This document shows, piece after piece, positions 1 to 64,000 of a stretch of DNA of 64,000 bases (position 1 is its first letter; every line of letters starts with the position of its first letter). The notes beneath the pieces were generated by a model that was not told where the DNA came from, searched no databases, and worked only from the letters and a program-made list of their open reading frames with translations. Position numbers and translations under genes: made by a program. Source of the DNA: Bacteroidales bacterium (lineage in GTDB: Bacteria; Bacteroidota; Bacteroidia; Bacteroidales; Marinilabiliaceae); NCBI GenBank assembly GCA_015061285.1, contig SUWW01000003.1, forward strand, positions 62,001-126,000, written 5' to 3'.

Positions 1-10
1 ATAATGATGA

Positions 11-3000
11 TTATTCGCATGTTTCTAATTGTTTATTTTCGATGTTAGTAAGCAGAGCTGCTACTTCACACATAGACTGAAGTGTGGCGGCGAGACAAAG
101 TTTGCCTTTTAGCTCTTTGAGTTTCACGCGTTTAGGATTCTGTTGAATCCAATTAATTATGTTGCTAAATGTAGCCGATTGGTAGAAAGCCGAATTTTGG
201 TCGGATACAAAGTAGAGTAGTAATTGTTTGTTTTTGAATACAAGTTTCTCTATACCAAGTCGTTCGGCTGTCTTACGTATGCCTACGATATGCAAGAGTT
301 GTTCGCTGACTTCAGGCAGAGGTCCGAATCGGTCGATTAGTTGAGCGCGGAATTTCTCAATCTCCTCGTTGCTATTGAGGTTGTCGAGAACTTTGTAGAG
401 TTTTATACGCTCCGATATGCTACTTATGTATGTATCGGGGAATAGGAGCTCTTCGTCGGTATCGATTTGGCAATCAGCGACGTATAGTAGATTTGTGTCG
501 TTTTGACCGCCTGCGCCATCTGCAAATACTTGTTGCGGGTCGTTTTGTCGGAGTTCAATGAGAGCTTCGTTCAAAATTTTTTGATATGTTTCGTAGCCTA
601 TATCACTGATAAAACCAGATTGCTCGGCACCAAGCACATCACCCGCGCCACGAACATCGAGGTCTTGCATAGCTATGTTGAATCCACTGCCAAGATCCGA
701 GAAGTCTTCGATGATTTTTAGTCGACGTCGGGCTTCTTGGGTGAGAGTGGAGAGTGGCGGTGCAAAAAGGTAGCAAAAGGCTTTTACGTTGCTTCGTCCT
801 ACGCGTCCACGTAGTTGATGGAGCTCGCTAAGACCAAACTGATGCGCGTTGTTTATAATTATAGTGTTGGCATTAGGTATGTCGAGTCCCGATTCGATGA
901 TGGTGGTGGCAAGTAGCACATCGTATTGACCATCTATGAAATCGAGCATTATGCTTTCGAGTTCCGTACCGTCCATTTGCCCATGAGCCACTACGGTGCG
1001 TACATCAGGAAGTAGATTATTTACAATGCGCTGGAGTTCGTAGAGATGCGACACGCGATTGTTTATAATGAACACTTGACCGCCGCGTTCAATTTCATTT
1101 TGTATGGCAAAACGAATAGAATCTTCGCTAAATGTTTCAATATGAGTCTCAATTGGCTGACGGTTGGCTGGTGGTGTTGTAAGTACGCTCAAGTCGCGTG
1201 CTCCCATAAGAGAGAATTGTAAGGTGCGAGGAATAGGCGTAGCGGTGAGAGTGAGAGTGTCGACATTGAGTTTGAGAGAACGGAGTTTCTCTTTTACGCC
1301 CACGCCGAAACGTTGCTCTTCGTCTATTATAAGTAGACCTAAATCTTTGAATTTTACGTCTTTACCTATCACTCTGTGCGTACCAATTATAATATCTACA
1401 TCGCCAGCTTCAAGGCGTTTCAATATGGCTCGAACTTCGCTTGGTTTACGCATACGGCTTACATATTCAACCTTACAAGGCAACCCTTTCAGGCGCGCCG
1501 AAAATGTATTGTAGTGTTGAAACGCAAGTACTGTGGTAGGCACAAGCACAGCCACTTGTTTGCTATCGCACACAGCCTTGAATGCTGCTCTAATGGCAAG
1601 TTCCGTTTTGCCAAAGCCTACATCGCCACAAACGAGGCGGTCCATAGGGACATCGCGTTCCATGTCGGCCTTTATCATTTGCGTAGCTTTTTCTTGGTCG
1701 GGCGTGTCTTCATAGAAAAACGATGCTTCGAGCTCGTTTTGCAGATAGCTATCGGGCGAGAATGCAAATCCGCGTTCTTCTTGGCGTTGCGCGTAGAGTG
1801 CAATAAGTTCACGAGCAATATCCTTAACTCGGCTCTTAGCGCGCTCCTTCAGTTTGCTCCAATGTGCAGCACCAAGTTTATCGATTTTGGGCTCTACACC
1901 ATCTTTGCCTCGATATTTACTAATCTTATGGAGCGATTGCACATTCACAAAAAGAGTGTCGCCTTCGCGAAACGTTAGTCGTATGGCTTCAAATTTATGA
2001 CCATTGGCTTCGGTTGTGACGAGTCCGTTGAATACACCAATGCCGTGATCGACGTGCACCACATAGTCGCCAACATTGAGTTGACTAAGTTCGCGAAGTG
2101 TTATCTGCTGCTGGGCTCCACGTGTGCTCTCGTTGCGTAGTGTATACTTATGAAAACGCTCAAAAATCTGGTGATCGGTATAGAAACAGCGCCGAGCTTC
2201 GCGGTCGACAAAGCCTTGATGTAGAATGGTGCGCAGTTCGCGATATTTAATCTTTCGTTTTCTCTGCGACAAAATATCTCGCAAACGCTCTACTTGTCTG
2301 CTGTTGTCTGAGAGTATATATACATCGTAGCCATCAGCGTTTTTATAGTAAATATCATCTTCAAGCATGTCGAAATTCTTCTTGAAGAGCGGCTGTGGCA
2401 CGCAGTCGAAATTGATTGATGGATTGTCGGTGCTGCGGTTGGTGAAGTCTATCATCTTTGAGGCAAGCAGCTCGTTCCATTCATTGCCGCTACAAAACTG
2501 ACTACGCAATACTTTTTGACCATCGTCGGCTTTCAAATCGACGATAGTTTCTACGTAGTCGTTCATCAAGTCGGTGGTAAGATGGTGTGCAACTGTCCAA
2601 ACCATGCAATCTTCGCCAATGACTTGCGAAAGTGGCATCATCTCGCCAGAGTCGTCGTTATGTTCAATGTCGGGCACTATGGCTATTTTGTCGTGCGAGC
2701 CTGTCGACAATTGACTCTCGAGCTCAAATGAGCGAATAGAGTCTACCTCGTCGCCAAAGAAGTCGATACGTTGTGGCTCATCATCGGCATAAGAAAAGAC
2801 ATCGACAATGGAGCCTCGCACAGAGTATTGTCCTGGTTCGTATACAAAATCGACGCGGTTGAAGCCATATTCCATAAGCACTTCACAAAGAAACGAGATG
2901 CTCAGTTGGGCGCCTTTTTCAACTTCTAAGATGTGTTGCGAGAATCGTTGTGCCGACATCACCTTTTCGCATAATGCCGATGGATACGTTACCACATATA

Positions 3001-3355
3001 CACTATCATCGCTAAGAAGGTGGCTGAGCGATTCGATGCGCAATTGAATGTTTTGAGCATCGTAGTTTTCTGGCGTAGGTTGATGTTTGAACGATGATGG
3101 TAAGAAAAATACACGTTCAGTACCCAGCAATCGGGTGAGATCGTGGTATATATATGGTGCATCGTCCTTTTCAGGGCAGATGATGAGGTTTCGTTTGAAG
3201 CCTGTTGCTGCAATTGCTACTGCTGTCATTGAGGCTTGCACACCGCCCACGTTGAGTTGGTGCACGTTGCTCGAGGCAAACTGGCGAAGTCTATCTATGC
3301 GCTGATCGTTGGCGTATAGCTTAATAATATCATCTGTTTGTGTCGTTCCCATCAA
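11..3355 (-). CDS. mfd: Transcription-repair coupling factor Mfd
   Basis: Mfd is a DNA translocase that removes RNA polymerase stalled at lesions and recruits UvrA for nucleotide excision repair. At 1114 residues it has full family length. The N-terminal third resembles the UvrB-like module. A CarD-like RNA-polymerase-interaction domain begins near residue 425 (NVGDYVVHVDHGIGVF). Superfamily 2 helicase motifs follow: Walker A GDVGFGKTE near 577, the DEEQ box near 677, TATPIPRTL, and QLRGRVGRS. The TRCF C-terminal domain ends the protein. A second Met follows the first, so the start could be one codon later. It lies downstream of the PpiD-like gene on the same strand but is separated from it by a terminator. 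Confidence 0.97.
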   Translation of the reverse strand: MMGTTQTDDIIKLYANDQRIDRLRQFASSNVHQLNVGGVQASMTAVAIAATGFKRNLIICPEKDDAPYIYHDLTRLLGTERVFFLPSSFKHQPTPENYDAQNIQLRIESLSHLLSDDSVYVVTYPSALCEKVMSAQRFSQHILEVEKGAQLSISFLCEVLMEYGFNRVDFVYEPGQYSVRGSIVDVFSYADDEPQRIDFFGDEVDSIRSFELESQLSTGSHDKIAIVPDIEHNDDSGEMMPLSQVIGEDCMVWTVAHHLTTDLMNDYVETIVDLKADDGQKVLRSQFCSGNEWNELLASKMIDFTNRSTDNPSINFDCVPQPLFKKNFDMLEDDIYYKNADGYDVYILSDNSRQVERLRDILSQRKRKIKYRELRTILHQGFVDREARRCFYTDHQIFERFHKYTLRNESTRGAQQQITLRELSQLNVGDYVVHVDHGIGVFNGLVTTEANGHKFEAIRLTFREGDTLFVNVQSLHKISKYRGKDGVEPKIDKLGAAHWSKLKERAKSRVKDIARELIALYAQRQEERGFAFSPDSYLQNELEASFFYEDTPDQEKATQMIKADMERDVPMDRLVCGDVGFGKTELAIRAAFKAVCDSKQVAVLVPTTVLAFQHYNTFSARLKGLPCKVEYVSRMRKPSEVRAILKRLEAGDVDIIIGTHRVIGKDVKFKDLGLLIIDEEQRFGVGVKEKLRSLKLNVDTLTLTATPIPRTLQFSLMGARDLSVLTTPPANRQPIETHIETFSEDSIRFAIQNEIERGGQVFIINNRVSHLYELQRIVNNLLPDVRTVVAHGQMDGTELESIMLDFIDGQYDVLLATTIIESGLDIPNANTIIINNAHQFGLSELHQLRGRVGRSNVKAFCYLFAPPLSTLTQEARRRLKIIEDFSDLGSGFNIAMQDLDVRGAGDVLGAEQSGFISDIGYETYQKILNEALIELRQNDPQQVFADGAGGQNDTNLLYVADCQIDTDEELLFPDTYISSISERIKLYKVLDNLNSNEEIEKFRAQLIDRFGPLPEVSEQLLHIVGIRKTAERLGIEKLVFKNKQLLLYFVSDQNSAFYQSATFSNIINWIQQNPKRVKLKELKGKLCLAATLQSMCEVAALLTNIENKQLETCE

Positions 3356-3379
3356 CTTTATGTATCCAGTTGTAAATAC

Positions 3380-3414
3380 AAAAAATCAGAGACTACCATT
3401 CAGCAGCCTCTGAT
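3380..3414 (-). terminator. Rho-independent terminator after the ppiD-like gene
   Basis: Read on the minus strand, the stem halves ATCAGAG (3408-3414) and CTCTGAT (3385-3391) are followed by a run of T (A-run 3380-3385 on the plus strand). It lies just after the PpiD-like stop and before mfd, so it should separate the two transcripts. Confidence 0.75.
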
Positions 3415-3437
3415 ATATATTGTTAGTTCTTTGTCTC

Positions 3438-5489
3438 TTAATAGAAGAGAATTCTGTTGTCCTCGACATTTGCTTTGTCGGTAACAACACGCTCGTTGAG
3501 GCTAAAGATGTAGCTGAACGATTGTGCATAGCTATTGCGAATAGCGTCTGCTTGAGCAGGTGCTGCCTCTTGATTTACAACACTGTATACATACACAGCA
3601 TTGTTGCCTTTTACTGAGCCAATTTTGCCTACTTCTGCCGAAACGAGGCTACCAACCAAAGCTGGCTCTACGCCTGCGCCTGCAACATTGTAAGATGCGA
3701 AGGTTACATTCTTAACCGAATCTACTTTCGAGTTGTATTTAGCAGCTACTTCTGCGAGAGGTAGGTTTGCTATAGCACTCTCTATTTGAGCGGCTTTCTT
3801 CTCGTTGAGTATTTCATTGTTGAGCGATGCGCTAACTTCTTCGACTGGAGCATAACCCTTCTCTTGTGCTTTTGTAAGCACTGCAACTATGAATTGGTCG
3901 TTTGCTTCGAAAATGTCTGAAACTTCGTCTATGTCAGCTTTGAATGCCCATTTTACTATATCGCGAGCCGAGGTGATAGCGTTTACATTATGTTGGTTAG
4001 TGCGCAAGCCATTGCCAAAACGCTTGATAAGGTTGAATGTGTCAACAGCTGCCTCGAACTGCTCACGTGTTTTAGCTACGTTCAAGAATTGATATGCTTG
4101 ATCGTAGGTACTTTGGTGAGTCTTCGCGCTATAGTTGATAGTTTTTTCAATAGTTGCTATGCTGTATTTAGTGCCTGCAACGCCTTTGTCTTGTACGTTG
4201 ATGATGTGGGTGCCGAACTGCGATTTCACCATTACAACAGCACCTTTAGCATTGTTGAAGCATGCTTCATTGAATTCAGGAACCATGCGGCCATCTTCAA
4301 ACCAATCGAGATCGCCACCGTTGATAGCAGAACCTTGGTCTTCGCTATACTTACGAGCCAACTCAGCGAAGTTTGAACTATTCTTCGAGAGTACGTTGTA
4401 TAGACTGTCTGCCAACTGCTCGTTTTGGGTGATAAGTATGTGGCGTGCTTTTACTGAGTCAGGACGTTGAACAATTTCTACAAGGCGGCTCATTTTGTAT
4501 TCGTTGCCATCGCGATATGGACCATAAACGTCGTTTACTTTGGCCGACTTGATGAATTCTGCAAGTACGGTAGGCAACTGCGATTCTTTTTGATATGTCT
4601 TGTATACCTCAACGTCAGAATTCATGTGAGCGTAGTCGAAAGCATCGGTTTCAGGATTTTCGAAATCAGCTTTCATCGATTCGAGATCTTTCTCGAGATC
4701 TTCGATATCTTCTTGCGAAGGACGAATAGGGAAAGCTACGTATTCGATGTCTCGAGTAGCGTCAACTTTGTATATCTCTTTTTTCTTATTGTAGAGGTTG
4801 TTAATCTCCGATTTAGAAACGTTGATGGTGCTGTCTGGGATAGCGCTAAAACGAACGTTTACAAGTTCTGCCGATACGCTTTTCGCACGGAGAGCACTAT
4901 CTTGTTGAGCCTCAGCATTAGTGCAGTAGATGCCTGCAAAAAGGAGTCCGTTGTATTTGTCGGAAAGACGAGCACGACGAAGTTCTTTTTCAACGTTGTC
5001 CCAATAGAAAGTGGCTTGAGCATCTTGATTCTTGTAAGTGAGGAAGTTTTCTGCCATGCTTCTATCGTAAACACCAGTCTGTGGGTTGGTGAAGAGGTTG
5101 CGAAGAATAGGGGCAATGTGGTTGCCTGTAGCCATGTCGAGAATCTCGGCTGAGGTGACATCTACGCCTGCGCCTTCGTATACCTGCTCAAATGCCATAT
5201 CGTGAACGAGAGTTTGCCAAACGCGCTCACGAAGCTGGTTTTGCTGCTCTTCGTTGAGCGACATGCTTCGAGAGTTGAGCTTGTAGAACTCTTCCTGTAT
5301 ATCCACTAAGTTTTGATAATCTTGAACTTTGATCTTTTCTCCGGCAACTTCGCCGAGTTTATCTCCATTTGAGAAAATGTTGTTTCCGTTTCCGATAAAA
5401 TCTGTCAAAACGAAAGCTAAGAGTGCCAAACCTACAATTACCGTTATTAACACTCCGGCCTTATTTCTAAGGGTTTGTAATGCTGCCAT
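3438..5489 (-). CDS. PpiD/SurA-like membrane-anchored peptidyl-prolyl isomerase
   Basis: This is a periplasmic folding factor tethered to the inner membrane. After a short cytoplasmic N-terminus, one hydrophobic segment (about residues 13-33) anchors the protein. A SurA-type N-terminal chaperone region follows. A parvulin (PpiC) domain starts near residue 342 (VKARHILI) and contains the typical GGDLDWF and MVPEFNEA segments. The C-terminal 240 residues resemble a second, degenerate rotamase or chaperone region. At 683 residues it is in the range of Bacteroidetes PpiD-like proteins. It is probably transcribed alone, with a promoter at 5533-5562 and a terminator at 3380-3414. The family is clear, but the clients and the catalytic activity are inferred. 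Confidence 0.9.
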   Translation of the reverse strand: MAALQTLRNKAGVLITVIVGLALLAFVLTDFIGNGNNIFSNGDKLGEVAGEKIKVQDYQNLVDIQEEFYKLNSRSMSLNEEQQNQLRERVWQTLVHDMAFEQVYEGAGVDVTSAEILDMATGNHIAPILRNLFTNPQTGVYDRSMAENFLTYKNQDAQATFYWDNVEKELRRARLSDKYNGLLFAGIYCTNAEAQQDSALRAKSVSAELVNVRFSAIPDSTINVSKSEINNLYNKKKEIYKVDATRDIEYVAFPIRPSQEDIEDLEKDLESMKADFENPETDAFDYAHMNSDVEVYKTYQKESQLPTVLAEFIKSAKVNDVYGPYRDGNEYKMSRLVEIVQRPDSVKARHILITQNEQLADSLYNVLSKNSSNFAELARKYSEDQGSAINGGDLDWFEDGRMVPEFNEACFNNAKGAVVMVKSQFGTHIINVQDKGVAGTKYSIATIEKTINYSAKTHQSTYDQAYQFLNVAKTREQFEAAVDTFNLIKRFGNGLRTNQHNVNAITSARDIVKWAFKADIDEVSDIFEANDQFIVAVLTKAQEKGYAPVEEVSASLNNEILNEKKAAQIESAIANLPLAEVAAKYNSKVDSVKNVTFASYNVAGAGVEPALVGSLVSAEVGKIGSVKGNNAVYVYSVVNQEAAPAQADAIRNSYAQSFSYIFSLNERVVTDKANVEDNRILFY

Positions 5490-5532
5490 TTTATGTTATA
5501 GTATATTTATTTTGTTTTCTAAAATCGAGCGG

Positions 5533-5562
5533 CAAATATACGCTCTTATTGTCTTTTCCAAA
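5533..5562 (-). promoter_or_regulatory. Bacteroidetes-type promoter for the ppiD-like gene
   Basis: On the minus strand, TATATTTG (5533-5540) matches the TAnnTTTG -7 consensus, and TTTG (5559-5562) lies 18 bp upstream. The start codon is about 44 bp downstream of the -7 box. Confidence 0.6.
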
Positions 5563-5636
5563 ATAGACTTTTTACATTTTTTCAGAATTCACGTTTTGCA
5601 GTGCATATTTGCCATGTGTATGTAGCTGAAGCCTTG

Positions 5637-7238
5637 CTAATATTCAAGTTTTTCAAGTTTTACGTTTAGCAATATTGTCTCGCTTTTCGTCTTGTTTTGT
5701 GTGCTGAATTTTAGCTTCTGATTTTTACAACCTTCTGCACCACAAAGCACTATATAATCAACATCTTTATCTACTACTAAAGCGAATTGCCCATTTTCGT
5801 CGGGTGTGAGCTTTTGATTTGTGCCATCTGACCCTATCAAGCGAACAAAAGCCTTTTGTGGTGGTGTGCCATCGGCTGTTGCCACCGTGCCCGACATTGA
5901 GAGTATCATTGGTGGTAAAACGAACGAATAGATGTTGTCGATGCCTTTCGAACCTGCGCGACTGCTACTTAAGTATCCCTCTTCTTTGTTGTCTTTGAAT
6001 ATTATGCCAAAGTCGTCGGCAGAACTATTTATGGGCAATCCCATATTACTTACACGATAGATTCCTCTTTCGTCGAGGTGGGCCAAGTAGATGTCCAATC
6101 CGCCAAAACCGGGTTGACCATTGCTGCTGAAATAGAGGTCGCCGTTGTTGCGTATGTATGGAAACATCTCATCGCCACGAGTGTTTATGAGCGCGCCAAG
6201 GTTTTCGGCTTTCGACCAATCGCCAGAAGCTGTTTTTTGTGTTTTGTATATATCCTTACCGCCCATAGCGCCAGGATAATCGCAGTCGCTGACGAAGTAG
6301 AGCGTAGTGCCGTCGGGCGAGATGGCAGGATGTGCCACCATGATGGTGGAGTCGCCGCCCGGAATGATGCGCACTGGCTCGCCCCAACGTCCACCAGAAC
6401 GCGTCGTCTCGAAGCATTGTGGCGTGTTTGGCTCTGTCTCGCTATATGGACAACGAGTGAAGTACATCGTCTTGCCGTCGGAGGTAATCGATGGCGTACC
6501 ATCATCAATATTATTAGCGAATGGCTCTTCGAGGTGTTCGGGGTCGGTCCAATTGCCTTGACCATCGATTTTAGTCATATATATGCCCGAATTGCCTTGA
6601 CCGGTAATGCGGTTCATCTTTCTGCGTCGTTTTGCTACGCGCATCGAGGTGATGTAAACCACATCGTAGCCATCGCCAACGAAAGCCGGCGAATAGTCCG
6701 AATACTTGGAGTTGAACTCTTTAGCAAGGTTCACAATGTAGCCACTGTCGGGAACGGCCGAAGGATTGAACGACGTGATAGTGTTCCACTGCTCCTCGGT
6801 CATCTTGATGGATTGTAAGCCGTTGCGGGCGCGTGGGTCGTTTTTATGACGTGCTAAGTATGTATCGAACGACTCGCGAGCGCCTTCAAAATCGCCTGTT
6901 GCTCGCTGACATTCTCCTAAGTAGAGTAGTGCAATATCGTCGGAATATTTATAGCGAACAGCTGTTTTGTAATATCCCGAAGCCTTTTTGAACTGACCGC
7001 GAAGTCTGTAACACTCGCCGAGATAGAAAGCATATTCACCCTTCACATCGCGTGGCAGACCAGGTTTGGCGTAGGCTTTTGATAGCTTACTTATTGCTCG
7101 GTCGTATTCGCCAATCTCGAAGGCCTTTTTGCCCGCAGGTCCAGCGCCGCGACAACTCGAAAAAAGCAATGTAGTCGTAGCAACGAGTGCTACGACTAAC
7201 ATTATATGTATGTTTCTACTTAGTTGGTTGGTAGTCAT
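5637..7238 (-). CDS. TPR/PD40 beta-propeller lipoprotein, PorE-like without an OmpA domain
   Basis: This is a predicted outer-membrane lipoprotein of 533 residues. The signal peptide ends in lipobox LFSSC with the lipidated Cys at residue 29. Tetratricopeptide-like helices follow (about 35-150). Next come PD40/WD40-like propeller repeats, seen as recurring SPDGTTLYF, NNGDLYFSS and KDIY-type segments (about 180-440). A carboxypeptidase-regulatory-like beta-sandwich (about 450-530) ends the protein. This order is that of type IX secretion PorE and related proteins, but the usual C-terminal OmpA peptidoglycan-binding domain is absent. The gene starts 4 bp after the argS stop, so the two are probably co-transcribed. 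The specific role is unknown. Confidence 0.85.
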   Translation of the reverse strand: MTTNQLSRNIHIMLVVALVATTTLLFSSCRGAGPAGKKAFEIGEYDRAISKLSKAYAKPGLPRDVKGEYAFYLGECYRLRGQFKKASGYYKTAVRYKYSDDIALLYLGECQRATGDFEGARESFDTYLARHKNDPRARNGLQSIKMTEEQWNTITSFNPSAVPDSGYIVNLAKEFNSKYSDYSPAFVGDGYDVVYITSMRVAKRRRKMNRITGQGNSGIYMTKIDGQGNWTDPEHLEEPFANNIDDGTPSITSDGKTMYFTRCPYSETEPNTPQCFETTRSGGRWGEPVRIIPGGDSTIMVAHPAISPDGTTLYFVSDCDYPGAMGGKDIYKTQKTASGDWSKAENLGALINTRGDEMFPYIRNNGDLYFSSNGQPGFGGLDIYLAHLDERGIYRVSNMGLPINSSADDFGIIFKDNKEEGYLSSSRAGSKGIDNIYSFVLPPMILSMSGTVATADGTPPQKAFVRLIGSDGTNQKLTPDENGQFALVVDKDVDYIVLCGAEGCKNQKLKFSTQNKTKSETILLNVKLEKLEY

Positions 7239-7242
7239 ATTA

Positions 7243-9060
7243 TTACATGCGTTCAGGCATCTCTATGCCAAGAATCCACATTGCGCGTTTGAGCACGTTA
7301 GATACCACGTTGCTGATGAGAAGACGGTTGCCACGTTTTGCAGCATCTTCTTCGCGGAGCATTGGGTAATCGTGATAGAATTGGTTGTATTCGCAAGCGA
7401 GGTCGTATACATAATTAGCTATGATAGCTGGGCTATATACCTTGCCTGCATCGGCCACGATAGCTGGGAATTGGTCGATGATACGTATGAGCTGAAGCTC
7501 TTTGTCTTCCAAAAGTTCTGCTTTGAGCGTGGTAGGCAATTCGTAGTTAGAATCGGCAGCCTTACGCATGAGCGAACGAATACGCGCGTATGAATATTGA
7601 ATGAATGGACCTGTGTTGCCGTTGAAATCGATAGATTCCTTAGGGTTGAAGGTCATATTCTTCTTTGGGTCGACTTTCAAGATGAAGTATTTGAGAGCAC
7701 CAAGAGCCAAGATACGGAAAGTGTTTTCGGCCTCTTCGGTGCTGTAGCCTTCGAGTTTGCCGCGTTCTTTGCTCATCTCGCGAGCCGAGTCGATCATGTC
7801 AGCAATGAGGTCGTCGGCATCGACAACGGTACCTTCGCGGCTCTTCATCTTGCCTTCGGGAAGCTCTACCATGCCATAGCTATAGTGCATGAGGTCTTTG
7901 CCCCACTTGAAACCAAGACGGTCGAGGAGTATAGAGAGCACTTGGAAATGGTAGTTCTGCTCGTTACCAACTACATAAATCATCTTGTCGATTTGGTAGT
8001 CGTTGAAGCGAGTCTTTGCCGTACCAATATCTTGAGTCATGTATACGCTGGTGCCGTCTTTGCGGAGAAGGAGTTTCTCGTCGAGACCATCTTTGGTGAG
8101 GTCGGCCCAAACAGAGCCATCGTCGCGGCGATAGAATGCACCATTCTTGAGGCCCTCGAGCACTTGCTCTTTGCCTATTTTGTAAGTATTAGATTCGTAA
8201 TAAATCTTATCGAAATCTACGCCGAGCATCTTGTACGTATCGTCGAAGCCAGCATAAACCCAGTTGTTCATCATTTCCCAGAGGTCGCGTACTTCTTTGT
8301 CACCAGCCTCCCATTTGCGAAGCATCTCGCGAGCCTCAGCCATGATTTCCGATTTAGCTTCGGCAGCGGCTTTGCGTTCCTCTTCGTCGGCAATGGCACG
8401 CACTTCGGCATCGTTCTCCATGATGCTCTTGAGCTCTTTTTTGTATTCTACGTCGAATTTTACGTAGAAATCGCCTACAAGGTGGTCGCCCTTCTTGCCT
8501 GCCTGCTCAGGAGTGATATTGTTGCCCCAACGTTTCCAAGCGAGCATACTTTTGCAAATATGTATACCGCGGTCGTTGACGATGTTGGTCTTTATCACGC
8601 GGTTGCCGTTGGCCTCCACAAGGCGCGACAGAGAATAACCGAGCAAAATATTACGCATGTGGCCAAGGTGCAGCGGTTTGTTGGTGTTTGGCGATGAATA
8701 TTCAATCATCACTTGAGGCGAGTTGCTTTCTGCCTTGCGGAAGCCATAATTATCGTCGGCTGCGGCAGCGGCAAGTTTGTCGGCCCAATAATCTTTCGAC
8801 AAGCAGAGGTTCAAGAAACCTTTTATCACTTCGAATTTGTCGACGGCTTTCACATCAGCCACGATAGCTTCGCCAAGTTCCTTACCAGTAACGTCGGGCG
8901 ATTTCTTCGATAAACGAAGCAACGGAAATACCACAACGGTGTAGTCGCCTACTTGATCCTTGCGGGTAACCACTACTTGTATTTTATCAGGTTCGATGCT
9001 CTCACCATAGAGCTTTTGCACTGCATTAGCTACAGATTGCGCAATTTGTTGTTCTATCAT
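7243..9060 (-). CDS. argS: Arginyl-tRNA synthetase
   Basis: ArgS is a class I aminoacyl-tRNA synthetase that charges tRNA-Arg. At 605 residues it has normal length. It has an N-terminal Add-1 domain, the HIGH signature as HLGHM near residue 131 within SSPNTNKPLHLGHMRN, a KMSKS-like KMKSR near 404, and a C-terminal DALR anticodon-binding helix bundle that begins after NTGPFIQYSYARIRS. An acidic, Glu/Ala-rich helical stretch near 230-260 belongs to the catalytic-domain insertion. The lipoprotein gene at 5637-7238 follows after only 4 bp. No convincing promoter was found in the repeat-rich upstream gap. Confidence 0.97.
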   Translation of the reverse strand: MIEQQIAQSVANAVQKLYGESIEPDKIQVVVTRKDQVGDYTVVVFPLLRLSKKSPDVTGKELGEAIVADVKAVDKFEVIKGFLNLCLSKDYWADKLAAAAADDNYGFRKAESNSPQVMIEYSSPNTNKPLHLGHMRNILLGYSLSRLVEANGNRVIKTNIVNDRGIHICKSMLAWKRWGNNITPEQAGKKGDHLVGDFYVKFDVEYKKELKSIMENDAEVRAIADEEERKAAAEAKSEIMAEAREMLRKWEAGDKEVRDLWEMMNNWVYAGFDDTYKMLGVDFDKIYYESNTYKIGKEQVLEGLKNGAFYRRDDGSVWADLTKDGLDEKLLLRKDGTSVYMTQDIGTAKTRFNDYQIDKMIYVVGNEQNYHFQVLSILLDRLGFKWGKDLMHYSYGMVELPEGKMKSREGTVVDADDLIADMIDSAREMSKERGKLEGYSTEEAENTFRILALGALKYFILKVDPKKNMTFNPKESIDFNGNTGPFIQYSYARIRSLMRKAADSNYELPTTLKAELLEDKELQLIRIIDQFPAIVADAGKVYSPAIIANYVYDLACEYNQFYHDYPMLREEDAAKRGNRLLISNVVSNVLKRAMWILGIEMPERM

Positions 9061-9185
9061 TATTGTAAGTTATAAGTTCTAAGTTAGTGAGTTGTAAGTT
9101 GTTCTAAGTTCAAAGTTTAGAGTTCAAAGTTCAAGGTTCAAAGTTCAATTTTGAATTTTCAATTCTCAACTTTCAATTTTCAATT
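9061..9185. repeat. AT-rich degenerate short tandem repeat
   Basis: Short units related to AAGTTCAAAGTT change midway into TTCAATTTTCAATT. The tract fills the gap between argS and the HAD gene and runs about 20 bp into the HAD reading frame, where it encodes that protein's last residues and stop codon. Similar AT-rich motifs occur at 53801-53840 and, more weakly, at 18635-18665 and 55344-55380. This looks like a dispersed low-complexity repeat. Confidence 0.7.
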
Positions 9186-9840
9186 CCCCATTTCTCCACG
9201 CTTCCGACAACTCTTCAGTTGAACCGAGAAGTATGTCGGCACCTTCGTTGAGTAGGTAGCTATCTTCGAGGTCACCCGTATTTACGGCTATCGTAAAAAT
9301 GTCAGCGGCTTTTGAAGCACGAATGCCAAGTGGCGCATTTTCTACCACAACGCAGTCGGCAGCACTCACTTTGGCACGTTCCACGGCAATGAGGTATGGT
9401 TCTGGGTCTGGTTTGCCACGCTTCACGTCGGCTCCGCTGATGATGTGATCGACATCGAAACCAAAGTCGTGTCCGAGTTTGTTCACAAGCGACGGCTGAC
9501 GTGAGCCTGTAACTACAAACGTTTGAATATTATTATTGCGAAGCCACGTGATAAGTTCCGCCATGCCTTTCATCTTTGGTGCAGGCGGGAACGTATCTAC
9601 TATTTGTGTTTTGCGTCCATAGATACGCTTAACATCTTCATCGGTAGCATCGTGACCAAACAAGCGATTGTATACCGTATTTATGGTGCTACTTCCCGTG
9701 CGTCCTTCGTTGATGTAGGCGTCCTTAGGCTCGAATGAGATGCCCTCGGCTGCAAATGTCGCCACCCACGATTTGGCGTGAATAGGCATACTGTCGTAGA
9801 GAACGCCGTCCATATCGAAGAAAACTGCTTTTATTGCCAT
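9166..9840 (-). CDS. HAD-superfamily phosphatase, beta-phosphoglucomutase-like
   Basis: This is a 224-residue haloacid-dehalogenase hydrolase. Motif I is FFDMDG with nucleophile Asp9 and acid/base Asp11. A helical cap domain follows (about 15-85). Motif II is VVTGSRQPS. The motif III Lys is in GKPDPEPY, and motif IV is VVVENAPLGI. This set is typical of the beta-phosphoglucomutase and sugar-phosphatase subgroup, which acts on small phosphorylated metabolites in the cytoplasm. The substrate cannot be read from sequence. The last codons (GELKIES) are encoded by the AT-rich repeat at 9061-9185, so the extreme C-terminus may be a late acquisition. It is divergent from the MBL-fold gene. Confidence 0.88.
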   Translation of the reverse strand: MAIKAVFFDMDGVLYDSMPIHAKSWVATFAAEGISFEPKDAYINEGRTGSSTINTVYNRLFGHDATDEDVKRIYGRKTQIVDTFPPAPKMKGMAELITWLRNNNIQTFVVTGSRQPSLVNKLGHDFGFDVDHIISGADVKRGKPDPEPYLIAVERAKVSAADCVVVENAPLGIRASKAADIFTIAVNTGDLEDSYLLNEGADILLGSTEELSEAWRNGELKIES

Positions 9841-9877
9841 CGGTCGTTATTAATTGTTTATCGCTATAAAACGGGCG

Positions 9878-9910
9878 CAAAAATACCGAATGAATTTCTT
9901 TTCTTTGCAA
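9878..9910 (-). promoter_or_regulatory. Promoter for the HAD phosphatase
   Basis: The minus strand reads TATTTTTG (9878-9885), a match to TAnnTTTG. A TTG at 9908-9910 sits 22 bp upstream, slightly long for the -33 box. The start codon is 37 bp downstream of the -7 box. Confidence 0.5.
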
Positions 9911-9929
9911 TCTGTATTAATAATCAATT

Positions 9930-10775
9930 GTGAAGACGGTTAGAATTTGTTCGATAGCATCAGGAAGTAATGGAAATGCCTACTATATAGAGTATGGCGA
10001 AGAGGCAATTTTGGTAGATGCTGGCATTAGTGCAAAACAAATATTGAAGCGCGCCACTCAGCGTAAAATAGATATAAATAGGGTAAAGGCGGTGTTTGTG
10101 TCGCACGAGCATTCCGACCATGTGCGTGGTCTTCACGTGCTTTGCGATCGTCTGAACATTCCAGCCTATATGACACGCGGCACTGTCGAAGGTATGCGTA
10201 CGTATTATATGCCTAAAAATCCGCCCATACGTATCGACGTAGATGGCATCACGTGCATTGGCGACATGAAAGTGCATAGTTTCTCGAAACCCCACGACGT
10301 GATAGAGCCTTGTAGCTTCCGTGTGGAGTGTGGCGAAATAAATATTGGCGTATTTACAGATATTGGTTGTTCGTGCGAGGGTTTGATGGAGAATCTATCG
10401 AAATGCCACGTGGCGTTTCTCGAATCGAACTACGACGAGGAGATGCTTCGCGCTGGCAAATATCCCGCACAACTCAAACAGCGCATACTATCCGACAAAG
10501 GTCACCTGTCGAATGCGCAAGCGGCCGACATCGTTCGCACCGTAGATGCTCCGAATCTGCATACGCTTATCCTCTCGCACCTCAGTGCCGACAACAACCG
10601 CCCGCAAATTGCACTAAAAGCTTTCGCTGAGTTTGCCGACAGAATAAATATCTCTACAGCAAGCCGCTACGAAGCTGGAGAGGTGTTCACAGTCACCACT
10701 GAAACATCTGAAACTCCTCAAACGAAGATTGTCTTCCCCGAACGCTTAGATAGAGCTGCGGTAAATTTCAATTGA
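9930..10775 (+). CDS. MBL-fold metallohydrolase, YycJ/WalJ-like
   Basis: This is a metallo-beta-lactamase-fold hydrolase of 281 residues. The N-terminal SIASGSNGNAYYI strand and the metal-binding HxHxDH motif (His59, His61, Asp63, His64 in VSHEHSDHVRG) match the YycJ/WalJ group, a cytoplasmic family of putative nucleases or phosphodiesterases linked to cell-wall and replication control. Further ligands probably include the Asp in FTDIG and the late His residues in SHLS. The start codon is GTG. It is convergent with the glycosyltransferase gene and divergent from the HAD gene. The fold is secure and the substrate unknown. Confidence 0.88.
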   Translation: MKTVRICSIASGSNGNAYYIEYGEEAILVDAGISAKQILKRATQRKIDINRVKAVFVSHEHSDHVRGLHVLCDRLNIPAYMTRGTVEGMRTYYMPKNPPIRIDVDGITCIGDMKVHSFSKPHDVIEPCSFRVECGEINIGVFTDIGCSCEGLMENLSKCHVAFLESNYDEEMLRAGKYPAQLKQRILSDKGHLSNAQAADIVRTVDAPNLHTLILSHLSADNNRPQIALKAFAEFADRINISTASRYEAGEVFTVTTETSETPQTKIVFPERLDRAAVNFN

Positions 10776-10871
10776 TAATAGAGTATTGATTATTAGGTGA
10801 ATAGAGCCTAATGTGAAGTGCGGAAATCTCTAAATGTCAGTTTCGAACTTCTCTTCAGTAGTGGTGGATAT

Positions 10872-11840
10872 TTATAGTATATGCTTTGAAGGAAATACAC
10901 AAATGGGGAATACGTAGTTTATGTATTTTATAAACTGACTGAAGTGGTACGGAAGCATACTTCTATAGCCAGTGATGCGATAGAACTCTTGCAAAACTTC
11001 GTGATATTTTGCGGCATCGTGCTTTTTCAGATGCTTGATGCTTCGTTGATGTATTCCGCACACAATGCAATGTTTGAAACCACAGTTTGGTAGCATACCA
11101 GCCTTTATAAAATGTTGCATAGCCATCAAATTCTCTATGACGGGTGCGTTGTGAGAAACACTACTACTGCTACGGCGATAATAATTGAGCTTTTCGTGCA
11201 AAATGGCCACTTTCCCTTGCATAGCTACGTGGAACCAAAAGACCCAATCTCCGCACACTCTGTATTGCTTTACAAAATTGGGGATTTCTGTAACCACGCT
11301 ACGACGGAATAATATTCCCGATGCATTGTATAATACATTGGTATACACCATGTAATTCTCGCAAAAAGACTTGCCGTCGTACACAGTGGTTTTACCGAGG
11401 TCTTGTTTGCGCCAATGATCCCAAGAACTGCCGTTGAGAGGCTTGCTATTCTCGTCAATCAAGTTCGCTCCTGCTTGGCAAATGACAATCGTTTCGTCTT
11501 TTTCGGCTTCGGCTACTGTTCGTTCAAGGAAATGAATATCGGCAGCGTCGTCGCTTTCCGCAATCCAGATGTAACGCCCCTTGGCTACACTCAATCCACG
11601 CTCCCACTGATTGAATGTGTTTCCGCTATTCTCTTCATTTGCAATTATAGCCGACACATGTTCGTTGGTGCTATACGATCGCAATATTTCAACGCTATTG
11701 TCGCTACTCTTGTCGTCGAGCAAAATCAATTCAAAATCTTGAAATGTCTGATTTATAATGGAGTCAATGCGCTGACGTAAATATTTCGAATGGTTATAGT
11801 TCGGCACTATAACACTCACCATAGGGCTATAATTGTTCAT
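10872..11840 (-). CDS. Family 2 glycosyltransferase
   Basis: This is a GT-A-fold inverting glycosyltransferase of 322 residues that transfers a sugar from a nucleotide-sugar donor, probably to a surface glycan. The N-terminus shows the GT2 pattern VSVIVPNYNHSKYL and, later, LLDDKSSDNS, with the metal-binding acidic triplet in ESDD near residue 95. The C-terminal 100 residues are Cys/His-rich and otherwise unremarkable, with no obvious membrane span. It appears to be a single-gene transcript. The other visible surface-polysaccharide genes, ugd and the flippase, are 11 kb away, so it is not part of a compact capsule locus. Confidence 0.88.
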   Translation of the reverse strand: MNNYSPMVSVIVPNYNHSKYLRQRIDSIINQTFQDFELILLDDKSSDNSVEILRSYSTNEHVSAIIANEENSGNTFNQWERGLSVAKGRYIWIAESDDAADIHFLERTVAEAEKDETIVICQAGANLIDENSKPLNGSSWDHWRKQDLGKTTVYDGKSFCENYMVYTNVLYNASGILFRRSVVTEIPNFVKQYRVCGDWVFWFHVAMQGKVAILHEKLNYYRRSSSSVSHNAPVIENLMAMQHFIKAGMLPNCGFKHCIVCGIHQRSIKHLKKHDAAKYHEVLQEFYRITGYRSMLPYHFSQFIKYINYVFPICVFPSKHIL

Positions 11841-11885
11841 ATATCAATATTTTTCGCATCTCTTTTGTCTTATGAAAAGAGCGCA

Positions 11886-11918
11886 CAAAAGTAGCAATTA
11901 CACCTGGCAAGTTTCAAA
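11886..11918 (-). promoter_or_regulatory. Promoter for the GT2 gene
   Basis: On the minus strand, TACTTTTG (11886-11893) and TTTG (11915-11918) are separated by 21 bp. This is a good match to the Bacteroidetes housekeeping promoter. Confidence 0.65.
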
Positions 11919-11973
11919 CTTCATTCTGGTGTCAGTCTCTTTTTATGTATGTATTCTAACGCATCAATAGCTG

Positions 11974-12001
11974 TTTGGTAACATATTTTTAGCTACGTTT
12001 G
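11974..12001 (+). promoter_or_regulatory. Probable promoter for the HTCS gene
   Basis: TACGTTTG (11994-12001) matches TAnnTTTG. TTTG at 11974-11977 is only 16 bp upstream, a short spacer. The start codon at 12042 would leave a leader of about 35 nt. Confidence 0.5.
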
Positions 12002-12041
12002 TATCTGTTCACAAATAACTATCAACGTTCCCTCTAAGAAA

Positions 12042-15000
12042 ATGTATAGAATGAAGAATTGCTATTTACTTATGTTGCTTATGAGCATCACGATTGTTGC
12101 TCAGTCGCAACCCTATTACGATTTCAAACACATCACAACGCAAGATGGATTGTCGAGTCATCAGGTAAACGATATATATAAAGATGAAGAAGGCTTTGTG
12201 TGGTTTTCTACGGCTTGGGGACTCAACAGATACGATGGCTATACCATGGTCCATTTCAACCATAAGACCGACGATGAGGCGTCGTTGCCGAGCAATGAAA
12301 CGTATTGGATTCGCGACATCAATGGCGATAAAATGCTCGTTAAACACGGGGCTGGTTTTGCAGTATACGACAAGCGCGCTAATGTTTTTGCTTCTGCCGA
12401 CGATTTCTTTGTCAGCATTGGCATCGATGAGAAGATAGATTTTGCATACGTTGATGCGCATAAGAATATCTGGTTGTCGGCTGGACAAAAGTGTTATTTC
12501 TACCACGATGCCGAAGAGGGATTGAAGCGTGTCAACATAGGTCGCGACATCGATAAAACATGCGGCAACGTTTGTGCTATGGCTGATAAAGAGGGGCAGG
12601 TGTTTATAGTATATCGAAATGGGGCTGTGGCTACTATAAGCACAACCAACGAGGGACGTGTGACATCGGTGCCTGCCGATGTAGACAAGTCGCCGATAAA
12701 AGGAGAACCCTATTCGGCGTTTATCGATAGTGCTAACGATAAATGGGTATGTGCCTACGATGGTTTATGGTATTGCAACAGTAAAACAAACAAGTGGACT
12801 CTTTGCAACGATGCCCCCGATGCCATATATAGATTGCCAAATAATATGGTAAAGAGCGTGGTAGAGGATAAAGAACACAATATTTGGGTCGGCACCGACC
12901 ATGGCGGCATACATATAATCGACAAAGTCACAGGCCGATTGACTAATCTCACGCAACACAACAACAATGAGAGAAGTTTGTTGAGCAATAGCGTCAATTG
13001 TTTGTATTTTGATAATAATGGAGTTATGTGGGTGGGCTACTATAAGGCAGGCGTGTCGCTCTACGACGAGTCGATGTTCAAGTTTGCCGCCGACCCACTC
13101 CGACAGATAGAGTCTAAAGATTTTCGCCCCGATGTCAATTGTATCGAAGAAGATGCCAATGGCGACATTTGGCTTGGTACTAACGGATTCGGTCTTGTGC
13201 GCATAAATAGCAAAACAGGCAAGTATGATATTTTTCGTCATAGCGAAGGCGACAAAAACAGCCTGATGTCCGACGTTATAGTTACGCTCAAGGCCGCTAA
13301 AAATGGCGATTTGTGGATAGGTACATTTCTCGGAGGCTTGTCGCGTTTCGATGGCAGGACGTTTCACAACTACAAAGGCACAACTAACGAGTCGGTAATA
13401 ATGTCCGACGACAATATATGGGCAATAGAAGAGGATGAGAATAGCAATATTTGGATTGGTTCGCTAAATAGTGGGTTGACATGTTATACGCCATCGACCA
13501 AAGCGGTGAAAAATTTCTCGGCCGAAAATGGCGATTTGCCTACCAACGCTATCACTTCGCTGACGCTTTCGAAGAGTGGCGATATGCTTGTGGGCACAGT
13601 GTGGGGCATGGCTATAATAGAGCATGGCACCAACAAATCTAAAATATTCAAGTTTGAAGGCGAGATGAGCGCATTCAACGAAGTCATTAACGATGTGTAT
13701 GAAGATAGTAGAGGCTTGTTGTGGCTTTGCTCGCGACATGGCATACTTATAATGAACCAACGGACGGGTAAAAATAGCATCATTAATATGAGCAATGGTC
13801 TCGAGTCGGAGGTTGTCAATGGCATAGTGGAAGACAACAATCGTAATATATGGGTTAGCACAAGCAGCGGTATAAGTAACATTGTTATAAATATAAATCC
13901 ACGCAACGACGATTATACGTATGCTGTGTATAACTATAGCGAGCAAGATGGATTGCAAATGGGAGGCTTCAACATACGTAGTATGACACAAACGTCAAAA
14001 GGTGAGGTGCTTGCGGGTGGTACGTTTGGTATAAATCGCTTCTTTCCCAGCGACATACGATATAACAAAGAGATACCTACGGTGCATTTTACCGACTTGG
14101 CTATATTCGGCAAATCGGTGAATGTGGGTGAAGAGATTGAGGGTTGCAAGGTGCTCGATCAAGCTTTTATATACCAGAAAAAAATTGTGCTCGACTACAA
14201 ACTCAATATGTTTTCGATAGCCTTTTCGTCGCTTAGCTACATTTTGCCCGACAAAATGACGTATAGCTACAAACTTGAGGGCTTCAACGATAATTGGATT
14301 TCCACTAAGCAACCACAAGTTACCTACACCAATCTTGCTCCAGGAACCTATACGCTCTACGTGTGTGCTTCGAATGGCGATGGCTATAGCAGTCAATCGG
14401 CCTCGACAATCGAGATAGAGATATTGCCGCCTTGGTGGCGTTCGCCGTGGGCTGGAGGCTTATATATACTTATGATTTTAGCGGTGATATTTGTTATGCG
14501 TAAGCAGATAATGCGCAAAGAGCAAATCAAATTCAGTTTGCAACAATTGGAAGCCGATGCCGCCCAAAAGATTGAAATCGACAATATTAAGATGAAGTTC
14601 TTCACAAACGTGTCGCACGAATTGCGCACGCCTCTTAGCCTCATAATCACGCCACTCGAAAGTATCATTGCCGAAACAACCGACGAACCGCTAAAGAATA
14701 AATTGCAAATAGTATATCGCAATGCTAATCAACTATTGCAACTTGTAAATCAGTTGCTTGATTTCAGAAAGATTGACGTTGAAAAACAGCAACTTACGCT
14801 CTCAAATGGCGATATTGTAGATTTCATAAAGAATGCATGTCAAACATTCAATACTTTATCGGAACGTAACATACAGATGTCGTTTGCTTCTTCCGAAGAT
14901 TCGATATTTATGGAGTTCGACCGCGATAAGATGGGCAAAGTAATAACCAACCTATTGTCCAACGCCTTCAAATATACCAATGAAGATGGTCACATTGATG

Positions 15001-16136
15001 TATGGGTGGGCAAATCGGTTGATGCTAAACAGTTGATTATCAAAGTGGCCGATACGGGCATAGGCATTCCCGATGAGAGCAAACCGCATATTTTCGAACG
15101 TTTTTATCAAGTGCCTCGTCCCAATGCAGGTAGCTATGGTGGTAGTGGTATAGGTTTACATATAGTGCATGAGTTTGTAGCTCTGCATAAGGGCGTTATA
15201 GAAGTTGGCGACAACCTCGGCCGTGGCACAGTTTTCACCATATATCTGCCTATTCGAGAAACAGTAAACACACGCGACGAACGACCCAATATGCAACTTG
15301 AGGCTGCTGCCGAAGCTGCCGATAGCGACGAAACCTCGAATTTGGCTCAGCCATCTGAAAAACCAACAGTGATGGTGGTCGACGACAATAGAGATTTCCG
15401 ATTGCTCATTGCCGAGACTTTGAAGTCGGACTATAACATAATCGAGGCCCGCGATGGAGCTGAAGCTTTTGCTATGGCTGTAAAGAATTTGCCAGATCTC
15501 ATTCTTGCCGATGTTATGATGCCTACGATGGACGGCAATGAGTTCTGCCGAAAAATAAAAAACGATGTGCGCACTTCGCATATTCCTTTTGTTATGCTTA
15601 GTGCCAAATCGGCCGAAGAACACAAGATAGAAGGTCTATCATCGGGTGCCGATGAGTATATGACGAAGCCCTTCAACGACAAGATTCTTAAACTCAAAAT
15701 TGCTCGATTGACCGAACTTTCGCAAAAGCGCCACGAGACATTCAATAAGCAAATAGAACCAGAGCCGAGCCAAATAACCATAACTACTCTCGACGAAAAG
15801 TTAATAGAGAAGGCTATAAAATATGTAGAAGATAATATTGCCGACCCAAACCTTTCTGTGGAAGAGATGAGCCACAACCTTGGCATGAGCCGTGTGCATC
15901 TGTATAAAAAGTTGTTGTCGATAACGGGACGCTCGCCGATAGAGTTTATTCGAGTCATTCGTCTCAAACGGGCGGCTCAACTTCTTTGCGACCGTCAGCA
16001 AAATGTTGCCGATGTGGCTTATGCTGTAGGATTCAATAATCCGAAGTATTTCAGTCGATACTTCAAAGAAGAGTTTGGTATGCTACCATCGGTTTATCAA
16101 TCGCAACATGGCGAGGATACTCATGCAGATTTGTGA
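12042..16136 (+). CDS. Hybrid two-component system sensor/regulator (HTCS)
   Basis: This single-chain two-component system has 1364 residues. A signal peptide precedes a large periplasmic sensor made of two-component-regulator propeller repeats, seen as recurring DxxGxIWxGT-like blades (about 30-720). A Y_Y_Y beta-sandwich follows (about 730-795), then one membrane span near 800-820. Next are a HisKA domain with phospho-acceptor His in NVSHELRTP near 860 and an HATPase domain (NLLSNAFKYT, DTGIGI). A receiver domain (about 1108-1225) has its Asp in ILADVMMP near 1155, and an AraC-type HTH (about 1270-1364) ends the protein. Such proteins usually bind an oligosaccharide and switch on an adjacent susCD-type locus. 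None is present here, so the ligand is unknown. Confidence 0.95.
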   Translation: MYRMKNCYLLMLLMSITIVAQSQPYYDFKHITTQDGLSSHQVNDIYKDEEGFVWFSTAWGLNRYDGYTMVHFNHKTDDEASLPSNETYWIRDINGDKMLVKHGAGFAVYDKRANVFASADDFFVSIGIDEKIDFAYVDAHKNIWLSAGQKCYFYHDAEEGLKRVNIGRDIDKTCGNVCAMADKEGQVFIVYRNGAVATISTTNEGRVTSVPADVDKSPIKGEPYSAFIDSANDKWVCAYDGLWYCNSKTNKWTLCNDAPDAIYRLPNNMVKSVVEDKEHNIWVGTDHGGIHIIDKVTGRLTNLTQHNNNERSLLSNSVNCLYFDNNGVMWVGYYKAGVSLYDESMFKFAADPLRQIESKDFRPDVNCIEEDANGDIWLGTNGFGLVRINSKTGKYDIFRHSEGDKNSLMSDVIVTLKAAKNGDLWIGTFLGGLSRFDGRTFHNYKGTTNESVIMSDDNIWAIEEDENSNIWIGSLNSGLTCYTPSTKAVKNFSAENGDLPTNAITSLTLSKSGDMLVGTVWGMAIIEHGTNKSKIFKFEGEMSAFNEVINDVYEDSRGLLWLCSRHGILIMNQRTGKNSIINMSNGLESEVVNGIVEDNNRNIWVSTSSGISNIVININPRNDDYTYAVYNYSEQDGLQMGGFNIRSMTQTSKGEVLAGGTFGINRFFPSDIRYNKEIPTVHFTDLAIFGKSVNVGEEIEGCKVLDQAFIYQKKIVLDYKLNMFSIAFSSLSYILPDKMTYSYKLEGFNDNWISTKQPQVTYTNLAPGTYTLYVCASNGDGYSSQSASTIEIEILPPWWRSPWAGGLYILMILAVIFVMRKQIMRKEQIKFSLQQLEADAAQKIEIDNIKMKFFTNVSHELRTPLSLIITPLESIIAETTDEPLKNKLQIVYRNANQLLQLVNQLLDFRKIDVEKQQLTLSNGDIVDFIKNACQTFNTLSERNIQMSFASSEDSIFMEFDRDKMGKVITNLLSNAFKYTNEDGHIDVWVGKSVDAKQLIIKVADTGIGIPDESKPHIFERFYQVPRPNAGSYGGSGIGLHIVHEFVALHKGVIEVGDNLGRGTVFTIYLPIRETVNTRDERPNMQLEAAAEAADSDETSNLAQPSEKPTVMVVDDNRDFRLLIAETLKSDYNIIEARDGAEAFAMAVKNLPDLILADVMMPTMDGNEFCRKIKNDVRTSHIPFVMLSAKSAEEHKIEGLSSGADEYMTKPFNDKILKLKIARLTELSQKRHETFNKQIEPEPSQITITTLDEKLIEKAIKYVEDNIADPNLSVEEMSHNLGMSRVHLYKKLLSITGRSPIEFIRVIRLKRAAQLLCDRQQNVADVAYAVGFNNPKYFSRYFKEEFGMLPSVYQSQHGEDTHADL

Positions 16137-16176
16137 ATAGCTGATTCATCTTTTTTAGAATAGTATATATATGAAA

Positions 16177-16214
16177 AACGCAGGGCTGCTGATGCAACTC
16201 TGCGTTCTGTTTTT
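16177..16214. terminator. Bidirectional terminator between the HTCS gene and rnr
   Basis: A 13-bp stem with one mismatch pairs 16177-16189 with 16194-16206 around a 4-nt loop. A T-rich tail follows on the plus strand. The flanking genes converge, so it can serve both. Confidence 0.7.
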
Positions 16215-16241
16215 GTTGTTATTGTGCTATGGAGTAAGATG

Positions 16242-18581
16242 TTAGTGGCGTTTTTTGCCATTCTTACCATGCTTTTTTTCGATGTTTTTTAGCACCTTTT
16301 TAGGAGGCATGCCATTGGGTTTAGCTTTTTTCTTTTTTACCTCTTCGGCAGCGCGAGCAATTTTGTTCTCTTTGCTGCGAATGGTTTGTCTCTCACGGTC
16401 GGTAATAGGCATGTCGGTAGGCACAAAGTCGAGTTGTTTTTTCTCCAAGTTGGCCGCAGCTATACGTATGCGTATAGGGTCTCCGAGCTGAAATTTTCGA
16501 CCAGTGTTTTGTCCGCGCACGCAGTAGCTATCTTCGTCGAAGTAATAGCTATCGTCGGTGAGGTCGCGTAGCGAGATCATGCCTTCGCATTTGTTTTCGA
16601 TAATCTCGGCATAGATACCCCATTCTGTGACGCCCGAAATAGTAGCATCGAACTCTTCTCCTATTTTGTCCATCAAGAATTCTACTTGCTTGTATTTTAT
16701 TGATGCGCGTTCGGCTTCTGCGGCCATTATTTCTTGGTCGCTGCAGTGTTCGCACATCTCTTCATATTTTTCGCCATTTGCAGAACGTCCACCATCTAAG
16801 TATGAGAATAGCAAGCGATGCACCATCATGTCTGGATAGCGTCTGATGGGCGAAGTGAAGTGCGTATAATAGTCGAACGCAAGTCCATAGTGGCCAATGT
16901 TATGTGTGGTATATTTTGCCTTTGCCATAGTACGTATGGCAAGCGTCTCCACAAGTTCCTGCTCGCCTTTGCCTTTCACTTGAGCTAAGATGCGGTTTAC
17001 TGCGTTGTTTATCTCCTCGCCCTTTTGTGGGTTGGCCTCATAGCCAAAACGCGACACAAACTGAGCAAATTTGCTGTATTTTTCTTCGTTGGGTTGGTCG
17101 TGAACGCGGTAAACAAAGGTTTTTGGCGTACGCTTGCGACCTGTAGTGTTTAGCTCATCGGCACCAATGAACTGTGCCACTTTGCGGTTGGCTGCGAGCA
17201 TAAACTCTTCCACAAGGTGATTAGCATCTTTCGACTCCTTGAAATATACACTCGTTGGGCGACCTTTCTCATCGATGTTGAACCGAACTTCCACGCGTTC
17301 GAACGAGATAGCACCTTCGTCGAAGCGGCGCTTGCGAAGTTTTTTGGCGAGGGCATCGAGTTGAAGCACCTCTTCTTTGAAGTCGCCTTCGCCGCCCTCT
17401 ATTATGGCTTGTGCTTCGTCGTAGGTAAAACGGCGATTGCTCTTAATCACTGTGCGTGCTATGCGCGACGATTTGATATTAGCATCATCGTCCATTTCGA
17501 ATATTACCGAACATGTAAGTTTCTCTTCATCTTGGCGAAGCGAACAAAGGAAGTTCGACAATCGTTCGGGTAGCATAGGAACCACGCGGTCGACAAGGTA
17601 CACCGAAGTGGCGCGTTTGTATCCTTCATCATCGATGGGCGAGCCAGGTGTTACGTAGTGAGTGACATCGGCAATATGTACGCCAACTTCCCAATGTCCA
17701 TTTTGCAGTTTGCGAATAGAGAGAGCGTCGTCGTAGTCTTTGGCGTCTGTAGGGTCTATGGTGAATGTCACTACGTCGCGCATATCTACGCGTTTGGCAA
17801 TTTCCGATGGTGTTATGCCAGGCTCAATCTTTTCGGCAAGGAGCGCTACATCTTCGGGATAACCGTATGGTAAATCGTATTCTGCAAGTATGGCGTGCAT
17901 CTCAGTTTGATTTTCGCCAGCGTTGCCCAGCACTTCAACAATTTCGCCAATTGGGTTTTTAGCCTTAGCAGGCCAAGAGGTGATTTTTGCTACCGCTTTT
18001 TGTCCGTTAGTGGCACCGCAAAGAGCATCTGAAGGTATGTATATGTCGTGACCTCCCGTCTGTTTAGGGTCGCAAACGAGAAAGGCTATGTCGCGAACAA
18101 TTTGCACCGTACCTACGAAACGTTCGCGCTTGCGTTCTATCACTTCAACCACTTCGCCTTCTGGCTGGCGGCCTCGTTTGCGTGCATATATAAGCACCTT
18201 CACACGATCGCCGTGCAGCGCTGTGTGCAGATTGTTTTGCGACACGAATATGTCTGGGGTGTCTTCGTCTTTCTTGTTGTCGAGCACTATGTATGCTGCG
18301 CCGCTGCGTGTCATATCCACAATGCCTTCTTGGTGCGACGATTCGCTATTGGTGCTGCCTACCGAGAATTTGCCAGCATTTCCTTCGTTAACCATTTTGC
18401 TTGCAGCCAACTCAAATAGAGTGTCTTGCACAGCTTCACGATCTTTTTTGCTCTTTAGTCCAATAAGTTCGGTTACTTGTTTATAGTTGAATGCTTTACC
18501 TATATTTTCGGTGAGCACCTTCATTATCTTCGAAGTCAACTTCTGTTTTTTCTCCTCTGGGTCTGTCTTTCTCTTTGCCAT
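16242..18581 (-). CDS. rnr: Ribonuclease R
   Basis: RNase R is a processive 3'-5' exoribonuclease that degrades structured RNA. At 779 residues it has an N-terminal winged-helix/cold-shock region, an RNB catalytic domain from about residue 265, and an S1 domain near 640-725. The RNB domain contains the acidic cluster in DPTDAKDYDDALS that binds the catalytic metals. The C-terminal tail (about 740-779) is strongly basic and Lys-rich, as usual for RNase R and thought to aid binding of structured RNA. It is probably a single-gene transcript, divergent from the Omp85-like gene. Confidence 0.96.
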   Translation of the reverse strand: MAKRKTDPEEKKQKLTSKIMKVLTENIGKAFNYKQVTELIGLKSKKDREAVQDTLFELAASKMVNEGNAGKFSVGSTNSESSHQEGIVDMTRSGAAYIVLDNKKDEDTPDIFVSQNNLHTALHGDRVKVLIYARKRGRQPEGEVVEVIERKRERFVGTVQIVRDIAFLVCDPKQTGGHDIYIPSDALCGATNGQKAVAKITSWPAKAKNPIGEIVEVLGNAGENQTEMHAILAEYDLPYGYPEDVALLAEKIEPGITPSEIAKRVDMRDVVTFTIDPTDAKDYDDALSIRKLQNGHWEVGVHIADVTHYVTPGSPIDDEGYKRATSVYLVDRVVPMLPERLSNFLCSLRQDEEKLTCSVIFEMDDDANIKSSRIARTVIKSNRRFTYDEAQAIIEGGEGDFKEEVLQLDALAKKLRKRRFDEGAISFERVEVRFNIDEKGRPTSVYFKESKDANHLVEEFMLAANRKVAQFIGADELNTTGRKRTPKTFVYRVHDQPNEEKYSKFAQFVSRFGYEANPQKGEEINNAVNRILAQVKGKGEQELVETLAIRTMAKAKYTTHNIGHYGLAFDYYTHFTSPIRRYPDMMVHRLLFSYLDGGRSANGEKYEEMCEHCSDQEIMAAEAERASIKYKQVEFLMDKIGEEFDATISGVTEWGIYAEIIENKCEGMISLRDLTDDSYYFDEDSYCVRGQNTGRKFQLGDPIRIRIAAANLEKKQLDFVPTDMPITDRERQTIRSKENKIARAAEEVKKKKAKPNGMPPKKVLKNIEKKHGKNGKKRH

Positions 18582-18681
18582 TGTAGTATGTTTTTCTATT
18601 CACAAAAACGAAAGTACTTATAATTATGTATAACTGAGAATTAAGAATTACAATTTGCAATATTCATTGGTATACATACGC

Positions 18682-18689
18682 TAAATTTG
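18682..18689 (+). promoter_or_regulatory. -7 box very close to the Omp85-like start codon
   Basis: TAAATTTG matches TAnnTTTG. Only 5 bp separate it from the ATG at 18695, so initiation at the usual distance would give a leaderless or nearly leaderless mRNA. No -33 element with normal spacing is present, so the call is tentative. Confidence 0.4.
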
Positions 18690-18694
18690 CGGGC

Positions 18695-20002
18695 ATGAAA
18701 CGATTTGCCTTGTGCGCTCTTATTGCGCTAATAATTAGTGACGTAGCTGCTCAGAAAGCCGATTCTACATATGTAAAAAAAGGATTTGCCTTTGGCGCAC
18801 TTCCAGCCGTAGCCTACGACGACGACCTTGGTTTTCAATACGGCGTTCTTACTAATCTCTATTGGTATGGCGATGGATCAAACTATCCTCGCTACAACCA
18901 TTCGCTCTATTTGGAGTGTAGTCGCTATGTGGCTGGCACTATGCTCTTGCGAGCCTATTTCGATTCGCATACGCTTCTGCCTCAACTGCGCACAACTGCC
19001 GATTTTACTTGGTTCAACGATTTGACTCTCGATTTTTATGGATTCAATGGCCGTAAATCGGTCTATAACTATGATTATACCGATGACGACCATGACGATT
19101 ATCGCACTCGTGTCTTCTATCGCCACGCACGACGTATGGCGCGCTTGATGCTAAATGTGCGTCATAATTACGATGATAAACCACTATTCTGGCAGGCTGG
19201 CGCAACTATTTTCAATATGAAAATTGGAAGCGTCGACCTTAGCAAACTGCGAGACAAACTTCCCGAAGTGGAGACTCTCTACGACAAATATGTACGTTGG
19301 GGATTGATTGATGCAAAAGAAGCCAATGGAGGTGTAGATACATATCTGCGAGGTGGTTTTGGTGTCGACACACGCGACAACGAAGCATTTCCAACATCGG
19401 GCGTCTGGACGGAGGCTCTCATTGCTATTGCCCCAGGCATTCTCTCGAATGATAACAACAATTGGGGCAAGCTGACTATTTATCATCGACAATATTTTGA
19501 TTTGTATAACAAAGACCTCGTTTTTGCCTATCGTGTTGGTTGGCAGCAACTTCTGTGGGGTGAACAGCCGTTCTATTTGTTGCCACATTGGAATACGTCG
19601 GTGCTTACTTCGGCCACATCGCAAGGTATAGGCGGAGCTAAAACTATGAGAGGCATTAAGCGAAATCGCATCGTGGGCGATGGCAGTATTATGGGGAATG
19701 CCGAGTTGCGTTACATATTTACGCGTTTTATGCTCTTCGGACAACAATTCTCCGTCGGTACAAACCTCTTTGCCGATTTTGGTATGGTTACTCAGGAACA
19801 TCGAGTCGATACCCAAAATGTTCCACTCGACGAATACTACGACTATTTTTCTGATGATAGCGAAAATGTGCATACCTCGGCAGGTATAGGACTGAAAGTA
19901 TCGTTGAATGCCAACTTTGTAGTCTCGGCCGATTGGGGCAAAGCGCTAAACCGAAACGATGGCGAGTCGGGAGTATACGTACAAATGAACTATCTGTTCT
20001 AA
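18695..20002 (+). CDS. Omp85/BamA-type outer-membrane beta-barrel protein
   Basis: This 435-residue protein has a signal peptide ending near AAQ at about residue 20. The rest is almost entirely alternating amphipathic beta-strands, ends in a C-terminal Phe, and is rich in Tyr, Asp and Trp. The late segment MRGIKRNRI resembles the VRGF/Y lid-loop motif of the Omp85 bacterial surface antigen family. No POTRA domains precede the barrel, so it is not BamA itself. It fits the short BamA/TamA-family proteins common in Bacteroidetes, whose function is not established. It is divergent from rnr. Confidence 0.8.
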   Translation: MKRFALCALIALIISDVAAQKADSTYVKKGFAFGALPAVAYDDDLGFQYGVLTNLYWYGDGSNYPRYNHSLYLECSRYVAGTMLLRAYFDSHTLLPQLRTTADFTWFNDLTLDFYGFNGRKSVYNYDYTDDDHDDYRTRVFYRHARRMARLMLNVRHNYDDKPLFWQAGATIFNMKIGSVDLSKLRDKLPEVETLYDKYVRWGLIDAKEANGGVDTYLRGGFGVDTRDNEAFPTSGVWTEALIAIAPGILSNDNNNWGKLTIYHRQYFDLYNKDLVFAYRVGWQQLLWGEQPFYLLPHWNTSVLTSATSQGIGGAKTMRGIKRNRIVGDGSIMGNAELRYIFTRFMLFGQQFSVGTNLFADFGMVTQEHRVDTQNVPLDEYYDYFSDDSENVHTSAGIGLKVSLNANFVVSADWGKALNRNDGESGVYVQMNYLF

Positions 20003-20077
20003 ACGCTAATTATGAGAAAAGTTAGTCTAACAATGCGAAATGCATCGAATGATATTAGCTAAGATTTTATTTTGCTA

Positions 20078-20107
20078 TTTGGTAAGAAGTAAATAATACT
20101 AACTTTG
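20078..20107 (+). promoter_or_regulatory. Promoter for the pseudouridine synthase
   Basis: TTTG (20078-20081) is followed after 18 bp by TAACTTTG (20100-20107), a full match to the Bacteroidetes consensus. The start codon lies 86 bp downstream, leaving an AT-rich leader of about 80 nt. Confidence 0.65.
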
Positions 20108-20193
20108 CTCCGTTTTATGCACATTATTATTTACATAAATATTTATATATAAAAGCTTTAGAAACTCATTTATCAATTTTTTTTATTTGAAAC

Positions 20194-21753
20194 ATGGAAA
20201 GAATGATACCCGGAAATGGCGATGAAGAACAGCGCAATTTCCAGAGCCGTGAAGACTCAGAATCAGCAGAGAACCGCCGCGAAGGCGACTCGGAAGGACA
20301 GCAAGAATCTCGCTATGGACGCTACAATAGCGAAAGTGGTGAACGTCAGCAACGTCCGAGAATAAGTACTTACAACAGTAGTTATCAGCGCAGACCAAGT
20401 TACAGTCGTGATGGTGGCCAATGGAACCAGAGCCGTCCTTCGTATGGTAGTAGCCGTCCACAATACGGTAGCTCTCGAAGCGAAAATTCCGATGGCGAAT
20501 CAAATGGCTATACACCGCGTTATCAGAGTGCAGGACAGCGTCCACGCTTCAATCGCTATCAAAGTAGCGATGGCCAACAGCAATCACGTTATGGCTCGGA
20601 TCAATATGGTGAACGTCGTCAGAACGATGGCGAGCGTCCGTCGTATAGCCGCGAAGATGGCGAAGGTCAGATGCGTCCACAGCGTCCACGCTTCAATCAA
20701 AGCTATGGCAACAATAGCTATGGCGAGCGTCCGCAGCGTCCGCGTTTCAATTCAAACGGACGTTATGGCAACAATAATTATGGTAATAACAATCAGGGCG
20801 GTTATCAGCAGCGTCCTCGATATAATAATAACAACAACCGAAATGGTGGCTATCAGCAAGGTGGTCAGCGTCAGCGCTTTGGCGGTAATGGTGGTGGCAA
20901 CAATCGTTTCGGTGGCAATCAGCAACGTGGCAACAAACAACAGCAACGTCAGCAAAAAGTTGCTATGGATGCCAACCTCTTCCTCGAACCAGAACAACTT
21001 TCGCCAGAGGTACAAGCATCGGCTCCACAGCCATCTACCAAAATGCGTTTGAATCGCTTCATATCTATCTCGGGCGTTTGCTCGCGTCGTGAAGCTGACG
21101 AACTCATCAAACGTGGCGACATCAAAGTCAATGGCAAAGTAATTACCGAAATGGGCGTTACGCTCAATAAGGGTGATGTTGTTGAATATGAGGGCCGTGT
21201 GCTTAAGGCAGAAAAGAAAGTATACGTACTCCTCAACAAACCAAAGGATACCGTAACTACAATGGACGATCCAGAAGAGCGTCACACCGTTATGGATTTG
21301 GTTGAAGATGCTGGCGAAGAGCGTATCTATCCAGTAGGTCGCCTCGACCGCAACACTACGGGTGTATTGCTACTTACCAACGATGGCGAGTTGGCCGAAA
21401 AACTTACTCACCCACGTTACGAGGTTCGCAAGATTTATCATGTATATCTCGACAAAAATGTTGAAGAGCGCGATATGCAGCAGATGCTTTACGGCATTAT
21501 GCTCGAAGACGGTCCAATTCGTGTCGATGATGTGCGTTATGTAGATCCTAACGACCGCAAACAAGTAGGTGTGCAGATTCACTCAGGCCGCAACCGTATT
21601 GTTCGCCGCATATTCGAGTCGCTTGGCTACAATGTTGAGAAACTCGACCGCGTATACTTCGCAGGACTCACCAAGTTGAATTTGCCTCGTGGTCGTTGGC
21701 GCTATTTGAACGACACTGAGATTACGAAACTCAAAGCAGGCTTTTTCAAATAG
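20194..21753 (+). CDS. RsuA/RluB-family pseudouridine synthase with a disordered Arg/Gly/Asn/Gln-rich N-terminus
   Basis: The enzyme isomerises a specific rRNA uridine to pseudouridine. An S4 RNA-binding domain starts near residue 283 (MRLNRFISISGVCSRREAD). The catalytic domain (about 350-519) has the active-site Asp in GRLDRNTTG near 384 and the late motif SGRNRIVRR. The first 280 residues are low-complexity, with repeated QRPRFN, RYGNNNYG and GGNGGGN-type units, and are probably disordered and RNA-binding. Such extensions occur in other Bacteroidetes members of the family, but its length here doubles the protein. The Cof-type HAD gene follows after 14 bp, suggesting an operon. Confidence 0.92.
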   Translation: MERMIPGNGDEEQRNFQSREDSESAENRREGDSEGQQESRYGRYNSESGERQQRPRISTYNSSYQRRPSYSRDGGQWNQSRPSYGSSRPQYGSSRSENSDGESNGYTPRYQSAGQRPRFNRYQSSDGQQQSRYGSDQYGERRQNDGERPSYSREDGEGQMRPQRPRFNQSYGNNSYGERPQRPRFNSNGRYGNNNYGNNNQGGYQQRPRYNNNNNRNGGYQQGGQRQRFGGNGGGNNRFGGNQQRGNKQQQRQQKVAMDANLFLEPEQLSPEVQASAPQPSTKMRLNRFISISGVCSRREADELIKRGDIKVNGKVITEMGVTLNKGDVVEYEGRVLKAEKKVYVLLNKPKDTVTTMDDPEERHTVMDLVEDAGEERIYPVGRLDRNTTGVLLLTNDGELAEKLTHPRYEVRKIYHVYLDKNVEERDMQQMLYGIMLEDGPIRVDDVRYVDPNDRKQVGVQIHSGRNRIVRRIFESLGYNVEKLDRVYFAGLTKLNLPRGRWRYLNDTEITKLKAGFFK

Positions 21754-21767
21754 AATCTTGGTAGCTA

Positions 21768-22586
21768 ATGGCGATAAAACTCGTTGCTCTCGACCTTGAC
21801 GGCACTCTGACCGACTCGCAAAAGTTGATCCCTGCTGCCAATAAGCAATCGCTCATCGACATTCAGAATAGAGGCATAAAAGTGGTACTTGCCTCTGGTA
21901 GGCCTACTTATGGAATCCGTCACTTGGCTGACGAACTTAAGCTTAGTGAGTATGGTGGATATATACTTGCATACAACGGTGGTTATATCATTGATTGTAA
22001 GGATAATACACCTATATCTAAGATGTATATAAGTAGTGAAATGCTTGGCGAACTTACCGATGCTGCCAACGAAATGGGCGTAGCCATCATTACTTATGAT
22101 GATGAACGCGACACCATTTTGAGCGCGGTGGAAGGTAACAAATGGGTTGAACATGAAGCTTGGCTCAATAATAATATGACATTGAAAATTGTTTCGGTGC
22201 AAGAGTTTGTAGCTACAGCACCGGCGCAATTGCCAAAATGTCTGATGGTTGGCGAGCCAGACTTGATGGCGCAAGTGGAGCCGCAGATACAAAAGCGATT
22301 TTCGCAGTTGGACGTTTATCGTTCGTCGCCATTCTTCTTGGAGATAGTGCCCAAAGGCATCGACAAAGCTGCATCGCTTGATATGCTTGGTCGAAAGATA
22401 GGCATCACTGCAGCTGAAATTGCAGCCTTTGGCGATGGCTACAACGACATAAGTATGGTGAAATATGCAGGCTTGGGCGTGGCTATGCAGAATGGCTGCG
22501 ACGAGATAAAGGCAATAGCCGACTACGTCTCGCTATCGAATGACGAATGCGGTGTGGCTCACGCCATAGAGGCACTGAAAATTTGA
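21768..22586 (+). CDS. Cof-type HAD hydrolase
   Basis: This is a 272-residue haloacid-dehalogenase phosphatase of the Cof/YidA type. Motif I is ALDLDGTL (Asp9, Asp11), motif II lies in VLASGRPT, a C2-type cap domain occupies roughly residues 85-190, and motif IV is AFGDGYNDISM. Members hydrolyse sugar phosphates or phosphorylated cofactors, and the substrate here is not predictable. It starts 14 bp after the pseudouridine-synthase stop and is followed by a strong terminator, so it is the last gene of that unit. Confidence 0.9.
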   Translation: MAIKLVALDLDGTLTDSQKLIPAANKQSLIDIQNRGIKVVLASGRPTYGIRHLADELKLSEYGGYILAYNGGYIIDCKDNTPISKMYISSEMLGELTDAANEMGVAIITYDDERDTILSAVEGNKWVEHEAWLNNNMTLKIVSVQEFVATAPAQLPKCLMVGEPDLMAQVEPQIQKRFSQLDVYRSSPFFLEIVPKGIDKAASLDMLGRKIGITAAEIAAFGDGYNDISMVKYAGLGVAMQNGCDEIKAIADYVSLSNDECGVAHAIEALKI

Positions 22587-22608
22587 TTTTTTTGATTATA
22601 AACAGATT

Positions 22609-22647
22609 GGAAAACTCGATGCTTGTTCATTGAGTTTTCCTCTTTTT
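22609..22647 (+). terminator. Rho-independent terminator between the Cof-type gene and ugd
   Basis: The stem pairs 22609-22620 with 22629-22640 (GGAAAACTC against GAGTTTTCC plus three inner pairs), followed by TCTTTTT. It covers the upstream TTG that could open the ugd frame at 22623, which supports the ATG at 22653 as the real start. Confidence 0.8.
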
Positions 22648-22652
22648 CTAAT

Positions 22653-23966
22653 ATGGAGATAGCTGTAGTAGGAACTGGCTATGTAGGCTTGGTATCGGGA
22701 ACCTGTTTTGCCGAGATGGGCGCAAACGTAACTTGTGTCGATGTCGACGAAAAGAAAATAAAAGCGTTACTCGAAGGCAATATCCCTATTTATGAGCCAG
22801 GTTTAGACGATATGGTACAACGCAATTGTGCTGCTGGACGTCTGCATTTCACAACCGATTTAGCATCGTGTATAGACAATGTAGAGGTCGTTTTTTCTGC
22901 CGTTGGTACACCTCCCGACGAAGATGGCTCGGCCGACTTGCAGTATGTATTGGACGTTGCGCGAACATTCGGACAGAACATAAATAAGTATACCATATTG
23001 GTTACCAAATCTACCGTACCAGTAGGCACTGCTCAGAAAGTTAAGACTGTTATAGACGAAGAACTTTCCAAACGTGGTGTTAACATACAGTTCGATATAG
23101 CTTCGAATCCCGAATTTTTGAAAGAGGGCACGGCTATAAAAGATTTTATGTCGCCCGACCGTGTGGTGGTGGGGGTCGATAGCGAACGTGCCAAAGAGGT
23201 GATGAGCCGTCTGTATCGCCCATTCCTATTGAACAATTTCAGAGTTATCTTCACCGATATTCCATCGGCAGAGATGATAAAATATGCAGCCAACTCGATG
23301 CTTGCTACGCGAATATCGTTTATGAATGATATTGCAAATCTCTGCGAAAAGGTTGGTGCCGACGTGAATATGGTGCGTAAGGGTATAGGCTCCGATTCGC
23401 GCATAGGTTCCAAGTTTCTCTATCCTGGCTGTGGATATGGAGGTTCGTGCTTCCCTAAAGATGTGAAAGCACTCATCAAATCGGCCGAGAAATATGGCTA
23501 TGAGATGCACGTGTTGAAGGCTGTTGAGGAGGTGAACAAGTATCAAAAAACGGTCGTTTTCGAAAAACTTAATAATTATTATAAAGGCAATCTGCAAGGT
23601 AGAACGATAGCTGTTTGGGGCTTGGCTTTCAAACCCGATACCGATGATATGCGCGAGGCTACGTCGCTTGTGACAATCGATTTGCTTTTGAAGGCAGGTT
23701 GCAAAGTCAATGTGTTCGATCCAATAGCTATGGACGAGTGCTATCGCAGGTTGAGCAATAGTGTTGCATACGCAAAAGATATGTACGATGCACTCAACAA
23801 TGCCGATGCTCTATTGTTGCTTACCGAGTGGAAGCAATTCCGCATGCCCGATTGGAAACAAGTGAAGAAACTGCTCAAGACGCCACTTGTTGTTGATGGT
23901 CGTAATATATATGATGCTAAAGAGCTCGCAGAAAATGGCTTTTATTATAATTGCATTGGAAGATAA
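22653..23966 (+). CDS. ugd: UDP-glucose 6-dehydrogenase family protein
   Basis: This NAD-dependent enzyme oxidises a UDP-hexose to the uronic acid, most likely UDP-glucose to UDP-glucuronate, for surface polysaccharides. The 437-residue protein opens with the Rossmann motif VGTGYVGLVSG. The catalytic Cys lies near residue 266 in GYGGSCFPKD, and the C-terminal UDP-binding domain is complete. The frame could open at a TTG at 22623, but that codon lies inside the terminator hairpin, so the ATG at 22653 is chosen. The flippase gene starts 2 bp after the stop, implying co-transcription and a shared role in polysaccharide export. Related UDP-sugar dehydrogenases cannot be excluded. Confidence 0.93.
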   Translation: MEIAVVGTGYVGLVSGTCFAEMGANVTCVDVDEKKIKALLEGNIPIYEPGLDDMVQRNCAAGRLHFTTDLASCIDNVEVVFSAVGTPPDEDGSADLQYVLDVARTFGQNINKYTILVTKSTVPVGTAQKVKTVIDEELSKRGVNIQFDIASNPEFLKEGTAIKDFMSPDRVVVGVDSERAKEVMSRLYRPFLLNNFRVIFTDIPSAEMIKYAANSMLATRISFMNDIANLCEKVGADVNMVRKGIGSDSRIGSKFLYPGCGYGGSCFPKDVKALIKSAEKYGYEMHVLKAVEEVNKYQKTVVFEKLNNYYKGNLQGRTIAVWGLAFKPDTDDMREATSLVTIDLLLKAGCKVNVFDPIAMDECYRRLSNSVAYAKDMYDALNNADALLLLTEWKQFRMPDWKQVKKLLKTPLVVDGRNIYDAKELAENGFYYNCIGR

Positions 23967-23968
23967 CT

Positions 23969-25249
23969 ATGCAACTCGATAAAAAAATAGCACATAACGC
24001 ATTTTGGCTCTACTTGCGCATGGGTATAGCCATGTTTACTGCGTTTTTCGTTAGCCGAGTAGTAATAGACAAACTTGGTGCAGCCGATTATGGTACCTAT
24101 TCGGTGGTGGTAGGTGCTGTAGCTATTCTTGGCTTTGTGAATCGTCCACTGACATATTCGGCTCAGCGGTTTTTGGCTGTTGGGACAGATGCTATAGCCC
24201 AACAACGTCGACTATTTTCCAACTTGCTTGCCGTACACCTATTTTTTGCTGTAGTGGTTACGGCTCTCTCGGTTGGTGTGGCTTATGTGTTGGCGGCTAA
24301 TTATTTGCAATTGTCGGTTGATGAGGTCCACATAATTATGATTCTCATTGCGGCAGCGGCCATCACCATATTCATTGAGATTTCAACATCGCCATATTTA
24401 TCGCTCATTTGTGTGCACGAGAAGATGGTCTCGTTTGTGGAGGTGCAAATAGTTGAAGTGGTAGTGCAAATAGCTATAGCAGTTACTGTGGCCATGGTAG
24501 ACGAAAATCGATTGATTATCTATGCCATCATGCAGTGTTTTGCACGTCTCGTACAACGACTGCTCTACATGATTATATGTATGCATAAATATGAAGAATC
24601 GCGAACGAAGCCACAGTTCGATAGCCGCGAAACACTCAATATTTTGCGCATTTCTACATGGAATATGGTTGGTTCTGCAGGTCAAACTTCAGTTGTGCAA
24701 GGACTTAACATAATGTTGAATGCACATTTCGGCGCGTTGGCAAATGCGGCTCGAGCTATAGCCATGCAAGTGCAGAGTACGGCATTGGAGTTTTCGCAAA
24801 ACTTTTTGCAAGCCCTTTCGCCACGGTTGATGCGCTCGGTGGCAACCACCAACAATGCTTGGACCAAGACTAAGACATCAACATTCTTGATGCTCTGCAT
24901 ATCGTCTGTTGTGGCGTTGCCAATAATTATATGGACCGACGAAATACTTGCTTTCTGGCTCAAAGAGGTGCCTGCGCTCTCGGCCGATTTTGTGCGACTC
25001 ATACTTATAAGCATGGTGTTCGAATCGGCATCGGAAGTGTTGCAAACCACAGCTCTGACCATTGGGAAGTTGCGCTCATTTCAATTGACCACAATTGCAG
25101 GCGCTGTGGTAACATTGGTTTTAGCCTATTTGCTCGTAAATAGCGAATTCGTACCACAAAGCATTTTCATGGTGCAAGCCGCAGTAAGTTTGTTCGTGTT
25201 TGTGGCTAAAGCGCTTATAGTAAGACGAATAGTAAAAGCTTTTGCGTAG
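23969..25249 (+). CDS. Wzx-like polysaccharide flippase (MATE/MOP superfamily)
   Basis: This is an integral membrane protein of 426 residues with about 12 hydrophobic segments and a typical N-terminus (IAHNAFWLYLRMG... KLGAADYGTYSVV) of the oligosaccharide-flippase group. It should translocate lipid-linked oligosaccharides across the inner membrane. A TTG at 23951 also opens the frame but overlaps the end of ugd. The ATG at 23969, 2 bp after the ugd stop, is the likelier start. No polymerase or ligase gene is adjacent. Confidence 0.86.
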   Translation: MQLDKKIAHNAFWLYLRMGIAMFTAFFVSRVVIDKLGAADYGTYSVVVGAVAILGFVNRPLTYSAQRFLAVGTDAIAQQRRLFSNLLAVHLFFAVVVTALSVGVAYVLAANYLQLSVDEVHIIMILIAAAAITIFIEISTSPYLSLICVHEKMVSFVEVQIVEVVVQIAIAVTVAMVDENRLIIYAIMQCFARLVQRLLYMIICMHKYEESRTKPQFDSRETLNILRISTWNMVGSAGQTSVVQGLNIMLNAHFGALANAARAIAMQVQSTALEFSQNFLQALSPRLMRSVATTNNAWTKTKTSTFLMLCISSVVALPIIIWTDEILAFWLKEVPALSADFVRLILISMVFESASEVLQTTALTIGKLRSFQLTTIAGAVVTLVLAYLLVNSEFVPQSIFMVQAAVSLFVFVAKALIVRRIVKAFA

Positions 25250-25385
25250 AATGATAAATATGCGCGGATAACGCATAAGAATACTTTGAGCGCAGATTGG
25301 CTCATCTTTGCAAAAATGAATTGAAAATGGCTGAAAGTAAGTAATGCAAATTATGTATGAGTGCCTTTACTTGCAAAACTTCAGT

Positions 25386-25393
25386 TACATTTG
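25386..25393 (+). promoter_or_regulatory. -7 box for the exbB-exbD-tonB operon
   Basis: TACATTTG matches TAnnTTTG and lies 33 bp before the ExbB start. The best upstream TTG (25371-25373) is only 12 bp away, so the -33 element is weak. Confidence 0.45.
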
Positions 25394-25426
25394 CGATCAA
25401 AACGAAAAATTATAATACTATAATAA

Positions 25427-26116
25427 ATGATACAAGACGTAGCAACAGCTGGAACGATGGCTGAAGGAGTTGAAGAAATGGCCGAAGAGGCAGTGGAATT
25501 GAACGTTATCGACCTTGCCATGCAAGGTGGTTGGATAATGTTGGTATTGTTACTCATGTCGATTTATGCGATATATGTGTTTGTGGAGCGCAACGTGGCG
25601 CTGCGTCAAGCACTGAAGCAAGACGACAATTTCATGAGTAAAATCAAAGATTACATACACAGTGGAAATATCGATTCGGCTATTGCACTTTGCAATGCAA
25701 CCGACAACCCAGTGGCTCGTATGGTGGAGAAGGGTATCTCGCGCATGGGTCGTCCTCTAAACGACATCAACACAGCCGTAGAGAACGTAGGTAACATCGA
25801 AGTAGGTCGCCTCGAAAACGGCTTGGCAGGTTTGGCTTCCGTTTCGGGTGGCGCGCCAATGATTGGCTTCCTCGGCACGGTGACTGGTATGATTCAAGCC
25901 TTTTTCGAGATGGCAAACGCAGGCAACAATATCGAAGTGAGCACCCTCGCAGGTGGTATATATACTGCACTTGTAACTACAGTAGGCGGTTTGTTCGTAG
26001 GTATTATTGCATATTTTGCATATAACTATTTGGTGGCTCGTGTCGATAAAGTTGTTCGCATTCTTGAAGCGCGTACCATGGAATTTATGGATTTGCTGAA
26101 CGATCCTGCTAATTAA
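25427..26116 (+). CDS. exbB: MotA/TolQ/ExbB proton channel family protein
   Basis: This inner-membrane component of a proton-motive-force motor has 229 residues. There are three hydrophobic segments, near residues 34-55, in the region around GFLGTVTGMIQAF, and at YTALVTTVGGLFVGIIAYF. The TVTG and TTVGG signatures in the last two are typical of TolQ/ExbB pore helices. It is the first gene of a tight operon with an ExbD-like and a TonB/TolA-like gene. The operon could energise TonB-dependent receptors such as HmuR or act as a Tol system. The sequence does not decide between these. Confidence 0.92.
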   Translation: MIQDVATAGTMAEGVEEMAEEAVELNVIDLAMQGGWIMLVLLLMSIYAIYVFVERNVALRQALKQDDNFMSKIKDYIHSGNIDSAIALCNATDNPVARMVEKGISRMGRPLNDINTAVENVGNIEVGRLENGLAGLASVSGGAPMIGFLGTVTGMIQAFFEMANAGNNIEVSTLAGGIYTALVTTVGGLFVGIIAYFAYNYLVARVDKVVRILEARTMEFMDLLNDPAN

Positions 26117-26124
26117 TAAGCCGT

Positions 26125-26517
26125 ATGTCACTAAAGAGAAATAGTAAAATAAGTTCAGCGTTCAGCATGTCGTCGATGACTGATATAGTCTTCTTGTTGC
26201 TGATATTTTTTATGCTGACGTCAACTTTGGTGCACCCTAACGCGCTAAAGTTGTTGTTGCCACAGAGTGCAAACCAAACTTCGGCTAAGCCACAAACTTC
26301 GTTGTCGATAACAAAAGACTTGCGTTATGCCATAGAGGGGCGTTATGTAAAATTCGACGAGATAGAAGGCGCACTTCAAGCACGACTTGGTCAGAATGAG
26401 GATATGTATATTGCCTTGCACGTGGACGAAAATGTGCCAATGCGCGAGGTAGTGAAGGTTATGAATATCGCCAAAAAGAATAAGTATAAACTCATTTTGG
26501 CAACGCGAGCAAAATAG
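26125..26517 (+). CDS. exbD: ExbD/TolR family protein
   Basis: This is a 130-residue partner of ExbB. One N-terminal membrane span carries the conserved protonatable Asp in MTDIVFLLLIFFM, and a small periplasmic domain follows (about 55-130). It begins 8 bp after exbB and ends 5 bp before the TonB-like gene. Only one ExbD gene is present, whereas several Bacteroidetes TonB clusters carry two. Confidence 0.92.
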   Translation: MSLKRNSKISSAFSMSSMTDIVFLLLIFFMLTSTLVHPNALKLLLPQSANQTSAKPQTSLSITKDLRYAIEGRYVKFDEIEGALQARLGQNEDMYIALHVDENVPMREVVKVMNIAKKNKYKLILATRAK

Positions 26518-26522
26518 ACGCG

Positions 26523-27434
26523 ATGAACGAAAATGAAAATCGACATAGAGGATCTGGTATAGTTGGAACAGTGCTGTTTCACCTAATACTTATACTCATA
26601 CTTTGCTATTCGCATTTGAGAGCAGTGCCAGTAGAAGAAGAGGCTTTGCTTGTGGACTATAGTCAGCCAGTGGCTGGCGGTGGCGGTGGTGGAGCGCCTG
26701 CTGCTCCTGCACAAACCACATCGCCTACTCCGGTTGAGACGCCTGCTGCTCCGCCTGCCAAGCAGGCCAATCTTTATGACGGACAAACTAAAGAAACTCA
26801 AGACTTTGAAGAGGCTGCAGCATTAGCCGAGGCAAAGAAACGCGAACAAGAGAAAGCGCGTGCTGCTAAAGAGGCTGCCGACAAAGCTGCTGCAGAGGCT
26901 CGCGCAAAGGCAGAAGCAGAAGCTAAGGCAAGAGCCGAGGCCGAAGCAAAAGCAAAAGCTGAGGCAGAGGCAAAAGCAAAGGCCGAAGCTAAGGCTCGCG
27001 AAGAAGCCCAAAAAACAGCTAATGCTAAAAATGCTATGAGTGCCTTTGGCAAATCGGGGTCTGGCTCAGCAAATACAAGTGGTTCGGGCTCTGGTCAAGG
27101 TAATCTTACTGGTTCTGGCAATGGAAATGGTAACGGCAGTGGCAGTGGCAGCAATGGCGGTAATTCATGGGGATTGGCTGGTCGTTCGCTTGTTGGTAAT
27201 TTGCCTAAGCCAACATATAATAGTCAAGAAACAGGAACAGTAGTAGTAGAAATTACGGTAGATAAAACAGGTGCCGTGGTAGCTGCAAAAGTCATAAGTA
27301 AAGGAACCACGGTTCAAAGTTCATATTTATGGGCTCAAGCCGAATCGGCAGCAAAGAAAGCAAAATTCAATGCTGACGCTAAGGCCAATGCGCTACAGAA
27401 AGGCACTATCACATATCACTTTACGCTTAAGTAG
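26523..27434 (+). CDS. TonB/TolA-like energy transducer
   Basis: This 303-residue protein has one N-terminal membrane span (about residues 14-32). A Gly/Pro/Ala stretch follows, then a long charged helix of repeated AKAEAEAKA-like units (about 90-175) resembling the TolA stalk. A Gly/Ser/Asn linker (about 176-215) and a TonB-type C-terminal domain (about 225-303, GTVVVEITVDKTGAV) complete it. It should carry energy from ExbB/ExbD across the periplasm to outer-membrane partners. The TolA-like stalk joined to a TonB-like end leaves open whether it serves receptors or the Tol system. No Pal or TolB gene is adjacent. Confidence 0.88.
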   Translation: MNENENRHRGSGIVGTVLFHLILILILCYSHLRAVPVEEEALLVDYSQPVAGGGGGGAPAAPAQTTSPTPVETPAAPPAKQANLYDGQTKETQDFEEAAALAEAKKREQEKARAAKEAADKAAAEARAKAEAEAKARAEAEAKAKAEAEAKAKAEAKAREEAQKTANAKNAMSAFGKSGSGSANTSGSGSGQGNLTGSGNGNGNGSGSGSNGGNSWGLAGRSLVGNLPKPTYNSQETGTVVVEITVDKTGAVVAAKVISKGTTVQSSYLWAQAESAAKKAKFNADAKANALQKGTITYHFTLK

Positions 27435-27444
27435 CCCCAATTAA

Positions 27445-28635
27445 ATGAATTTGCAAAGCATAGCTATAATAGCCACGTGTGTGCTGTCGCCGCTTGTGAT
27501 AATGTGGCTGACTTATCGGTTCAAAATTCTTCGTCAAATAGGCAATATCATACTTGCATACGCCATAGGGTGTTTGCTTGGTTTGTTTGGTCTTATACCC
27601 AACACCCCAGAGGTGCACGAACTGCAGTCGCAAATAGCAGCCTATGCAGTGCCATTCGCCATACCATTGATGCTCTATTCGAGCAACGTGAAGGCATGGG
27701 CTCATCTGGCGCCCAACTTTGCCAAGTCCCTCATTGCTGGACTTGTGGCTTGTGTGGCCGCGGTGGTTATTGGGTTCTTTATATTCAAAGGCAACGATGC
27801 CGATCGATTTGCTAAGATTGGTGGTATGCTAACAGGTTTATACACAGGCGGTACAACCAATATAGCATCGATAAAAGTTGCGCTTGGCGTAGATAACGCT
27901 ACCTACTTGATGGTGCATACGTATAGCATTGTGGTGAGTGCACTCTATTTATTGCTAATAGTGGTGTTCGGCAAGCGAATTTTTGGATTGATATTGCGAC
28001 CATTCAATGCTATCGATGCCGAAGAGGTGGCCAAGAACGAAGATGCCGACCAAGATGTAAGCACGCACGACGACGAACTCTTCAATGGCATTTTTCGCCG
28101 TGATATTCTACCGGGCGTCGGTCGTGCTATGTTGCTGACTATAGCCATAATAGCTATCGGCTTTACTACAAAATTTCTTCCCTTCGTCAGCGAAGATGCG
28201 TTTCAAGCAGTGTTTATACTAACAATATCGTTGTTGGCCATTGTGGCATCTTTTGTAAGACGCATACGTAGAATAAAACGCACATTTGAAGTAGGAACGT
28301 ATTTTATACTCGTTTTTAGCGTGGCAGTGGCGTCGCAAGTGAGTGTGGATATGTTTGCGAATATGGATTATTCATTTATGCTATATACGTTGGTGGTAAC
28401 GATGGGCGCGTTGGTTATGCACGTCATATTCAACAAGTTGATGCGTGTTGACGTCGATACCACGCTTGTGACATCAATATCGCTGATATGTTCGCCACCT
28501 TTTGTGCCAGTTATGGCTGGAGCGCTTGGTAATAGAGCCGTCATTGGCCCTGGCATAGCCGTTGGACTAATTGGTTATGCTATAGGTACATACATAGGAT
28601 TTGCTGCGGCAATGTTGCTGATAGCGTTGGCGTAA
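27445..28635 (+). CDS. DUF819 family membrane protein
   Basis: This 396-residue integral membrane protein has about ten or more hydrophobic segments. The segments YTGGTTNIASIKVALG and, later, SLICSPPFVPVMAGALGNR match the DUF819 (YjcL-like) family, which looks transporter-like but has no assigned substrate. The gene starts 10 bp after the TonB-like gene, so it is probably in the same operon. It ends before the inverted repeat at 28694-28743. Confidence 0.8.
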   Translation: MNLQSIAIIATCVLSPLVIMWLTYRFKILRQIGNIILAYAIGCLLGLFGLIPNTPEVHELQSQIAAYAVPFAIPLMLYSSNVKAWAHLAPNFAKSLIAGLVACVAAVVIGFFIFKGNDADRFAKIGGMLTGLYTGGTTNIASIKVALGVDNATYLMVHTYSIVVSALYLLLIVVFGKRIFGLILRPFNAIDAEEVAKNEDADQDVSTHDDELFNGIFRRDILPGVGRAMLLTIAIIAIGFTTKFLPFVSEDAFQAVFILTISLLAIVASFVRRIRRIKRTFEVGTYFILVFSVAVASQVSVDMFANMDYSFMLYTLVVTMGALVMHVIFNKLMRVDVDTTLVTSISLICSPPFVPVMAGALGNRAVIGPGIAVGLIGYAIGTYIGFAAAMLLIALA

Positions 28636-28693
28636 ATATATTTATACATACTATCACCTAAATCAACGAATGAAACCGAATTAGACGTTGAAA

Positions 28694-28743
28694 ATTCGTT
28701 CGATTGGAAGGTAAAGGTTGTTACGAATTGAACGAATATTTTT
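28694..28743 (+). terminator. Inverted repeat with a T-run, probable terminator
   Basis: A 12-bp stem, ATTCGTTCGATT (28694-28705) with AATTGAACGAAT (28726-28737) and one G-U pair, surrounds a 20-nt loop and is followed by a T-run. Extra copies of AACGAAT/ATTCGTT flank it near 28665 and 28751. It could therefore also be a binding site or an alternative RNA fold. Confidence 0.6.
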
Positions 28744-28788
28744 TAGTATAAATTCGTTTAACTCGCTGATATAAAGAAACTCATTTCT

Positions 28789-31700
28789 ATGGACGAAAAA
28801 TCTCCTTCTCAGCGTCTCTACGAAGAGATAACAGCTACCATAAGCAGTAAAGGTGGTGAGCAGCAAATAATAGAGAAACTCTGCAATTTGTTGAATGCCT
28901 ACTGCGGCAGTAGTTCGATGCGTATAAGTTTCGATGGTATGTGGTTTTGCTCCACCAATTTTGCCAAAACCGACAATTGGCGTAAGCGCGTCGAGAGGGT
29001 CGACAATGTGTTTGAATATTACTATGCCGACGATGAGTCGCGCTACGATGAAGTTAGCGCCGATGGCTCGCTCGATATAGCTACACAGCTTGTTATGAGC
29101 TATTTGAGTGGCGAATTGCTACGTCGACTTAGCTACATACACCGCGAGCGCAAGAAAGAGCTTGCTGCCATCAACCACATAACCAGCATAACCAATCGTG
29201 GGCTTTCTATCAGCGAGACTCTCAGTCGCATAGCCCAATCGATGCCTCTTTCGTGGCAATATCCAGATTCTACACGCGTTCGCATCTCGTTTGAGGGCAA
29301 AGATTATCTCAGCACCGATTTTGCTGAAAGTCGTTGGATGCAAAAGGAGTCGTTTGTCACACTCGACGACAAAAAGGGTGTGATACAAGTCTATTATGTT
29401 GACGAACACCCTACGGAATTCGATGGCCCATTTCTCAAAGAAGAGTGTCAGCTCATTAGCAACATTGCCAAGATGGTGTGTGGCTACATAAATAATTACA
29501 AAGGCCGCGAGATTTATAATAATATTCACCATGCTACAGTGGTGTCGAATGGTGTGACGGAGGACTTCCGCAAGACGCTCACGCGCACCAAGCAGCCACT
29601 GCAATTGTTCTTCAATAAGCAGATTATCGAGAAATATGTATACCTCGATATGATGAAGTACAAGGTGAAGAACATTCTCTTTGTGGCTACTCTCTACGAT
29701 GCTTTCATACTCGAAAACGATGACTCGTTTTTTGAGCAATTTATGGGTGAAATATACCAGTACAGCCTCTTTTCGTTGCCGCGCATCACGGGTGTAACCA
29801 CATCGACTGAAGCACTCGAACTGATGAAGAGCACACATTTCGATCTCGCCATACTTATGGTAGGTCTCGATGTAGATGCTACGGTGAAACTTAGTGCCGA
29901 CATAAAAGAGCAACAAGCGGAAATGCCTGTATATCTGCTGCTTAATCAGACGAATAATGTTAAGTATTTTGAGCAGTTGGCAGCCTCAACGCCGTCAATT
30001 GACAAGTTGTTTGTTTGGAGTGGCAACTCGCAGATACTATTCTCAATAGTTAAGAGCATAGAGGATAATGCAAATGTCGAGAATGATACGAAGATTGGTC
30101 TCGTGCGAGTGATTTTGCTTGTTGAAGATTCGCCAATCTACTATTCAAAATATCTACAAATACTCTTCTCGGAAGTCTTTTCGCAAATTCAGCAACTTAT
30201 TGTAGATGAGCGTAATGAGATAAATAAAATATCCAAGATGCGTCAGCGTCCGAAGATTCTTCATGCGCGCAACTACGAAGACGCTATGTACATATTCGAG
30301 AAGTATAAAGACTTCCTCCTTTGCGTGATTTCCGATGTAGAGTTTGAGCGTAATGGCACTGTGAGCACGCGTGCCGGCATCGACTTGGTTAGCTACATGC
30401 TTAGTCAGATGCCGCAATTGCCAGCCGTGCTTCAGACTGCCGACTTGAGCAATGCCTCGGAAGCAGAGCGCCTTGGCGTGCCGTTGCTCAATAAGCATAG
30501 CGACAATTTGCAGAGCGAACTCATTTCGTTCCTTACCAGCCGTCTCGGATTTGGCGATTTCTATTTCCGCAATCACAACGGTACAGCGCTTGCACAAGCT
30601 AAAACGTTGAAGGAGTTTGGTACTGTTTTTCGCAATTTGCCGAAGGAATTTTTGTATGAATATGGCAAAGACCATCGCATTTCGTCGTGGCTGATGTCGC
30701 GAGGCGAAATACCACTTGCTCGAGCTGTGTTCCCCATAGTCAGCGATGATTATCCCGATCTTGAGGACTACCGCACAGCGATGCTCAACGAACTCACCAA
30801 ACATACTGCCAATAGGCGAAGAGGTAAACGCATCGTATACGACGAGATAGACGTACCCGATGAGAAAAATATCATCACGCTTGCTGCTGGTTCGCTTGGC
30901 GGCAAGGGGCGTGGCTTGGCATTCATCAATACACTCATTCAGAATATCGACACCACAGAGTTCGACGCTGAACTCAACATTCGCATACCTATCACAGCTG
31001 TTATAGGCACCGAAGAGTTTGTGCAATTTATGGAGCGAGGCAATTTATGGATACGCGTGAACGATGGTACTAAGTATGAAGAATTGCGCCGACTCTTTGC
31101 CAAAGTGCCACTGTCGGAGATACTGATGAAACGCATCACACGATTTGCCGAGCAGATACATAAACCCATAGCTGTGCGTTCGTCGAGTTTGTCGGAAGAT
31201 TCTATGAATCAGCCTTTTGCTGGAGTTTTTGATACATACATAGTTCCCAACAACAAGCCAAACATTAACGACAATGTAGCCGACATAGCCACAGCCATAA
31301 AAATGGTGTACGTATCTATATATAGCGAGACGTCGCGAGGCTATTTCCAAACCATTCGCCGAAATGTAGATGAAGAGAAGATGGCAGTGGTGCTACAAGT
31401 GCTTGTGGGTAGCCAACACGAAGACTATTTCTATCCGCACGTGGCAGGCACAGCTCAGAGCTACAACTATTACCCAGTGGCACACATGCAACCCGATGAA
31501 GGCTTTGCTGTAGCGGGCTTCGGACTTGGATATTATGTGGTAGGTGGTAGCAAGGCTTATCGATTCTCGCCTGCTTGGCCCAAAATAGACATCTCGTCAA
31601 CGGCTGATGCTGTAAAGAATACGCAAGTAGAATTTCTTGCACTCGACCTAAAAAAGAACAACATCGACTATGTGGCTGATGGCGAGCATGCACCACTTGC

Positions 31701-32559
31701 TACGCTCGACATATCGGAGGCCGAGCATCATGGCACATTGAAGCATTGCGCTTCGGTATACAATCCGCAAAACGACACCATCGAGCCAGGCTTGAGTAGC
31801 TATGGACCTCGTATTGTCAATTTTGCCAATATACTTAAATATGATTATGTGCCACTTGCCAAAGTGCTATCTATGTTGCTGACTATCACCAAAGAAGCTA
31901 TGGGCTCGCCCGTAGAACTTGAATGGGCCGTCGACCTCAATCCTGCCGAAAACGGGCTGCCGAGTTTCTATCTCTTACAGATGAAGCCTATCATCACAGA
32001 ATTGCAAAATAGTTCGGTGGAAATTGGCGAAGTAGATAGAGAAAAAGCTATTCTGTACACCACGCAGAGCCTTGGCAATGGCGATGTGAAAAATATTACG
32101 GATATTATTTATGCCGACCCAACTCTGTTCAACAAGATGGAGACTGAAGAGATGGCTCAAGAAATCGACTATCTGAACAGCAAAATGGCAAATAGCGACA
32201 GCAACTACATACTTATAGGTCCAGGGCGTTGGGGAACGCGCGACAAATTCATAGGCATTCCAGTGCAATGGTCGCAAATATCTAAGGCTAAGCTAATTGT
32301 GGAGATTAGTTTGCCAGGCTTCCCACTCGACTCGTCGCTGGGCTCGCACTTCTTCCACAATGTTACATCGATGAATATTGGTTATGCTTCGGTGCAAGAG
32401 TCGTCGGTGAGCGATTTTGTGAATTGGGATAACATCACCAAGATGCAACTCATAGAGCAAACGAAGCATTTCCGTCATGTGCGTTGCAAAGCTCCTTTGG
32501 TGCTGAAAATGAATGGAAAAGAGCGTAGGGCCATGGTGGCTTTCAGGTCTGATATTTGA
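28789..32559 (+). CDS. Sensor-receiver-PPDK-type ATP-grasp fusion protein
   Basis: This is a 1256-residue predicted cytoplasmic protein. The first 240 residues hold two copies of a roughly 100-residue unit (MRISFDGMWFCSTNF and VRISFEGKDYLSTDF). A receiver-like fold near 290-410 lacks a clear phospho-acceptor Asp. A second at about 438-590 has receiver features (VEDSP, an Asp in VISDVEF, a late Lys). From about 693 a PPDK N-terminal ATP-grasp domain follows: GGKGRGLAFIN, AVRSSSLSEDS, FAGVFDTY and EWAVDL (near 1045). The swivelling phospho-His domain and PEP-binding barrel of PPDK or PEP synthase are absent, and a C-terminal segment with GPGRWGTRD (near 1144) replaces them. It may phosphorylate a partner in response to a signal. 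The function is unknown. Confidence 0.8.
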   Translation: MDEKSPSQRLYEEITATISSKGGEQQIIEKLCNLLNAYCGSSSMRISFDGMWFCSTNFAKTDNWRKRVERVDNVFEYYYADDESRYDEVSADGSLDIATQLVMSYLSGELLRRLSYIHRERKKELAAINHITSITNRGLSISETLSRIAQSMPLSWQYPDSTRVRISFEGKDYLSTDFAESRWMQKESFVTLDDKKGVIQVYYVDEHPTEFDGPFLKEECQLISNIAKMVCGYINNYKGREIYNNIHHATVVSNGVTEDFRKTLTRTKQPLQLFFNKQIIEKYVYLDMMKYKVKNILFVATLYDAFILENDDSFFEQFMGEIYQYSLFSLPRITGVTTSTEALELMKSTHFDLAILMVGLDVDATVKLSADIKEQQAEMPVYLLLNQTNNVKYFEQLAASTPSIDKLFVWSGNSQILFSIVKSIEDNANVENDTKIGLVRVILLVEDSPIYYSKYLQILFSEVFSQIQQLIVDERNEINKISKMRQRPKILHARNYEDAMYIFEKYKDFLLCVISDVEFERNGTVSTRAGIDLVSYMLSQMPQLPAVLQTADLSNASEAERLGVPLLNKHSDNLQSELISFLTSRLGFGDFYFRNHNGTALAQAKTLKEFGTVFRNLPKEFLYEYGKDHRISSWLMSRGEIPLARAVFPIVSDDYPDLEDYRTAMLNELTKHTANRRRGKRIVYDEIDVPDEKNIITLAAGSLGGKGRGLAFINTLIQNIDTTEFDAELNIRIPITAVIGTEEFVQFMERGNLWIRVNDGTKYEELRRLFAKVPLSEILMKRITRFAEQIHKPIAVRSSSLSEDSMNQPFAGVFDTYIVPNNKPNINDNVADIATAIKMVYVSIYSETSRGYFQTIRRNVDEEKMAVVLQVLVGSQHEDYFYPHVAGTAQSYNYYPVAHMQPDEGFAVAGFGLGYYVVGGSKAYRFSPAWPKIDISSTADAVKNTQVEFLALDLKKNNIDYVADGEHAPLATLDISEAEHHGTLKHCASVYNPQNDTIEPGLSSYGPRIVNFANILKYDYVPLAKVLSMLLTITKEAMGSPVELEWAVDLNPAENGLPSFYLLQMKPIITELQNSSVEIGEVDREKAILYTTQSLGNGDVKNITDIIYADPTLFNKMETEEMAQEIDYLNSKMANSDSNYILIGPGRWGTRDKFIGIPVQWSQISKAKLIVEISLPGFPLDSSLGSHFFHNVTSMNIGYASVQESSVSDFVNWDNITKMQLIEQTKHFRHVRCKAPLVLKMNGKERRAMVAFRSDI

Positions 32560-32603
32560 AATGTTGTGATTTTTTGATAGCCGAAATTGTCATAAATGAG
32601 GAT

Positions 32604-32633
32604 TGACAAAGGAGGGTAGTGCAGATACTTTTG
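32604..32633 (+). promoter_or_regulatory. Promoter for the first calycin-like lipoprotein
   Basis: TTG (32604-32606) and TACTTTTG (32626-32633) are spaced by 19 bp. The downstream leader resembles that of the second calycin-like gene (promoter at 33375-33405), so the two regulatory regions look duplicated. Confidence 0.65.
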
Positions 32634-32674
32634 CTGCCGTAAATAATAAATCAAAAAAAACAACGAAAAAATCA

Positions 32675-33193
32675 ATGAAGACGAAACAATTCGCAGCTTT
32701 TCTATTTTTTGCTGCTGCTATGACAGCCTTTGTAGCTTGTGACAAAGACGATGATGCCCCAGTTGCCGAAACGCCAGATGTTGCTTCTGTTGCTACAGTT
32801 GTAGCTGGTGAGTACAATGGAACATTGAGCGCTAAGATTGAAAGTATGAGTTTGGATTGCGGTTCTGTCGACAATCAAACAATTACTATCACTGCTGCCG
32901 AAGATGGTACTATTGGTGTGGCTATACCAGCATTCACCTACGCTAAAATGGGTACTACAATTCCAGCTGCTACGCTTAATGGAATAGCTGTTGCTGCTGC
33001 CGAAGATGGTTCATACACCATAGGCGAAACAGAATTCTCGGAAACCGTCACTGTAGATGGGGCAGAGAAAACATATTCTGGTACGATGAGTGGCACAATA
33101 TCGGCCAACAAAAAAGCTACCATTGTTTACGAGTTGAAATATGGCAAAATGCCGATGGCTATCACTTTCACGTTCGAAACTTCGGCTGAATAA
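32675..33193 (+). CDS. Calycin-like beta-barrel lipoprotein (short paralogue)
   Basis: This 172-residue secreted lipoprotein has a signal peptide ending in FVAC with Cys22 lipidated, followed by an acidic DKDDD linker as in surface-exposed Bacteroidetes lipoproteins. The body is a predicted beta-barrel that closely parallels the last domain of the gene at 33438-35060, with the shared segments EFSETVTVD, AEKTY and a closing ITFTF. Such calycin-like proteins often neighbour HmuY-type heme-uptake genes. Heme binding is inference. The frame is open upstream to 32603, but that region contains the promoter, so the ATG at 32675 is chosen. It is probably transcribed alone, since a terminator follows. 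Confidence 0.82.
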   Translation: MKTKQFAAFLFFAAAMTAFVACDKDDDAPVAETPDVASVATVVAGEYNGTLSAKIESMSLDCGSVDNQTITITAAEDGTIGVAIPAFTYAKMGTTIPAATLNGIAVAAAEDGSYTIGETEFSETVTVDGAEKTYSGTMSGTISANKKATIVYELKYGKMPMAITFTFETSAE

Positions 33194-33262
33194 TTGCCTA
33201 ATACCTTCAAAATCATGAATTAAACGTCAGTTTATCAGATAAAAGTTTTAGGTATAATAAAA

Positions 33263-33306
33263 AGAATGCACCTAATCTCGTTGGGGATTTGGGTGCATTC
33301 TGTTTT
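33263..33306 (+). terminator. Terminator between the two calycin-like genes
   Basis: The stem AGAATGCACC (33263-33272) pairs with GGTGCATTCT (33292-33301), extends inward with weaker pairs, and is followed by GTTTTT. It separates the first lipoprotein gene from the hmu operon promoter. Confidence 0.8.
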
Positions 33307-33374
33307 TATGTACATACATATACACATAGCTATGAATGTGTCTTTGAGAGCCAATAATTAGTCATTATTAAGTA

Positions 33375-33405
33375 TTGCCGTGGCTAATTGGTGCCGATAC
33401 TTTTG
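33375..33405 (+). promoter_or_regulatory. Promoter for the second calycin-like gene and hmu operon
   Basis: TTG (33375-33377) and TACTTTTG (33398-33405) are spaced by 20 bp. It is the only convincing promoter seen between the terminator at 33263 and the end of hmuV, so it probably drives the whole operon. I found no recognisable Fur box. Confidence 0.65.
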
Positions 33406-33437
33406 CCGCATCAATTAATAACTACAACGAAAATCAG

Positions 33438-35060
33438 ATGAAAGTAAAATCTTTTATGGCAATGTTGCTTGCGGCAACATTTATTGTAAATCTCACTTCG
33501 TGCGATAACGACGATGATGATCCAGTTGTTGAAACTGCTACTACGGCCGATAAAGTGGCTGGCTCTTATTCTATCAATTATTCCCTTGCAACAGCTAAGT
33601 ATTTCTCTAATATGTACACCGACGAGAGTGGCAATAGTGTAGTTCTCACTCAAGAAGGCGACACCACAGTTAGCGTTGCTTTTACATCGTCTACGTGGGG
33701 CACATTCGCTATCAACGCAGGTGTTTCGGTTGAAAATGGTGTTTATACCATATCGGGCGAAGGCACTGTAGAGATGGCTGGCATGAGCGGTACGAAATCT
33801 ACCTACGAAGCTACTATCGAAGGTACGTTTGCCGATGGCGCATTTACGTCGCTCGTATTCACAGCTCCTTCTGTTATGGGTGGCACAGCTATTTCGGTTT
33901 TCACTGGTGAGGCTCCAGCTTATGCCATAGCAGGTAAATATGGCACTACATATTCACTCGCTTCGGCTACATATTTCAAGAATATGTACACCGACGAAAG
34001 CGACAACAATGTAGTTCTTGAGGCAATCTCTACCGACAGTGTAAGTGTAGCATATACATCGTCTACATGGGGCACATTCGCTATCAACGCAGGTGTTTCG
34101 GTTGAAAATGGTGTTTATACCATATCGGGCGAAGGCACTGTAGAGATGGCTGGCATGAGCGGTACGAAATCTACCTACGAAGCTACTATCGAAGGTACGT
34201 TTGCCGATGGCGCATTTACGTCGCTCGTATTCACAGCTCCTTCTGTTATGGGTGGCACAGCTATTTCGGTTTTCACTGGTGAGGCTCCAGCTTATGCCAT
34301 AGCAGGTAAATATGGCACTACATATTCACTCGCTTCGGCTACATATTTCAAGAATATGTACACCGACGAAAGCGACAACAATGTAGTTCTTGAGGCAATC
34401 TCTACCGACAGTGTAAGTGTAGCATACACATCGTCTACATGGGGCACATTCGCTATCAATGCAGCTGTTTCGGTTGAAAATGGTGTTTATACCATATCGG
34501 GCGAAGGCACTGTAGAGATGTCGGGTCATGGCGAAGCAAAATCTTATGATGCAACAGTAGAAGGTACGTTTGCCGATGGCGCATTTACATCGCTTGTGTT
34601 CACAGCTCCATCGGTTATGGGTGGCACAACTATAACAGTTTATAATACCACAGCCGACGCAGCTTATAGCGTAGCTGGCTCATACACTGGTACGCTGAGC
34701 GCTTATCTTTCAGAATTGTCGATGGATGGTGGAAGTGCAGAAAATCAGACAGTGAAAATTGCATACGCCGAAGATGGTGTTGTGAGCGTTACTGTACCTT
34801 CGTTCACTTATGGCGGCGCAATGACTTTGCCATCTGCTACAATAACGGGCGTAACTGTAAAAGCCAACGAAGATGGCTCCTACACTCTTGGCGAATCGGA
34901 ATTCTCGGAAACTGTTACAGTAGATGACGCAGAGAAAACCTATGCTGGTAAAATAAATGGTACTATCGCTGCCGATGGCTCAGCCGAAATTGTCTATGAT
35001 GTTAACTATGGTGCAATGCCATTTACTATAACCTTCACATTCAAAACAGTAACAGAATAA
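33438..35060 (+). CDS. Multidomain lipoprotein: three tandem lipocalin-like repeats plus a calycin-like domain
   Basis: This 540-residue lipoprotein has a signal peptide ending in NLTSC with Cys22 lipidated, then an acidic DNDDDD spacer. Three repeats of about 124 residues follow, each starting near AGKYGTTYSLASATYF or its variant and containing STWGTFAIN and GVYTISGEGTVEM. A fourth domain (about 405-540) is paralogous to the 32675 protein. The upstream frame contains the promoter, so the ATG at 33438 is the start. hmuY follows after 6 bp, making it the first gene of the heme operon. A surface ligand-binding or heme-handling role is inferred from context only. Confidence 0.82.
   Translation: MKVKSFMAMLLAATFIVNLTSCDNDDDDPVVETATTADKVAGSYSINYSLATAKYFSNMYTDESGNSVVLTQEGDTTVSVAFTSSTWGTFAINAGVSVENGVYTISGEGTVEMAGMSGTKSTYEATIEGTFADGAFTSLVFTAPSVMGGTAISVFTGEAPAYAIAGKYGTTYSLASATYFKNMYTDESDNNVVLEAISTDSVSVAYTSSTWGTFAINAGVSVENGVYTISGEGTVEMAGMSGTKSTYEATIEGTFADGAFTSLVFTAPSVMGGTAISVFTGEAPAYAIAGKYGTTYSLASATYFKNMYTDESDNNVVLEAISTDSVSVAYTSSTWGTFAINAAVSVENGVYTISGEGTVEMSGHGEAKSYDATVEGTFADGAFTSLVFTAPSVMGGTTITVYNTTADAAYSVAGSYTGTLSAYLSELSMDGGSAENQTVKIAYAEDGVVSVTVPSFTYGGAMTLPSATITGVTVKANEDGSYTLGESEFSETVTVDDAEKTYAGKINGTIAADGSAEIVYDVNYGAMPFTITFTFKTVTE
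33696..34439 (+). repeat. Two 372-bp tandem units, identical except for one base
   Basis: Units 33696-34067 and 34068-34439 are in frame (124 codons each). Base-by-base comparison shows only one difference, a T/C change close to the end of each unit. Sequence before and after is related but clearly diverged, giving three repeat domains in the protein. The near-identity implies a recent duplication or ongoing gene conversion. Confidence 0.95.
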
Positions 35061-35066
35061 TCTATC

Positions 35067-35750
35067 ATGACAAGCTACATACGCAGTAGACGTCTGATAG
35101 AAAACCTAACCATCACACTGGGAGTAGTTATGCTGCTTCCAGCTTGTGATGGTATTTTTGAAGACATCTACGACAATAACAAAACAACAACAGAGGAAAA
35201 ACTTGTTGAAGGTCAGTTTACTGTAGATGCTACAAGCTACACGGCATGGCACTATCTCGACCTCGATGCAGACTCTATAAACTTCGTTACTTCAACAATA
35301 GAAAGCGAAGAAAACGAAACAGGCATTCCTGAAAATTGGACCATAGCTCTGCATCGCTACGATGTGAAGACAAATGGCGGCGCAGCTGTCGAAACAGACT
35401 ATACCTCAATATCCGACCTTGAGGCAGCCATCGAAGCCGATCCCATGCTTCTCGAGTCGCTTAATTTCAGCGCCGATACCACTTCGGCAAGCAAGATTAT
35501 TATAGATATGAGCCACATGATGGATGGCTATCTTATCTATCAGAATACGCATTACAATGCCATTATTGCTCGATGGCTCAACGTCGACACAAGCACTATG
35601 CCGCCTATCTATACTATGAGCCATAAGACATACATATTGCGCACTGCTGAAGGAAAATATTTCGCCCTTTACTTGGTTAATTATATGAACGAAAAATCGG
35701 TGAAAGGCAATATGACTGTGCAATATAAACAGTTGTCAATCGAGGAATGA
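35067..35750 (+). CDS. hmuY: HmuY-family heme-binding lipoprotein (hemophore)
   Basis: HmuY binds heme at the cell surface and passes it to the receptor HmuR. This 227-residue lipoprotein has lipobox LLPAC (Cys27). It carries family-typical segments: SYTAWHYLDLDADS, ENWTIALHRYDVKTNGGA and the closing KTYILRTAEGKYFALYLVNYMNE. Candidate heme ligands lie in the Met/His clusters MSHMM and YTMSH. Known homologues use either two His or two Met, and I cannot assign which applies here. It sits 6 bp after the repeat lipoprotein and upstream of hmuR, the standard hmu order. Confidence 0.92.
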   Translation: MTSYIRSRRLIENLTITLGVVMLLPACDGIFEDIYDNNKTTTEEKLVEGQFTVDATSYTAWHYLDLDADSINFVTSTIESEENETGIPENWTIALHRYDVKTNGGAAVETDYTSISDLEAAIEADPMLLESLNFSADTTSASKIIIDMSHMMDGYLIYQNTHYNAIIARWLNVDTSTMPPIYTMSHKTYILRTAEGKYFALYLVNYMNEKSVKGNMTVQYKQLSIEE

Positions 35751-35812
35751 CGAATCAGATCTTCGTTCGCTGTACGTCATTATTATTCATATTACATTCA
35801 TTATAGAAATCA

Positions 35813-37753
35813 GTGATTTACAATTATATACGTATCAAAAACTTGCTTGTGGCAATGTCGATAGTTAGTTGTCAGTTGACGATTGTTGCCCAAGAGCAAG
35901 ATTCTACAGTCAACCGCGATCTCGAACAGGTTGTTGTTACGGCTACTCGTACGCCCAAAACTCTCAAAAGTGTACCAGTGGTTACACGATTGATAACCGA
36001 AGCCGACATAAAAAAAGTTGATGCTACCAATGTGCAAGACCTTCTCACTCAGGAACTTCCTGGATTGGAATTTACCTACTCAATGAATCAGCAAACAAGC
36101 ATCAATCTCTCTGGTTTTGGTGGCAATTCGGTGCTGTTTCTTGTTGATGGTGAGCGACTTGCCGGCGAAACACTCGACAATGTAGATTACACTCGTCTCA
36201 ACCTCGACAATGTGGGCAGAATAGAGATAGTGAAGGGTGCTGCATCGACGCTCTATGGCTCAAATGCTGTGGGCGGTGTGGTAAATATCATGACGCGAAC
36301 CTCGTCGGAGCCATGGACACTTAATCTCAATGCTCGCTATGGTAAGCACAATGAGTGGCGCCATGGATTGTCAACTTCGTTTTGTGTTGGCAAGTTCAAC
36401 AACTCTCTCAATGCGCAACATACCGCAATCGATCGTGTGCACCTCTCCGATAATTCTGAATCGAGCATATCAAATATTTATGCTTATCATACGTGGAATG
36501 TGAAAGATAAACTTGTGTTCGCGCCAACTGACGTGCTGAAGTTCACTGGGCGTGTGGGCTATTTCTTTCGCGAACGTGAGAGCTCCGAAACAAGCCATGA
36601 CCGCTATCGCGACTATTCGGCAGGACTGAAAAGCGATTGGAACATAAGCGACAATACTGATCTCACCATTGCATATAGCTTCGATCAATATGACAAAAGC
36701 GACTATGCCACACTTAGCAATATGGACATTCGCGACTATAGCAATGTGCAGAATATTACACGTGCCGTACTTAACCAAAAAATTGGCAAAAATACACTCA
36801 CCTTTGGTGCCGACTATATGCGCGACTATCTGATGTCATACCAATTTGAGAATAACGATAGCAAAAAACAACACACCATCGATGCTTTCGGACAATTCGA
36901 TTGGCAAGCTGCCGACCATTGTTCGCTCCTCATGGGCATTCGCTACGACCATTTCTCCGAAGCCGATGCCAATAGCGTTACGGGTAAATTGGCAGCTATG
37001 TATAATACTAAATATTGCTCGCTACGCCTCAACTATGCTGGCGGTTTCCGTGCTCCGACGCTCAAAGAGATGTATATGAAGTTTGATATGGCTTCGATAT
37101 TTATGATTTATGGCAACGAAGACCTCAAGCCAGAGCGTAGCCACAACTTCTCGTTTGCCATAGAGCATGCCAAAAACCTATCCAATTGGCGCTACAACAT
37201 CGTAGCTACGGCATACTATAACCTTGTATCTAATCGCATATCTACGGCTTGGAACCAAAGTCTCAATGGTATGCGCTACATCAATATGGCAGACTTGCAA
37301 GTGATTGGCGCCGATGTGTGTTGCTACATAAAAACCGATTGCGGACTTGGACTAAAAGGTGCGTATGCCTATACTCATGAACATATCAAAAAAGGCGAAC
37401 CCGAGACTTCGAGCACCCGTCCACACACCGTCACAGCTCGCTTCGACTACGACCATCAGTGGAAAAACTACGGATTCAACGTGGCTCTCAGCGGACGTTT
37501 CCTTTCATCGGTTACCGTTGATGAATATACTTCGGTAACCGATTATACATCAACATCTTCAGTCGATTATGATGGCTATACCATTTGGAAACTAACTCTA
37601 CTTCAGCGCATTTGGAAGGGAATAAATCTGACCTTTGCCGTCGATAATATATTTAACTATACGCCAAAGGTTTACTATAGTAACTCTCCATCAACCACTG
37701 GTGCAACTTGTAGTGTAGGACTCTCAGTCGATGTTGAAAAGTTATTCAATTAA
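35813..37753 (+). CDS. hmuR: HmuR TonB-dependent heme receptor
   Basis: This outer-membrane receptor imports heme using energy delivered by TonB. It has 646 residues, with a signal peptide from a GTG start (35813), a short N-terminus, and a plug domain beginning near LEQVVVTATRTP. The 22-strand barrel follows. The heme-receptor landmarks are GFRAPTLKEMYM and NEDLKPE, equivalent to the FRAP/YRAP and NPNL boxes. No His lies between them, but several Met do. The last residues, VEKLFN, place Phe one before the end. The gene follows hmuY after 62 bp without a clear promoter. Confidence 0.93.
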   Translation: MIYNYIRIKNLLVAMSIVSCQLTIVAQEQDSTVNRDLEQVVVTATRTPKTLKSVPVVTRLITEADIKKVDATNVQDLLTQELPGLEFTYSMNQQTSINLSGFGGNSVLFLVDGERLAGETLDNVDYTRLNLDNVGRIEIVKGAASTLYGSNAVGGVVNIMTRTSSEPWTLNLNARYGKHNEWRHGLSTSFCVGKFNNSLNAQHTAIDRVHLSDNSESSISNIYAYHTWNVKDKLVFAPTDVLKFTGRVGYFFRERESSETSHDRYRDYSAGLKSDWNISDNTDLTIAYSFDQYDKSDYATLSNMDIRDYSNVQNITRAVLNQKIGKNTLTFGADYMRDYLMSYQFENNDSKKQHTIDAFGQFDWQAADHCSLLMGIRYDHFSEADANSVTGKLAAMYNTKYCSLRLNYAGGFRAPTLKEMYMKFDMASIFMIYGNEDLKPERSHNFSFAIEHAKNLSNWRYNIVATAYYNLVSNRISTAWNQSLNGMRYINMADLQVIGADVCCYIKTDCGLGLKGAYAYTHEHIKKGEPETSSTRPHTVTARFDYDHQWKNYGFNVALSGRFLSSVTVDEYTSVTDYTSTSSVDYDGYTIWKLTLLQRIWKGINLTFAVDNIFNYTPKVYYSNSPSTTGATCSVGLSVDVEKLFN

Positions 37754-37765
37754 TCATATATACAT

Positions 37766-40700
37766 ATGAAAAAGAGATTAATACTTATAGCGCTGAGCGT
37801 AATAGGCTTAGTAGTAATATGTTGGGTGTATACGTCGTTTTTGAGTCGCACTCGTATTGCTTTCATCAACTATCAGCCTTCGCAGCTTGGCGAAATTGCC
37901 CATGCCAACAACACTTGGTTCATCGACATTCGTGAACTCTCGCCGCAAAATATTGATGAGGTAGCGAAAAACGACATGGTGTTTGTCAATGCCATGGGAT
38001 TGCATATTACCGAACAGCAGCGTGAAGAGCTACAAAAGGCAGCTAAAAATGGTCTGCCTATATTGTCGACGGCTGTCACCAATCCGGCCAACGACATCAA
38101 CAATCTTTTCGACGATGCTGATATTCTGAAAGCATATCTTGCTGCTGGCGGTCGTCACAACTATCATTCTATGCTTAGTTATGTGCGTAAGTATATCGAT
38201 GGAAAAATAATTGCAGCCGAAGAGCCCGATTCGGTTATCGATGCTCCTGAGTATGATATATATCACCCCGACATCGAAGATGCTTCGAATGAGGAACTTG
38301 GCTTCAATTCTGTAGCTGACTACGAACAGTTTCTGAAACACAATAATTTGTGGAACGAAGTGGCTCCGCGCATTGTTATCACTGGGTTGCTTGGCAATGG
38401 TGCCGATCTCGTGTCGGCTTTTGAGCGTGCTGGCGATATGGCATATTACATACCGTCGCTTCGAAACTATATTGCCAATGGTCGCCTCGACTCCATCAAG
38501 CCTGATGCTATTGTTAATATGGCGCATGGTCGTATGGGCGACTATGTTGTTGAGTATCTGCAAAAAAACAACATTCCGCTTTTTGTCCCTCTCAATGTAA
38601 ATCAACTTGCCGACGATTGGGAGATCGACAAGCAAGGTATGCTTGGCGGATTCTTGTCGCAGAGTGTGGTCACGCCCGAAATTGATGGCGCAATACGCCC
38701 ATATGCACTATTTGCCAACTATCTTAATGCCGACAATATTCAAGAAAATCACACCATTCGTGGACGAGCTGATGGGTTTGTGTCGACTGTAGAAAACCAT
38801 GTCGCGCTCAAACGTCTTGTCAACAAGCAGAAGCGTGTGGCTATATATTACTTCAAAGGCCCTGGACAAAATGCACTGACAGCGAGTGGCTTGGAGGTGA
38901 TTCCGTCGTTGTATAATTTCTTGCGCCATTTGCAATCTGAAGGATACAACGTGGCCGGATTGCCCGATTCGCCTAAGAAGTTAGCTGATATGATACAGCA
39001 GCGAGGCTCCGTATTTGGTACGTATGCAGAAGGCCGTCAAGCCGAGTTTGTGGCATCGGGTTATGGACAAATAGTCAATAGAAATGAGTTCGAAAAATGG
39101 ACCGACAATTGTCTGACGAAGCAACAGCGAACCGAGCTACAAGCCGCTAATGGCGATTTTCCTGGTAGCTATCTTGCTTCCGACAATGGAGATCTCGTTT
39201 TGCCTTGCATAGTGTTTGGCAACATAGCTCTTATGCCGCAACTGCCTGCTGGTGGTGGCGACGATAGTTTCAGCATGGTGCATGGCACAAATGCGGCTCC
39301 TCCATATCCATACGTAGCGGAATACTTATGGGCACAAAATGCTTTCCAAGCTGATGCTATCGTGCATTTCGGCACGCATGGTAGTTTGGAGTATACTCCA
39401 CGCAAACAAAATGCGCTTGGAAGCAACGATTGGCCAGTAACGCTTATTGGCAATCTTCCTCATATTTATATGTACACAATAGGCAATGTCGGCGAAGCTC
39501 TGATTGCAAAACGTCGTTCGTATGCCGAGATTGTAAGCTATCTCACTGCGCCTTTTTGCGAAAGCGAGCTTACTTCTACTTATAACGCGCTGAATGCCGC
39601 TATCGATAAGTATAATCGACTTCCCGAAAATGCTTCCGAAAAGCAACGTGCAGCACTCGCCGATGAGGTCAAGCACATAACTTGCCAGTTGCAACTCGAC
39701 AAAGACTTGCGCATCGAAAGCAAAAACTACACAGCTGCCGACATAAGTCGTATCGAAGATTTCGCTGCCGAACTCATAAGTGAGAAGATGCAAGGCTCGC
39801 TCTATGTGCTTGGTGAGCCATATTCGCCTGCCGATCAGCGTTCTACGGTGGTGGCTATGGCTGCCGATGCCATAGCTTATAGCTATTTCAATTTGCAAGT
39901 TGTGGCTGGCTTACAGAATAAAGATTTTGTAAAAAAACGCCGCGCTTTCGATGCTAAATATCTCGCTCCTGCTAAACGTTATGTTGCCGATGTAATGAAT
40001 GGAAAGTTGTCGGCAGATAAACTTTTGAATATTTATGGTATAACGATGGCCGATTTGGCGATAGCGCATAAGACCGATAGTATATTGAAAGCTCCTGCCC
40101 GTATGCAAGCCATGATGATGAGTGCCGCCGGAAGTAGCAAAAATGCTTCGGGTGCTGCGGTGATGATGGGCGGTCAATCATCGTCGAATGGTGCCAAAAA
40201 AGGTTCATCGATGTCGGCTGCTATGCATGCCAAGATGAAAAAAATGGCGCGTGGCATGTCGCCCGAAGAGATGCTCGCAAAAGCCAAAGAGATGGGTGCT
40301 CCTCCCGAAGCTCTCGAAAAAATGCGCGCCAAGATTACTGGCAAGTCCGATGGTGGTAGTGCTATGAAGATGTCGCGCCCTAAGGTGCAATTATCACAGT
40401 CGGCTAAGGATTCGGCTCGTGCTATCCTCGAGTTGGAACATTCGATAGCTAATATCGATAATTATGTTAATGCGCTGATATATAGTACAAAAAACGAACT
40501 TAGCTCTGCGTCGAATGCGTTGAATGGTGGATATGTGTCGCCTCAACCTGGTGGCGATCCTATTGCCAATCAAAACGTATTGCCTACTGGCCGTAATATG
40601 TATGGTATAAATGCTGATGCCACGCCATCGGAGTCAGCATGGCAGACTGGAGTAGAATTGGCTCAAGCCACTATCGATTCTTATCGCGCTGCGCATAATG

Positions 40701-42085
40701 GCAACTATCCTCATAAAGTGAGCTATACATTGTGGAGTGGAGAATTTATCGAGACTCAAGGCGCCACCATTGCTCAAATTCTGTATATGCTCGGCGTAGA
40801 GCCCATTCGCGACTTCTTTGGCAGAGTAAACGACCTACGTCTTATTCCATCGGCCGAACTTGGGCGTCCGCGTATCGATGTAGCAGTACAAACCTCTGGC
40901 CAATTGCGCGATTTGGCGGCGTCGCGTCTGTTCCTCATAAATAGAGCTGTAAGCATGGCTGCCGAGGCCAACGATAGTTCGCTCAATTCCAATTATGTGG
41001 CCGAAGGTATGGTCGAAGCCGAGAAATATCTCACCGATAAAGGAGTGCCGCCTCTCGAAGCTCGTCAGGTGGCTCGTCATCGTGTGTTTGGTGCTCAAGG
41101 TGGAGGCTATGGCACTGGCATTCAGGCAATGGTGGAAAAGAGTGATGCTTGGAGTTCAGCAAACGATATTGCCACAACTTATCTCGATAACATGAATGCA
41201 TTCTATGGTTCGCAAGATGAATGGGAGCAAGTGAATAAATACGCTTTCGAAGCGGCTCTCACGCATACCGATGCCATTGTGCAACCACGCCAGAGCAACA
41301 CTTGGGGCGCACTTAGCCTCGATCATGTATATGAATTTATGGGAGGCATGAGTGCTGCTGTGCAACACGTAACAGGTTCTACGCCAGAAGCCTATTTCTC
41401 CGACTACCGTAATCGCAATCATGCTCGTGTGCAGTCGCTCACCGATGCCATTGGCGTAGAGAGTCGTGCTTCTCTGCTTAATCCTGCGTACATTCAGCGA
41501 CGCATGAAGGGTGGGGCTTCGTCGGCCGACGAGATTGCCGAAATGGTCACCAACACCTTCGGTTGGAATGCACTACGTCCCGAAGCCATCGACAATTCTC
41601 TCTGGGATAGAATCTACGATACCTATGTGAAAGACCAGTATAATTTGGGTGTGCGTCAATATTTCGAGCGTGAAAATCCTTCGGCTTTGCAAGAAATTTC
41701 GGCTGTGATGCTCGAGAGTGCGCGAAAACAAATGTGGAATGCTTCGCGTGAGCAGATTGCTGAGTTGGCAAAATTGCATACCGAACTCGTAAATACATAC
41801 AATCCAAGTTGTTCTGGCTTTGTGTGCAACAATGCTAAGTTGCGCGATTTCATCTCTAATATTGAGACCGACAAAACGCAAGTGTCCGATTATCAGCAGC
41901 ATATAAACGCCATTCGTAGCACTACTACAGCTTCTAACGATAATGCCACTACTCTCAAAAAGGAAAGCTTCAACGCTCAGCAGCAGACCGAAATAAACGA
42001 GGTTTCGCCCTTGTTTATTGTGGTGTTAGTGGTTGTCTTTGTCATAATTGTTTTGATTATCGTTCGCCGTCAGCGCAGAGAGTGA
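37766..42085 (+). CDS. hmuS: HmuS, CobN/Mg-chelatase-like membrane protein
   Basis: HmuS belongs to the CobN/BchH large chelatase-subunit family. In heme-uptake operons it is thought to act on imported heme, and iron removal (dechelation) has been proposed. The 1439-residue protein has one membrane span at each end (about 6-26 and 1411-1432), so the CobN-like bulk probably faces the periplasm. CobN landmarks include HFGTHGSLEYTPRKQ and VHGTNAAPPYPY. Between about residues 772 and 875 lies a low-complexity insert with about 16 Met, Ala, Ser, Gly and Lys, absent from the usual CobN core. It starts 12 bp after hmuR, and hmuT overlaps its 3' end by 4 bp. Confidence 0.92.
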   Translation: MKKRLILIALSVIGLVVICWVYTSFLSRTRIAFINYQPSQLGEIAHANNTWFIDIRELSPQNIDEVAKNDMVFVNAMGLHITEQQREELQKAAKNGLPILSTAVTNPANDINNLFDDADILKAYLAAGGRHNYHSMLSYVRKYIDGKIIAAEEPDSVIDAPEYDIYHPDIEDASNEELGFNSVADYEQFLKHNNLWNEVAPRIVITGLLGNGADLVSAFERAGDMAYYIPSLRNYIANGRLDSIKPDAIVNMAHGRMGDYVVEYLQKNNIPLFVPLNVNQLADDWEIDKQGMLGGFLSQSVVTPEIDGAIRPYALFANYLNADNIQENHTIRGRADGFVSTVENHVALKRLVNKQKRVAIYYFKGPGQNALTASGLEVIPSLYNFLRHLQSEGYNVAGLPDSPKKLADMIQQRGSVFGTYAEGRQAEFVASGYGQIVNRNEFEKWTDNCLTKQQRTELQAANGDFPGSYLASDNGDLVLPCIVFGNIALMPQLPAGGGDDSFSMVHGTNAAPPYPYVAEYLWAQNAFQADAIVHFGTHGSLEYTPRKQNALGSNDWPVTLIGNLPHIYMYTIGNVGEALIAKRRSYAEIVSYLTAPFCESELTSTYNALNAAIDKYNRLPENASEKQRAALADEVKHITCQLQLDKDLRIESKNYTAADISRIEDFAAELISEKMQGSLYVLGEPYSPADQRSTVVAMAADAIAYSYFNLQVVAGLQNKDFVKKRRAFDAKYLAPAKRYVADVMNGKLSADKLLNIYGITMADLAIAHKTDSILKAPARMQAMMMSAAGSSKNASGAAVMMGGQSSSNGAKKGSSMSAAMHAKMKKMARGMSPEEMLAKAKEMGAPPEALEKMRAKITGKSDGGSAMKMSRPKVQLSQSAKDSARAILELEHSIANIDNYVNALIYSTKNELSSASNALNGGYVSPQPGGDPIANQNVLPTGRNMYGINADATPSESAWQTGVELAQATIDSYRAAHNGNYPHKVSYTLWSGEFIETQGATIAQILYMLGVEPIRDFFGRVNDLRLIPSAELGRPRIDVAVQTSGQLRDLAASRLFLINRAVSMAAEANDSSLNSNYVAEGMVEAEKYLTDKGVPPLEARQVARHRVFGAQGGGYGTGIQAMVEKSDAWSSANDIATTYLDNMNAFYGSQDEWEQVNKYAFEAALTHTDAIVQPRQSNTWGALSLDHVYEFMGGMSAAVQHVTGSTPEAYFSDYRNRNHARVQSLTDAIGVESRASLLNPAYIQRRMKGGASSADEIAEMVTNTFGWNALRPEAIDNSLWDRIYDTYVKDQYNLGVRQYFERENPSALQEISAVMLESARKQMWNASREQIAELAKLHTELVNTYNPSCSGFVCNNAKLRDFISNIETDKTQVSDYQQHINAIRSTTTASNDNATTLKKESFNAQQQTEINEVSPLFIVVLVVVFVIIVLIIVRRQRRE

Positions 42086-42780
42086 GAGGTATGACTGTGC
42101 TTATACTTATAATATTGACAATAAGCCTATTGCTGTATCTATTTCGCCTTTCGCTTTGTGGGTGGATATATATGGCTTCCTATTCGCTATTATCGGCATT
42201 GATGGTAGGCTTAGCTTGGCGCTGGGCAGCAAGTCAGAGTGGCCCGCAAGTGTTGGCACTACTTGGCAATGCCAGCGAAATGCTCAATGTGGCTGTGCTA
42301 TTGAATGTTGAAGTGATTGTGCATTTGACGTTTTGCATACTTAGTGCACAAAGGAAAAACTTTACTCGTCTGCAAAACATTGTTTTTCAGATAGTAAGGT
42401 TTATTCCTGGTCTCTTTGTCTTCTTGTCTTTCATAGCGCTCGAAGTCTATGCCATGGTGTCGAATCCAGGAATCGACTTTCAAAAAATAGCTTGGCTTAT
42501 GGCCATTGCCATATTTATAATTACCCCCATTGCCACTGTTGGCTTGCGCTACCTTTTCCCCGAAAAAGAGTTGCGCCTTGAGGTGATATTTCACATAGCT
42601 ATAATGATGATGCTTATGGGAGTGATAGCCACGGTAAATGGTAGAACTGCGGCTGTAGCAATCGACAATACTGATGTCGTCTCTTCACTTAGTGTAGCTG
42701 CTCTGCTTATGCTTGGCATTGCAGTTGGAGTATTGAATTTTTACATAAAGAAAAAAGCTAATAACAAAAATAACCAATGA
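42082..42780 (+). CDS. hmuT: HmuT-like small membrane protein
   Basis: This 232-residue integral membrane protein has six or so hydrophobic segments and few charges. It has no motif I recognise beyond its position. In Porphyromonas-type hmuYRSTUV operons this slot is hmuT, a permease-like protein of unproven role. The start overlaps the hmuS stop by 4 bp, and its stop overlaps the hmuU start by 4 bp, so translation is probably coupled. Confidence 0.8.
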   Translation: MRGMTVLILIILTISLLLYLFRLSLCGWIYMASYSLLSALMVGLAWRWAASQSGPQVLALLGNASEMLNVAVLLNVEVIVHLTFCILSAQRKNFTRLQNIVFQIVRFIPGLFVFLSFIALEVYAMVSNPGIDFQKIAWLMAIAIFIITPIATVGLRYLFPEKELRLEVIFHIAIMMMLMGVIATVNGRTAAVAIDNTDVVSSLSVAALLMLGIAVGVLNFYIKKKANNKNNQ

Positions 42781-43388
42781 GCTATATATCAAACGTTTTG
42801 TACTGGATTTCAACAGGTCTGCTTGTGCCTGTTGTACTTATGCTAATTCTGTTTTTCTTGCGTTCGCTACTACTTATAGGCAACTTCTTTGGACAATATG
42901 TAGCAATGCATAAAACACAAAAAGAAATCTCCCCAATATTGTCATCGGTCGACACTGCTAATGTGTTGGAACTCAATAGTAAATTGCCTGCAAAGAGTTC
43001 TATGCCTATGATAAATACGGCTAAAACAATTATTGCTCATGCCGATAGCGAAGCACGAATAGAACTTGAATTGGCAAAGTTTGAAGATGCAGCCGAAAGC
43101 GAGATGTCGTCGGCCAAAACACTTGGCAAAATGGCTCCTATGCTTGGTCTTATGGGCACTCTTATACCCATGGGGCCTGCACTTGTAGGACTCTCGGCTG
43201 GCGATATGGCTTCGATGGCCTATAATATGCAAGTGGCTTTCGCCACAACGGTTGTAGGACTTTTCTCGGCTGCCATTGGTGTTGTCATTCTTCAAGTGAA
43301 GCGCCGCTGGTTCAAACGCGACTTGGCTAATCTGCAGTTTATTGCCGATGTAATTGCTGAGCGTAAGAATATGGAGGGTATACAATGA
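42777..43388 (+). CDS. hmuU: HmuU, MotA/TolQ/ExbB-family protein
   Basis: This is a second ExbB-like proton-channel protein, of 203 residues. An N-terminal span is followed by a cytoplasmic loop. Two further spans contain LGLMGTLIPMGPALVGL and FATTVVGLFSAAIGVVI, the TolQ/ExbB pore signatures in variant form. It overlaps hmuT and hmuV by 4 bp each. With HmuV as a possible ExbD-like partner it could power HmuR or HmuS locally, separate from the 25427-27434 ExbB-ExbD-TonB operon. That role is inferred. Confidence 0.88.
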   Translation: MSYISNVLYWISTGLLVPVVLMLILFFLRSLLLIGNFFGQYVAMHKTQKEISPILSSVDTANVLELNSKLPAKSSMPMINTAKTIIAHADSEARIELELAKFEDAAESEMSSAKTLGKMAPMLGLMGTLIPMGPALVGLSAGDMASMAYNMQVAFATTVVGLFSAAIGVVILQVKRRWFKRDLANLQFIADVIAERKNMEGIQ

Positions 43389-43723
43389 AACGCTTTCGTC
43401 GTCGTGTGCACTTTTCCGACTCTGAAGAAGATGTCGATCCAATGTCGACAGTGAGTAATCTGTTCGATGCTGCAATGGTTTTTGCTGTTGCTCTCATGGT
43501 GGCAATAGTTACGCATTTCAATATGCAGGAGATGTTTTCTAAAGAAGATTTTACGGTAGTAAAAAATCCTGGTGCCGATAATATGGAGATAATCACCAAA
43601 AAAGGAGAAACCATCGAGCGCTACACGCCATCGGAGAGTCAAGATTCGCAAGCATCGCGTGGCAAACGAGTAGGTGTTGCCTATCAACTTGAAAATGGCG
43701 AGATTATCTATGTGCCTGAGTGA
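43385..43723 (+). CDS. hmuV: HmuV, DUF2149 family protein
   Basis: This 112-residue protein has a basic N-terminus (KRFRRRVHFSD), an acidic EEDVDPMSTVSNLFDAA segment, one membrane span (about 30-50) and a small periplasmic end. The pattern is that of DUF2149, the last gene of hmuYRSTUV operons. The DPMSTVSNLFDAAMVFAVAL stretch resembles an ExbD membrane helix with an acidic residue at its start, so a partnership with HmuU is plausible. No terminator is evident after its stop. Confidence 0.87.
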   Translation: MKRFRRRVHFSDSEEDVDPMSTVSNLFDAAMVFAVALMVAIVTHFNMQEMFSKEDFTVVKNPGADNMEIITKKGETIERYTPSESQDSQASRGKRVGVAYQLENGEIIYVPE

Positions 43724-43795
43724 TAGTATCTTCTTCTGGCGTAGGTAATTGTGAAATGAACCAAAACGATTGTATTTATAAATGTGAAATAGTGT

Positions 43796-43803
43796 TACTT
43801 TTG
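43796..43803 (+). promoter_or_regulatory. -7 box for the small membrane protein gene
   Basis: TACTTTTG matches TAnnTTTG and lies 25 bp before the ATG at 43829. The nearest upstream TTG (43770-43772) gives a 23-bp spacer, longer than usual. Confidence 0.5.
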
Positions 43804-43828
43804 CACCAGTTTATTGTTCTCGCATTAT

Positions 43829-44470
43829 ATGGATCAAGGGAATCTTAGTTATTTAGCACAACGTAAAGTAATCGGCTTTTTGGGCATACTATTGCCAATC
43901 TTATCAGTATTGACTTCATATCCAGCACATTGGTTCGATGGCTGGTGGTATAGCATCTCTATCACCTACTATCAGTCGCCAGTGATGGCTATTGTGTTGG
44001 GCATCGTGTCGTTGTTTTTGTTTACATACAAAGGTTACGACATGGCAGATAAAATCATTAACCGAGTGTCGGCGTTAGCTGCAATATCAGTGGTGATTTT
44101 CCCATGCTATCCTTCGTTCAACGATAGCCCATCGACGTTTGTTATAATATATGAGAAGGTTGGAATATTTCAACTTGAGCCGCATCAGAGCGAGATATTC
44201 CACATAATTTCGGCAAGTGCATTGTTCCTATCCTTTGCATTAAACCTGATTATAAACTTTGCCAAATGCAATTCCAAAGCGCAGAAAATCTACTATCGCA
44301 TTTCTGGTTCGTTGATTATAGTTCTGCTGGTTGCAATAATTATGCTCAATCGTTATGCACCGCAGTATGTGATTTTTGATGAGTTTGGCATCCTCTTTTT
44401 GTTTGGCTTAGCTTGGCTCGTGAAAGGTAAAACGTTTCAAAACGAAAAGTCAAAAACTGTTGCGTTTTAG
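43829..44470 (+). CDS. Uncharacterised polytopic membrane protein
   Basis: This 213-residue protein has about six hydrophobic helices (roughly 15-35, 50-70, 80-100, 130-150, 160-185 and 190-205). The first loop is Trp/Tyr-rich (HWFDGWWYSISITYY). The fold recalls DUF998-like membrane proteins, but I cannot confirm a family. A TTG at 43814 also opens the frame, but the ATG at 43829 fits the promoter better. It stands alone between hmuV and fucO on the same strand. Function unknown. Confidence 0.7.
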   Translation: MDQGNLSYLAQRKVIGFLGILLPILSVLTSYPAHWFDGWWYSISITYYQSPVMAIVLGIVSLFLFTYKGYDMADKIINRVSALAAISVVIFPCYPSFNDSPSTFVIIYEKVGIFQLEPHQSEIFHIISASALFLSFALNLIINFAKCNSKAQKIYYRISGSLIIVLLVAIIMLNRYAPQYVIFDEFGILFLFGLAWLVKGKTFQNEKSKTVAF

Positions 44471-44545
44471 AGTAGTATAAGTGGGCGCAATGTCGATAAA
44501 ATGGCGGTTCTGAGTAAATGTGACGTAAATTATTTTACAAAAATT

Positions 44546-44553
44546 TATATTTG
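44546..44553 (+). promoter_or_regulatory. -7 box for fucO
   Basis: TATATTTG matches TAnnTTTG, 62 bp before the ATG at 44616. No clear -33 box is seen. Confidence 0.45.
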
Positions 44554-44615
44554 CCGAAGCGAATCCATGACTAATAAGCATGTCGGTTCGTAGTAACTAC
44601 AAAAACCAAAAATAT

Positions 44616-45770
44616 ATGTCACAAAGATTTATCCTCAATGAAGTTTCGTACTTCGGTGCGGGTTGCCGCAAAGAACTTCCAGGCGCTCTCCGTCGTCTAA
44701 ACCTACACAAAGCCCTCGTTTGTTCCGATAAAGGTCTTATAAAAGTTGGTACCACCAAAATGGTTACCGATGTGCTCGATGAAGCTAAAATACCATACGA
44801 GATATATAGCGAGATAAAGCCAAACCCAACCGTAACTAATGTAAAACAAGGTGTTGAAGCATTCAAAAAATCTGGCGCCGACTGCATCATTGCCATTGGT
44901 GGTGGTTCGTCGATGGATACTGCAAAAGGTATCGGCATCGTATGCAACAACCCCGAATTTGCCGATGTTGTTTCGCTTGAAGGTTGCGCCGACACCAAAC
45001 ACAAATCGGTGCCCATCATAGCATTGCCAACTACGGCTGGTACTGGTGCCGAGGTTACTATCAACTACGTAATCATCGACGAAGAGAAGCAGAAGAAGAT
45101 GGTCTGTGTCGATCCTAACGATATTCCTTGCGTTGCTATTGTCGACCCAGAACTTATGTATTCTTTGCCTAAAGGTCTCACCGCTGCTACTGGTATGGAC
45201 GCTCTCACTCATGCCATCGAAGGCTATATCACCAAAGGCGCTTGGGTGATGAGTGATATGTATGAACTTCAGGCTATTAAGATGATAGCAGAGAACTTGC
45301 CTACCGCTGTTTTCGAACCTAAAAACCCTGTAGGTCGCGAAGCAATGGCGTTAGCTCAGTATATTGCAGCTCAAGCATTCTCTAACGTTGGCTTAGGTCT
45401 TGTGCATGGTATGGCTCACCCAATGGGTAGTTTGTTCGACATTCCTCATGGTGTGGCCAATGCGCTATTGTTGCCTACTATCATGGAATTCAATATGCCA
45501 TGCTGCATCGAGAAATTTGGCGTTATTGCTCGTACTATGGGTGTCGATACCACTGGCATGACTAAGGAACAGGCTGCACAAGCTGCTTGCGACGCTGTCA
45601 AAGCGCTATCTATAAAAGTAGAGATACCTCAGCGTTTGTCGGATCTTGGCATCAAAGAGAGCGATATTGAAGCTCTTGCTGCTCAGGCTATTCAAGATGT
45701 TTGTACGCCGGGCAATCCTCGTGAAGTTACAATTGATGATATTAGAGCTTTATACAAAAAGGTTCTCTAA
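44616..45770 (+). CDS. fucO: Lactaldehyde reductase / iron-containing alcohol dehydrogenase
   Basis: This group III Fe-dependent alcohol dehydrogenase has 384 residues and reduces L-lactaldehyde to 1,2-propanediol during fucose or rhamnose fermentation. It follows E. coli FucO closely along its length, as I recall that sequence. Landmarks are IAIGGGSSMDTAKGIGI (nucleotide binding), LPTTAGTGAEVTINYVI, ATGMDALTHAIEGYIT, and the metal-binding His residues in GLVHGMAHPMGSLFDIPHG. The frame extends 12 codons upstream, but the ATG at 44616 gives the normal family N-terminus, MSQRFILNE. No fucose or rhamnose genes are adjacent, and related propanediol oxidoreductases are possible. Confidence 0.9.
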   Translation: MSQRFILNEVSYFGAGCRKELPGALRRLNLHKALVCSDKGLIKVGTTKMVTDVLDEAKIPYEIYSEIKPNPTVTNVKQGVEAFKKSGADCIIAIGGGSSMDTAKGIGIVCNNPEFADVVSLEGCADTKHKSVPIIALPTTAGTGAEVTINYVIIDEEKQKKMVCVDPNDIPCVAIVDPELMYSLPKGLTAATGMDALTHAIEGYITKGAWVMSDMYELQAIKMIAENLPTAVFEPKNPVGREAMALAQYIAAQAFSNVGLGLVHGMAHPMGSLFDIPHGVANALLLPTIMEFNMPCCIEKFGVIARTMGVDTTGMTKEQAAQAACDAVKALSIKVEIPQRLSDLGIKESDIEALAAQAIQDVCTPGNPREVTIDDIRALYKKVL

Positions 45771-45829
45771 TTATATTTGTAGCCGAATTTATACTTAGAC
45801 GTTACTCTAATTATATAATACGTACAGAG

Positions 45830-45876
45830 AAATGCCGCAGATAGTCGTGATAGATTATCTGCGGCATTTGTTTTTT
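45830..45876. terminator. Bidirectional terminator between fucO and the LTA-synthase-like gene
   Basis: A perfect 14-bp stem pairs AAATGCCGCAGATA (45830-45843) with TATCTGCGGCATTT (45856-45869), followed by a T6 run. The flanking genes converge. Confidence 0.9.
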
Positions 45877-45898
45877 ATGCGTATACAAGCAATGTTAT

Positions 45899-47830
45899 TT
45901 ACTTATGCTCTCTGAATATTTCGGAGAAATATAATTGCTTTAGAGCCTTTAGCGCATTGGCTTTGCGTTGTGTCAATGAATCGGGCAATGTGCTTAGTAC
46001 GTATTCGGTGTTTATGGCTATTGTTTGGCTTAGCGAGTCGGCCAATAGGTCTTGTCCTGCTTTGAAATATTTAGCATTGCTAAGCGTGAGATTTGCCAAT
46101 GTAGGCACAATGTCGGAGTGACTTCCCATGCGCGACGTGTCGGCTCTAACATCAATATTTTTAGGTATGTATATGTAAAGAGGCACAGAATAGCGCATGT
46201 ATCTGTTTTTCTCATCGTTGGGCAGTATGAGTCGTATATTGTGGTCGCCTGTGATTGCTACAATCGTGTTTTGTGCTGCGGGCGAACTCTTCAGGCGAGT
46301 CATGAATCGCCCGAGTTCGTTGCTTTCATATTGGTATCCATGAAGATATGCTGTAGTTGAAGCATTGTCGGCAGCAAAGGCATCGTCGGGAGTGTTGTCT
46401 AAGTCGATACGTCCAAATTCATATCCATCGGGAAACTCAAATGGCGTGTGGCTTGTCGATGTCAGACATAACATGAATTTAGGTTTGTCGCTTGGCTCTT
46501 CAAGCATTTTGTTGACAGTCTTTAGCATGTCGCCATCGTATACGCCCCATGTTTGATTGCACTCTACATCGGGATATTTGTCGAGCATTTCATATTTTCC
46601 GTAGACATGGTCGAAACTTTGCTTTGGTAGCACGTCGATTAGGTTGCGCCACGATATTTCGATACCCGACACGAAGTATGTATCGTAGCCATTCTCTTTG
46701 AATAGTTTAGCTGTCGACGTAGGATAGCTTATGTTGCGATATGCCGATGTAAACATGTGCGGATATGCAGCACTTATGGTCATGTGTTCAACGGCATCGA
46801 TAGTTCCATTGGTAGCCGAAAGAAAATGTCGAAAAAGTATATCCTCGTTGAGGTGCTTTCGCATTTCTCCAAGCAAATCCATGTCATAGAGAGCCTCGTA
46901 GTCTATTAGTCGATTGCTCCAACTTTCTGTAAGTATGATGATTATGTTCATCTTGGGCGCTTTGGGCGCATCGGAGGTAATATCGTAAAGAGCATCGGCT
47001 ATGGCTATGTTTTGTGCGCTATCGTTAGGAATATTGAGCCATTCGGCAATAGCTTCATCTTTAGAACTAAAACCATTATCCGCAAGAATATCAGCGTCAT
47101 TCTGAAGAGCGAATTGCTGCTTCTTTTCGCTCCAAGCCTTTTTCATCATAAATGTTGCATTGGGCACGCAAGCGTTGAGTGTCGACGATGGCGATACGTA
47201 TATATCTTCGGCACGCAGAGGAAATGTGCCCAAATTTCCGCGAATGGCTATAGGTATGATTATTAGTCCTACTGCAATTGCTGCAATTTGTCGTGATTTG
47301 TTCTTGATGCTATTGAGCGTAATGTGCTTGTATACAATACTTATTAGCCAGCCAACTATTACCATAGCTAAAGCTATTTTGATAATTGGAGTGTCGTTCC
47401 ATACGCCTTTTATAATGAGTATTGGCTCTTCGTCTAATAGGTCGAAAGTGACGATGTTGAAGTGCTCTGCGAAGTTGCCGAAGAAAACAATATCGGCTAA
47501 TCCGAGAATAAACATCAGTGTGCCTATAATGGTTGTATACCAGCGATTTATGCTAAAGGTCCATTTGCCAGAGTTTATTACTGTAGCTACAATAGCGATT
47601 ATGAATATTGGCAAAATGGCGTAAGCTGCAATCTGTGCATCAAAACGTATGGCATTCGCAATAGCTAAAGGAATGTGTTGGACGTTGTCGCTAAATAGGT
47701 TTACATCTGCAAATTTGAACGTAAATGCTATGCGAGCTATCATCTGAATAGCTATGAGAATTGCCATAGACATTAGTACGTTGAAAATGAGAGTGCCCGC
47801 CACGCACACTCTGCTGCTGGTATTTTTCAT
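45899..47830 (-). CDS. LTA-synthase-like membrane sulfatase-fold protein
   Basis: This 643-residue protein has about five N-terminal membrane helices (to about residue 190) and a large periplasmic alkaline-phosphatase-fold domain of the sulfatase/LtaS type. Landmarks are NIIIILTESWSN (metal Glu), the presumptive Thr nucleophile in SATNGTIDAVEHM, HTPFEFP, and the late metal motif ITGDHN. In Gram-negatives such proteins transfer phosphoglycerol or phosphoethanolamine to envelope glycolipids or glycans. The product here is unknown. It is transcribed divergently from the related YejM-like gene. Confidence 0.88.
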   Translation of the reverse strand: MKNTSSRVCVAGTLIFNVLMSMAILIAIQMIARIAFTFKFADVNLFSDNVQHIPLAIANAIRFDAQIAAYAILPIFIIAIVATVINSGKWTFSINRWYTTIIGTLMFILGLADIVFFGNFAEHFNIVTFDLLDEEPILIIKGVWNDTPIIKIALAMVIVGWLISIVYKHITLNSIKNKSRQIAAIAVGLIIIPIAIRGNLGTFPLRAEDIYVSPSSTLNACVPNATFMMKKAWSEKKQQFALQNDADILADNGFSSKDEAIAEWLNIPNDSAQNIAIADALYDITSDAPKAPKMNIIIILTESWSNRLIDYEALYDMDLLGEMRKHLNEDILFRHFLSATNGTIDAVEHMTISAAYPHMFTSAYRNISYPTSTAKLFKENGYDTYFVSGIEISWRNLIDVLPKQSFDHVYGKYEMLDKYPDVECNQTWGVYDGDMLKTVNKMLEEPSDKPKFMLCLTSTSHTPFEFPDGYEFGRIDLDNTPDDAFAADNASTTAYLHGYQYESNELGRFMTRLKSSPAAQNTIVAITGDHNIRLILPNDEKNRYMRYSVPLYIYIPKNIDVRADTSRMGSHSDIVPTLANLTLSNAKYFKAGQDLLADSLSQTIAINTEYVLSTLPDSLTQRKANALKALKQLYFSEIFREHK

Positions 47831-47858
47831 CTTGAAAAACGTAGTTTATTTCGGGCCG

Positions 47859-47866
47859 CAAAGATA
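47859..47866 (-). promoter_or_regulatory. -7 box for the LTA-synthase-like gene
   Basis: The minus strand reads TATCTTTG, matching TAnnTTTG, 28 bp before the start codon. No -33 box at normal distance was found. Confidence 0.45.
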
Positions 47867-47884
47867 CAAAATGTGTGTGTTCAC

Positions 47885-47914
47885 TTTGTCATTGGATACA
47901 TTGCGTTAATTTTG
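47885..47914 (+). promoter_or_regulatory. Promoter for the YejM-like gene
   Basis: TTTG (47885-47888) and TAATTTTG (47907-47914) are spaced by 18 bp. Initiation would fall only a few bases before the ATG at 47927, so the ATG at 47939 is an alternative start. Confidence 0.6.
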
Positions 47915-47926
47915 CCGCGAGATTCT

Positions 47927-49744
47927 ATGTGTAATAATATGAAGAGGTTTTTTTCTTTTTATCTATTCTCCGTTGTTGACTTTTTATTAGTATTATTTGT
48001 TGCGTTATTCATAACTAATAGTGCGTCTATTCTTGATGCGTGTGGATGGCTATATTTTTCAACTGCGAGCATATCGCAGTCAGCCATATTTGCGCTCGCT
48101 CCATTTATCGTTGCTTTATTATTCTATGTAGTAGGAATGAAGCGTGTTAGTTCAATAGTGCATATAGTGTTAGTAGCGCTCTTAATTTTCTTTCTATGTA
48201 TTGATATAAAGATATTTTCCATATATCGCTTCCATATAAATGGCTTTGTAATGAATATGGTTATGGGGCCTAATGCCGAGCAGATTTTTTCGTTCGGAAC
48301 TAAGATATATCTACAATTGGCATTGTCGCTTGTGGCTGTTGTCCTAATATGTCTTTTAGAGTGGTGGCTGGCTGGTAAGATGTGTAAATTGATTAATAGG
48401 CGAATATCCATAATTACGATAGTAGCGCTTATTGTATTTATGTTTACTTCTCAACTTACCCATGCTTATGGCGCTTTTGTGGCTCGTCCATCTGTGGTGA
48501 AAACTGCGCGACTCATTCCCTACAACTATCCATTGACAGCTCGTAGTCTGATGCGTTCGTTAGGGTTCACGCCTGCTGAGGTTACTTCTATTGAAAAATC
48601 TTCTGGCGATATACAATATCCACTGCACGATATTATATGTCACACCCCCGATTCTCTACCTAACATTGTAGTGATATTTATCGATGCATGGAGCAAGCGC
48701 TCTCTTACCGATGAGTGTATGCCTAATATTTTTAGCTATGCTCAGCACAATATCTATTATGCCAATCATCGTGCTTGTAGCAATGGTACGCGTAGTAGTA
48801 TTTTTTCAACTTTTTTCTCTGTACCAGATATTTATTGGAAAGATTTTGAATCGTCTCATGTAAGTCCGCTTGTTATCGAGCGAATGTTGCAATTAGGGTA
48901 TGATATGCGTTTCTATCCGAGCGCTACTTTGCGTAATCCACCTTTTTCGGATGTCGTGTTTTTCAACGTGCCAAATTTGCGCACCGAGACAGAAGGAGCT
49001 ACAACTTTGGAACGCGATAAGCGCTTAGCTAACGATTTTATTGCTGATTTACCGCAAATGCAAAAGTCTTCTAACCCGTTCTTTGCATTTCTTTTCTTCG
49101 ACTTAGCTCATAGCCCAGAATTGCCTCAAGAACTAACGACGAAATTTCAGCCATCGTGGACATTTGCCGATTACCCTGCTCTTAGCAATGATGCCGATCC
49201 TACTCCATTCTTAAATCTTTATCGCAATTGTTGTTACCAGATAGATTCCTTTGTCGGCGAAGTGCTTAAGCAAATTGAAGCCTACGATGATAATACTATA
49301 GTAATTATAAGCGGCGATCACGCTCAGGAGTTCAACGAAAACCATAAAAACTATTGGGGACACAATAGCAATTTTTCGCAATGGCAAATAGCCGTTCCTT
49401 TCATAATGCATACACCTCGCGACACTGCTCGTGTGGTGGAATATCGCACAACGCACTACGATGTTGTGCCTACGCTGATGAATAGGTATTTAGGTGTTGA
49501 TAATACTATTTCTGATTATAGCGTTGGTTTGCCGCTCGATTCTACTGCTGATAGAGGATGGCACATTGTTGGGTCGGAACTCAACTTCGCTTTCATTGTC
49601 CAAGGTGACACTATTCTCGAAAAACTACCTGATAATAGTTTGCAAGTGTACGATCCCAATATGAATGAAGTTGATTCATACAATATCAACCCACAGAAAT
49701 TCAATGAAGTCATCAACAAAATGAATCGCTATTATAAGCAATAG
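47927..49744 (+). CDS. YejM/PbgA-like membrane sulfatase-fold protein
   Basis: This protein of about 605 residues has five N-terminal membrane helices and a periplasmic alkaline-phosphatase-type domain. Landmarks are NIVVIFIDAWSKRS, the presumptive nucleophile segment CSNGTRSSIFSTFF, LFFDLAHSP, and VIISGDHAQEFNE with WGHNSNFS. The pattern fits the DUF3413-sulfatase family of YejM/PbgA, which in enterobacteria regulates LPS synthesis or traffics lipids. The role in this organism is not known. The open frame begins at 47873, but the promoter position supports 47927 or the ATG at 47939. Its stop codon abuts that of the convergent GH5 gene. Confidence 0.86.
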   Translation: MCNNMKRFFSFYLFSVVDFLLVLFVALFITNSASILDACGWLYFSTASISQSAIFALAPFIVALLFYVVGMKRVSSIVHIVLVALLIFFLCIDIKIFSIYRFHINGFVMNMVMGPNAEQIFSFGTKIYLQLALSLVAVVLICLLEWWLAGKMCKLINRRISIITIVALIVFMFTSQLTHAYGAFVARPSVVKTARLIPYNYPLTARSLMRSLGFTPAEVTSIEKSSGDIQYPLHDIICHTPDSLPNIVVIFIDAWSKRSLTDECMPNIFSYAQHNIYYANHRACSNGTRSSIFSTFFSVPDIYWKDFESSHVSPLVIERMLQLGYDMRFYPSATLRNPPFSDVVFFNVPNLRTETEGATTLERDKRLANDFIADLPQMQKSSNPFFAFLFFDLAHSPELPQELTTKFQPSWTFADYPALSNDADPTPFLNLYRNCCYQIDSFVGEVLKQIEAYDDNTIVIISGDHAQEFNENHKNYWGHNSNFSQWQIAVPFIMHTPRDTARVVEYRTTHYDVVPTLMNRYLGVDNTISDYSVGLPLDSTADRGWHIVGSELNFAFIVQGDTILEKLPDNSLQVYDPNMNEVDSYNINPQKFNEVINKMNRYYKQ

Positions 49745-51061
49745 CTATTCTTCGGTGTTATCTCTTATGTTTGTGAGCTCTTGGTTGATTTCTTCTATCA
49801 AAGCCATCGTGCTATCGTCGGCAAATACGGAGTTTAATCCTTGCTCTTCTTGTGCTGGGTCGCCTGTGTATGGATCTCCCAATTCCCAGAACGTATGTTG
49901 AGGCTTTGCTTCGCCGCCCCAAGCCCAGAAGTTGCACCCTACAAAACGCCCACCGCGACGAGCTTGTAGTAGAATGGTGTTGAATATGCTGCGATAGTAT
50001 TCGTCACGCAAGTGTGTTGAACTTGAGAGTGAGAACTGAAAACTATCTCGTGGAAAACCAAACTCTTCGAGCACTAATGGTTTATTGTACTTATCTGCAA
50101 TCACAAGATGATCGTCGATGTACATACCAGTGTTTATCTTTGAGCGTTTTAGGTGGCTCTCGAGGCTGTCACTCTTTGCCCAACCCCAATTGTATGGCCA
50201 AATGTGTATGTTAAGATAGTCGATGTTTGGGTCGGAACTTAGTCTGTCGTATAGCATTATGTCGTCTTCGCAGCCAAAAATGCCTTCACTTCCAATAGAA
50301 ATGAGGTGGTTCGAGTCGAGTTCCGCAATAAGTTTTGCCGTGTGCGAAATCCAATCTACGAATGCCTCTTTATTGCTATCGTCGAAGCAGCGAGGTTCGT
50401 TGCCAATTTGCCACGACATAATTGCTGGTTCTTGCGTGTACAATCTGTGTGTATATCTATTTGTGCGACCAAGAATATAGCGCACATGATTGTCGAAAAG
50501 TTGTTTTGCACTGTCTGATTTCATGTATTGCTTAACGTAGCGCATGTATTTAGGCCAACCATCTACACTCGGTATTGGGGCTTTGCCATATCCTGCCCAT
50601 TGTAAATACACCGAATAACCGCCACTCCATTCCCACGAGTTATTTAGGTATAGTACGGCCTTCATATCTCGTTTGTCGAGTTCGTATATTAGGTAGTCGA
50701 GGCCATCGAGGAGTGTGTCGTTGTATACGCCAGGCTCATATTGTAGTGTCGGTCGTATGCGCGAAGGCAATCCAATCTCACCATCGCCGCCTACGAGAAT
50801 TCGCAAGTTGTCAATGCCAATTTTTTGCATTAGGTCAAGTTCGTCTTCCAAGCGGTTGCGATCTCCGCCCTCTCCTTGCGATGCTAAAATGGCTCCATAC
50901 CAAAAATTAGTACCTACGTAGTAGTAGTTTTTGCCATCTTTGATCAAATGACCATCGACAACGCTTATATATTTATTATTGCTCTGTATGTTGGTAGTGC
51001 TGTTTTGGCAACCTATTAGTATGCATACAACAAGCATACTTAGTAAAGAAAAGGCTTTCAT
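49745..51061 (-). CDS. GH5-type mannanase/cellulase-like lipoprotein
   Basis: This glycoside hydrolase of 438 residues has a TIM barrel similar to endo-beta-mannanases (GH5_7 type). A signal peptide ends in LIGC with Cys18 lipidated. The acid/base Glu is in WQIGNEPRCF near residue 221 and the nucleophile Glu in PLVLEEFGFPRD near 330. Aromatic residues such as NFWAWGGEA line the putative cleft. It should cleave beta-mannan-like glycans at the cell surface. The frame opens at 51082, but the promoter and signal peptide favour the ATG at 51061. No sus genes are linked. Confidence 0.87.
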   Translation of the reverse strand: MKAFSLLSMLVVCILIGCQNSTTNIQSNNKYISVVDGHLIKDGKNYYYVGTNFWYGAILASQGEGGDRNRLEDELDLMQKIGIDNLRILVGGDGEIGLPSRIRPTLQYEPGVYNDTLLDGLDYLIYELDKRDMKAVLYLNNSWEWSGGYSVYLQWAGYGKAPIPSVDGWPKYMRYVKQYMKSDSAKQLFDNHVRYILGRTNRYTHRLYTQEPAIMSWQIGNEPRCFDDSNKEAFVDWISHTAKLIAELDSNHLISIGSEGIFGCEDDIMLYDRLSSDPNIDYLNIHIWPYNWGWAKSDSLESHLKRSKINTGMYIDDHLVIADKYNKPLVLEEFGFPRDSFQFSLSSSTHLRDEYYRSIFNTILLQARRGGRFVGCNFWAWGGEAKPQHTFWELGDPYTGDPAQEEQGLNSVFADDSTMALIEEINQELTNIRDNTEE

Positions 51062-51095
51062 GTTGTGAATCTTTACAAACAAATGTTAATAAGTG

Positions 51096-51126
51096 CAAAT
51101 ATAAATAAAACAAACAAAGTGACAAA
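51096..51126 (-). promoter_or_regulatory. Promoter for the GH5 gene
   Basis: On the minus strand, TATATTTG (51096-51103) and TTTG (51123-51126) are spaced by 19 bp, matching the consensus fully. Confidence 0.7.
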
Positions 51127-51170
51127 TCAATTGCAAATGATTGGCATTTAGTTTTTTTATATCGCGGTTG

Positions 51171-51566
51171 TCAATCGTCGCCCTCTTCCAAGAATTGCTT
51201 GAGCGCAGCTAAATATGTATCGCGCCAGCCTTCGGTTAAGTCCTCAAAATCTTCGTCGGGAATGTTGGTTTGCTCCACGTCTAATGTCGATTTTTCTGCT
51301 CCGTTGGCAAAAATCTTCATCGTCACGATTGATTTCTCAGTTTGTTCACCGAAATACCACTCTTGTTTCACCAATTTATTGGGTTCAAACTCCAAGTTTT
51401 GTCCGCAGATGTCGCCTTCCCAAAGTTCGAATTCGCTGCCCACTTCGGTCGACATTTTTGCTGGATAGCCAGTCCAAAGTTCCAGTGCGAAAGGGTTGGT
51501 TAGTGCTGAGTATACGTCTTCTGCCGAAGCTCCTAATTTTATGCGAGTCTTGAATGTCTTTGGCAT
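51171..51566 (-). CDS. SRPBCC/AHSA1-domain protein
   Basis: This small cytoplasmic protein of 131 residues has the START/Bet v1-like fold of the Aha1-C family. It opens with TFKTRIKLGASAEDVYSALTN and has LELWTGYPAKMS, GGI-like segments replaced by LWEGDICGQNLEF, and a C-terminal helix DLTEGWRDTYLAALKQFLEEG. Members bind hydrophobic ligands, and the role here is unknown. The frame continues upstream to 51590, but the -7 box at 51588-51595 overlaps that extension, so the ATG at 51566 is chosen. Confidence 0.88.
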   Translation of the reverse strand: MPKTFKTRIKLGASAEDVYSALTNPFALELWTGYPAKMSTEVGSEFELWEGDICGQNLEFEPNKLVKQEWYFGEQTEKSIVTMKIFANGAEKSTLDVEQTNIPDEDFEDLTEGWRDTYLAALKQFLEEGDD

Positions 51567-51587
51567 TTTATTGATCTTTTTATTTCG

Positions 51588-51595
51588 CAAAAGTA
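51588..51595 (-). promoter_or_regulatory. -7 box for the SRPBCC gene
   Basis: The minus strand reads TACTTTTG, 21 bp before the ATG at 51566. The -33 element is not clear. Confidence 0.5.
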
Positions 51596-51663
51596 ATCAT
51601 CGTGAGAGATACTTCACTTGATAAATATTCTTTGTATCTTGAGCGCATAAATATGATTTTTCT

Positions 51664-51960
51664 ATGAGTACACAAGTAATGAATGAAGCAATTGCCAACT
51701 ACTTCAGAACGCAACCTGTTGTGAAGGCATGGCTCTTTGGCTCGTTTGCGCGTGGTGAAGAGACTCCGCTCAGCGACGTAGATTTGCTTGTGCAGTACGA
51801 CGAAGGAGGTATAAGTCTCTTGAAACATGCCGCTATGATATGCGAATTAGAGAAAATACTTGACCGCCCCGTTGATATTGTGGAAGACGGAACGCTCTTG
51901 CCTTTTGCTACAGATAGTGCAAATCGCGATAAAAAACTTATTTATGAGAGAAAACGTTAG
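51664..51960 (+). CDS. MNT-family nucleotidyltransferase antitoxin (MntA-like)
   Basis: This minimal nucleotidyltransferase of 98 residues has the GSFARGE signature (Gly26, Ser27) followed by SDVDLLV, giving catalytic Asp38 and Asp40 with Asp71 as the third carboxylate. In characterised HEPN-MNT pairs the MNT protein adds AMP units to a Tyr of the HEPN toxin and so silences it. The gene overlaps the start of the HEPN gene by 17 bp, the usual coupled arrangement. All catalytic residues are present, so it should be active. Confidence 0.92.
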   Translation: MSTQVMNEAIANYFRTQPVVKAWLFGSFARGEETPLSDVDLLVQYDEGGISLLKHAAMICELEKILDRPVDIVEDGTLLPFATDSANRDKKLIYERKR

Positions 51961-52444
51961 AGATCGTAATCGTCTGGAACACATGATTGAAGCCATCGAT
52001 TGTATTCTCGATTTTGCCGATGGTAAGACGAAAGGTGAGTTGGAGGCTGATAGACTGAGATATTTCGGTGTCATAAAAAATATTGAAATTATCGGTGAGG
52101 CAGCTTATAAATTGACGCGCGCTTTTTGTCGTAAATATTCTGATACACCTTGGGAGTTTATTGCTAAAATGCGCCATGTGTTGGTGCACGACTATTATCA
52201 AATCGACGCTTTGGAAGTGTGGAAAGTTATACGTGATGACATCCGACCTCTGCGTGAACAGATTGCTAAATATTTGGCTGAAGTAAATTGGTCAGAGTGG
52301 GAAAAAAATGAGGCTGTGATAGCAGAAAGCGCAACACAGAAAAGTCTCCGCCAAATGGCTATTCGTATGAAACAGCTTGGCTACGACATTGACGAGATTT
52401 GTAGAATAACGAGCTTGAAGAGAGATGATGTTGATGCCTTATAG
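51944..52444 (+). CDS. HEPN-family toxin (HepT-like) with a C-terminal extension
   Basis: This predicted ribonuclease toxin has 166 residues. The HEPN core (about 1-115, DUF86 type) contains the active-site RX4HXY motif as RHVLVHDY, with Arg77, His82 and Tyr84. The Tyr is the expected AMPylation target of the partner. Canonical HepT proteins end near residue 115-140. Here about 50 extra residues follow and finish with a predicted helix-turn-helix-like segment, RMKQLGYDIDEICRITSLKR. The frame is open to 51860, but the ATG at 51944 gives the standard N-terminus and overlap. Confidence 0.9.
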   Translation: MRENVRDRNRLEHMIEAIDCILDFADGKTKGELEADRLRYFGVIKNIEIIGEAAYKLTRAFCRKYSDTPWEFIAKMRHVLVHDYYQIDALEVWKVIRDDIRPLREQIAKYLAEVNWSEWEKNEAVIAESATQKSLRQMAIRMKQLGYDIDEICRITSLKRDDVDAL

Positions 52445-52478
52445 CTAGGCTTTATTTGAACTGATTGGCATAAACACA

Positions 52479-52507
52479 AAAAGAGCGACCACTATAGTCG
52501 CTCTTTT
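52479..52507. terminator. Terminator after the MNT-HEPN pair
   Basis: A perfect 11-bp stem pairs AAAAGAGCGAC (52479-52489) with GTCGCTCTTTT (52497-52507) around a 7-nt loop. It is symmetric and can serve the convergent lipoprotein gene too. Confidence 0.85.
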
Positions 52508-52576
52508 ATTAATTCCACTATTGAAATTCTCTACATTCAGTATCGATTCTGTTGCGTTGAAACTCGTTTTGCTCAT

Positions 52577-53350
52577 TTATTCTGAACGGTCAAAGCATCT
52601 GTAAAGAGCATTTATAAGCCCTTCTGACTTCAATACAAATTGAACAGTATTGATATCAGTTTCAATCTCAATTGTTATGTCGCTTTTTTGCAACGCATGG
52701 ATTAATGCGTCATTTTGTTCCCTATTTAAGTATAAAAAGCCTTTCTTGTCAATCGTCGGATTTGCCTTTACAATTACTTTGTTTCCTTTCTTTGCGACAA
52801 AGTAAACCTTGTCGCAAATCGCATACCAATTTGCATCATCGTCTCTACGAAAACGCATTATCTTGTCAGTAAAAACTCTTACTATCTCCCAACTTCTGTC
52901 CTTATAGTTTCCCATTGGCTCGCCTTTTAGAAAAACTAAAGGTTTGGCAGAATTCCATACAACAGAATCTGGTCGCAGATACCAACTACCAGTATAGAAA
53001 ATACTATCCACCGCTCTCACTTTAGACTCCTTGGTTGCAAACTCTATATTGGTTATATCTTCACCATTCTTTGTCAGTTTATATTCTAAGAGATTAAACC
53101 TTACCGTTCCAGACCAGTTTTGTTCCTTGTAACGACGGCTTTTTTCATATCCAAGAACAAAAGCCTCACTGTCAGATGGGGCGTCAAAACGTTCGGAATA
53201 GTAAACTTCCCCATCCTCTACTTCCTCGTAGAGATAAATTGGTCCGTTTGTAGAATTGTCTACATTGTTGTCAACTCTATTGTCAACTTTGTTCACACAA
53301 GATGTTGTCAAAGCAACTAATAAAAATGGCACTAAAAGATTATAAGTCAT
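52577..53350 (-). CDS. Uncharacterised lipoprotein
   Basis: This 257-residue protein has a signal peptide ending in LTTSC (Cys18). After it comes a short repetitive linker, NKVDNRVDNNVDNS, encoded by near-repeats of about 12 bp, and then a Tyr/Glu-rich region (YLYEEVEDGEVYYSE). The rest is mixed alpha/beta with no motif I recognise, ending in a segment with acidic and Asn-rich helices. It is convergent with the HEPN gene. Function unknown. Confidence 0.75.
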   Translation of the reverse strand: MTYNLLVPFLLVALTTSCVNKVDNRVDNNVDNSTNGPIYLYEEVEDGEVYYSERFDAPSDSEAFVLGYEKSRRYKEQNWSGTVRFNLLEYKLTKNGEDITNIEFATKESKVRAVDSIFYTGSWYLRPDSVVWNSAKPLVFLKGEPMGNYKDRSWEIVRVFTDKIMRFRRDDDANWYAICDKVYFVAKKGNKVIVKANPTIDKKGFLYLNREQNDALIHALQKSDITIEIETDINTVQFVLKSEGLINALYRCFDRSE

Positions 53351-53380
53351 AATGAGTTGTTTTTGGCCTATAGTAACTCC

Positions 53381-53505
53381 CGAGCCTAGAGAAATTGTAT
53401 GTATAAAAAAGAAAAACGTGGGAATCTGAACTCATTGCTCATCCCGCGTATCAGGCTCTCGCATTGCCTTCCATCCAAGGATAAGCAATGCCGAAGCCCA
53501 CGCTA
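53381..53505 (+). ncRNA. Candidate structured RNA, family unknown
   Basis: Three helices can be drawn by eye. CGAGCCT (53381-53387) can pair with AGGCTC (53453-53458). Inside it, ACGTGGGA (53416-53423) pairs with TCCCGCGT (53442-53449) with one G-U. Just beyond, GCATTGC (53461-53467) pairs with GCAATGC (53485-53491). A further hairpin, TCGTGC with GCACGA, lies near 53650-53690. The strand is not certain, and no known riboswitch motif was recognised. Confidence 0.3.
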
Positions 53506-53737
53506 TATGTATATTGAAAGAATATCAAATACATACGTATGGACATCAACCATTGCCTTACCGTGCGGTGGTTTTAGAAGTTGCGAAGTTCTGTATGCCG
53601 CAGATAAGACGCTAAGTCAACGTCTTTCTATAAAAATATATGTTGTTCTTTCGTGCGGTTGGTGGCTCACAATGGAGTACTTCTGCACGAGAAAACTGAG
53701 CGAATGTAGTAAAATGAAACGGAAAACTCAATTGTAT

Positions 53738-53840
53738 AACCACGGAATAGACGAAAAACACAAAACATTTTCTTTCGAGATTTCAGCTCTTTCTGTGGTT
53801 ATAATCTTCAATTCTCAATTTTCAATTCTTAATTGAATTG
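53738..53840. repeat. Dispersed palindromic AT-rich element, copy 1
   Basis: An imperfect palindrome begins AACCACGGAA (53738-53747) and ends TTCTGTGGTT (53791-53800). It is followed by TTCAATTCTCAATTTTCAATT-like sequence to about 53840. A second copy with the same layout is at 55303-55380, on the other side of the transporter gene. Confidence 0.65.
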
Positions 53841-53899
53841 ATATGTATTAATATTGCAAAACGATAATTTGAAACGTTATTAGACCTTGTGGAACTAAA

Positions 53900-55237
53900 A
53901 TGAAAGAAACGGCATCTAACGATTTATTTAGTACAAAAGTTGGCGCAATAGCAGCAGCGGCTGGTTCGGCGGTTGGTTTAGGAAATATTTGGCGATTTCC
54001 CTATGTGCTTGGCGAAAATGGTGGCGCAGCATTTCTGATTGTTTATATCATTTCTACAATATTGATAGCTATACCGGTGTTGCTCACGGAGTTTGTTATC
54101 GGGCGCAAAACAAATCTTCCTGTTAGTGGGGCATACAACTCTTTGGCTCCTGGCAAATGGTGGAATCAAATAGGCATCATTGGCGTTTTGTGCGCATTCA
54201 TAATATTATCGTTCTACAACGTTGTGGCAGGTTGGACAATGTGCTACACCGTTCGATCGGCAACTGGCGCGCTGCAAGGCTTGTCCGAAGATGCTATTCA
54301 GCAGGCATTTGTGTCGCTTTCCGAAAATCCGTGGGAATGCCTTATTTGGATGGTTGTAACAATCGTAGCGAGCGCATTCATCGTATCGCGCGGAGTGAAA
54401 CGTGGCATCGAATGGTCGAGCCGCATACTTATGCCTCTTCTTTTGCTACTTATAATAGTGGTATGTGTTCGTTCGCTGACACTCGATGGCGCATTGCAAG
54501 GCGTGAAATTTTTGCTTAGCCCCGATTTCTCTAAAATCACGCCTCAATCGATATTCGAGGCACTTGGTCAATCGTTCTTTTCGTTGAGTATAGGTATGGG
54601 CACCATGACAACCTACGGAGCATACATAAGTAAGAAACAAAATCTTACTTCGTGTGCTTTCAGTGTGGCGTTTGTCGATTTCGTGATAGCCTTCCTTGCT
54701 GCGCTTATGATTATGCCGTGTGCTTTTGCGTGTGGCATCAATCCAGGAAGCGGTCCAGGGTTGGTGTTCGTTACCTTGCCCAATATTTTCAATGCGATAA
54801 TGTTCGGACAGGCAATATCGTTCGTATTCTTTTTGTTGCTTTTCATAGCTGCGCTTACATCATCGGTGTCGTTGCTCGAAGTTATTGTGGCCTATTTTAT
54901 GAATGAGCACTCATTCTCTCGTCGGAAAGCGACGGTTGTTTCTGCTATATTGATAGGCATTTTTGGTACGCTCTGCGCATTTTCGAAAACCCTTTTCGGG
55001 CTCTTCGATAATTTCTCTGCAAATGTTATGCTACCTCTCGGAGCACTCTTCATCATACTCTTTGCTCCTCTAATATTAGGCAGAAGAGCTATGCGAAACG
55101 AACTTGAGGCGCATGGTGGCAAATGCAAGTTGTTTGGATTCTATTATGCACTTGTACGCTATGTGGTGCCTATCGCTATCGTGATAATATTTGCCAATTG
55201 CATATTATCGTGGATGGGTGTTAAGATGTTTGCGTAG
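53900..55237 (+). CDS. Sodium-dependent transporter, neurotransmitter:sodium symporter family
   Basis: This is a sodium-coupled amino-acid-type symporter of 445 residues with about 11-12 membrane helices. The first helix contains the sodium/substrate-site signature AGSAVGLGNIWRFPY, with the unwound GxGNIWRF segment typical of LeuT-fold NSS transporters. Later segments, SFFSLSIGMGTMTTYGAYIS and SSVSLLEVIVAYF, match helices 6-8 of the family. The substrate cannot be predicted. It appears to be transcribed alone and is flanked on both sides by copies of the same dispersed repeat. Confidence 0.93.
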   Translation: MKETASNDLFSTKVGAIAAAAGSAVGLGNIWRFPYVLGENGGAAFLIVYIISTILIAIPVLLTEFVIGRKTNLPVSGAYNSLAPGKWWNQIGIIGVLCAFIILSFYNVVAGWTMCYTVRSATGALQGLSEDAIQQAFVSLSENPWECLIWMVVTIVASAFIVSRGVKRGIEWSSRILMPLLLLLIIVVCVRSLTLDGALQGVKFLLSPDFSKITPQSIFEALGQSFFSLSIGMGTMTTYGAYISKKQNLTSCAFSVAFVDFVIAFLAALMIMPCAFACGINPGSGPGLVFVTLPNIFNAIMFGQAISFVFFLLLFIAALTSSVSLLEVIVAYFMNEHSFSRRKATVVSAILIGIFGTLCAFSKTLFGLFDNFSANVMLPLGALFIILFAPLILGRRAMRNELEAHGGKCKLFGFYYALVRYVVPIAIVIIFANCILSWMGVKMFA

Positions 55238-55302
55238 GTTTTGTTATACATAAATATGAACATAGATTTATATCTGTGTTTTGAATTCGTACTTTGATAA
55301 TT

Positions 55303-55380
55303 AACCACAGAAATCACAGATAGTTTTAGTGCTTTTCGTGGTTCTAAATTCGTAACTCGTAATTCATAATTTGTATATAT
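55303..55380. repeat. Dispersed palindromic AT-rich element, copy 2
   Basis: AACCACAGAA (55303-55312) and TTCGTGGTT (55335-55343) form an imperfect palindrome, followed by AT-rich sequence with AATTCGTAACTCGTAATT. A small extra hairpin (CATAGAT with ATCTGTG) lies just upstream near 55261-55278. It is the counterpart of 53738-53840. Confidence 0.6.
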
Positions 55381-55386
55381 ATAGCT

Positions 55387-56511
55387 ATGTGGCGTCAATA
55401 CTTCACATTTACATATCGCGAAATATATGGCTACTTGTCGGTGCTCATATTTATGGTATTGATGCTGTTGGCAGTGAAGTGTGGCCGAGTGTTCGAGCGA
55501 GCACCAGAACCAATAACAGTAGTCGCCGATTCTGCTAAGACGCCAGCCGATCTTCGCGCTTTGGACACTTTACATATAAACAATGCAAATGCCACTCAAC
55601 TGAGACGTTTTGGCTTTCGCAATTTTGAAGTAGTGAATATTATGCGCTATCGTGATATGGGTGGCATGTTCACCGATTTCTCCGATGTATGCGCTATTTA
55701 TGGTATTGATACCATACTGCTTAAGGCTAAGAAAAATCTTATTGCATACGATGAATTCGATGGTGTAGGGCATCGCTACTCTCAGAAACGCTTGCGTAAT
55801 AACTACTATTCAAGCCGCAAAGCTTTCGATAAAAAGGGACGCAATAATTATAAGTATGCCGATAAGAATGCTAAATCGGATTATAGAAAGCCAACAAAGC
55901 GAGTTCATCTCTATTATGCCGAGCCTGACAGCTTGGTAAAATATGGTGTGCCAGATTTTGTTATTGATACGCTTCTGAGTTTTCGCGAACGATATATAAT
56001 AAAAGGTAGCACTACGGTCGATTCGCTTATGCAATGCACTTCGGAAAATGTTGCCGATTTCTTGCATCAGTATGTCACTAAGGCAAAAAATAAGCGTCCA
56101 GCATATACAGAAAAGCCCAAGCTTGAACTCAATACAGCTACTATCGAACAACTTGAAGCACTCAAATATCTTGGAATGCGCACCGCAGGAACGATATTCA
56201 ACTATCGTTCTCAATTAGGCGGTTTCTACGATTTGTCGCAGCTTCACGATCTTAACAATAAGTACATTGATGAGAAGTTTGATCTCATTATTGCTCAACT
56301 GACGCTCGATACCACTAAGATAAAACGCATAAATATCAATAGCCATAAAGACCTTGCGCGCCTCAAAAAACATCCCTATATCAATAGTACACTCTTTGTT
56401 AACAGAGTCTCACGTAAGGCAGGATCCATTGACGAAACCTATTTTCGTGAAAGTCTGCTTAGCTTGAAAAATGTGGATGCACGAATAATTCATTATATAA
56501 AATTTGAGTAA
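55387..56511 (+). CDS. Helix-hairpin-helix (ComEA-like) protein
   Basis: This 374-residue protein has one N-terminal membrane span (about 15-33), so it is probably anchored with the rest in the periplasm. At least three ComEA-type HhH segments follow: DTLHINNANATQLRRFGF (about 60-115), LELNTATIEQLEALKYLG (about 248-300) and ININSHKDLARLKKHPYI (about 315-374). The first two are separated by a basic, Tyr/Lys-rich linker. ComEA-like modules bind DNA during uptake in competent bacteria. In Bacteroidetes such proteins are common and uncharacterised. Confidence 0.83.
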   Translation: MWRQYFTFTYREIYGYLSVLIFMVLMLLAVKCGRVFERAPEPITVVADSAKTPADLRALDTLHINNANATQLRRFGFRNFEVVNIMRYRDMGGMFTDFSDVCAIYGIDTILLKAKKNLIAYDEFDGVGHRYSQKRLRNNYYSSRKAFDKKGRNNYKYADKNAKSDYRKPTKRVHLYYAEPDSLVKYGVPDFVIDTLLSFRERYIIKGSTTVDSLMQCTSENVADFLHQYVTKAKNKRPAYTEKPKLELNTATIEQLEALKYLGMRTAGTIFNYRSQLGGFYDLSQLHDLNNKYIDEKFDLIIAQLTLDTTKIKRININSHKDLARLKKHPYINSTLFVNRVSRKAGSIDETYFRESLLSLKNVDARIIHYIKFE

Positions 56512-56606
56512 ATACATTTTTTGTGTTGGTCGTAACAAAAAAAATAGGTTACTTTGCGCCGCTTTTCAAAAATGAGATAACTATTTCGAAATAATAAAAT
56601 TAAATC

Positions 56607-56798
56607 ATGATTGTAGTACCTATCAAAGAAGGCGAAAACATCGAAAGAGCCTTGAAGAAATTCAAAAGAAAATTCGAGAAAACTGGCGTTATGCGTGAAT
56701 TGAGAGATCGTCAAGCATATACGAAAGAATCTGTTGTTCGTCGCGATAAAATAGCTAAAGCTATTTATGTGCAGCAGATGCACAGAGACGAAGAGTAA
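56607..56798 (+). CDS. rpsU: 30S ribosomal protein S21
   Basis: This 63-residue basic protein of the small subunit platform helps mRNA binding. The sequence starts MIVVPIKEGENIERALKKFK and has the typical RRDKIAKAIY tail. The variant -7 sequence TTACTTTG, about 55 bp upstream, differs at one position from TAnnTTTG. A terminator follows at 56821-56857, so it is monocistronic. In several Bacteroidetes the 16S 3' end is occluded by S21 and partner proteins. Nothing in this window tests that. Confidence 0.96.
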   Translation: MIVVPIKEGENIERALKKFKRKFEKTGVMRELRDRQAYTKESVVRRDKIAKAIYVQQMHRDEE

Positions 56799-56820
56799 GA
56801 ATCGCTCTCATTGAATGAAT

Positions 56821-56857
56821 AAAATCGACTCCTTACGCGTAGGGGTCGATTTTTTTC
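56821..56857 (+). terminator. Terminator after rpsU
   Basis: A 12-bp stem with one G-U pair joins AAAATCGACTCC (56821-56832) and GGGGTCGATTTT (56842-56853), followed by a T-run. Confidence 0.88.
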
Positions 56858-56862
56858 TTTTG

Positions 56863-56870
56863 TATATTTG
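56863..56870 (+). promoter_or_regulatory. -7 box for the Xer recombinase gene
   Basis: TATATTTG matches TAnnTTTG and lies 11 bp before the TTG, or 17 bp before the GTG, start of the recombinase. The mRNA leader would be very short. The -33 region falls inside the rpsU terminator and shows no TTTG. Confidence 0.45.
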
Positions 56871-56881
56871 GCTAAAAACGT

Positions 56882-57790
56882 TTGATAGTGGACTACTGTA
56901 GGCAATTTCTAAAGTATATGCAGTATGAAAAACGCTGCTCGCCGCTAACCGTTGTGGCCTACGAGAGCGATTTGAAACTCTTTACCCAATACATGCAAGA
57001 GCAAGGACTCGATAACGTCACTGAGGTTAAGGGAAAATTCATACGCCGTTGGGTTATGCATCTGCTGTCTTCTGGCATGTTGGCGCGAAGTGTAAATAGA
57101 AAAATCGCTACAATCAAGAGTTTTTATAAATACCTATGTCGTAAAGAGCTAATCGAACAAAATCCATCGCTGCTTGTAGGTAGTGTGAAAACGCCCAAGT
57201 TGCTACCTTATTTCCTTACGGCTCCAATGATGAAAGATATCCTCGATGTTGGCGATTATGATGACACATACGAAGGTGTGCGCGATAGAACCATAATTCA
57301 ACTTTTTTATCTCACAGGTATGCGACTTTCAGAATTAGTAAATCTCACTGATAGTCAGATTGATTTGGGCTCTGGTGTGATAGTAGTCAACGGAAAAAGA
57401 TCAAAACAACGAATAATTCCTACCACAAAACTTTTGAATTCGATACTTTATGAGTATCTTCAACGTAGAAATTCAGAGTTCGATATGACAACTGGCAATA
57501 ATCCAGTTTTTCTTACTAAAAAAGGAGAATCTGTCTATCCGAAACTGATATATAGAATAGTACATAAACACATAGAATACGTATCGAAAATAAAGAAAAA
57601 AAGCCCTCACGTTTTGCGACATACATTTGCAACAGCGCTGCTAAATAATGGTGCAGATATAATGGCAATAAAAGAATTACTCGGACACTCGAGTTTAGCA
57701 GCTACACAGATATATGTACATAACGATTTCGAACAACTCAATAATATATATAAACAAGCTCATCCGTGGGCTTCAAAAATGGAGGATTAA
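56882..57790 (+). CDS. xerC: Tyrosine recombinase XerC/XerD-like
   Basis: This tyrosine recombinase has 302 residues, the length of XerC/XerD, which resolve chromosome dimers at dif. The N-terminal SAM-like DNA-binding domain begins YCRQFLKYMQYEKRCSPLTV. The catalytic residues are Arg near 148 in TGMRLSELVNL, the HVLRH box, His in LLGHSSLAATQIY, and the nucleophile Tyr in QIYVH. The start is a TTG (56882) or a GTG (56888). The first ATG would remove part of the N-terminal domain. Assignment to XerC over XerD rests on the hpf neighbourhood, and a mobile-element integrase is unlikely in this setting. Confidence 0.87.
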   Translation: MIVDYCRQFLKYMQYEKRCSPLTVVAYESDLKLFTQYMQEQGLDNVTEVKGKFIRRWVMHLLSSGMLARSVNRKIATIKSFYKYLCRKELIEQNPSLLVGSVKTPKLLPYFLTAPMMKDILDVGDYDDTYEGVRDRTIIQLFYLTGMRLSELVNLTDSQIDLGSGVIVVNGKRSKQRIIPTTKLLNSILYEYLQRRNSEFDMTTGNNPVFLTKKGESVYPKLIYRIVHKHIEYVSKIKKKSPHVLRHTFATALLNNGADIMAIKELLGHSSLAATQIYVHNDFEQLNNIYKQAHPWASKMED

Positions 57791-57792
57791 TT

Positions 57793-58083
57793 ATGAAACT
57801 CAACATTCAATCGTTGCATTTCGATGCATCTGAACAACTCAAAGAATTCGCTCAAAGAAAAGTTGAAAAGTTGGAACACTTTTTCGATGGTATAATTTCA
57901 GCAGAAGTCGTGTTTAGTCTCGATAAGGCAGAAAACACCGAGAATAAGGTGACCAAAGTTTCGTTGCAAGTTCCAGGCGATGTCCTCGTATGTGAAAAAC
58001 AATGTAAAACATTTGAAGAGGGTATTGATCTCGATTGTGACGCCCTTCGCAAACAACTTGAAAAATACAAAGACAAGAAGTAA
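57793..58083 (+). CDS. hpf: Ribosome hibernation-promoting factor, short form
   Basis: HPF inactivates ribosomes in stationary phase by binding the decoding region. This is the short form of 96 residues, with the pattern MKLNIQSLHFDASEQLKEFAQRKVEKLEHFFDGI and a C-terminal KQLEKYKDKK. It lacks the dimerisation domain of long HPF. The frame opens at 57766 inside the recombinase gene, but the ATG at 57793, 2 bp after its stop, gives the family N-terminus. It is probably co-transcribed with the recombinase gene and ends at a strong terminator. Confidence 0.92.
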   Translation: MKLNIQSLHFDASEQLKEFAQRKVEKLEHFFDGIISAEVVFSLDKAENTENKVTKVSLQVPGDVLVCEKQCKTFEEGIDLDCDALRKQLEKYKDKK

Positions 58084-58103
58084 TATAAGGCGATAGCTAT
58101 ACG

Positions 58104-58148
58104 AAAGCCTCGATTTTGTGTAATAGCAAATCGAGGCTTTGCTTTCTT
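58104..58148 (+). terminator. Terminator after hpf
   Basis: A perfect 13-bp stem pairs AAAGCCTCGATTT (58104-58116) with AAATCGAGGCTTT (58128-58140), followed by GCTTTCTTT. Confidence 0.88.
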
Positions 58149-58217
58149 TGGAGAGTAGTGAAAGCTTAGTATCTTATGGTTTTATAAGATTTTTTTGCTA
58201 ATTATTTTTTGGCTCGA

Positions 58218-58248
58218 TTTGCTTTGTGTTGTAAAAGCTATACCTTTG
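58218..58248 (+). promoter_or_regulatory. Promoter for tuf
   Basis: TTTG (58218-58221) and TACCTTTG (58241-58248) are spaced by 19 bp, a full consensus match. The leader to the tuf ATG is about 90 nt and holds a small GC-rich hairpin but no tRNA gene. Confidence 0.7.
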
Positions 58249-58346
58249 TGACCGAAATTTTTGCGGGTGGACCATTGTGCCCGTTCGTGAAAAGAGTAAG
58301 ATAATTATTAACATTTCTAATATCTAATTGTCAAATAATTCGAATT

Positions 58347-59534
58347 ATGGCTAAGGAAACATTCCAAAGAACCAAGCCACACGTGAACATCGGTACTATT
58401 GGTCACGTGGATCATGGTAAAACTACTTTGACGGCAGCTATCACTACCGTTCTTGCTAAAAAAGGTCTCGCTGAACAGAAGGCTTTCGACTCTATTGATA
58501 ATGCTCCTGAGGAAAAAGAGCGTGGTATTACCATTAATACTGCTCACGTTGAGTATGAGACTGAAAAACGTCACTATGCTCACGTTGACTGCCCGGGTCA
58601 CGCCGACTATGTAAAGAACATGGTTACTGGTGCTGCTCAGATGGATGGTGCAATCCTCGTTTGTGCTGCAACCGATGGTCCTATGCCTCAAACTCGCGAG
58701 CACATTCTTCTCGCTCGTCAGGTAAACGTTCCTCGTATCGTTGTTTTCATGAACAAAGTTGATATGGTTGACGATCCTGAGCTTCTCGACCTCGTTGAGA
58801 TGGAGCTTCGTGAACTTCTTACTTTCTATGACTTCGATGGTGATAACTCTCCAGTTATTCGCGGTTCTGCACTTGGCGCACTTAACGGCGAGCCACAGTG
58901 GGAAGAGAAAGTAATGGAACTTATGAACGCTGTTGACGAGTGGATTCCACTTCCTCCTCGTGAGACTGACAAACCATTCCTTATGCCTGTTGAGGACGTA
59001 TTCACCATTACTGGTCGTGGTACTGTTGCAACTGGTCGTATCGAAACTGGTGTTGTTAAGGTTAACGACGAACTCCAGATTGTAGGTCTTGGTGCTGATG
59101 GTAAGAAGACTGTATGTACTGGTGTTGAGATGTTCCGTAAGATCCTTAACGAAGGTGAGGCTGGTGATAACGTAGGTCTTCTTCTTCGTGGTGTTGAGAA
59201 ATCAGAAATCAAGAGAGGTATGGTACTTGCAAAACCAGGTACAATCACTCCTCACACCGTATTCAAAGCTCAAATCTACGTTTTGAAGAAAGAAGAAGGT
59301 GGTCGTCACACCCCATTCCGTAACAAATATCGTCCTCAGTTCTATCTCCGTACTCTTGATGTAACTGGCGAAATCGCTCTCCCAGAAGGTCAGGAAATGG
59401 TAATGCCAGGCGATCACGTTAACATTACTGTAACCCTTATCTCTCCAGTAGCTATCAACCAAGGTTTGCGTTTCGCAATCCGCGAAGGTGGTCACACCGT
59501 AGGTGCTGGTCAAGTTACTGATATTGTTGAATAA
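58347..59534 (+). CDS. tuf: Elongation factor Tu
   Basis: EF-Tu is the GTPase that delivers aminoacyl-tRNA to the ribosome, here 395 residues. The GTP-binding motifs are [17 protein letters not shown] and NKVD, followed by the two beta-barrel domains ([25 protein letters not shown]). Codon choice is visibly more biased than in the neighbouring accessory genes, as expected for high expression. It has its own promoter and a strong terminator, followed immediately by tRNA-Trp. Unlike the gammaproteobacterial tufB arrangement, no tRNA genes precede it. Confidence 0.99.
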
Positions 59535-59551
59535 TAATATTTGTAAATATT

Positions 59552-59580
59552 AATCCGAGAGTTTTTTGCTCTCGGATTTT
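59552..59580 (+). terminator. Terminator after tuf
   Basis: A 10-bp stem pairs AATCCGAGAG (59552-59561) with CTCTCGGATT (59569-59578), followed by TT. It ends 2 bp before the tRNA-Trp gene, so a fraction of transcripts may read into it. Confidence 0.8.
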
Positions 59581-59582
59581 AT

Positions 59583-59655
59583 ACGGGTGTAGCTCAGTCG
59601 GTAGAGCATCGGTCTCCAAAACCGAGTGTCGGGCGTTCGAGTCGCTCCTCCCGTG
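59583..59655 (+). tRNA. tRNA-Trp (CCA anticodon)
   Basis: This 73-nt cloverleaf was folded by eye. The acceptor stem is ACGGGTG with CTCCCGT (one U-U mismatch at the sixth pair), the D stem GCTC/GAGC, the anticodon stem TCGGT/ACCGA with loop CTCCAAA giving anticodon CCA, and the T arm GGGCG-TTCGAGT-CGCTC. The discriminator is G, and the 3' CCA is not encoded. It sits between tuf and secE, the standard position in Bacteroidetes. Confidence 0.97.
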
Positions 59656-59679
59656 CTTAATAGAATAATTCATTGTAAA

Positions 59680-59874
59680 ATGAGTGGAATAGTAAATTAC
59701 TTCAAAGATGTTCGTAACGAACTTGTGAATAAAACATCATGGCCATCATGGGGCGATTTGATTAATAGTGCACGTGTAGTTATGGTAGCATCGTTAATTA
59801 TAGCTCTTATAGTATTGGTGATGGACCTCGTTTGGGAACATCTGCTTAAGTTTATTTACGAACTTTTGTACTAA
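59680..59874 (+). CDS. secE: Preprotein translocase subunit SecE
   Basis: This 64-residue single-span subunit of the SecYEG channel has the amphipathic helix YFKDVRNELVNKTSWPSW followed by one hydrophobic helix (about 32-54). The frame is open from 59626 inside the tRNA, so the ATG at 59680 is the start. nusG follows after 8 bp. Confidence 0.95.
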   Translation: MSGIVNYFKDVRNELVNKTSWPSWGDLINSARVVMVASLIIALIVLVMDLVWEHLLKFIYELLY

Positions 59875-59882
59875 GACTAAGA

Positions 59883-60425
59883 ATGGCAGCAGAGAAGAAA
59901 TGGTACGTTTTGCGTACAATCGGCGGCAAGGAGAAGAAGGCCAAAGAGTACCTAGATATGGAGGTCGCAAAACGAGGCTTAGCCGACTTGGTTGGTCAGA
60001 CGGTAGTTCCTGTTGAAAAGGTATACCAACAACGCAATGGAAAGAAGGTTCTCAAAGAGAAGGTTCTTTTTGCTGGTTATTTGTTTGTTGAGGCCTCTTT
60101 GACGGGTGAGGTTCCAAGAACATTGAGTGAAATACCTAATATTATTGGTTTCTTGTGTGATAACGACAATAAACCAGTAACTATGCAAGCTGCTGAGGCT
60201 ATGCGTATGATAGGTAAGGCTGATGAAGCTGTAGATGATACTCAAGATGTTGTCGTTCCATACTACGTAGGCGAAACAGTAAAAGTAACAGACGGACCTT
60301 TCAATGGCTTTAGTGGTGTTATTGAGGAGGTGAACGAAGAGAAGAAGAAGCTATCTGTGATAGTGAAAATCTTCGGTCGCAAGACACCGTTGGAGTTAGG
60401 TTATCTGCAAGTAGAAAAAGAATAG
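59883..60425 (+). CDS. nusG: Transcription termination/antitermination factor NusG
   Basis: This 180-residue protein binds RNA polymerase and couples it to Rho or the ribosome. The NGN domain (about 1-110) opens with KKWYVLRTIGGKEKKAKEYL. The C-terminal KOW domain (about 125-180) has GETVKVTDGPFNGFSGVIEEV. It has normal length and is followed by rplK after 90 bp. Confidence 0.97.
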   Translation: MAAEKKWYVLRTIGGKEKKAKEYLDMEVAKRGLADLVGQTVVPVEKVYQQRNGKKVLKEKVLFAGYLFVEASLTGEVPRTLSEIPNIIGFLCDNDNKPVTMQAAEAMRMIGKADEAVDDTQDVVVPYYVGETVKVTDGPFNGFSGVIEEVNEEKKKLSVIVKIFGRKTPLELGYLQVEKE

Positions 60426-60515
60426 TTCGAGTGATTCAGTATATAAATGCTTCCTCTGATTGATGTTCAGACATACGAATCGCAGCTATATATTTAATTA
60501 TTAAGAATTTCTAAA

Positions 60516-60956
60516 ATGGCAAAAGAAGTAGTAGCCTTTATTAAATTACAAGTAAAAGGTGGTGCTGCAAATCCTTCACCCCCCATTGGTCCAGCATTGG
60601 GTTCAAAGGGTGTGAATATTATGGAATTCTGTAAGCAATTCAACGCAAGAACCCAAGATAAAGCAGGAAAAGTTCTTCCTGTAGTTATCACGGTTTACAA
60701 CGACAAATCATTTGATTTTATCATTAAGACTCCACCAGCAGCAGTGCAAGTGTTGGAGCAAGCTAAAATCAAGAAGGGTTCTGCAGAGCCAAATCGTAAG
60801 AAAGTTGGTTCACTTACATGGGATCAAGTGAAGACGATAGCTCAAGACAAGATGCCTGATTTGAATTGCTTTACAGTAGAATCAGCAATGAAGATGATAG
60901 CTGGCACCGCTAGAAGTATGGGAGTTACTGTGACAGGCGAATTTCCCGGCAAATAA
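60516..60956 (+). CDS. rplK: 50S ribosomal protein L11
   Basis: L11 forms the base of the ribosomal stalk with 23S rRNA. At 146 residues it shows [20 protein letters not shown] and the C-terminal RNA-binding domain ending in [16 protein letters not shown]. Frame, length and order (nusG-rplK-rplA) are all typical. Confidence 0.98.
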
Positions 60957-60976
60957 CAATTAATCTTATTGCGATT

Positions 60977-61672
60977 ATGACAAAACTAACAAAAAATAGA
61001 AAGTTAGCGTTAGCGAAAGTAGAAGCCAATAAGTTGTATACAATCGAGGAAGCTGCATCACTTGTAAAGGAAATTACCACAACAAAGTTTGACGCTTCAG
61101 TTGATGTAGACGTACGATTGGGTGTAGACCCTCGCAAAGCTAACCAGATGGTGCGCGGTGTATGTGTACTCCCGCACGGATCGGGTAAGCAAGTTCGCGT
61201 GTTGGTTCTTTGTACGCCCGATAAGGAAGCCGAAGCAAAAGCTGCTGGTGCCGACTATGTAGGTCTTGACGAGTACATCGAAAAGATCAAAGGTGGCTGG
61301 ACTGACGTTGACGTTATCATTACTATGCCAAGCATCATGGCAAAAGTAGGTGCTCTTGGTCGTGTATTGGGTCCTCGCGGCTTGATGCCAAACCCAAAGA
61401 GTGGTACTGTAACTATGGATGTAGCTAAGGCAGTTCAAGAGGTAAAAGCTGGTAAAATCGACTTCAAAGTTGACAAATTCGGTATTGTTCACGCTTCTGT
61501 AGCAAAGGTATCATTCGATGCAGAGAAGATAGCTGATAATATCAAGGAATTCCTCAGCATAATTATGAAGTTGAGACCATCTTCAGCTAAAGGAACTTAT
61601 GTTAAGAGTGTCTTTGTTTCTAGTACTATGAGTCCTGGAGTTCACGTTGACTCCAAAATGGTAGTAGCTTAA
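60977..61672 (+). CDS. rplA: 50S ribosomal protein L1
   Basis: This 231-residue L1 stalk protein is also a translational repressor of its own operon in many bacteria. The characteristic [14 protein letters not shown] is present, along with the N-terminal [18 protein letters not shown]. It starts 20 bp after rplK. Confidence 0.98.
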
Positions 61673-61696
61673 ATTAATAACTATTAAACTGGAATC

Positions 61697-62215
61697 ATGA
61701 AGAAAGAAGATAAGAGCGCTCTTATGCAGAGCTTAGCAGAGGACATCAAAGCATATTCACACTTTTATGTAGTAGATATAGAAGGTTTGAATGCTGAAAT
61801 GACGAGCAAACTCCGTCGTGCTTGCTTCGAGAAAGAAGTTAAGTTGTTGGTGGTAAAGAACTCGTTTTTGAAACATGTCCTTGCATCGCTCAGTGACGAA
61901 TACGCTGAACTAAATCCTTCGCTCAAAGGTTCAACAGCATTGATGTTTAGCAATGTTGGCAACGTTCCTGCAAAACTTATCAAGGAATTCGGTGCTGCAA
62001 ATGGTAAACCAGAGTTGAAAGCAGCATATGTAGAGCAATCAATCTACGTAGGTGCACAGCAACTCGATGCTTTGGTAGCAATAAAGAGCAAGGAGGAACT
62101 TATTGCGGATATTATTGCACTCTTGCAATCGCCTGTTAAGAATGTCGTTTCAGGTCTCCAAGGAAGTGCAGGAAATAAGATACATGGTATCTTAGAAACA
62201 TTAAGTAACAAATAA
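61697..62215 (+). CDS. rplJ: 50S ribosomal protein L10
   Basis: L10 anchors the L7/L12 dimers on the stalk base. At 172 residues it starts KKEDKSALMQSLAEDIKAYS and has VKNSFLKHVL and a C-terminal helix for L7/L12 binding. In many bacteria L10 represses its own mRNA, but no leader structure was evaluated here. Confidence 0.97.
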   Translation: MKKEDKSALMQSLAEDIKAYSHFYVVDIEGLNAEMTSKLRRACFEKEVKLLVVKNSFLKHVLASLSDEYAELNPSLKGSTALMFSNVGNVPAKLIKEFGAANGKPELKAAYVEQSIYVGAQQLDALVAIKSKEELIADIIALLQSPVKNVVSGLQGSAGNKIHGILETLSNK

Positions 62216-62245
62216 TTAATTAGTAACAAATAATATTATAATAAA

Positions 62246-62620
62246 ATGGCAGATATTAAGCAACTTGCAGAAGAGTTAGTAAATCTTACTGTAAAAGACG
62301 TAAACGAACTCGCTAAAGTTCTCAAAGAGGAATACGGTATTGAACCAGCAGCAGCAGCAGTAGCAGTAGCAGCAGGTCCTGCAGCAGCAGGTGCAGCAGC
62401 AGCTGAGCAGACTGAATTCGATGTTATTCTTAAGGACGCAGGTGCAGCTAAACTCGGTGTAGTAAAAGCTGTAAAAGAGAATGCAGGTCTTGGCTTGAAA
62501 GAGGCTAAAGAACTCGTTGACAAAGCTCCAGTAGCTGTTAAGGAGAAACTTTCTAAGGCTGACGCTGAAGCACTCAAGGCAAAACTCGAAGAAGCCGGAG
62601 CTACAGTTGAACTCAAGTAA
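62246..62620 (+). CDS. rplL: 50S ribosomal protein L7/L12
   Basis: This 124-residue stalk protein recruits translational GTPases. It has the N-terminal dimerisation domain ([20 protein letters not shown]), an Ala-rich hinge (about 35-52) encoded by repeated GCA codons, and a C-terminal domain with EKTEFDV-like and [18 protein letters not shown] segments. It is followed by a hairpin and then rpoB. Confidence 0.98.
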
Positions 62621-62643
62621 TTACGATCCAGTATAAGGATATG

Positions 62644-62680
62644 GTTTGAAGTTGACCTATCAGGTCGGCTTCAAACTTTT
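62644..62680 (+). terminator. Attenuator-like hairpin between rplL and rpoB
   Basis: A 14-bp stem with two G-U pairs joins 62644-62657 and 62663-62676 around a 5-nt loop, followed by only four T. The short T-run suggests partial termination. An rplL-rpoB attenuator adjusting polymerase synthesis is known in E. coli, but homology is not implied. Confidence 0.7.
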
Positions 62681-62719
62681 CGTGTTTCTTGTTGTAAGTT
62701 CAATTAATAAATTCTGTAA

Positions 62720-64000
62720 ATGATTGCAAATAAAGCCGCAAGGGTAAATTTTTCTTCATTGAAAAAGCCGTTGCCATTCAACGACTTCCTTGAAGTACAA
62801 TTGAAGTCATTCCGCGAGTTGTTCCAACTGGGTACAACGGCTGAAGACCGCAAAAACGAGAAGTTGTACCAAGTATTTGTCGACAACTTCCCTATAAATG
62901 ATACGAGAAATAATTTCGTTCTCGAGTTTTTGGATTATAGTATAGATCCGCCTCGCTATAGCATTCAAGAATGCTTGGAACAAGGATTGACTTATAGTGT
63001 TCCCTTGAAGGCAACTCTGAAACTTTCGTGCAACGATCCAGAGCACGAAGATTTCGATACCGTTGTTCAAGAGGTATATTTAGGCATGATTCCTTATATG
63101 ACTGAGAAAGGCAGTTTCGTTATTAACGGAGCTGAGCGAGTTGTAGTTTCTCAGTTGCACCGTTCGCCTGGCGTATTCTTTGGTCAGAGCGTTCATGCTA
63201 ATGGTACGAAGCTCTATTCGGCCAGAATCATACCTTTCAAAGGCTCTTGGATTGAATTTGCAACAGACATTAACAATGTTATGTATGCATACATAGACCG
63301 TAAGAAAAAACTTCCGGTAACAACTATGTTGCGTGCAATTGGATTCGAATCAGATAAAGATATCCTTGAGATATTTGGTCTTGCTGATGAGATAAAAGTT
63401 AGTAAGACAAGTTTGAAGAAATGTGTAGGTCGTAAATTGGCTGCACGTGTTCTCAAATCATGGGTTGAAGACTTCGTTGATGAAGATACGGGTGAAGTAG
63501 TTTCTATTGAACGTAATGAGACTATAGTAGATCGCGAAACTATTTTGCTTGATGAGCACGTAGATGCAATTCTTGACTCAGGTGCTAAGACAATTCTTTT
63601 GCACAAAGAGTCGCAGAATGTTGCAGATTATGCTATCATCTATAACTCACTACAAAAAGACCCATGCAACTCAGAGAAAGAGGCTGTAGTATATATCTAT
63701 CGTCAGTTGCGTAATGCAGATCCCCCCGATGAGGCTACTGCACGTGATGTCATAGATAAATTGTTCTTCTCTGATAAACGTTATGACCTCGGTGATGTAG
63801 GTCGCTACAGATTGAATCAGAAACTCAATCTTAATACAGATCTCTCTATTCGTGTGCTCACGAAGGAGGATATGATTGAAATTATCAAACATCTTATCGA
63901 GTTGCTCAACTCGAAAGCAGATGTTGACGATATAGACCACTTGAGCAACCGTCGTGTTAGAACTGTAGGTGAGCAACTTGCAAGTCAGTTCAGCGTTGGT
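62720..64000 (+). CDS. rpoB: DNA-directed RNA polymerase subunit beta (5' part)
   Basis: The first 427 codons of the beta subunit run off the right edge. The start is [11 protein letters not shown], followed by the beta-subunit protrusion and lobe sequence, including [51 protein letters not shown] and [14 protein letters not shown]. It matches the N-terminus of Bacteroidales RpoB as I recall it. The frame is open throughout the visible part. Confidence 0.98.

Follow-up and report, generated by a model that had tools for sequence, protein, structure and literature searches.

Within the window, i.e. the whole stretch of 64,000 nucleotides of Bacteroidales DNA that was analysed, we found a complete hmuYRSTUV haem-uptake operon on the forward strand, headed by a gene for a multidomain calycin-like lipoprotein (here cal2) and preceded by a second, shorter gene of the same kind (cal1). 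The features are:

32603-32633, + strand: putative Bacteroidota-type promoter-like site of cal1, TTG-N20-TACTTTTG
32675-33193, + strand: cal1, ATG start, 172-residue lipoprotein, lipobox FVAC followed by DKDDD
about 32801-33169, + strand: single type B calycin-like domain of cal1
33263-33308, + strand: terminator-like hairpin and T-run between cal1 and cal2 (-24.3 kcal/mol, z -6.3)
33375-33405, + strand: promoter-like site of cal2 and the hmu operon, TTG-N20-TACTTTTG, spacing identical to the cal1 site
33438-35060, + strand: cal2, ATG start, 540-residue lipoprotein, lipobox LTSC followed by DNDDDD, domain order A-A-A-B
33555-33908, + strand: cal2 type A domain 1, M-A-G-M loop and VMGG loop, AlphaFold2 pLDDT 96.3
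33927-34280, + strand: cal2 type A domain 2, 98% identical to copy 1 over 300 nt
34299-34643, + strand: cal2 type A domain 3, M-S-G-H replacing M-A-G-M
34671-35036, + strand: cal2 type B domain, YGAMPF loop
35067-35750, + strand: hmuY, haemophore-like lipoprotein, HmuY Pfam match
35813-37753, + strand: hmuR, TonB-dependent receptor, Pfam Plug and TonB barrel
37766-42085, + strand: hmuS, CobN-like membrane protein of the haem dechelatase family, CobN-Mg_chel 936 bits
42082-42780, + strand: hmuT, GTG start, membrane protein
42777-43388, + strand: hmuU, MotA/TolQ/ExbB family, Pfam MotA_ExbB
43385-43723, + strand: hmuV, DUF2149

The six hmu genes stand in order on a single strand, with overlaps of 4 nt each between S and T, T and U, and U and V, and form an ordinary haem-uptake operon of known type. 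HmuY matches its family PF14064 with 112 bits and carries the paired predicted axial-ligand residues Met151 and Met178, and PF13944 (Calycin_like) is matched by cal1 with 71.6 bits and by cal2 with 111.8 bits, both above the curated cut-off of 30. HmuT matched no Pfam family; homologues of its gene occupy the same position at three related loci (L008, L012 and L023). The cal2 stop lies 6 nt ahead of hmuY, and the operon, cal-hmuYRSTUV, begins with cal2. The earlier note had described the ordered hmu genes with 4-bp overlaps from S to V, calycin-like domains in both lipoproteins, a multidomain lipoprotein at the head of the operon and a short upstream paralogue with a parallel promoter; the ORF coordinates and Pfam matches, the PF13944 scores, the short distance from cal2 to hmuY and the promoter-like site of the same form at cal1 bear out all of these. 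Elsewhere in the window, two divergent sulfatase-family proteins, one with DUF3413, are encoded downstream of the operon (45899-49744), and positions 28789-32559 encode a 1256-residue protein with a pyruvate phosphate dikinase ATP-binding domain at residues 702-1082 as its sole Pfam match (E ≤ 0.001).

The two promoter-like sites are named after what we take to be the Bacteroidota promoter consensus. Exact matches to TTG-N20-TANNTTTG occur only twice in the 64-kb window, upstream of cal1 and of cal2, against 1.28 expected by chance; as about 1.3 chance matches are expected per window, the motif alone proves little and draws its support from its position. The stable hairpin and T-run at the end of cal1 make a transcript of its own most likely, and cal1 is probably its own transcription unit. 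Among related loci, 61 of 78 cal genes could be parsed, and 56 of these 61 have TAnnTTTG no more than 110 nt ahead of their start, compared with 5% of shuffles; within 60 nt ahead of hmuY the motif occurs in 1 of 74.

The three type A repeats of cal2 have a period of 372 nt, and its type B domain is 58% identical to cal1, which is a one-domain paralogue of the cal2 C-terminal domain. A PF13944 search of the window's own genome returned five places (E ≤ 0.001), exclusively within cal1 and cal2. An acidic stretch behind the lipobox Cys is the surface-export signal of Bacteroides lipoproteins. Both proteins show the lipobox Cys followed by acidic residues, and at least three acidic residues among the six after the Cys are found in 33 of the 62 parsed proteins (78 linked or window proteins, 16 of them unparsed). 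The cal2 product is probably a surface-exposed outer-membrane lipoprotein.

Within the genus, 10 of 13 HmuY places have a calycin-like lipoprotein gene immediately before hmuY, the exceptions being G056:C80, G055:C230 and G060:C48, and two genomes (G057 and G059) have calycin-like genes and no HmuY match. The G057 lipoprotein (L011:7764-8630) has an A-B layout, carries MPM and is encoded away from hmuY. We further kept, from 241 confirmed relatives, the 80 HmuR loci nearest to the window, which form one clade and are not independent. Four of these are cut by a contig end (L049, L069, L073 and L090), and in all 76 readable loci a calycin-like lipoprotein gene adjoins hmuY, 74 having been assigned by script and two (L027 and L085) by reading because hmuY and hmuR stand apart there; L101 was assigned only at a looser threshold (E ≤ 0.01) and is missed by the stricter profile reading. 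Eight loci (L027, L028, L029, L030, L099, L101, L104 and L105) repeat genus loci (L023, L012, L024, L008, L022, L018, L020 and L021, respectively). The gap between cal and hmuY has a median of 10.5 nt and is at most 50 nt in 69 of 74 loci, the mechanically called hmuY start overlapping cal at L043 and L048. With the stricter profiles, the 78 calycin ORFs of the nearest loci resolve into A-A (33), B (18), A (13), A-B (13) and A-A-A-B (1), and at a few loci cal is split into two ORFs. At L057:6187-7014 the calycin gene reads as a pair of successive ORFs, both of which hold a complete or partial type A repeat.

The receptors of these loci share a second feature. Window HmuR has Met91 in the plug and Met426 between the FRAP and NEDL boxes, where a His-type receptor of the P. 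gingivalis kind has His in the plug and between the FRAP and NPDL boxes; we take both columns to be haem-ligand positions. Met occupies columns 91 and 426 in all 74 cal-linked receptors, for column 91 partly by selection because one of the two peptide patterns used for finding loci contains this column; column 426 and the order-wide draw described below are free of this selection. For P. gingivalis HmuR two His residues are reported, and for a T. forsythia receptor Tyr/Met at the homologous places (PMC6200708).

The order-wide draw comprised 198 genomes spread evenly over the order, 56 of which gave a HmuY match, and we took 28 regions covering the best 29 HmuY places outside the window, weaker places being left out. 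Among 22 other HmuR-like ORFs in these regions (more than 550 residues, scoring below 450 bits), His is found in 7 at column 91, for which the plug alignment is gappy, and in 14 at column 426, where 3 have Met. Seven regions show Met at both receptor columns (L107, L109, L112, L117, L123, L124 and L134), and cal adjoins hmuY in six of these seven compared with none of the 21 others, among them one region in which no receptor is apparent (L113). Of the six cal-positive regions, at least four also belong to the 80-locus set, the same loci being L089/L109, L106/L112, L064/L117 and L063/L124. The seventh, L134, has a Met-type receptor and no adjacent cal, and its genome (G170) encodes large proteins with MP-motif calycin domains elsewhere (L145). 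The HmuY ORF of L129 gave a weak 20-bit calycin match in one search that was absent from a later one. L107:2803-8528 holds two hmuY-hmuR pairs side by side, one of Met type led by a calycin gene, the other with a receptor having His at column 426. PF13944 is also found away from hmu, as would be expected if a common calycin-like lipoprotein merely happened to precede hmuY, but the linkage counts (76/76; 6/7 versus 0/21) and the presence of PF13944 in just 24 of the 198 genomes, at 33 places in total, contradict such a chance neighbourhood and render it highly improbable.

The haemophore follows the same pattern. The closest solved relatives of window HmuY are B. vulgatus Bvu (3U22, E 1.8e-43) and B. 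fragilis HmuY (4GBS, E 5.7e-41), and Met151 and Met178 correspond to both Met ligands of Bvu, i.e. Met145 and Met172, reported as haem ligands on the basis of mutagenesis (PMC7956564). With these columns transferred through alignment with window HmuY, 73 of 78 distinct linked HmuY sequences have Met/Met, four Ile/Tyr and one Met/gap, and Met/Met occurs in 2 of the 24 unlinked sequences of the order draw (L129 and L134). The Ile/Tyr proteins belong to L099, L101, L104 and L105, where the receptors retain both Met residues. cal2 belongs to a clade of Hmu systems with Met at two HmuR columns that are often His elsewhere and with a HmuY mostly carrying two Met.

The calycin domains themselves have conserved Met residues. 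At columns 72/74/105 of the linked type A domains we found M-M-M in 77 of 95 and M-H-M in 6 of 95. In window cal2, copies 1 and 2 have M-A-G-M in this loop and copy 3 has M-S-G-H, the profile placing the His of copy 3 outside column 74; the second Met of the loop is residue 80 of the calycin domain model. Type A offers no contrast between linked and unlinked domains because all three Met are likewise present in L143, the sole unlinked domain of this type. For type B, an MP motif near the domain end is present in 33 of 34 linked domains compared with 3 of 21 unlinked ones, or 4 of 22 in a stricter count because L011 carries MPM and was in neither set. These Met counts skip domains shorter than 70 residues or containing X and are uncorrected for shared ancestry among the sequences; window cal1 stands outside the linked type B count although it carries MPM, and of 26 loci meant as unlinked, 20 yielded a domain and 6 none. 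A separate domain set left out domains shorter than 95 residues. Type B calycin lipoproteins lacking the MP motif are also encoded beside TonB receptors at two loci without HmuY (L013:7982-10890 and L014:5412-8281), the best NCBIfam model for these receptors being a siderophore receptor with a score under its cut-off.

The AlphaFold2 model of cal1 has a pLDDT of 91.7, and the predicted calycin fold is an eight-stranded up-and-down barrel whose strand order places the conserved residues at one end. This order of strands suggests that the near-invariant Met (or His) loops would share one barrel mouth and that the barrel may hold a tetrapyrrole pocket.

The lipoprotein has diverged further than its operon partners. 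Between the window and the same-genus locus L023, identities are 57% for cal2, 78% for HmuY, 87% for HmuR, 93% for HmuS, 85% for HmuT, 89% for HmuU and 90% for HmuV. Across 157 non-independent pairs with HmuR identities of 70-97%, conservation over the last 150 residues of cal is lower than that of HmuY in 133 pairs and lower than that of HmuR in 154. L047 and L050 have HmuR and HmuY proteins that are 97% identical, yet their cal architectures are B and A-B, i.e. the domain set shifts between close relatives. L023 itself carries two genes between hmuY and hmuR (8322-10039), one for a cysteine peptidase of C10 type in which Pfam also recognises a Spi inhibitor domain, the other for a 189-residue lipoprotein-like protein without family.

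This divergence is consistent with a surface protein under pressure and allows for another reading, in which the calycin lipoprotein would mainly protect HmuR from phages and antibacterial toxins, as a shield or decoy encoded in the same operon. The divergence of cal2, the highest among the seven genes, and the varying number of calycin domains are both in line with this, but a shield predicts neither conserved Met residues nor linkage to Met-type receptors, and we regard it as improbable. Also weighing against it, the target of BSAP-4, which one review describes differently, is called a β-barrel outer membrane protein in another paper (PMC8264420), and the hmu-linked lipoprotein is at most a candidate for that target.

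Relatives of cal2 are found in well-studied bacteria. The crystal structure 3RWX, a putative outer membrane protein annotated as BF2706 of B. fragilis NCTC 9343, aligns with the A profile (E 1.4e-28) and, following that, with the B profile (E 9.4e-27). The HmuY structure 4GBS is reported as BF2707 (PMC4320075) and as BF9343_2622 (PMC6200708), so that the gene tag of 3RWX adjoins that of B. fragilis HmuY. BF9343_2621 is reported as a 283-residue lipoprotein in a list of surface-exposed proteins, with a TonB receptor gene marked nearby, a value of 47% for biotinylated peptides and a 'Yes' in the apparent protease-sensitivity column (PMC4319957); given the adjacent tags and the matching length, 3RWX numbering ending at 283, it is apparently the same protein as BF2706. 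In B. fragilis 638R the operon is given as BF638R_2714-2721 (PMC6460266) and HmuY as 2716 (PMC10102347), i.e. two tags precede HmuY. In B. thetaiotaomicron the operon BT0491 to BT0498 is reported as 109- to 291-fold up in the iron-dependent stimulon, with 264-fold for the hypothetical protein BT_0498 and 291-fold for HmuY, BT_0497 (PMC10434189); by its tag position beside hmuY, BT_0498 is the apparent orthologue of cal. A search of the literature, mostly of papers outside subscription, returned no functional study of hmu-linked calycin genes and no report of haem binding by a calycin-like protein.

Taken together, the cal2 lipoprotein is best read, on these sequence comparisons, as one more part, located at the cell surface, of a methionine-type Hmu system, and its conserved Met residues may make it an extra haem-capturing partner. 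In the model that we favour, each calycin domain most likely presents a Met (or Met/His) site at one barrel mouth, which would capture haem, probably ferrous in view of gut anaerobiosis, or dock a haem carrier; HmuY and HmuR would then take over the captured haem and import it, the energy for uptake would come from HmuU and HmuV, and the iron would be removed by HmuS, a reported haem dechelatase (PMC12583661), while repeated calycin domains would raise the number of capture sites. The gene order, linkage, domain repeats, residue conservation and predicted fold presented here are joined in this model to findings from the literature, namely that apparent orthologues are surface-exposed and iron-regulated, that Bvu binds haem through two Met and that HmuS is a dechelatase; we infer that the calycin domains bind haem, which residues ligate it, that it is handed on, and what cal1 does. 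To the whole, i.e. a cal2-led operon whose calycin Met sites capture haem or dock its carrier and feed HmuY-HmuR, we assign a probability of roughly 50% (0.52).

A competing explanation is that the lipoprotein binds no haem and has an accessory role, docking on HmuR or gripping a host or dietary haemoprotein, with HmuY alone ligating haem; SusCD complexes do carry docked extra lipoproteins, and we consider this accessory role a real possibility that is nonetheless appreciably less probable than capture or carrier docking at calycin Met sites. A bolder extension of the latter, which we put forward tentatively and rate somewhat above the accessory role, is an all-methionine ferrous-haem relay in gut Bacteroidales, in which repeat calycin lipoproteins, as a haemophore family not recognised before, would capture haem at Met/Met or Met/His sites and feed a bis-Met HmuY and a Met-gated HmuR, the repeats tuning capacity, and His-type Hmu systems would lack the calycin part. 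The proposal of the earlier note, that the calycin-like domains are additional surface haem binders extending the HmuY-HmuR pair, has gained from the conserved linkage, from type B Met residues that mostly follow it, from partner HmuY and HmuR proteins that are of Met type, and from the published data on apparent orthologues; the binding itself stays at the level of inference.

Dominant gut bacteria rely on haem as a key source of iron, and Hmu has been studied as a system of HmuY and HmuR. If a further surface component marks a whole receptor class, the published six-gene view of Hmu would leave out a part of the system in many gut Bacteroidales. With the 3RWX crystal structure, BT_0498 as a likely genetic target and the named candidate ligand residues, the idea lends itself to direct tests.

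Compared with known systems, a 2025 figure legend already labels 'cal' in the hmu loci of some species (Figure 1 of PMC12106395); it gives the label only, and section 3.1 of that paper's text does not bring up linkage to Met-type receptors, Met conservation or repeats. In P. endodontalis the extra hmu gene is reported to be another one, with a T9SS domain (PMC11208336). The lipoprotein chain of SusCD complexes (5FQ6 chain E; BT2261 in 3H3I) shares 11% identity and belongs with a different receptor class. BF2706 (3RWX), whose entry title gives no function, shares the A-B layout with cal2 but has one A domain instead of three. The hmuYRSTUV operons of P. gingivalis and B. thetaiotaomicron are described with the same six families in the same order, whereas the window operon is led by a calycin gene, a comparison made by description rather than by sequence. 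Window HmuR has Met where His ligands are expected from known Hmu receptors, and window HmuY, a putative haem binder, keeps both Met ligands of Bvu.
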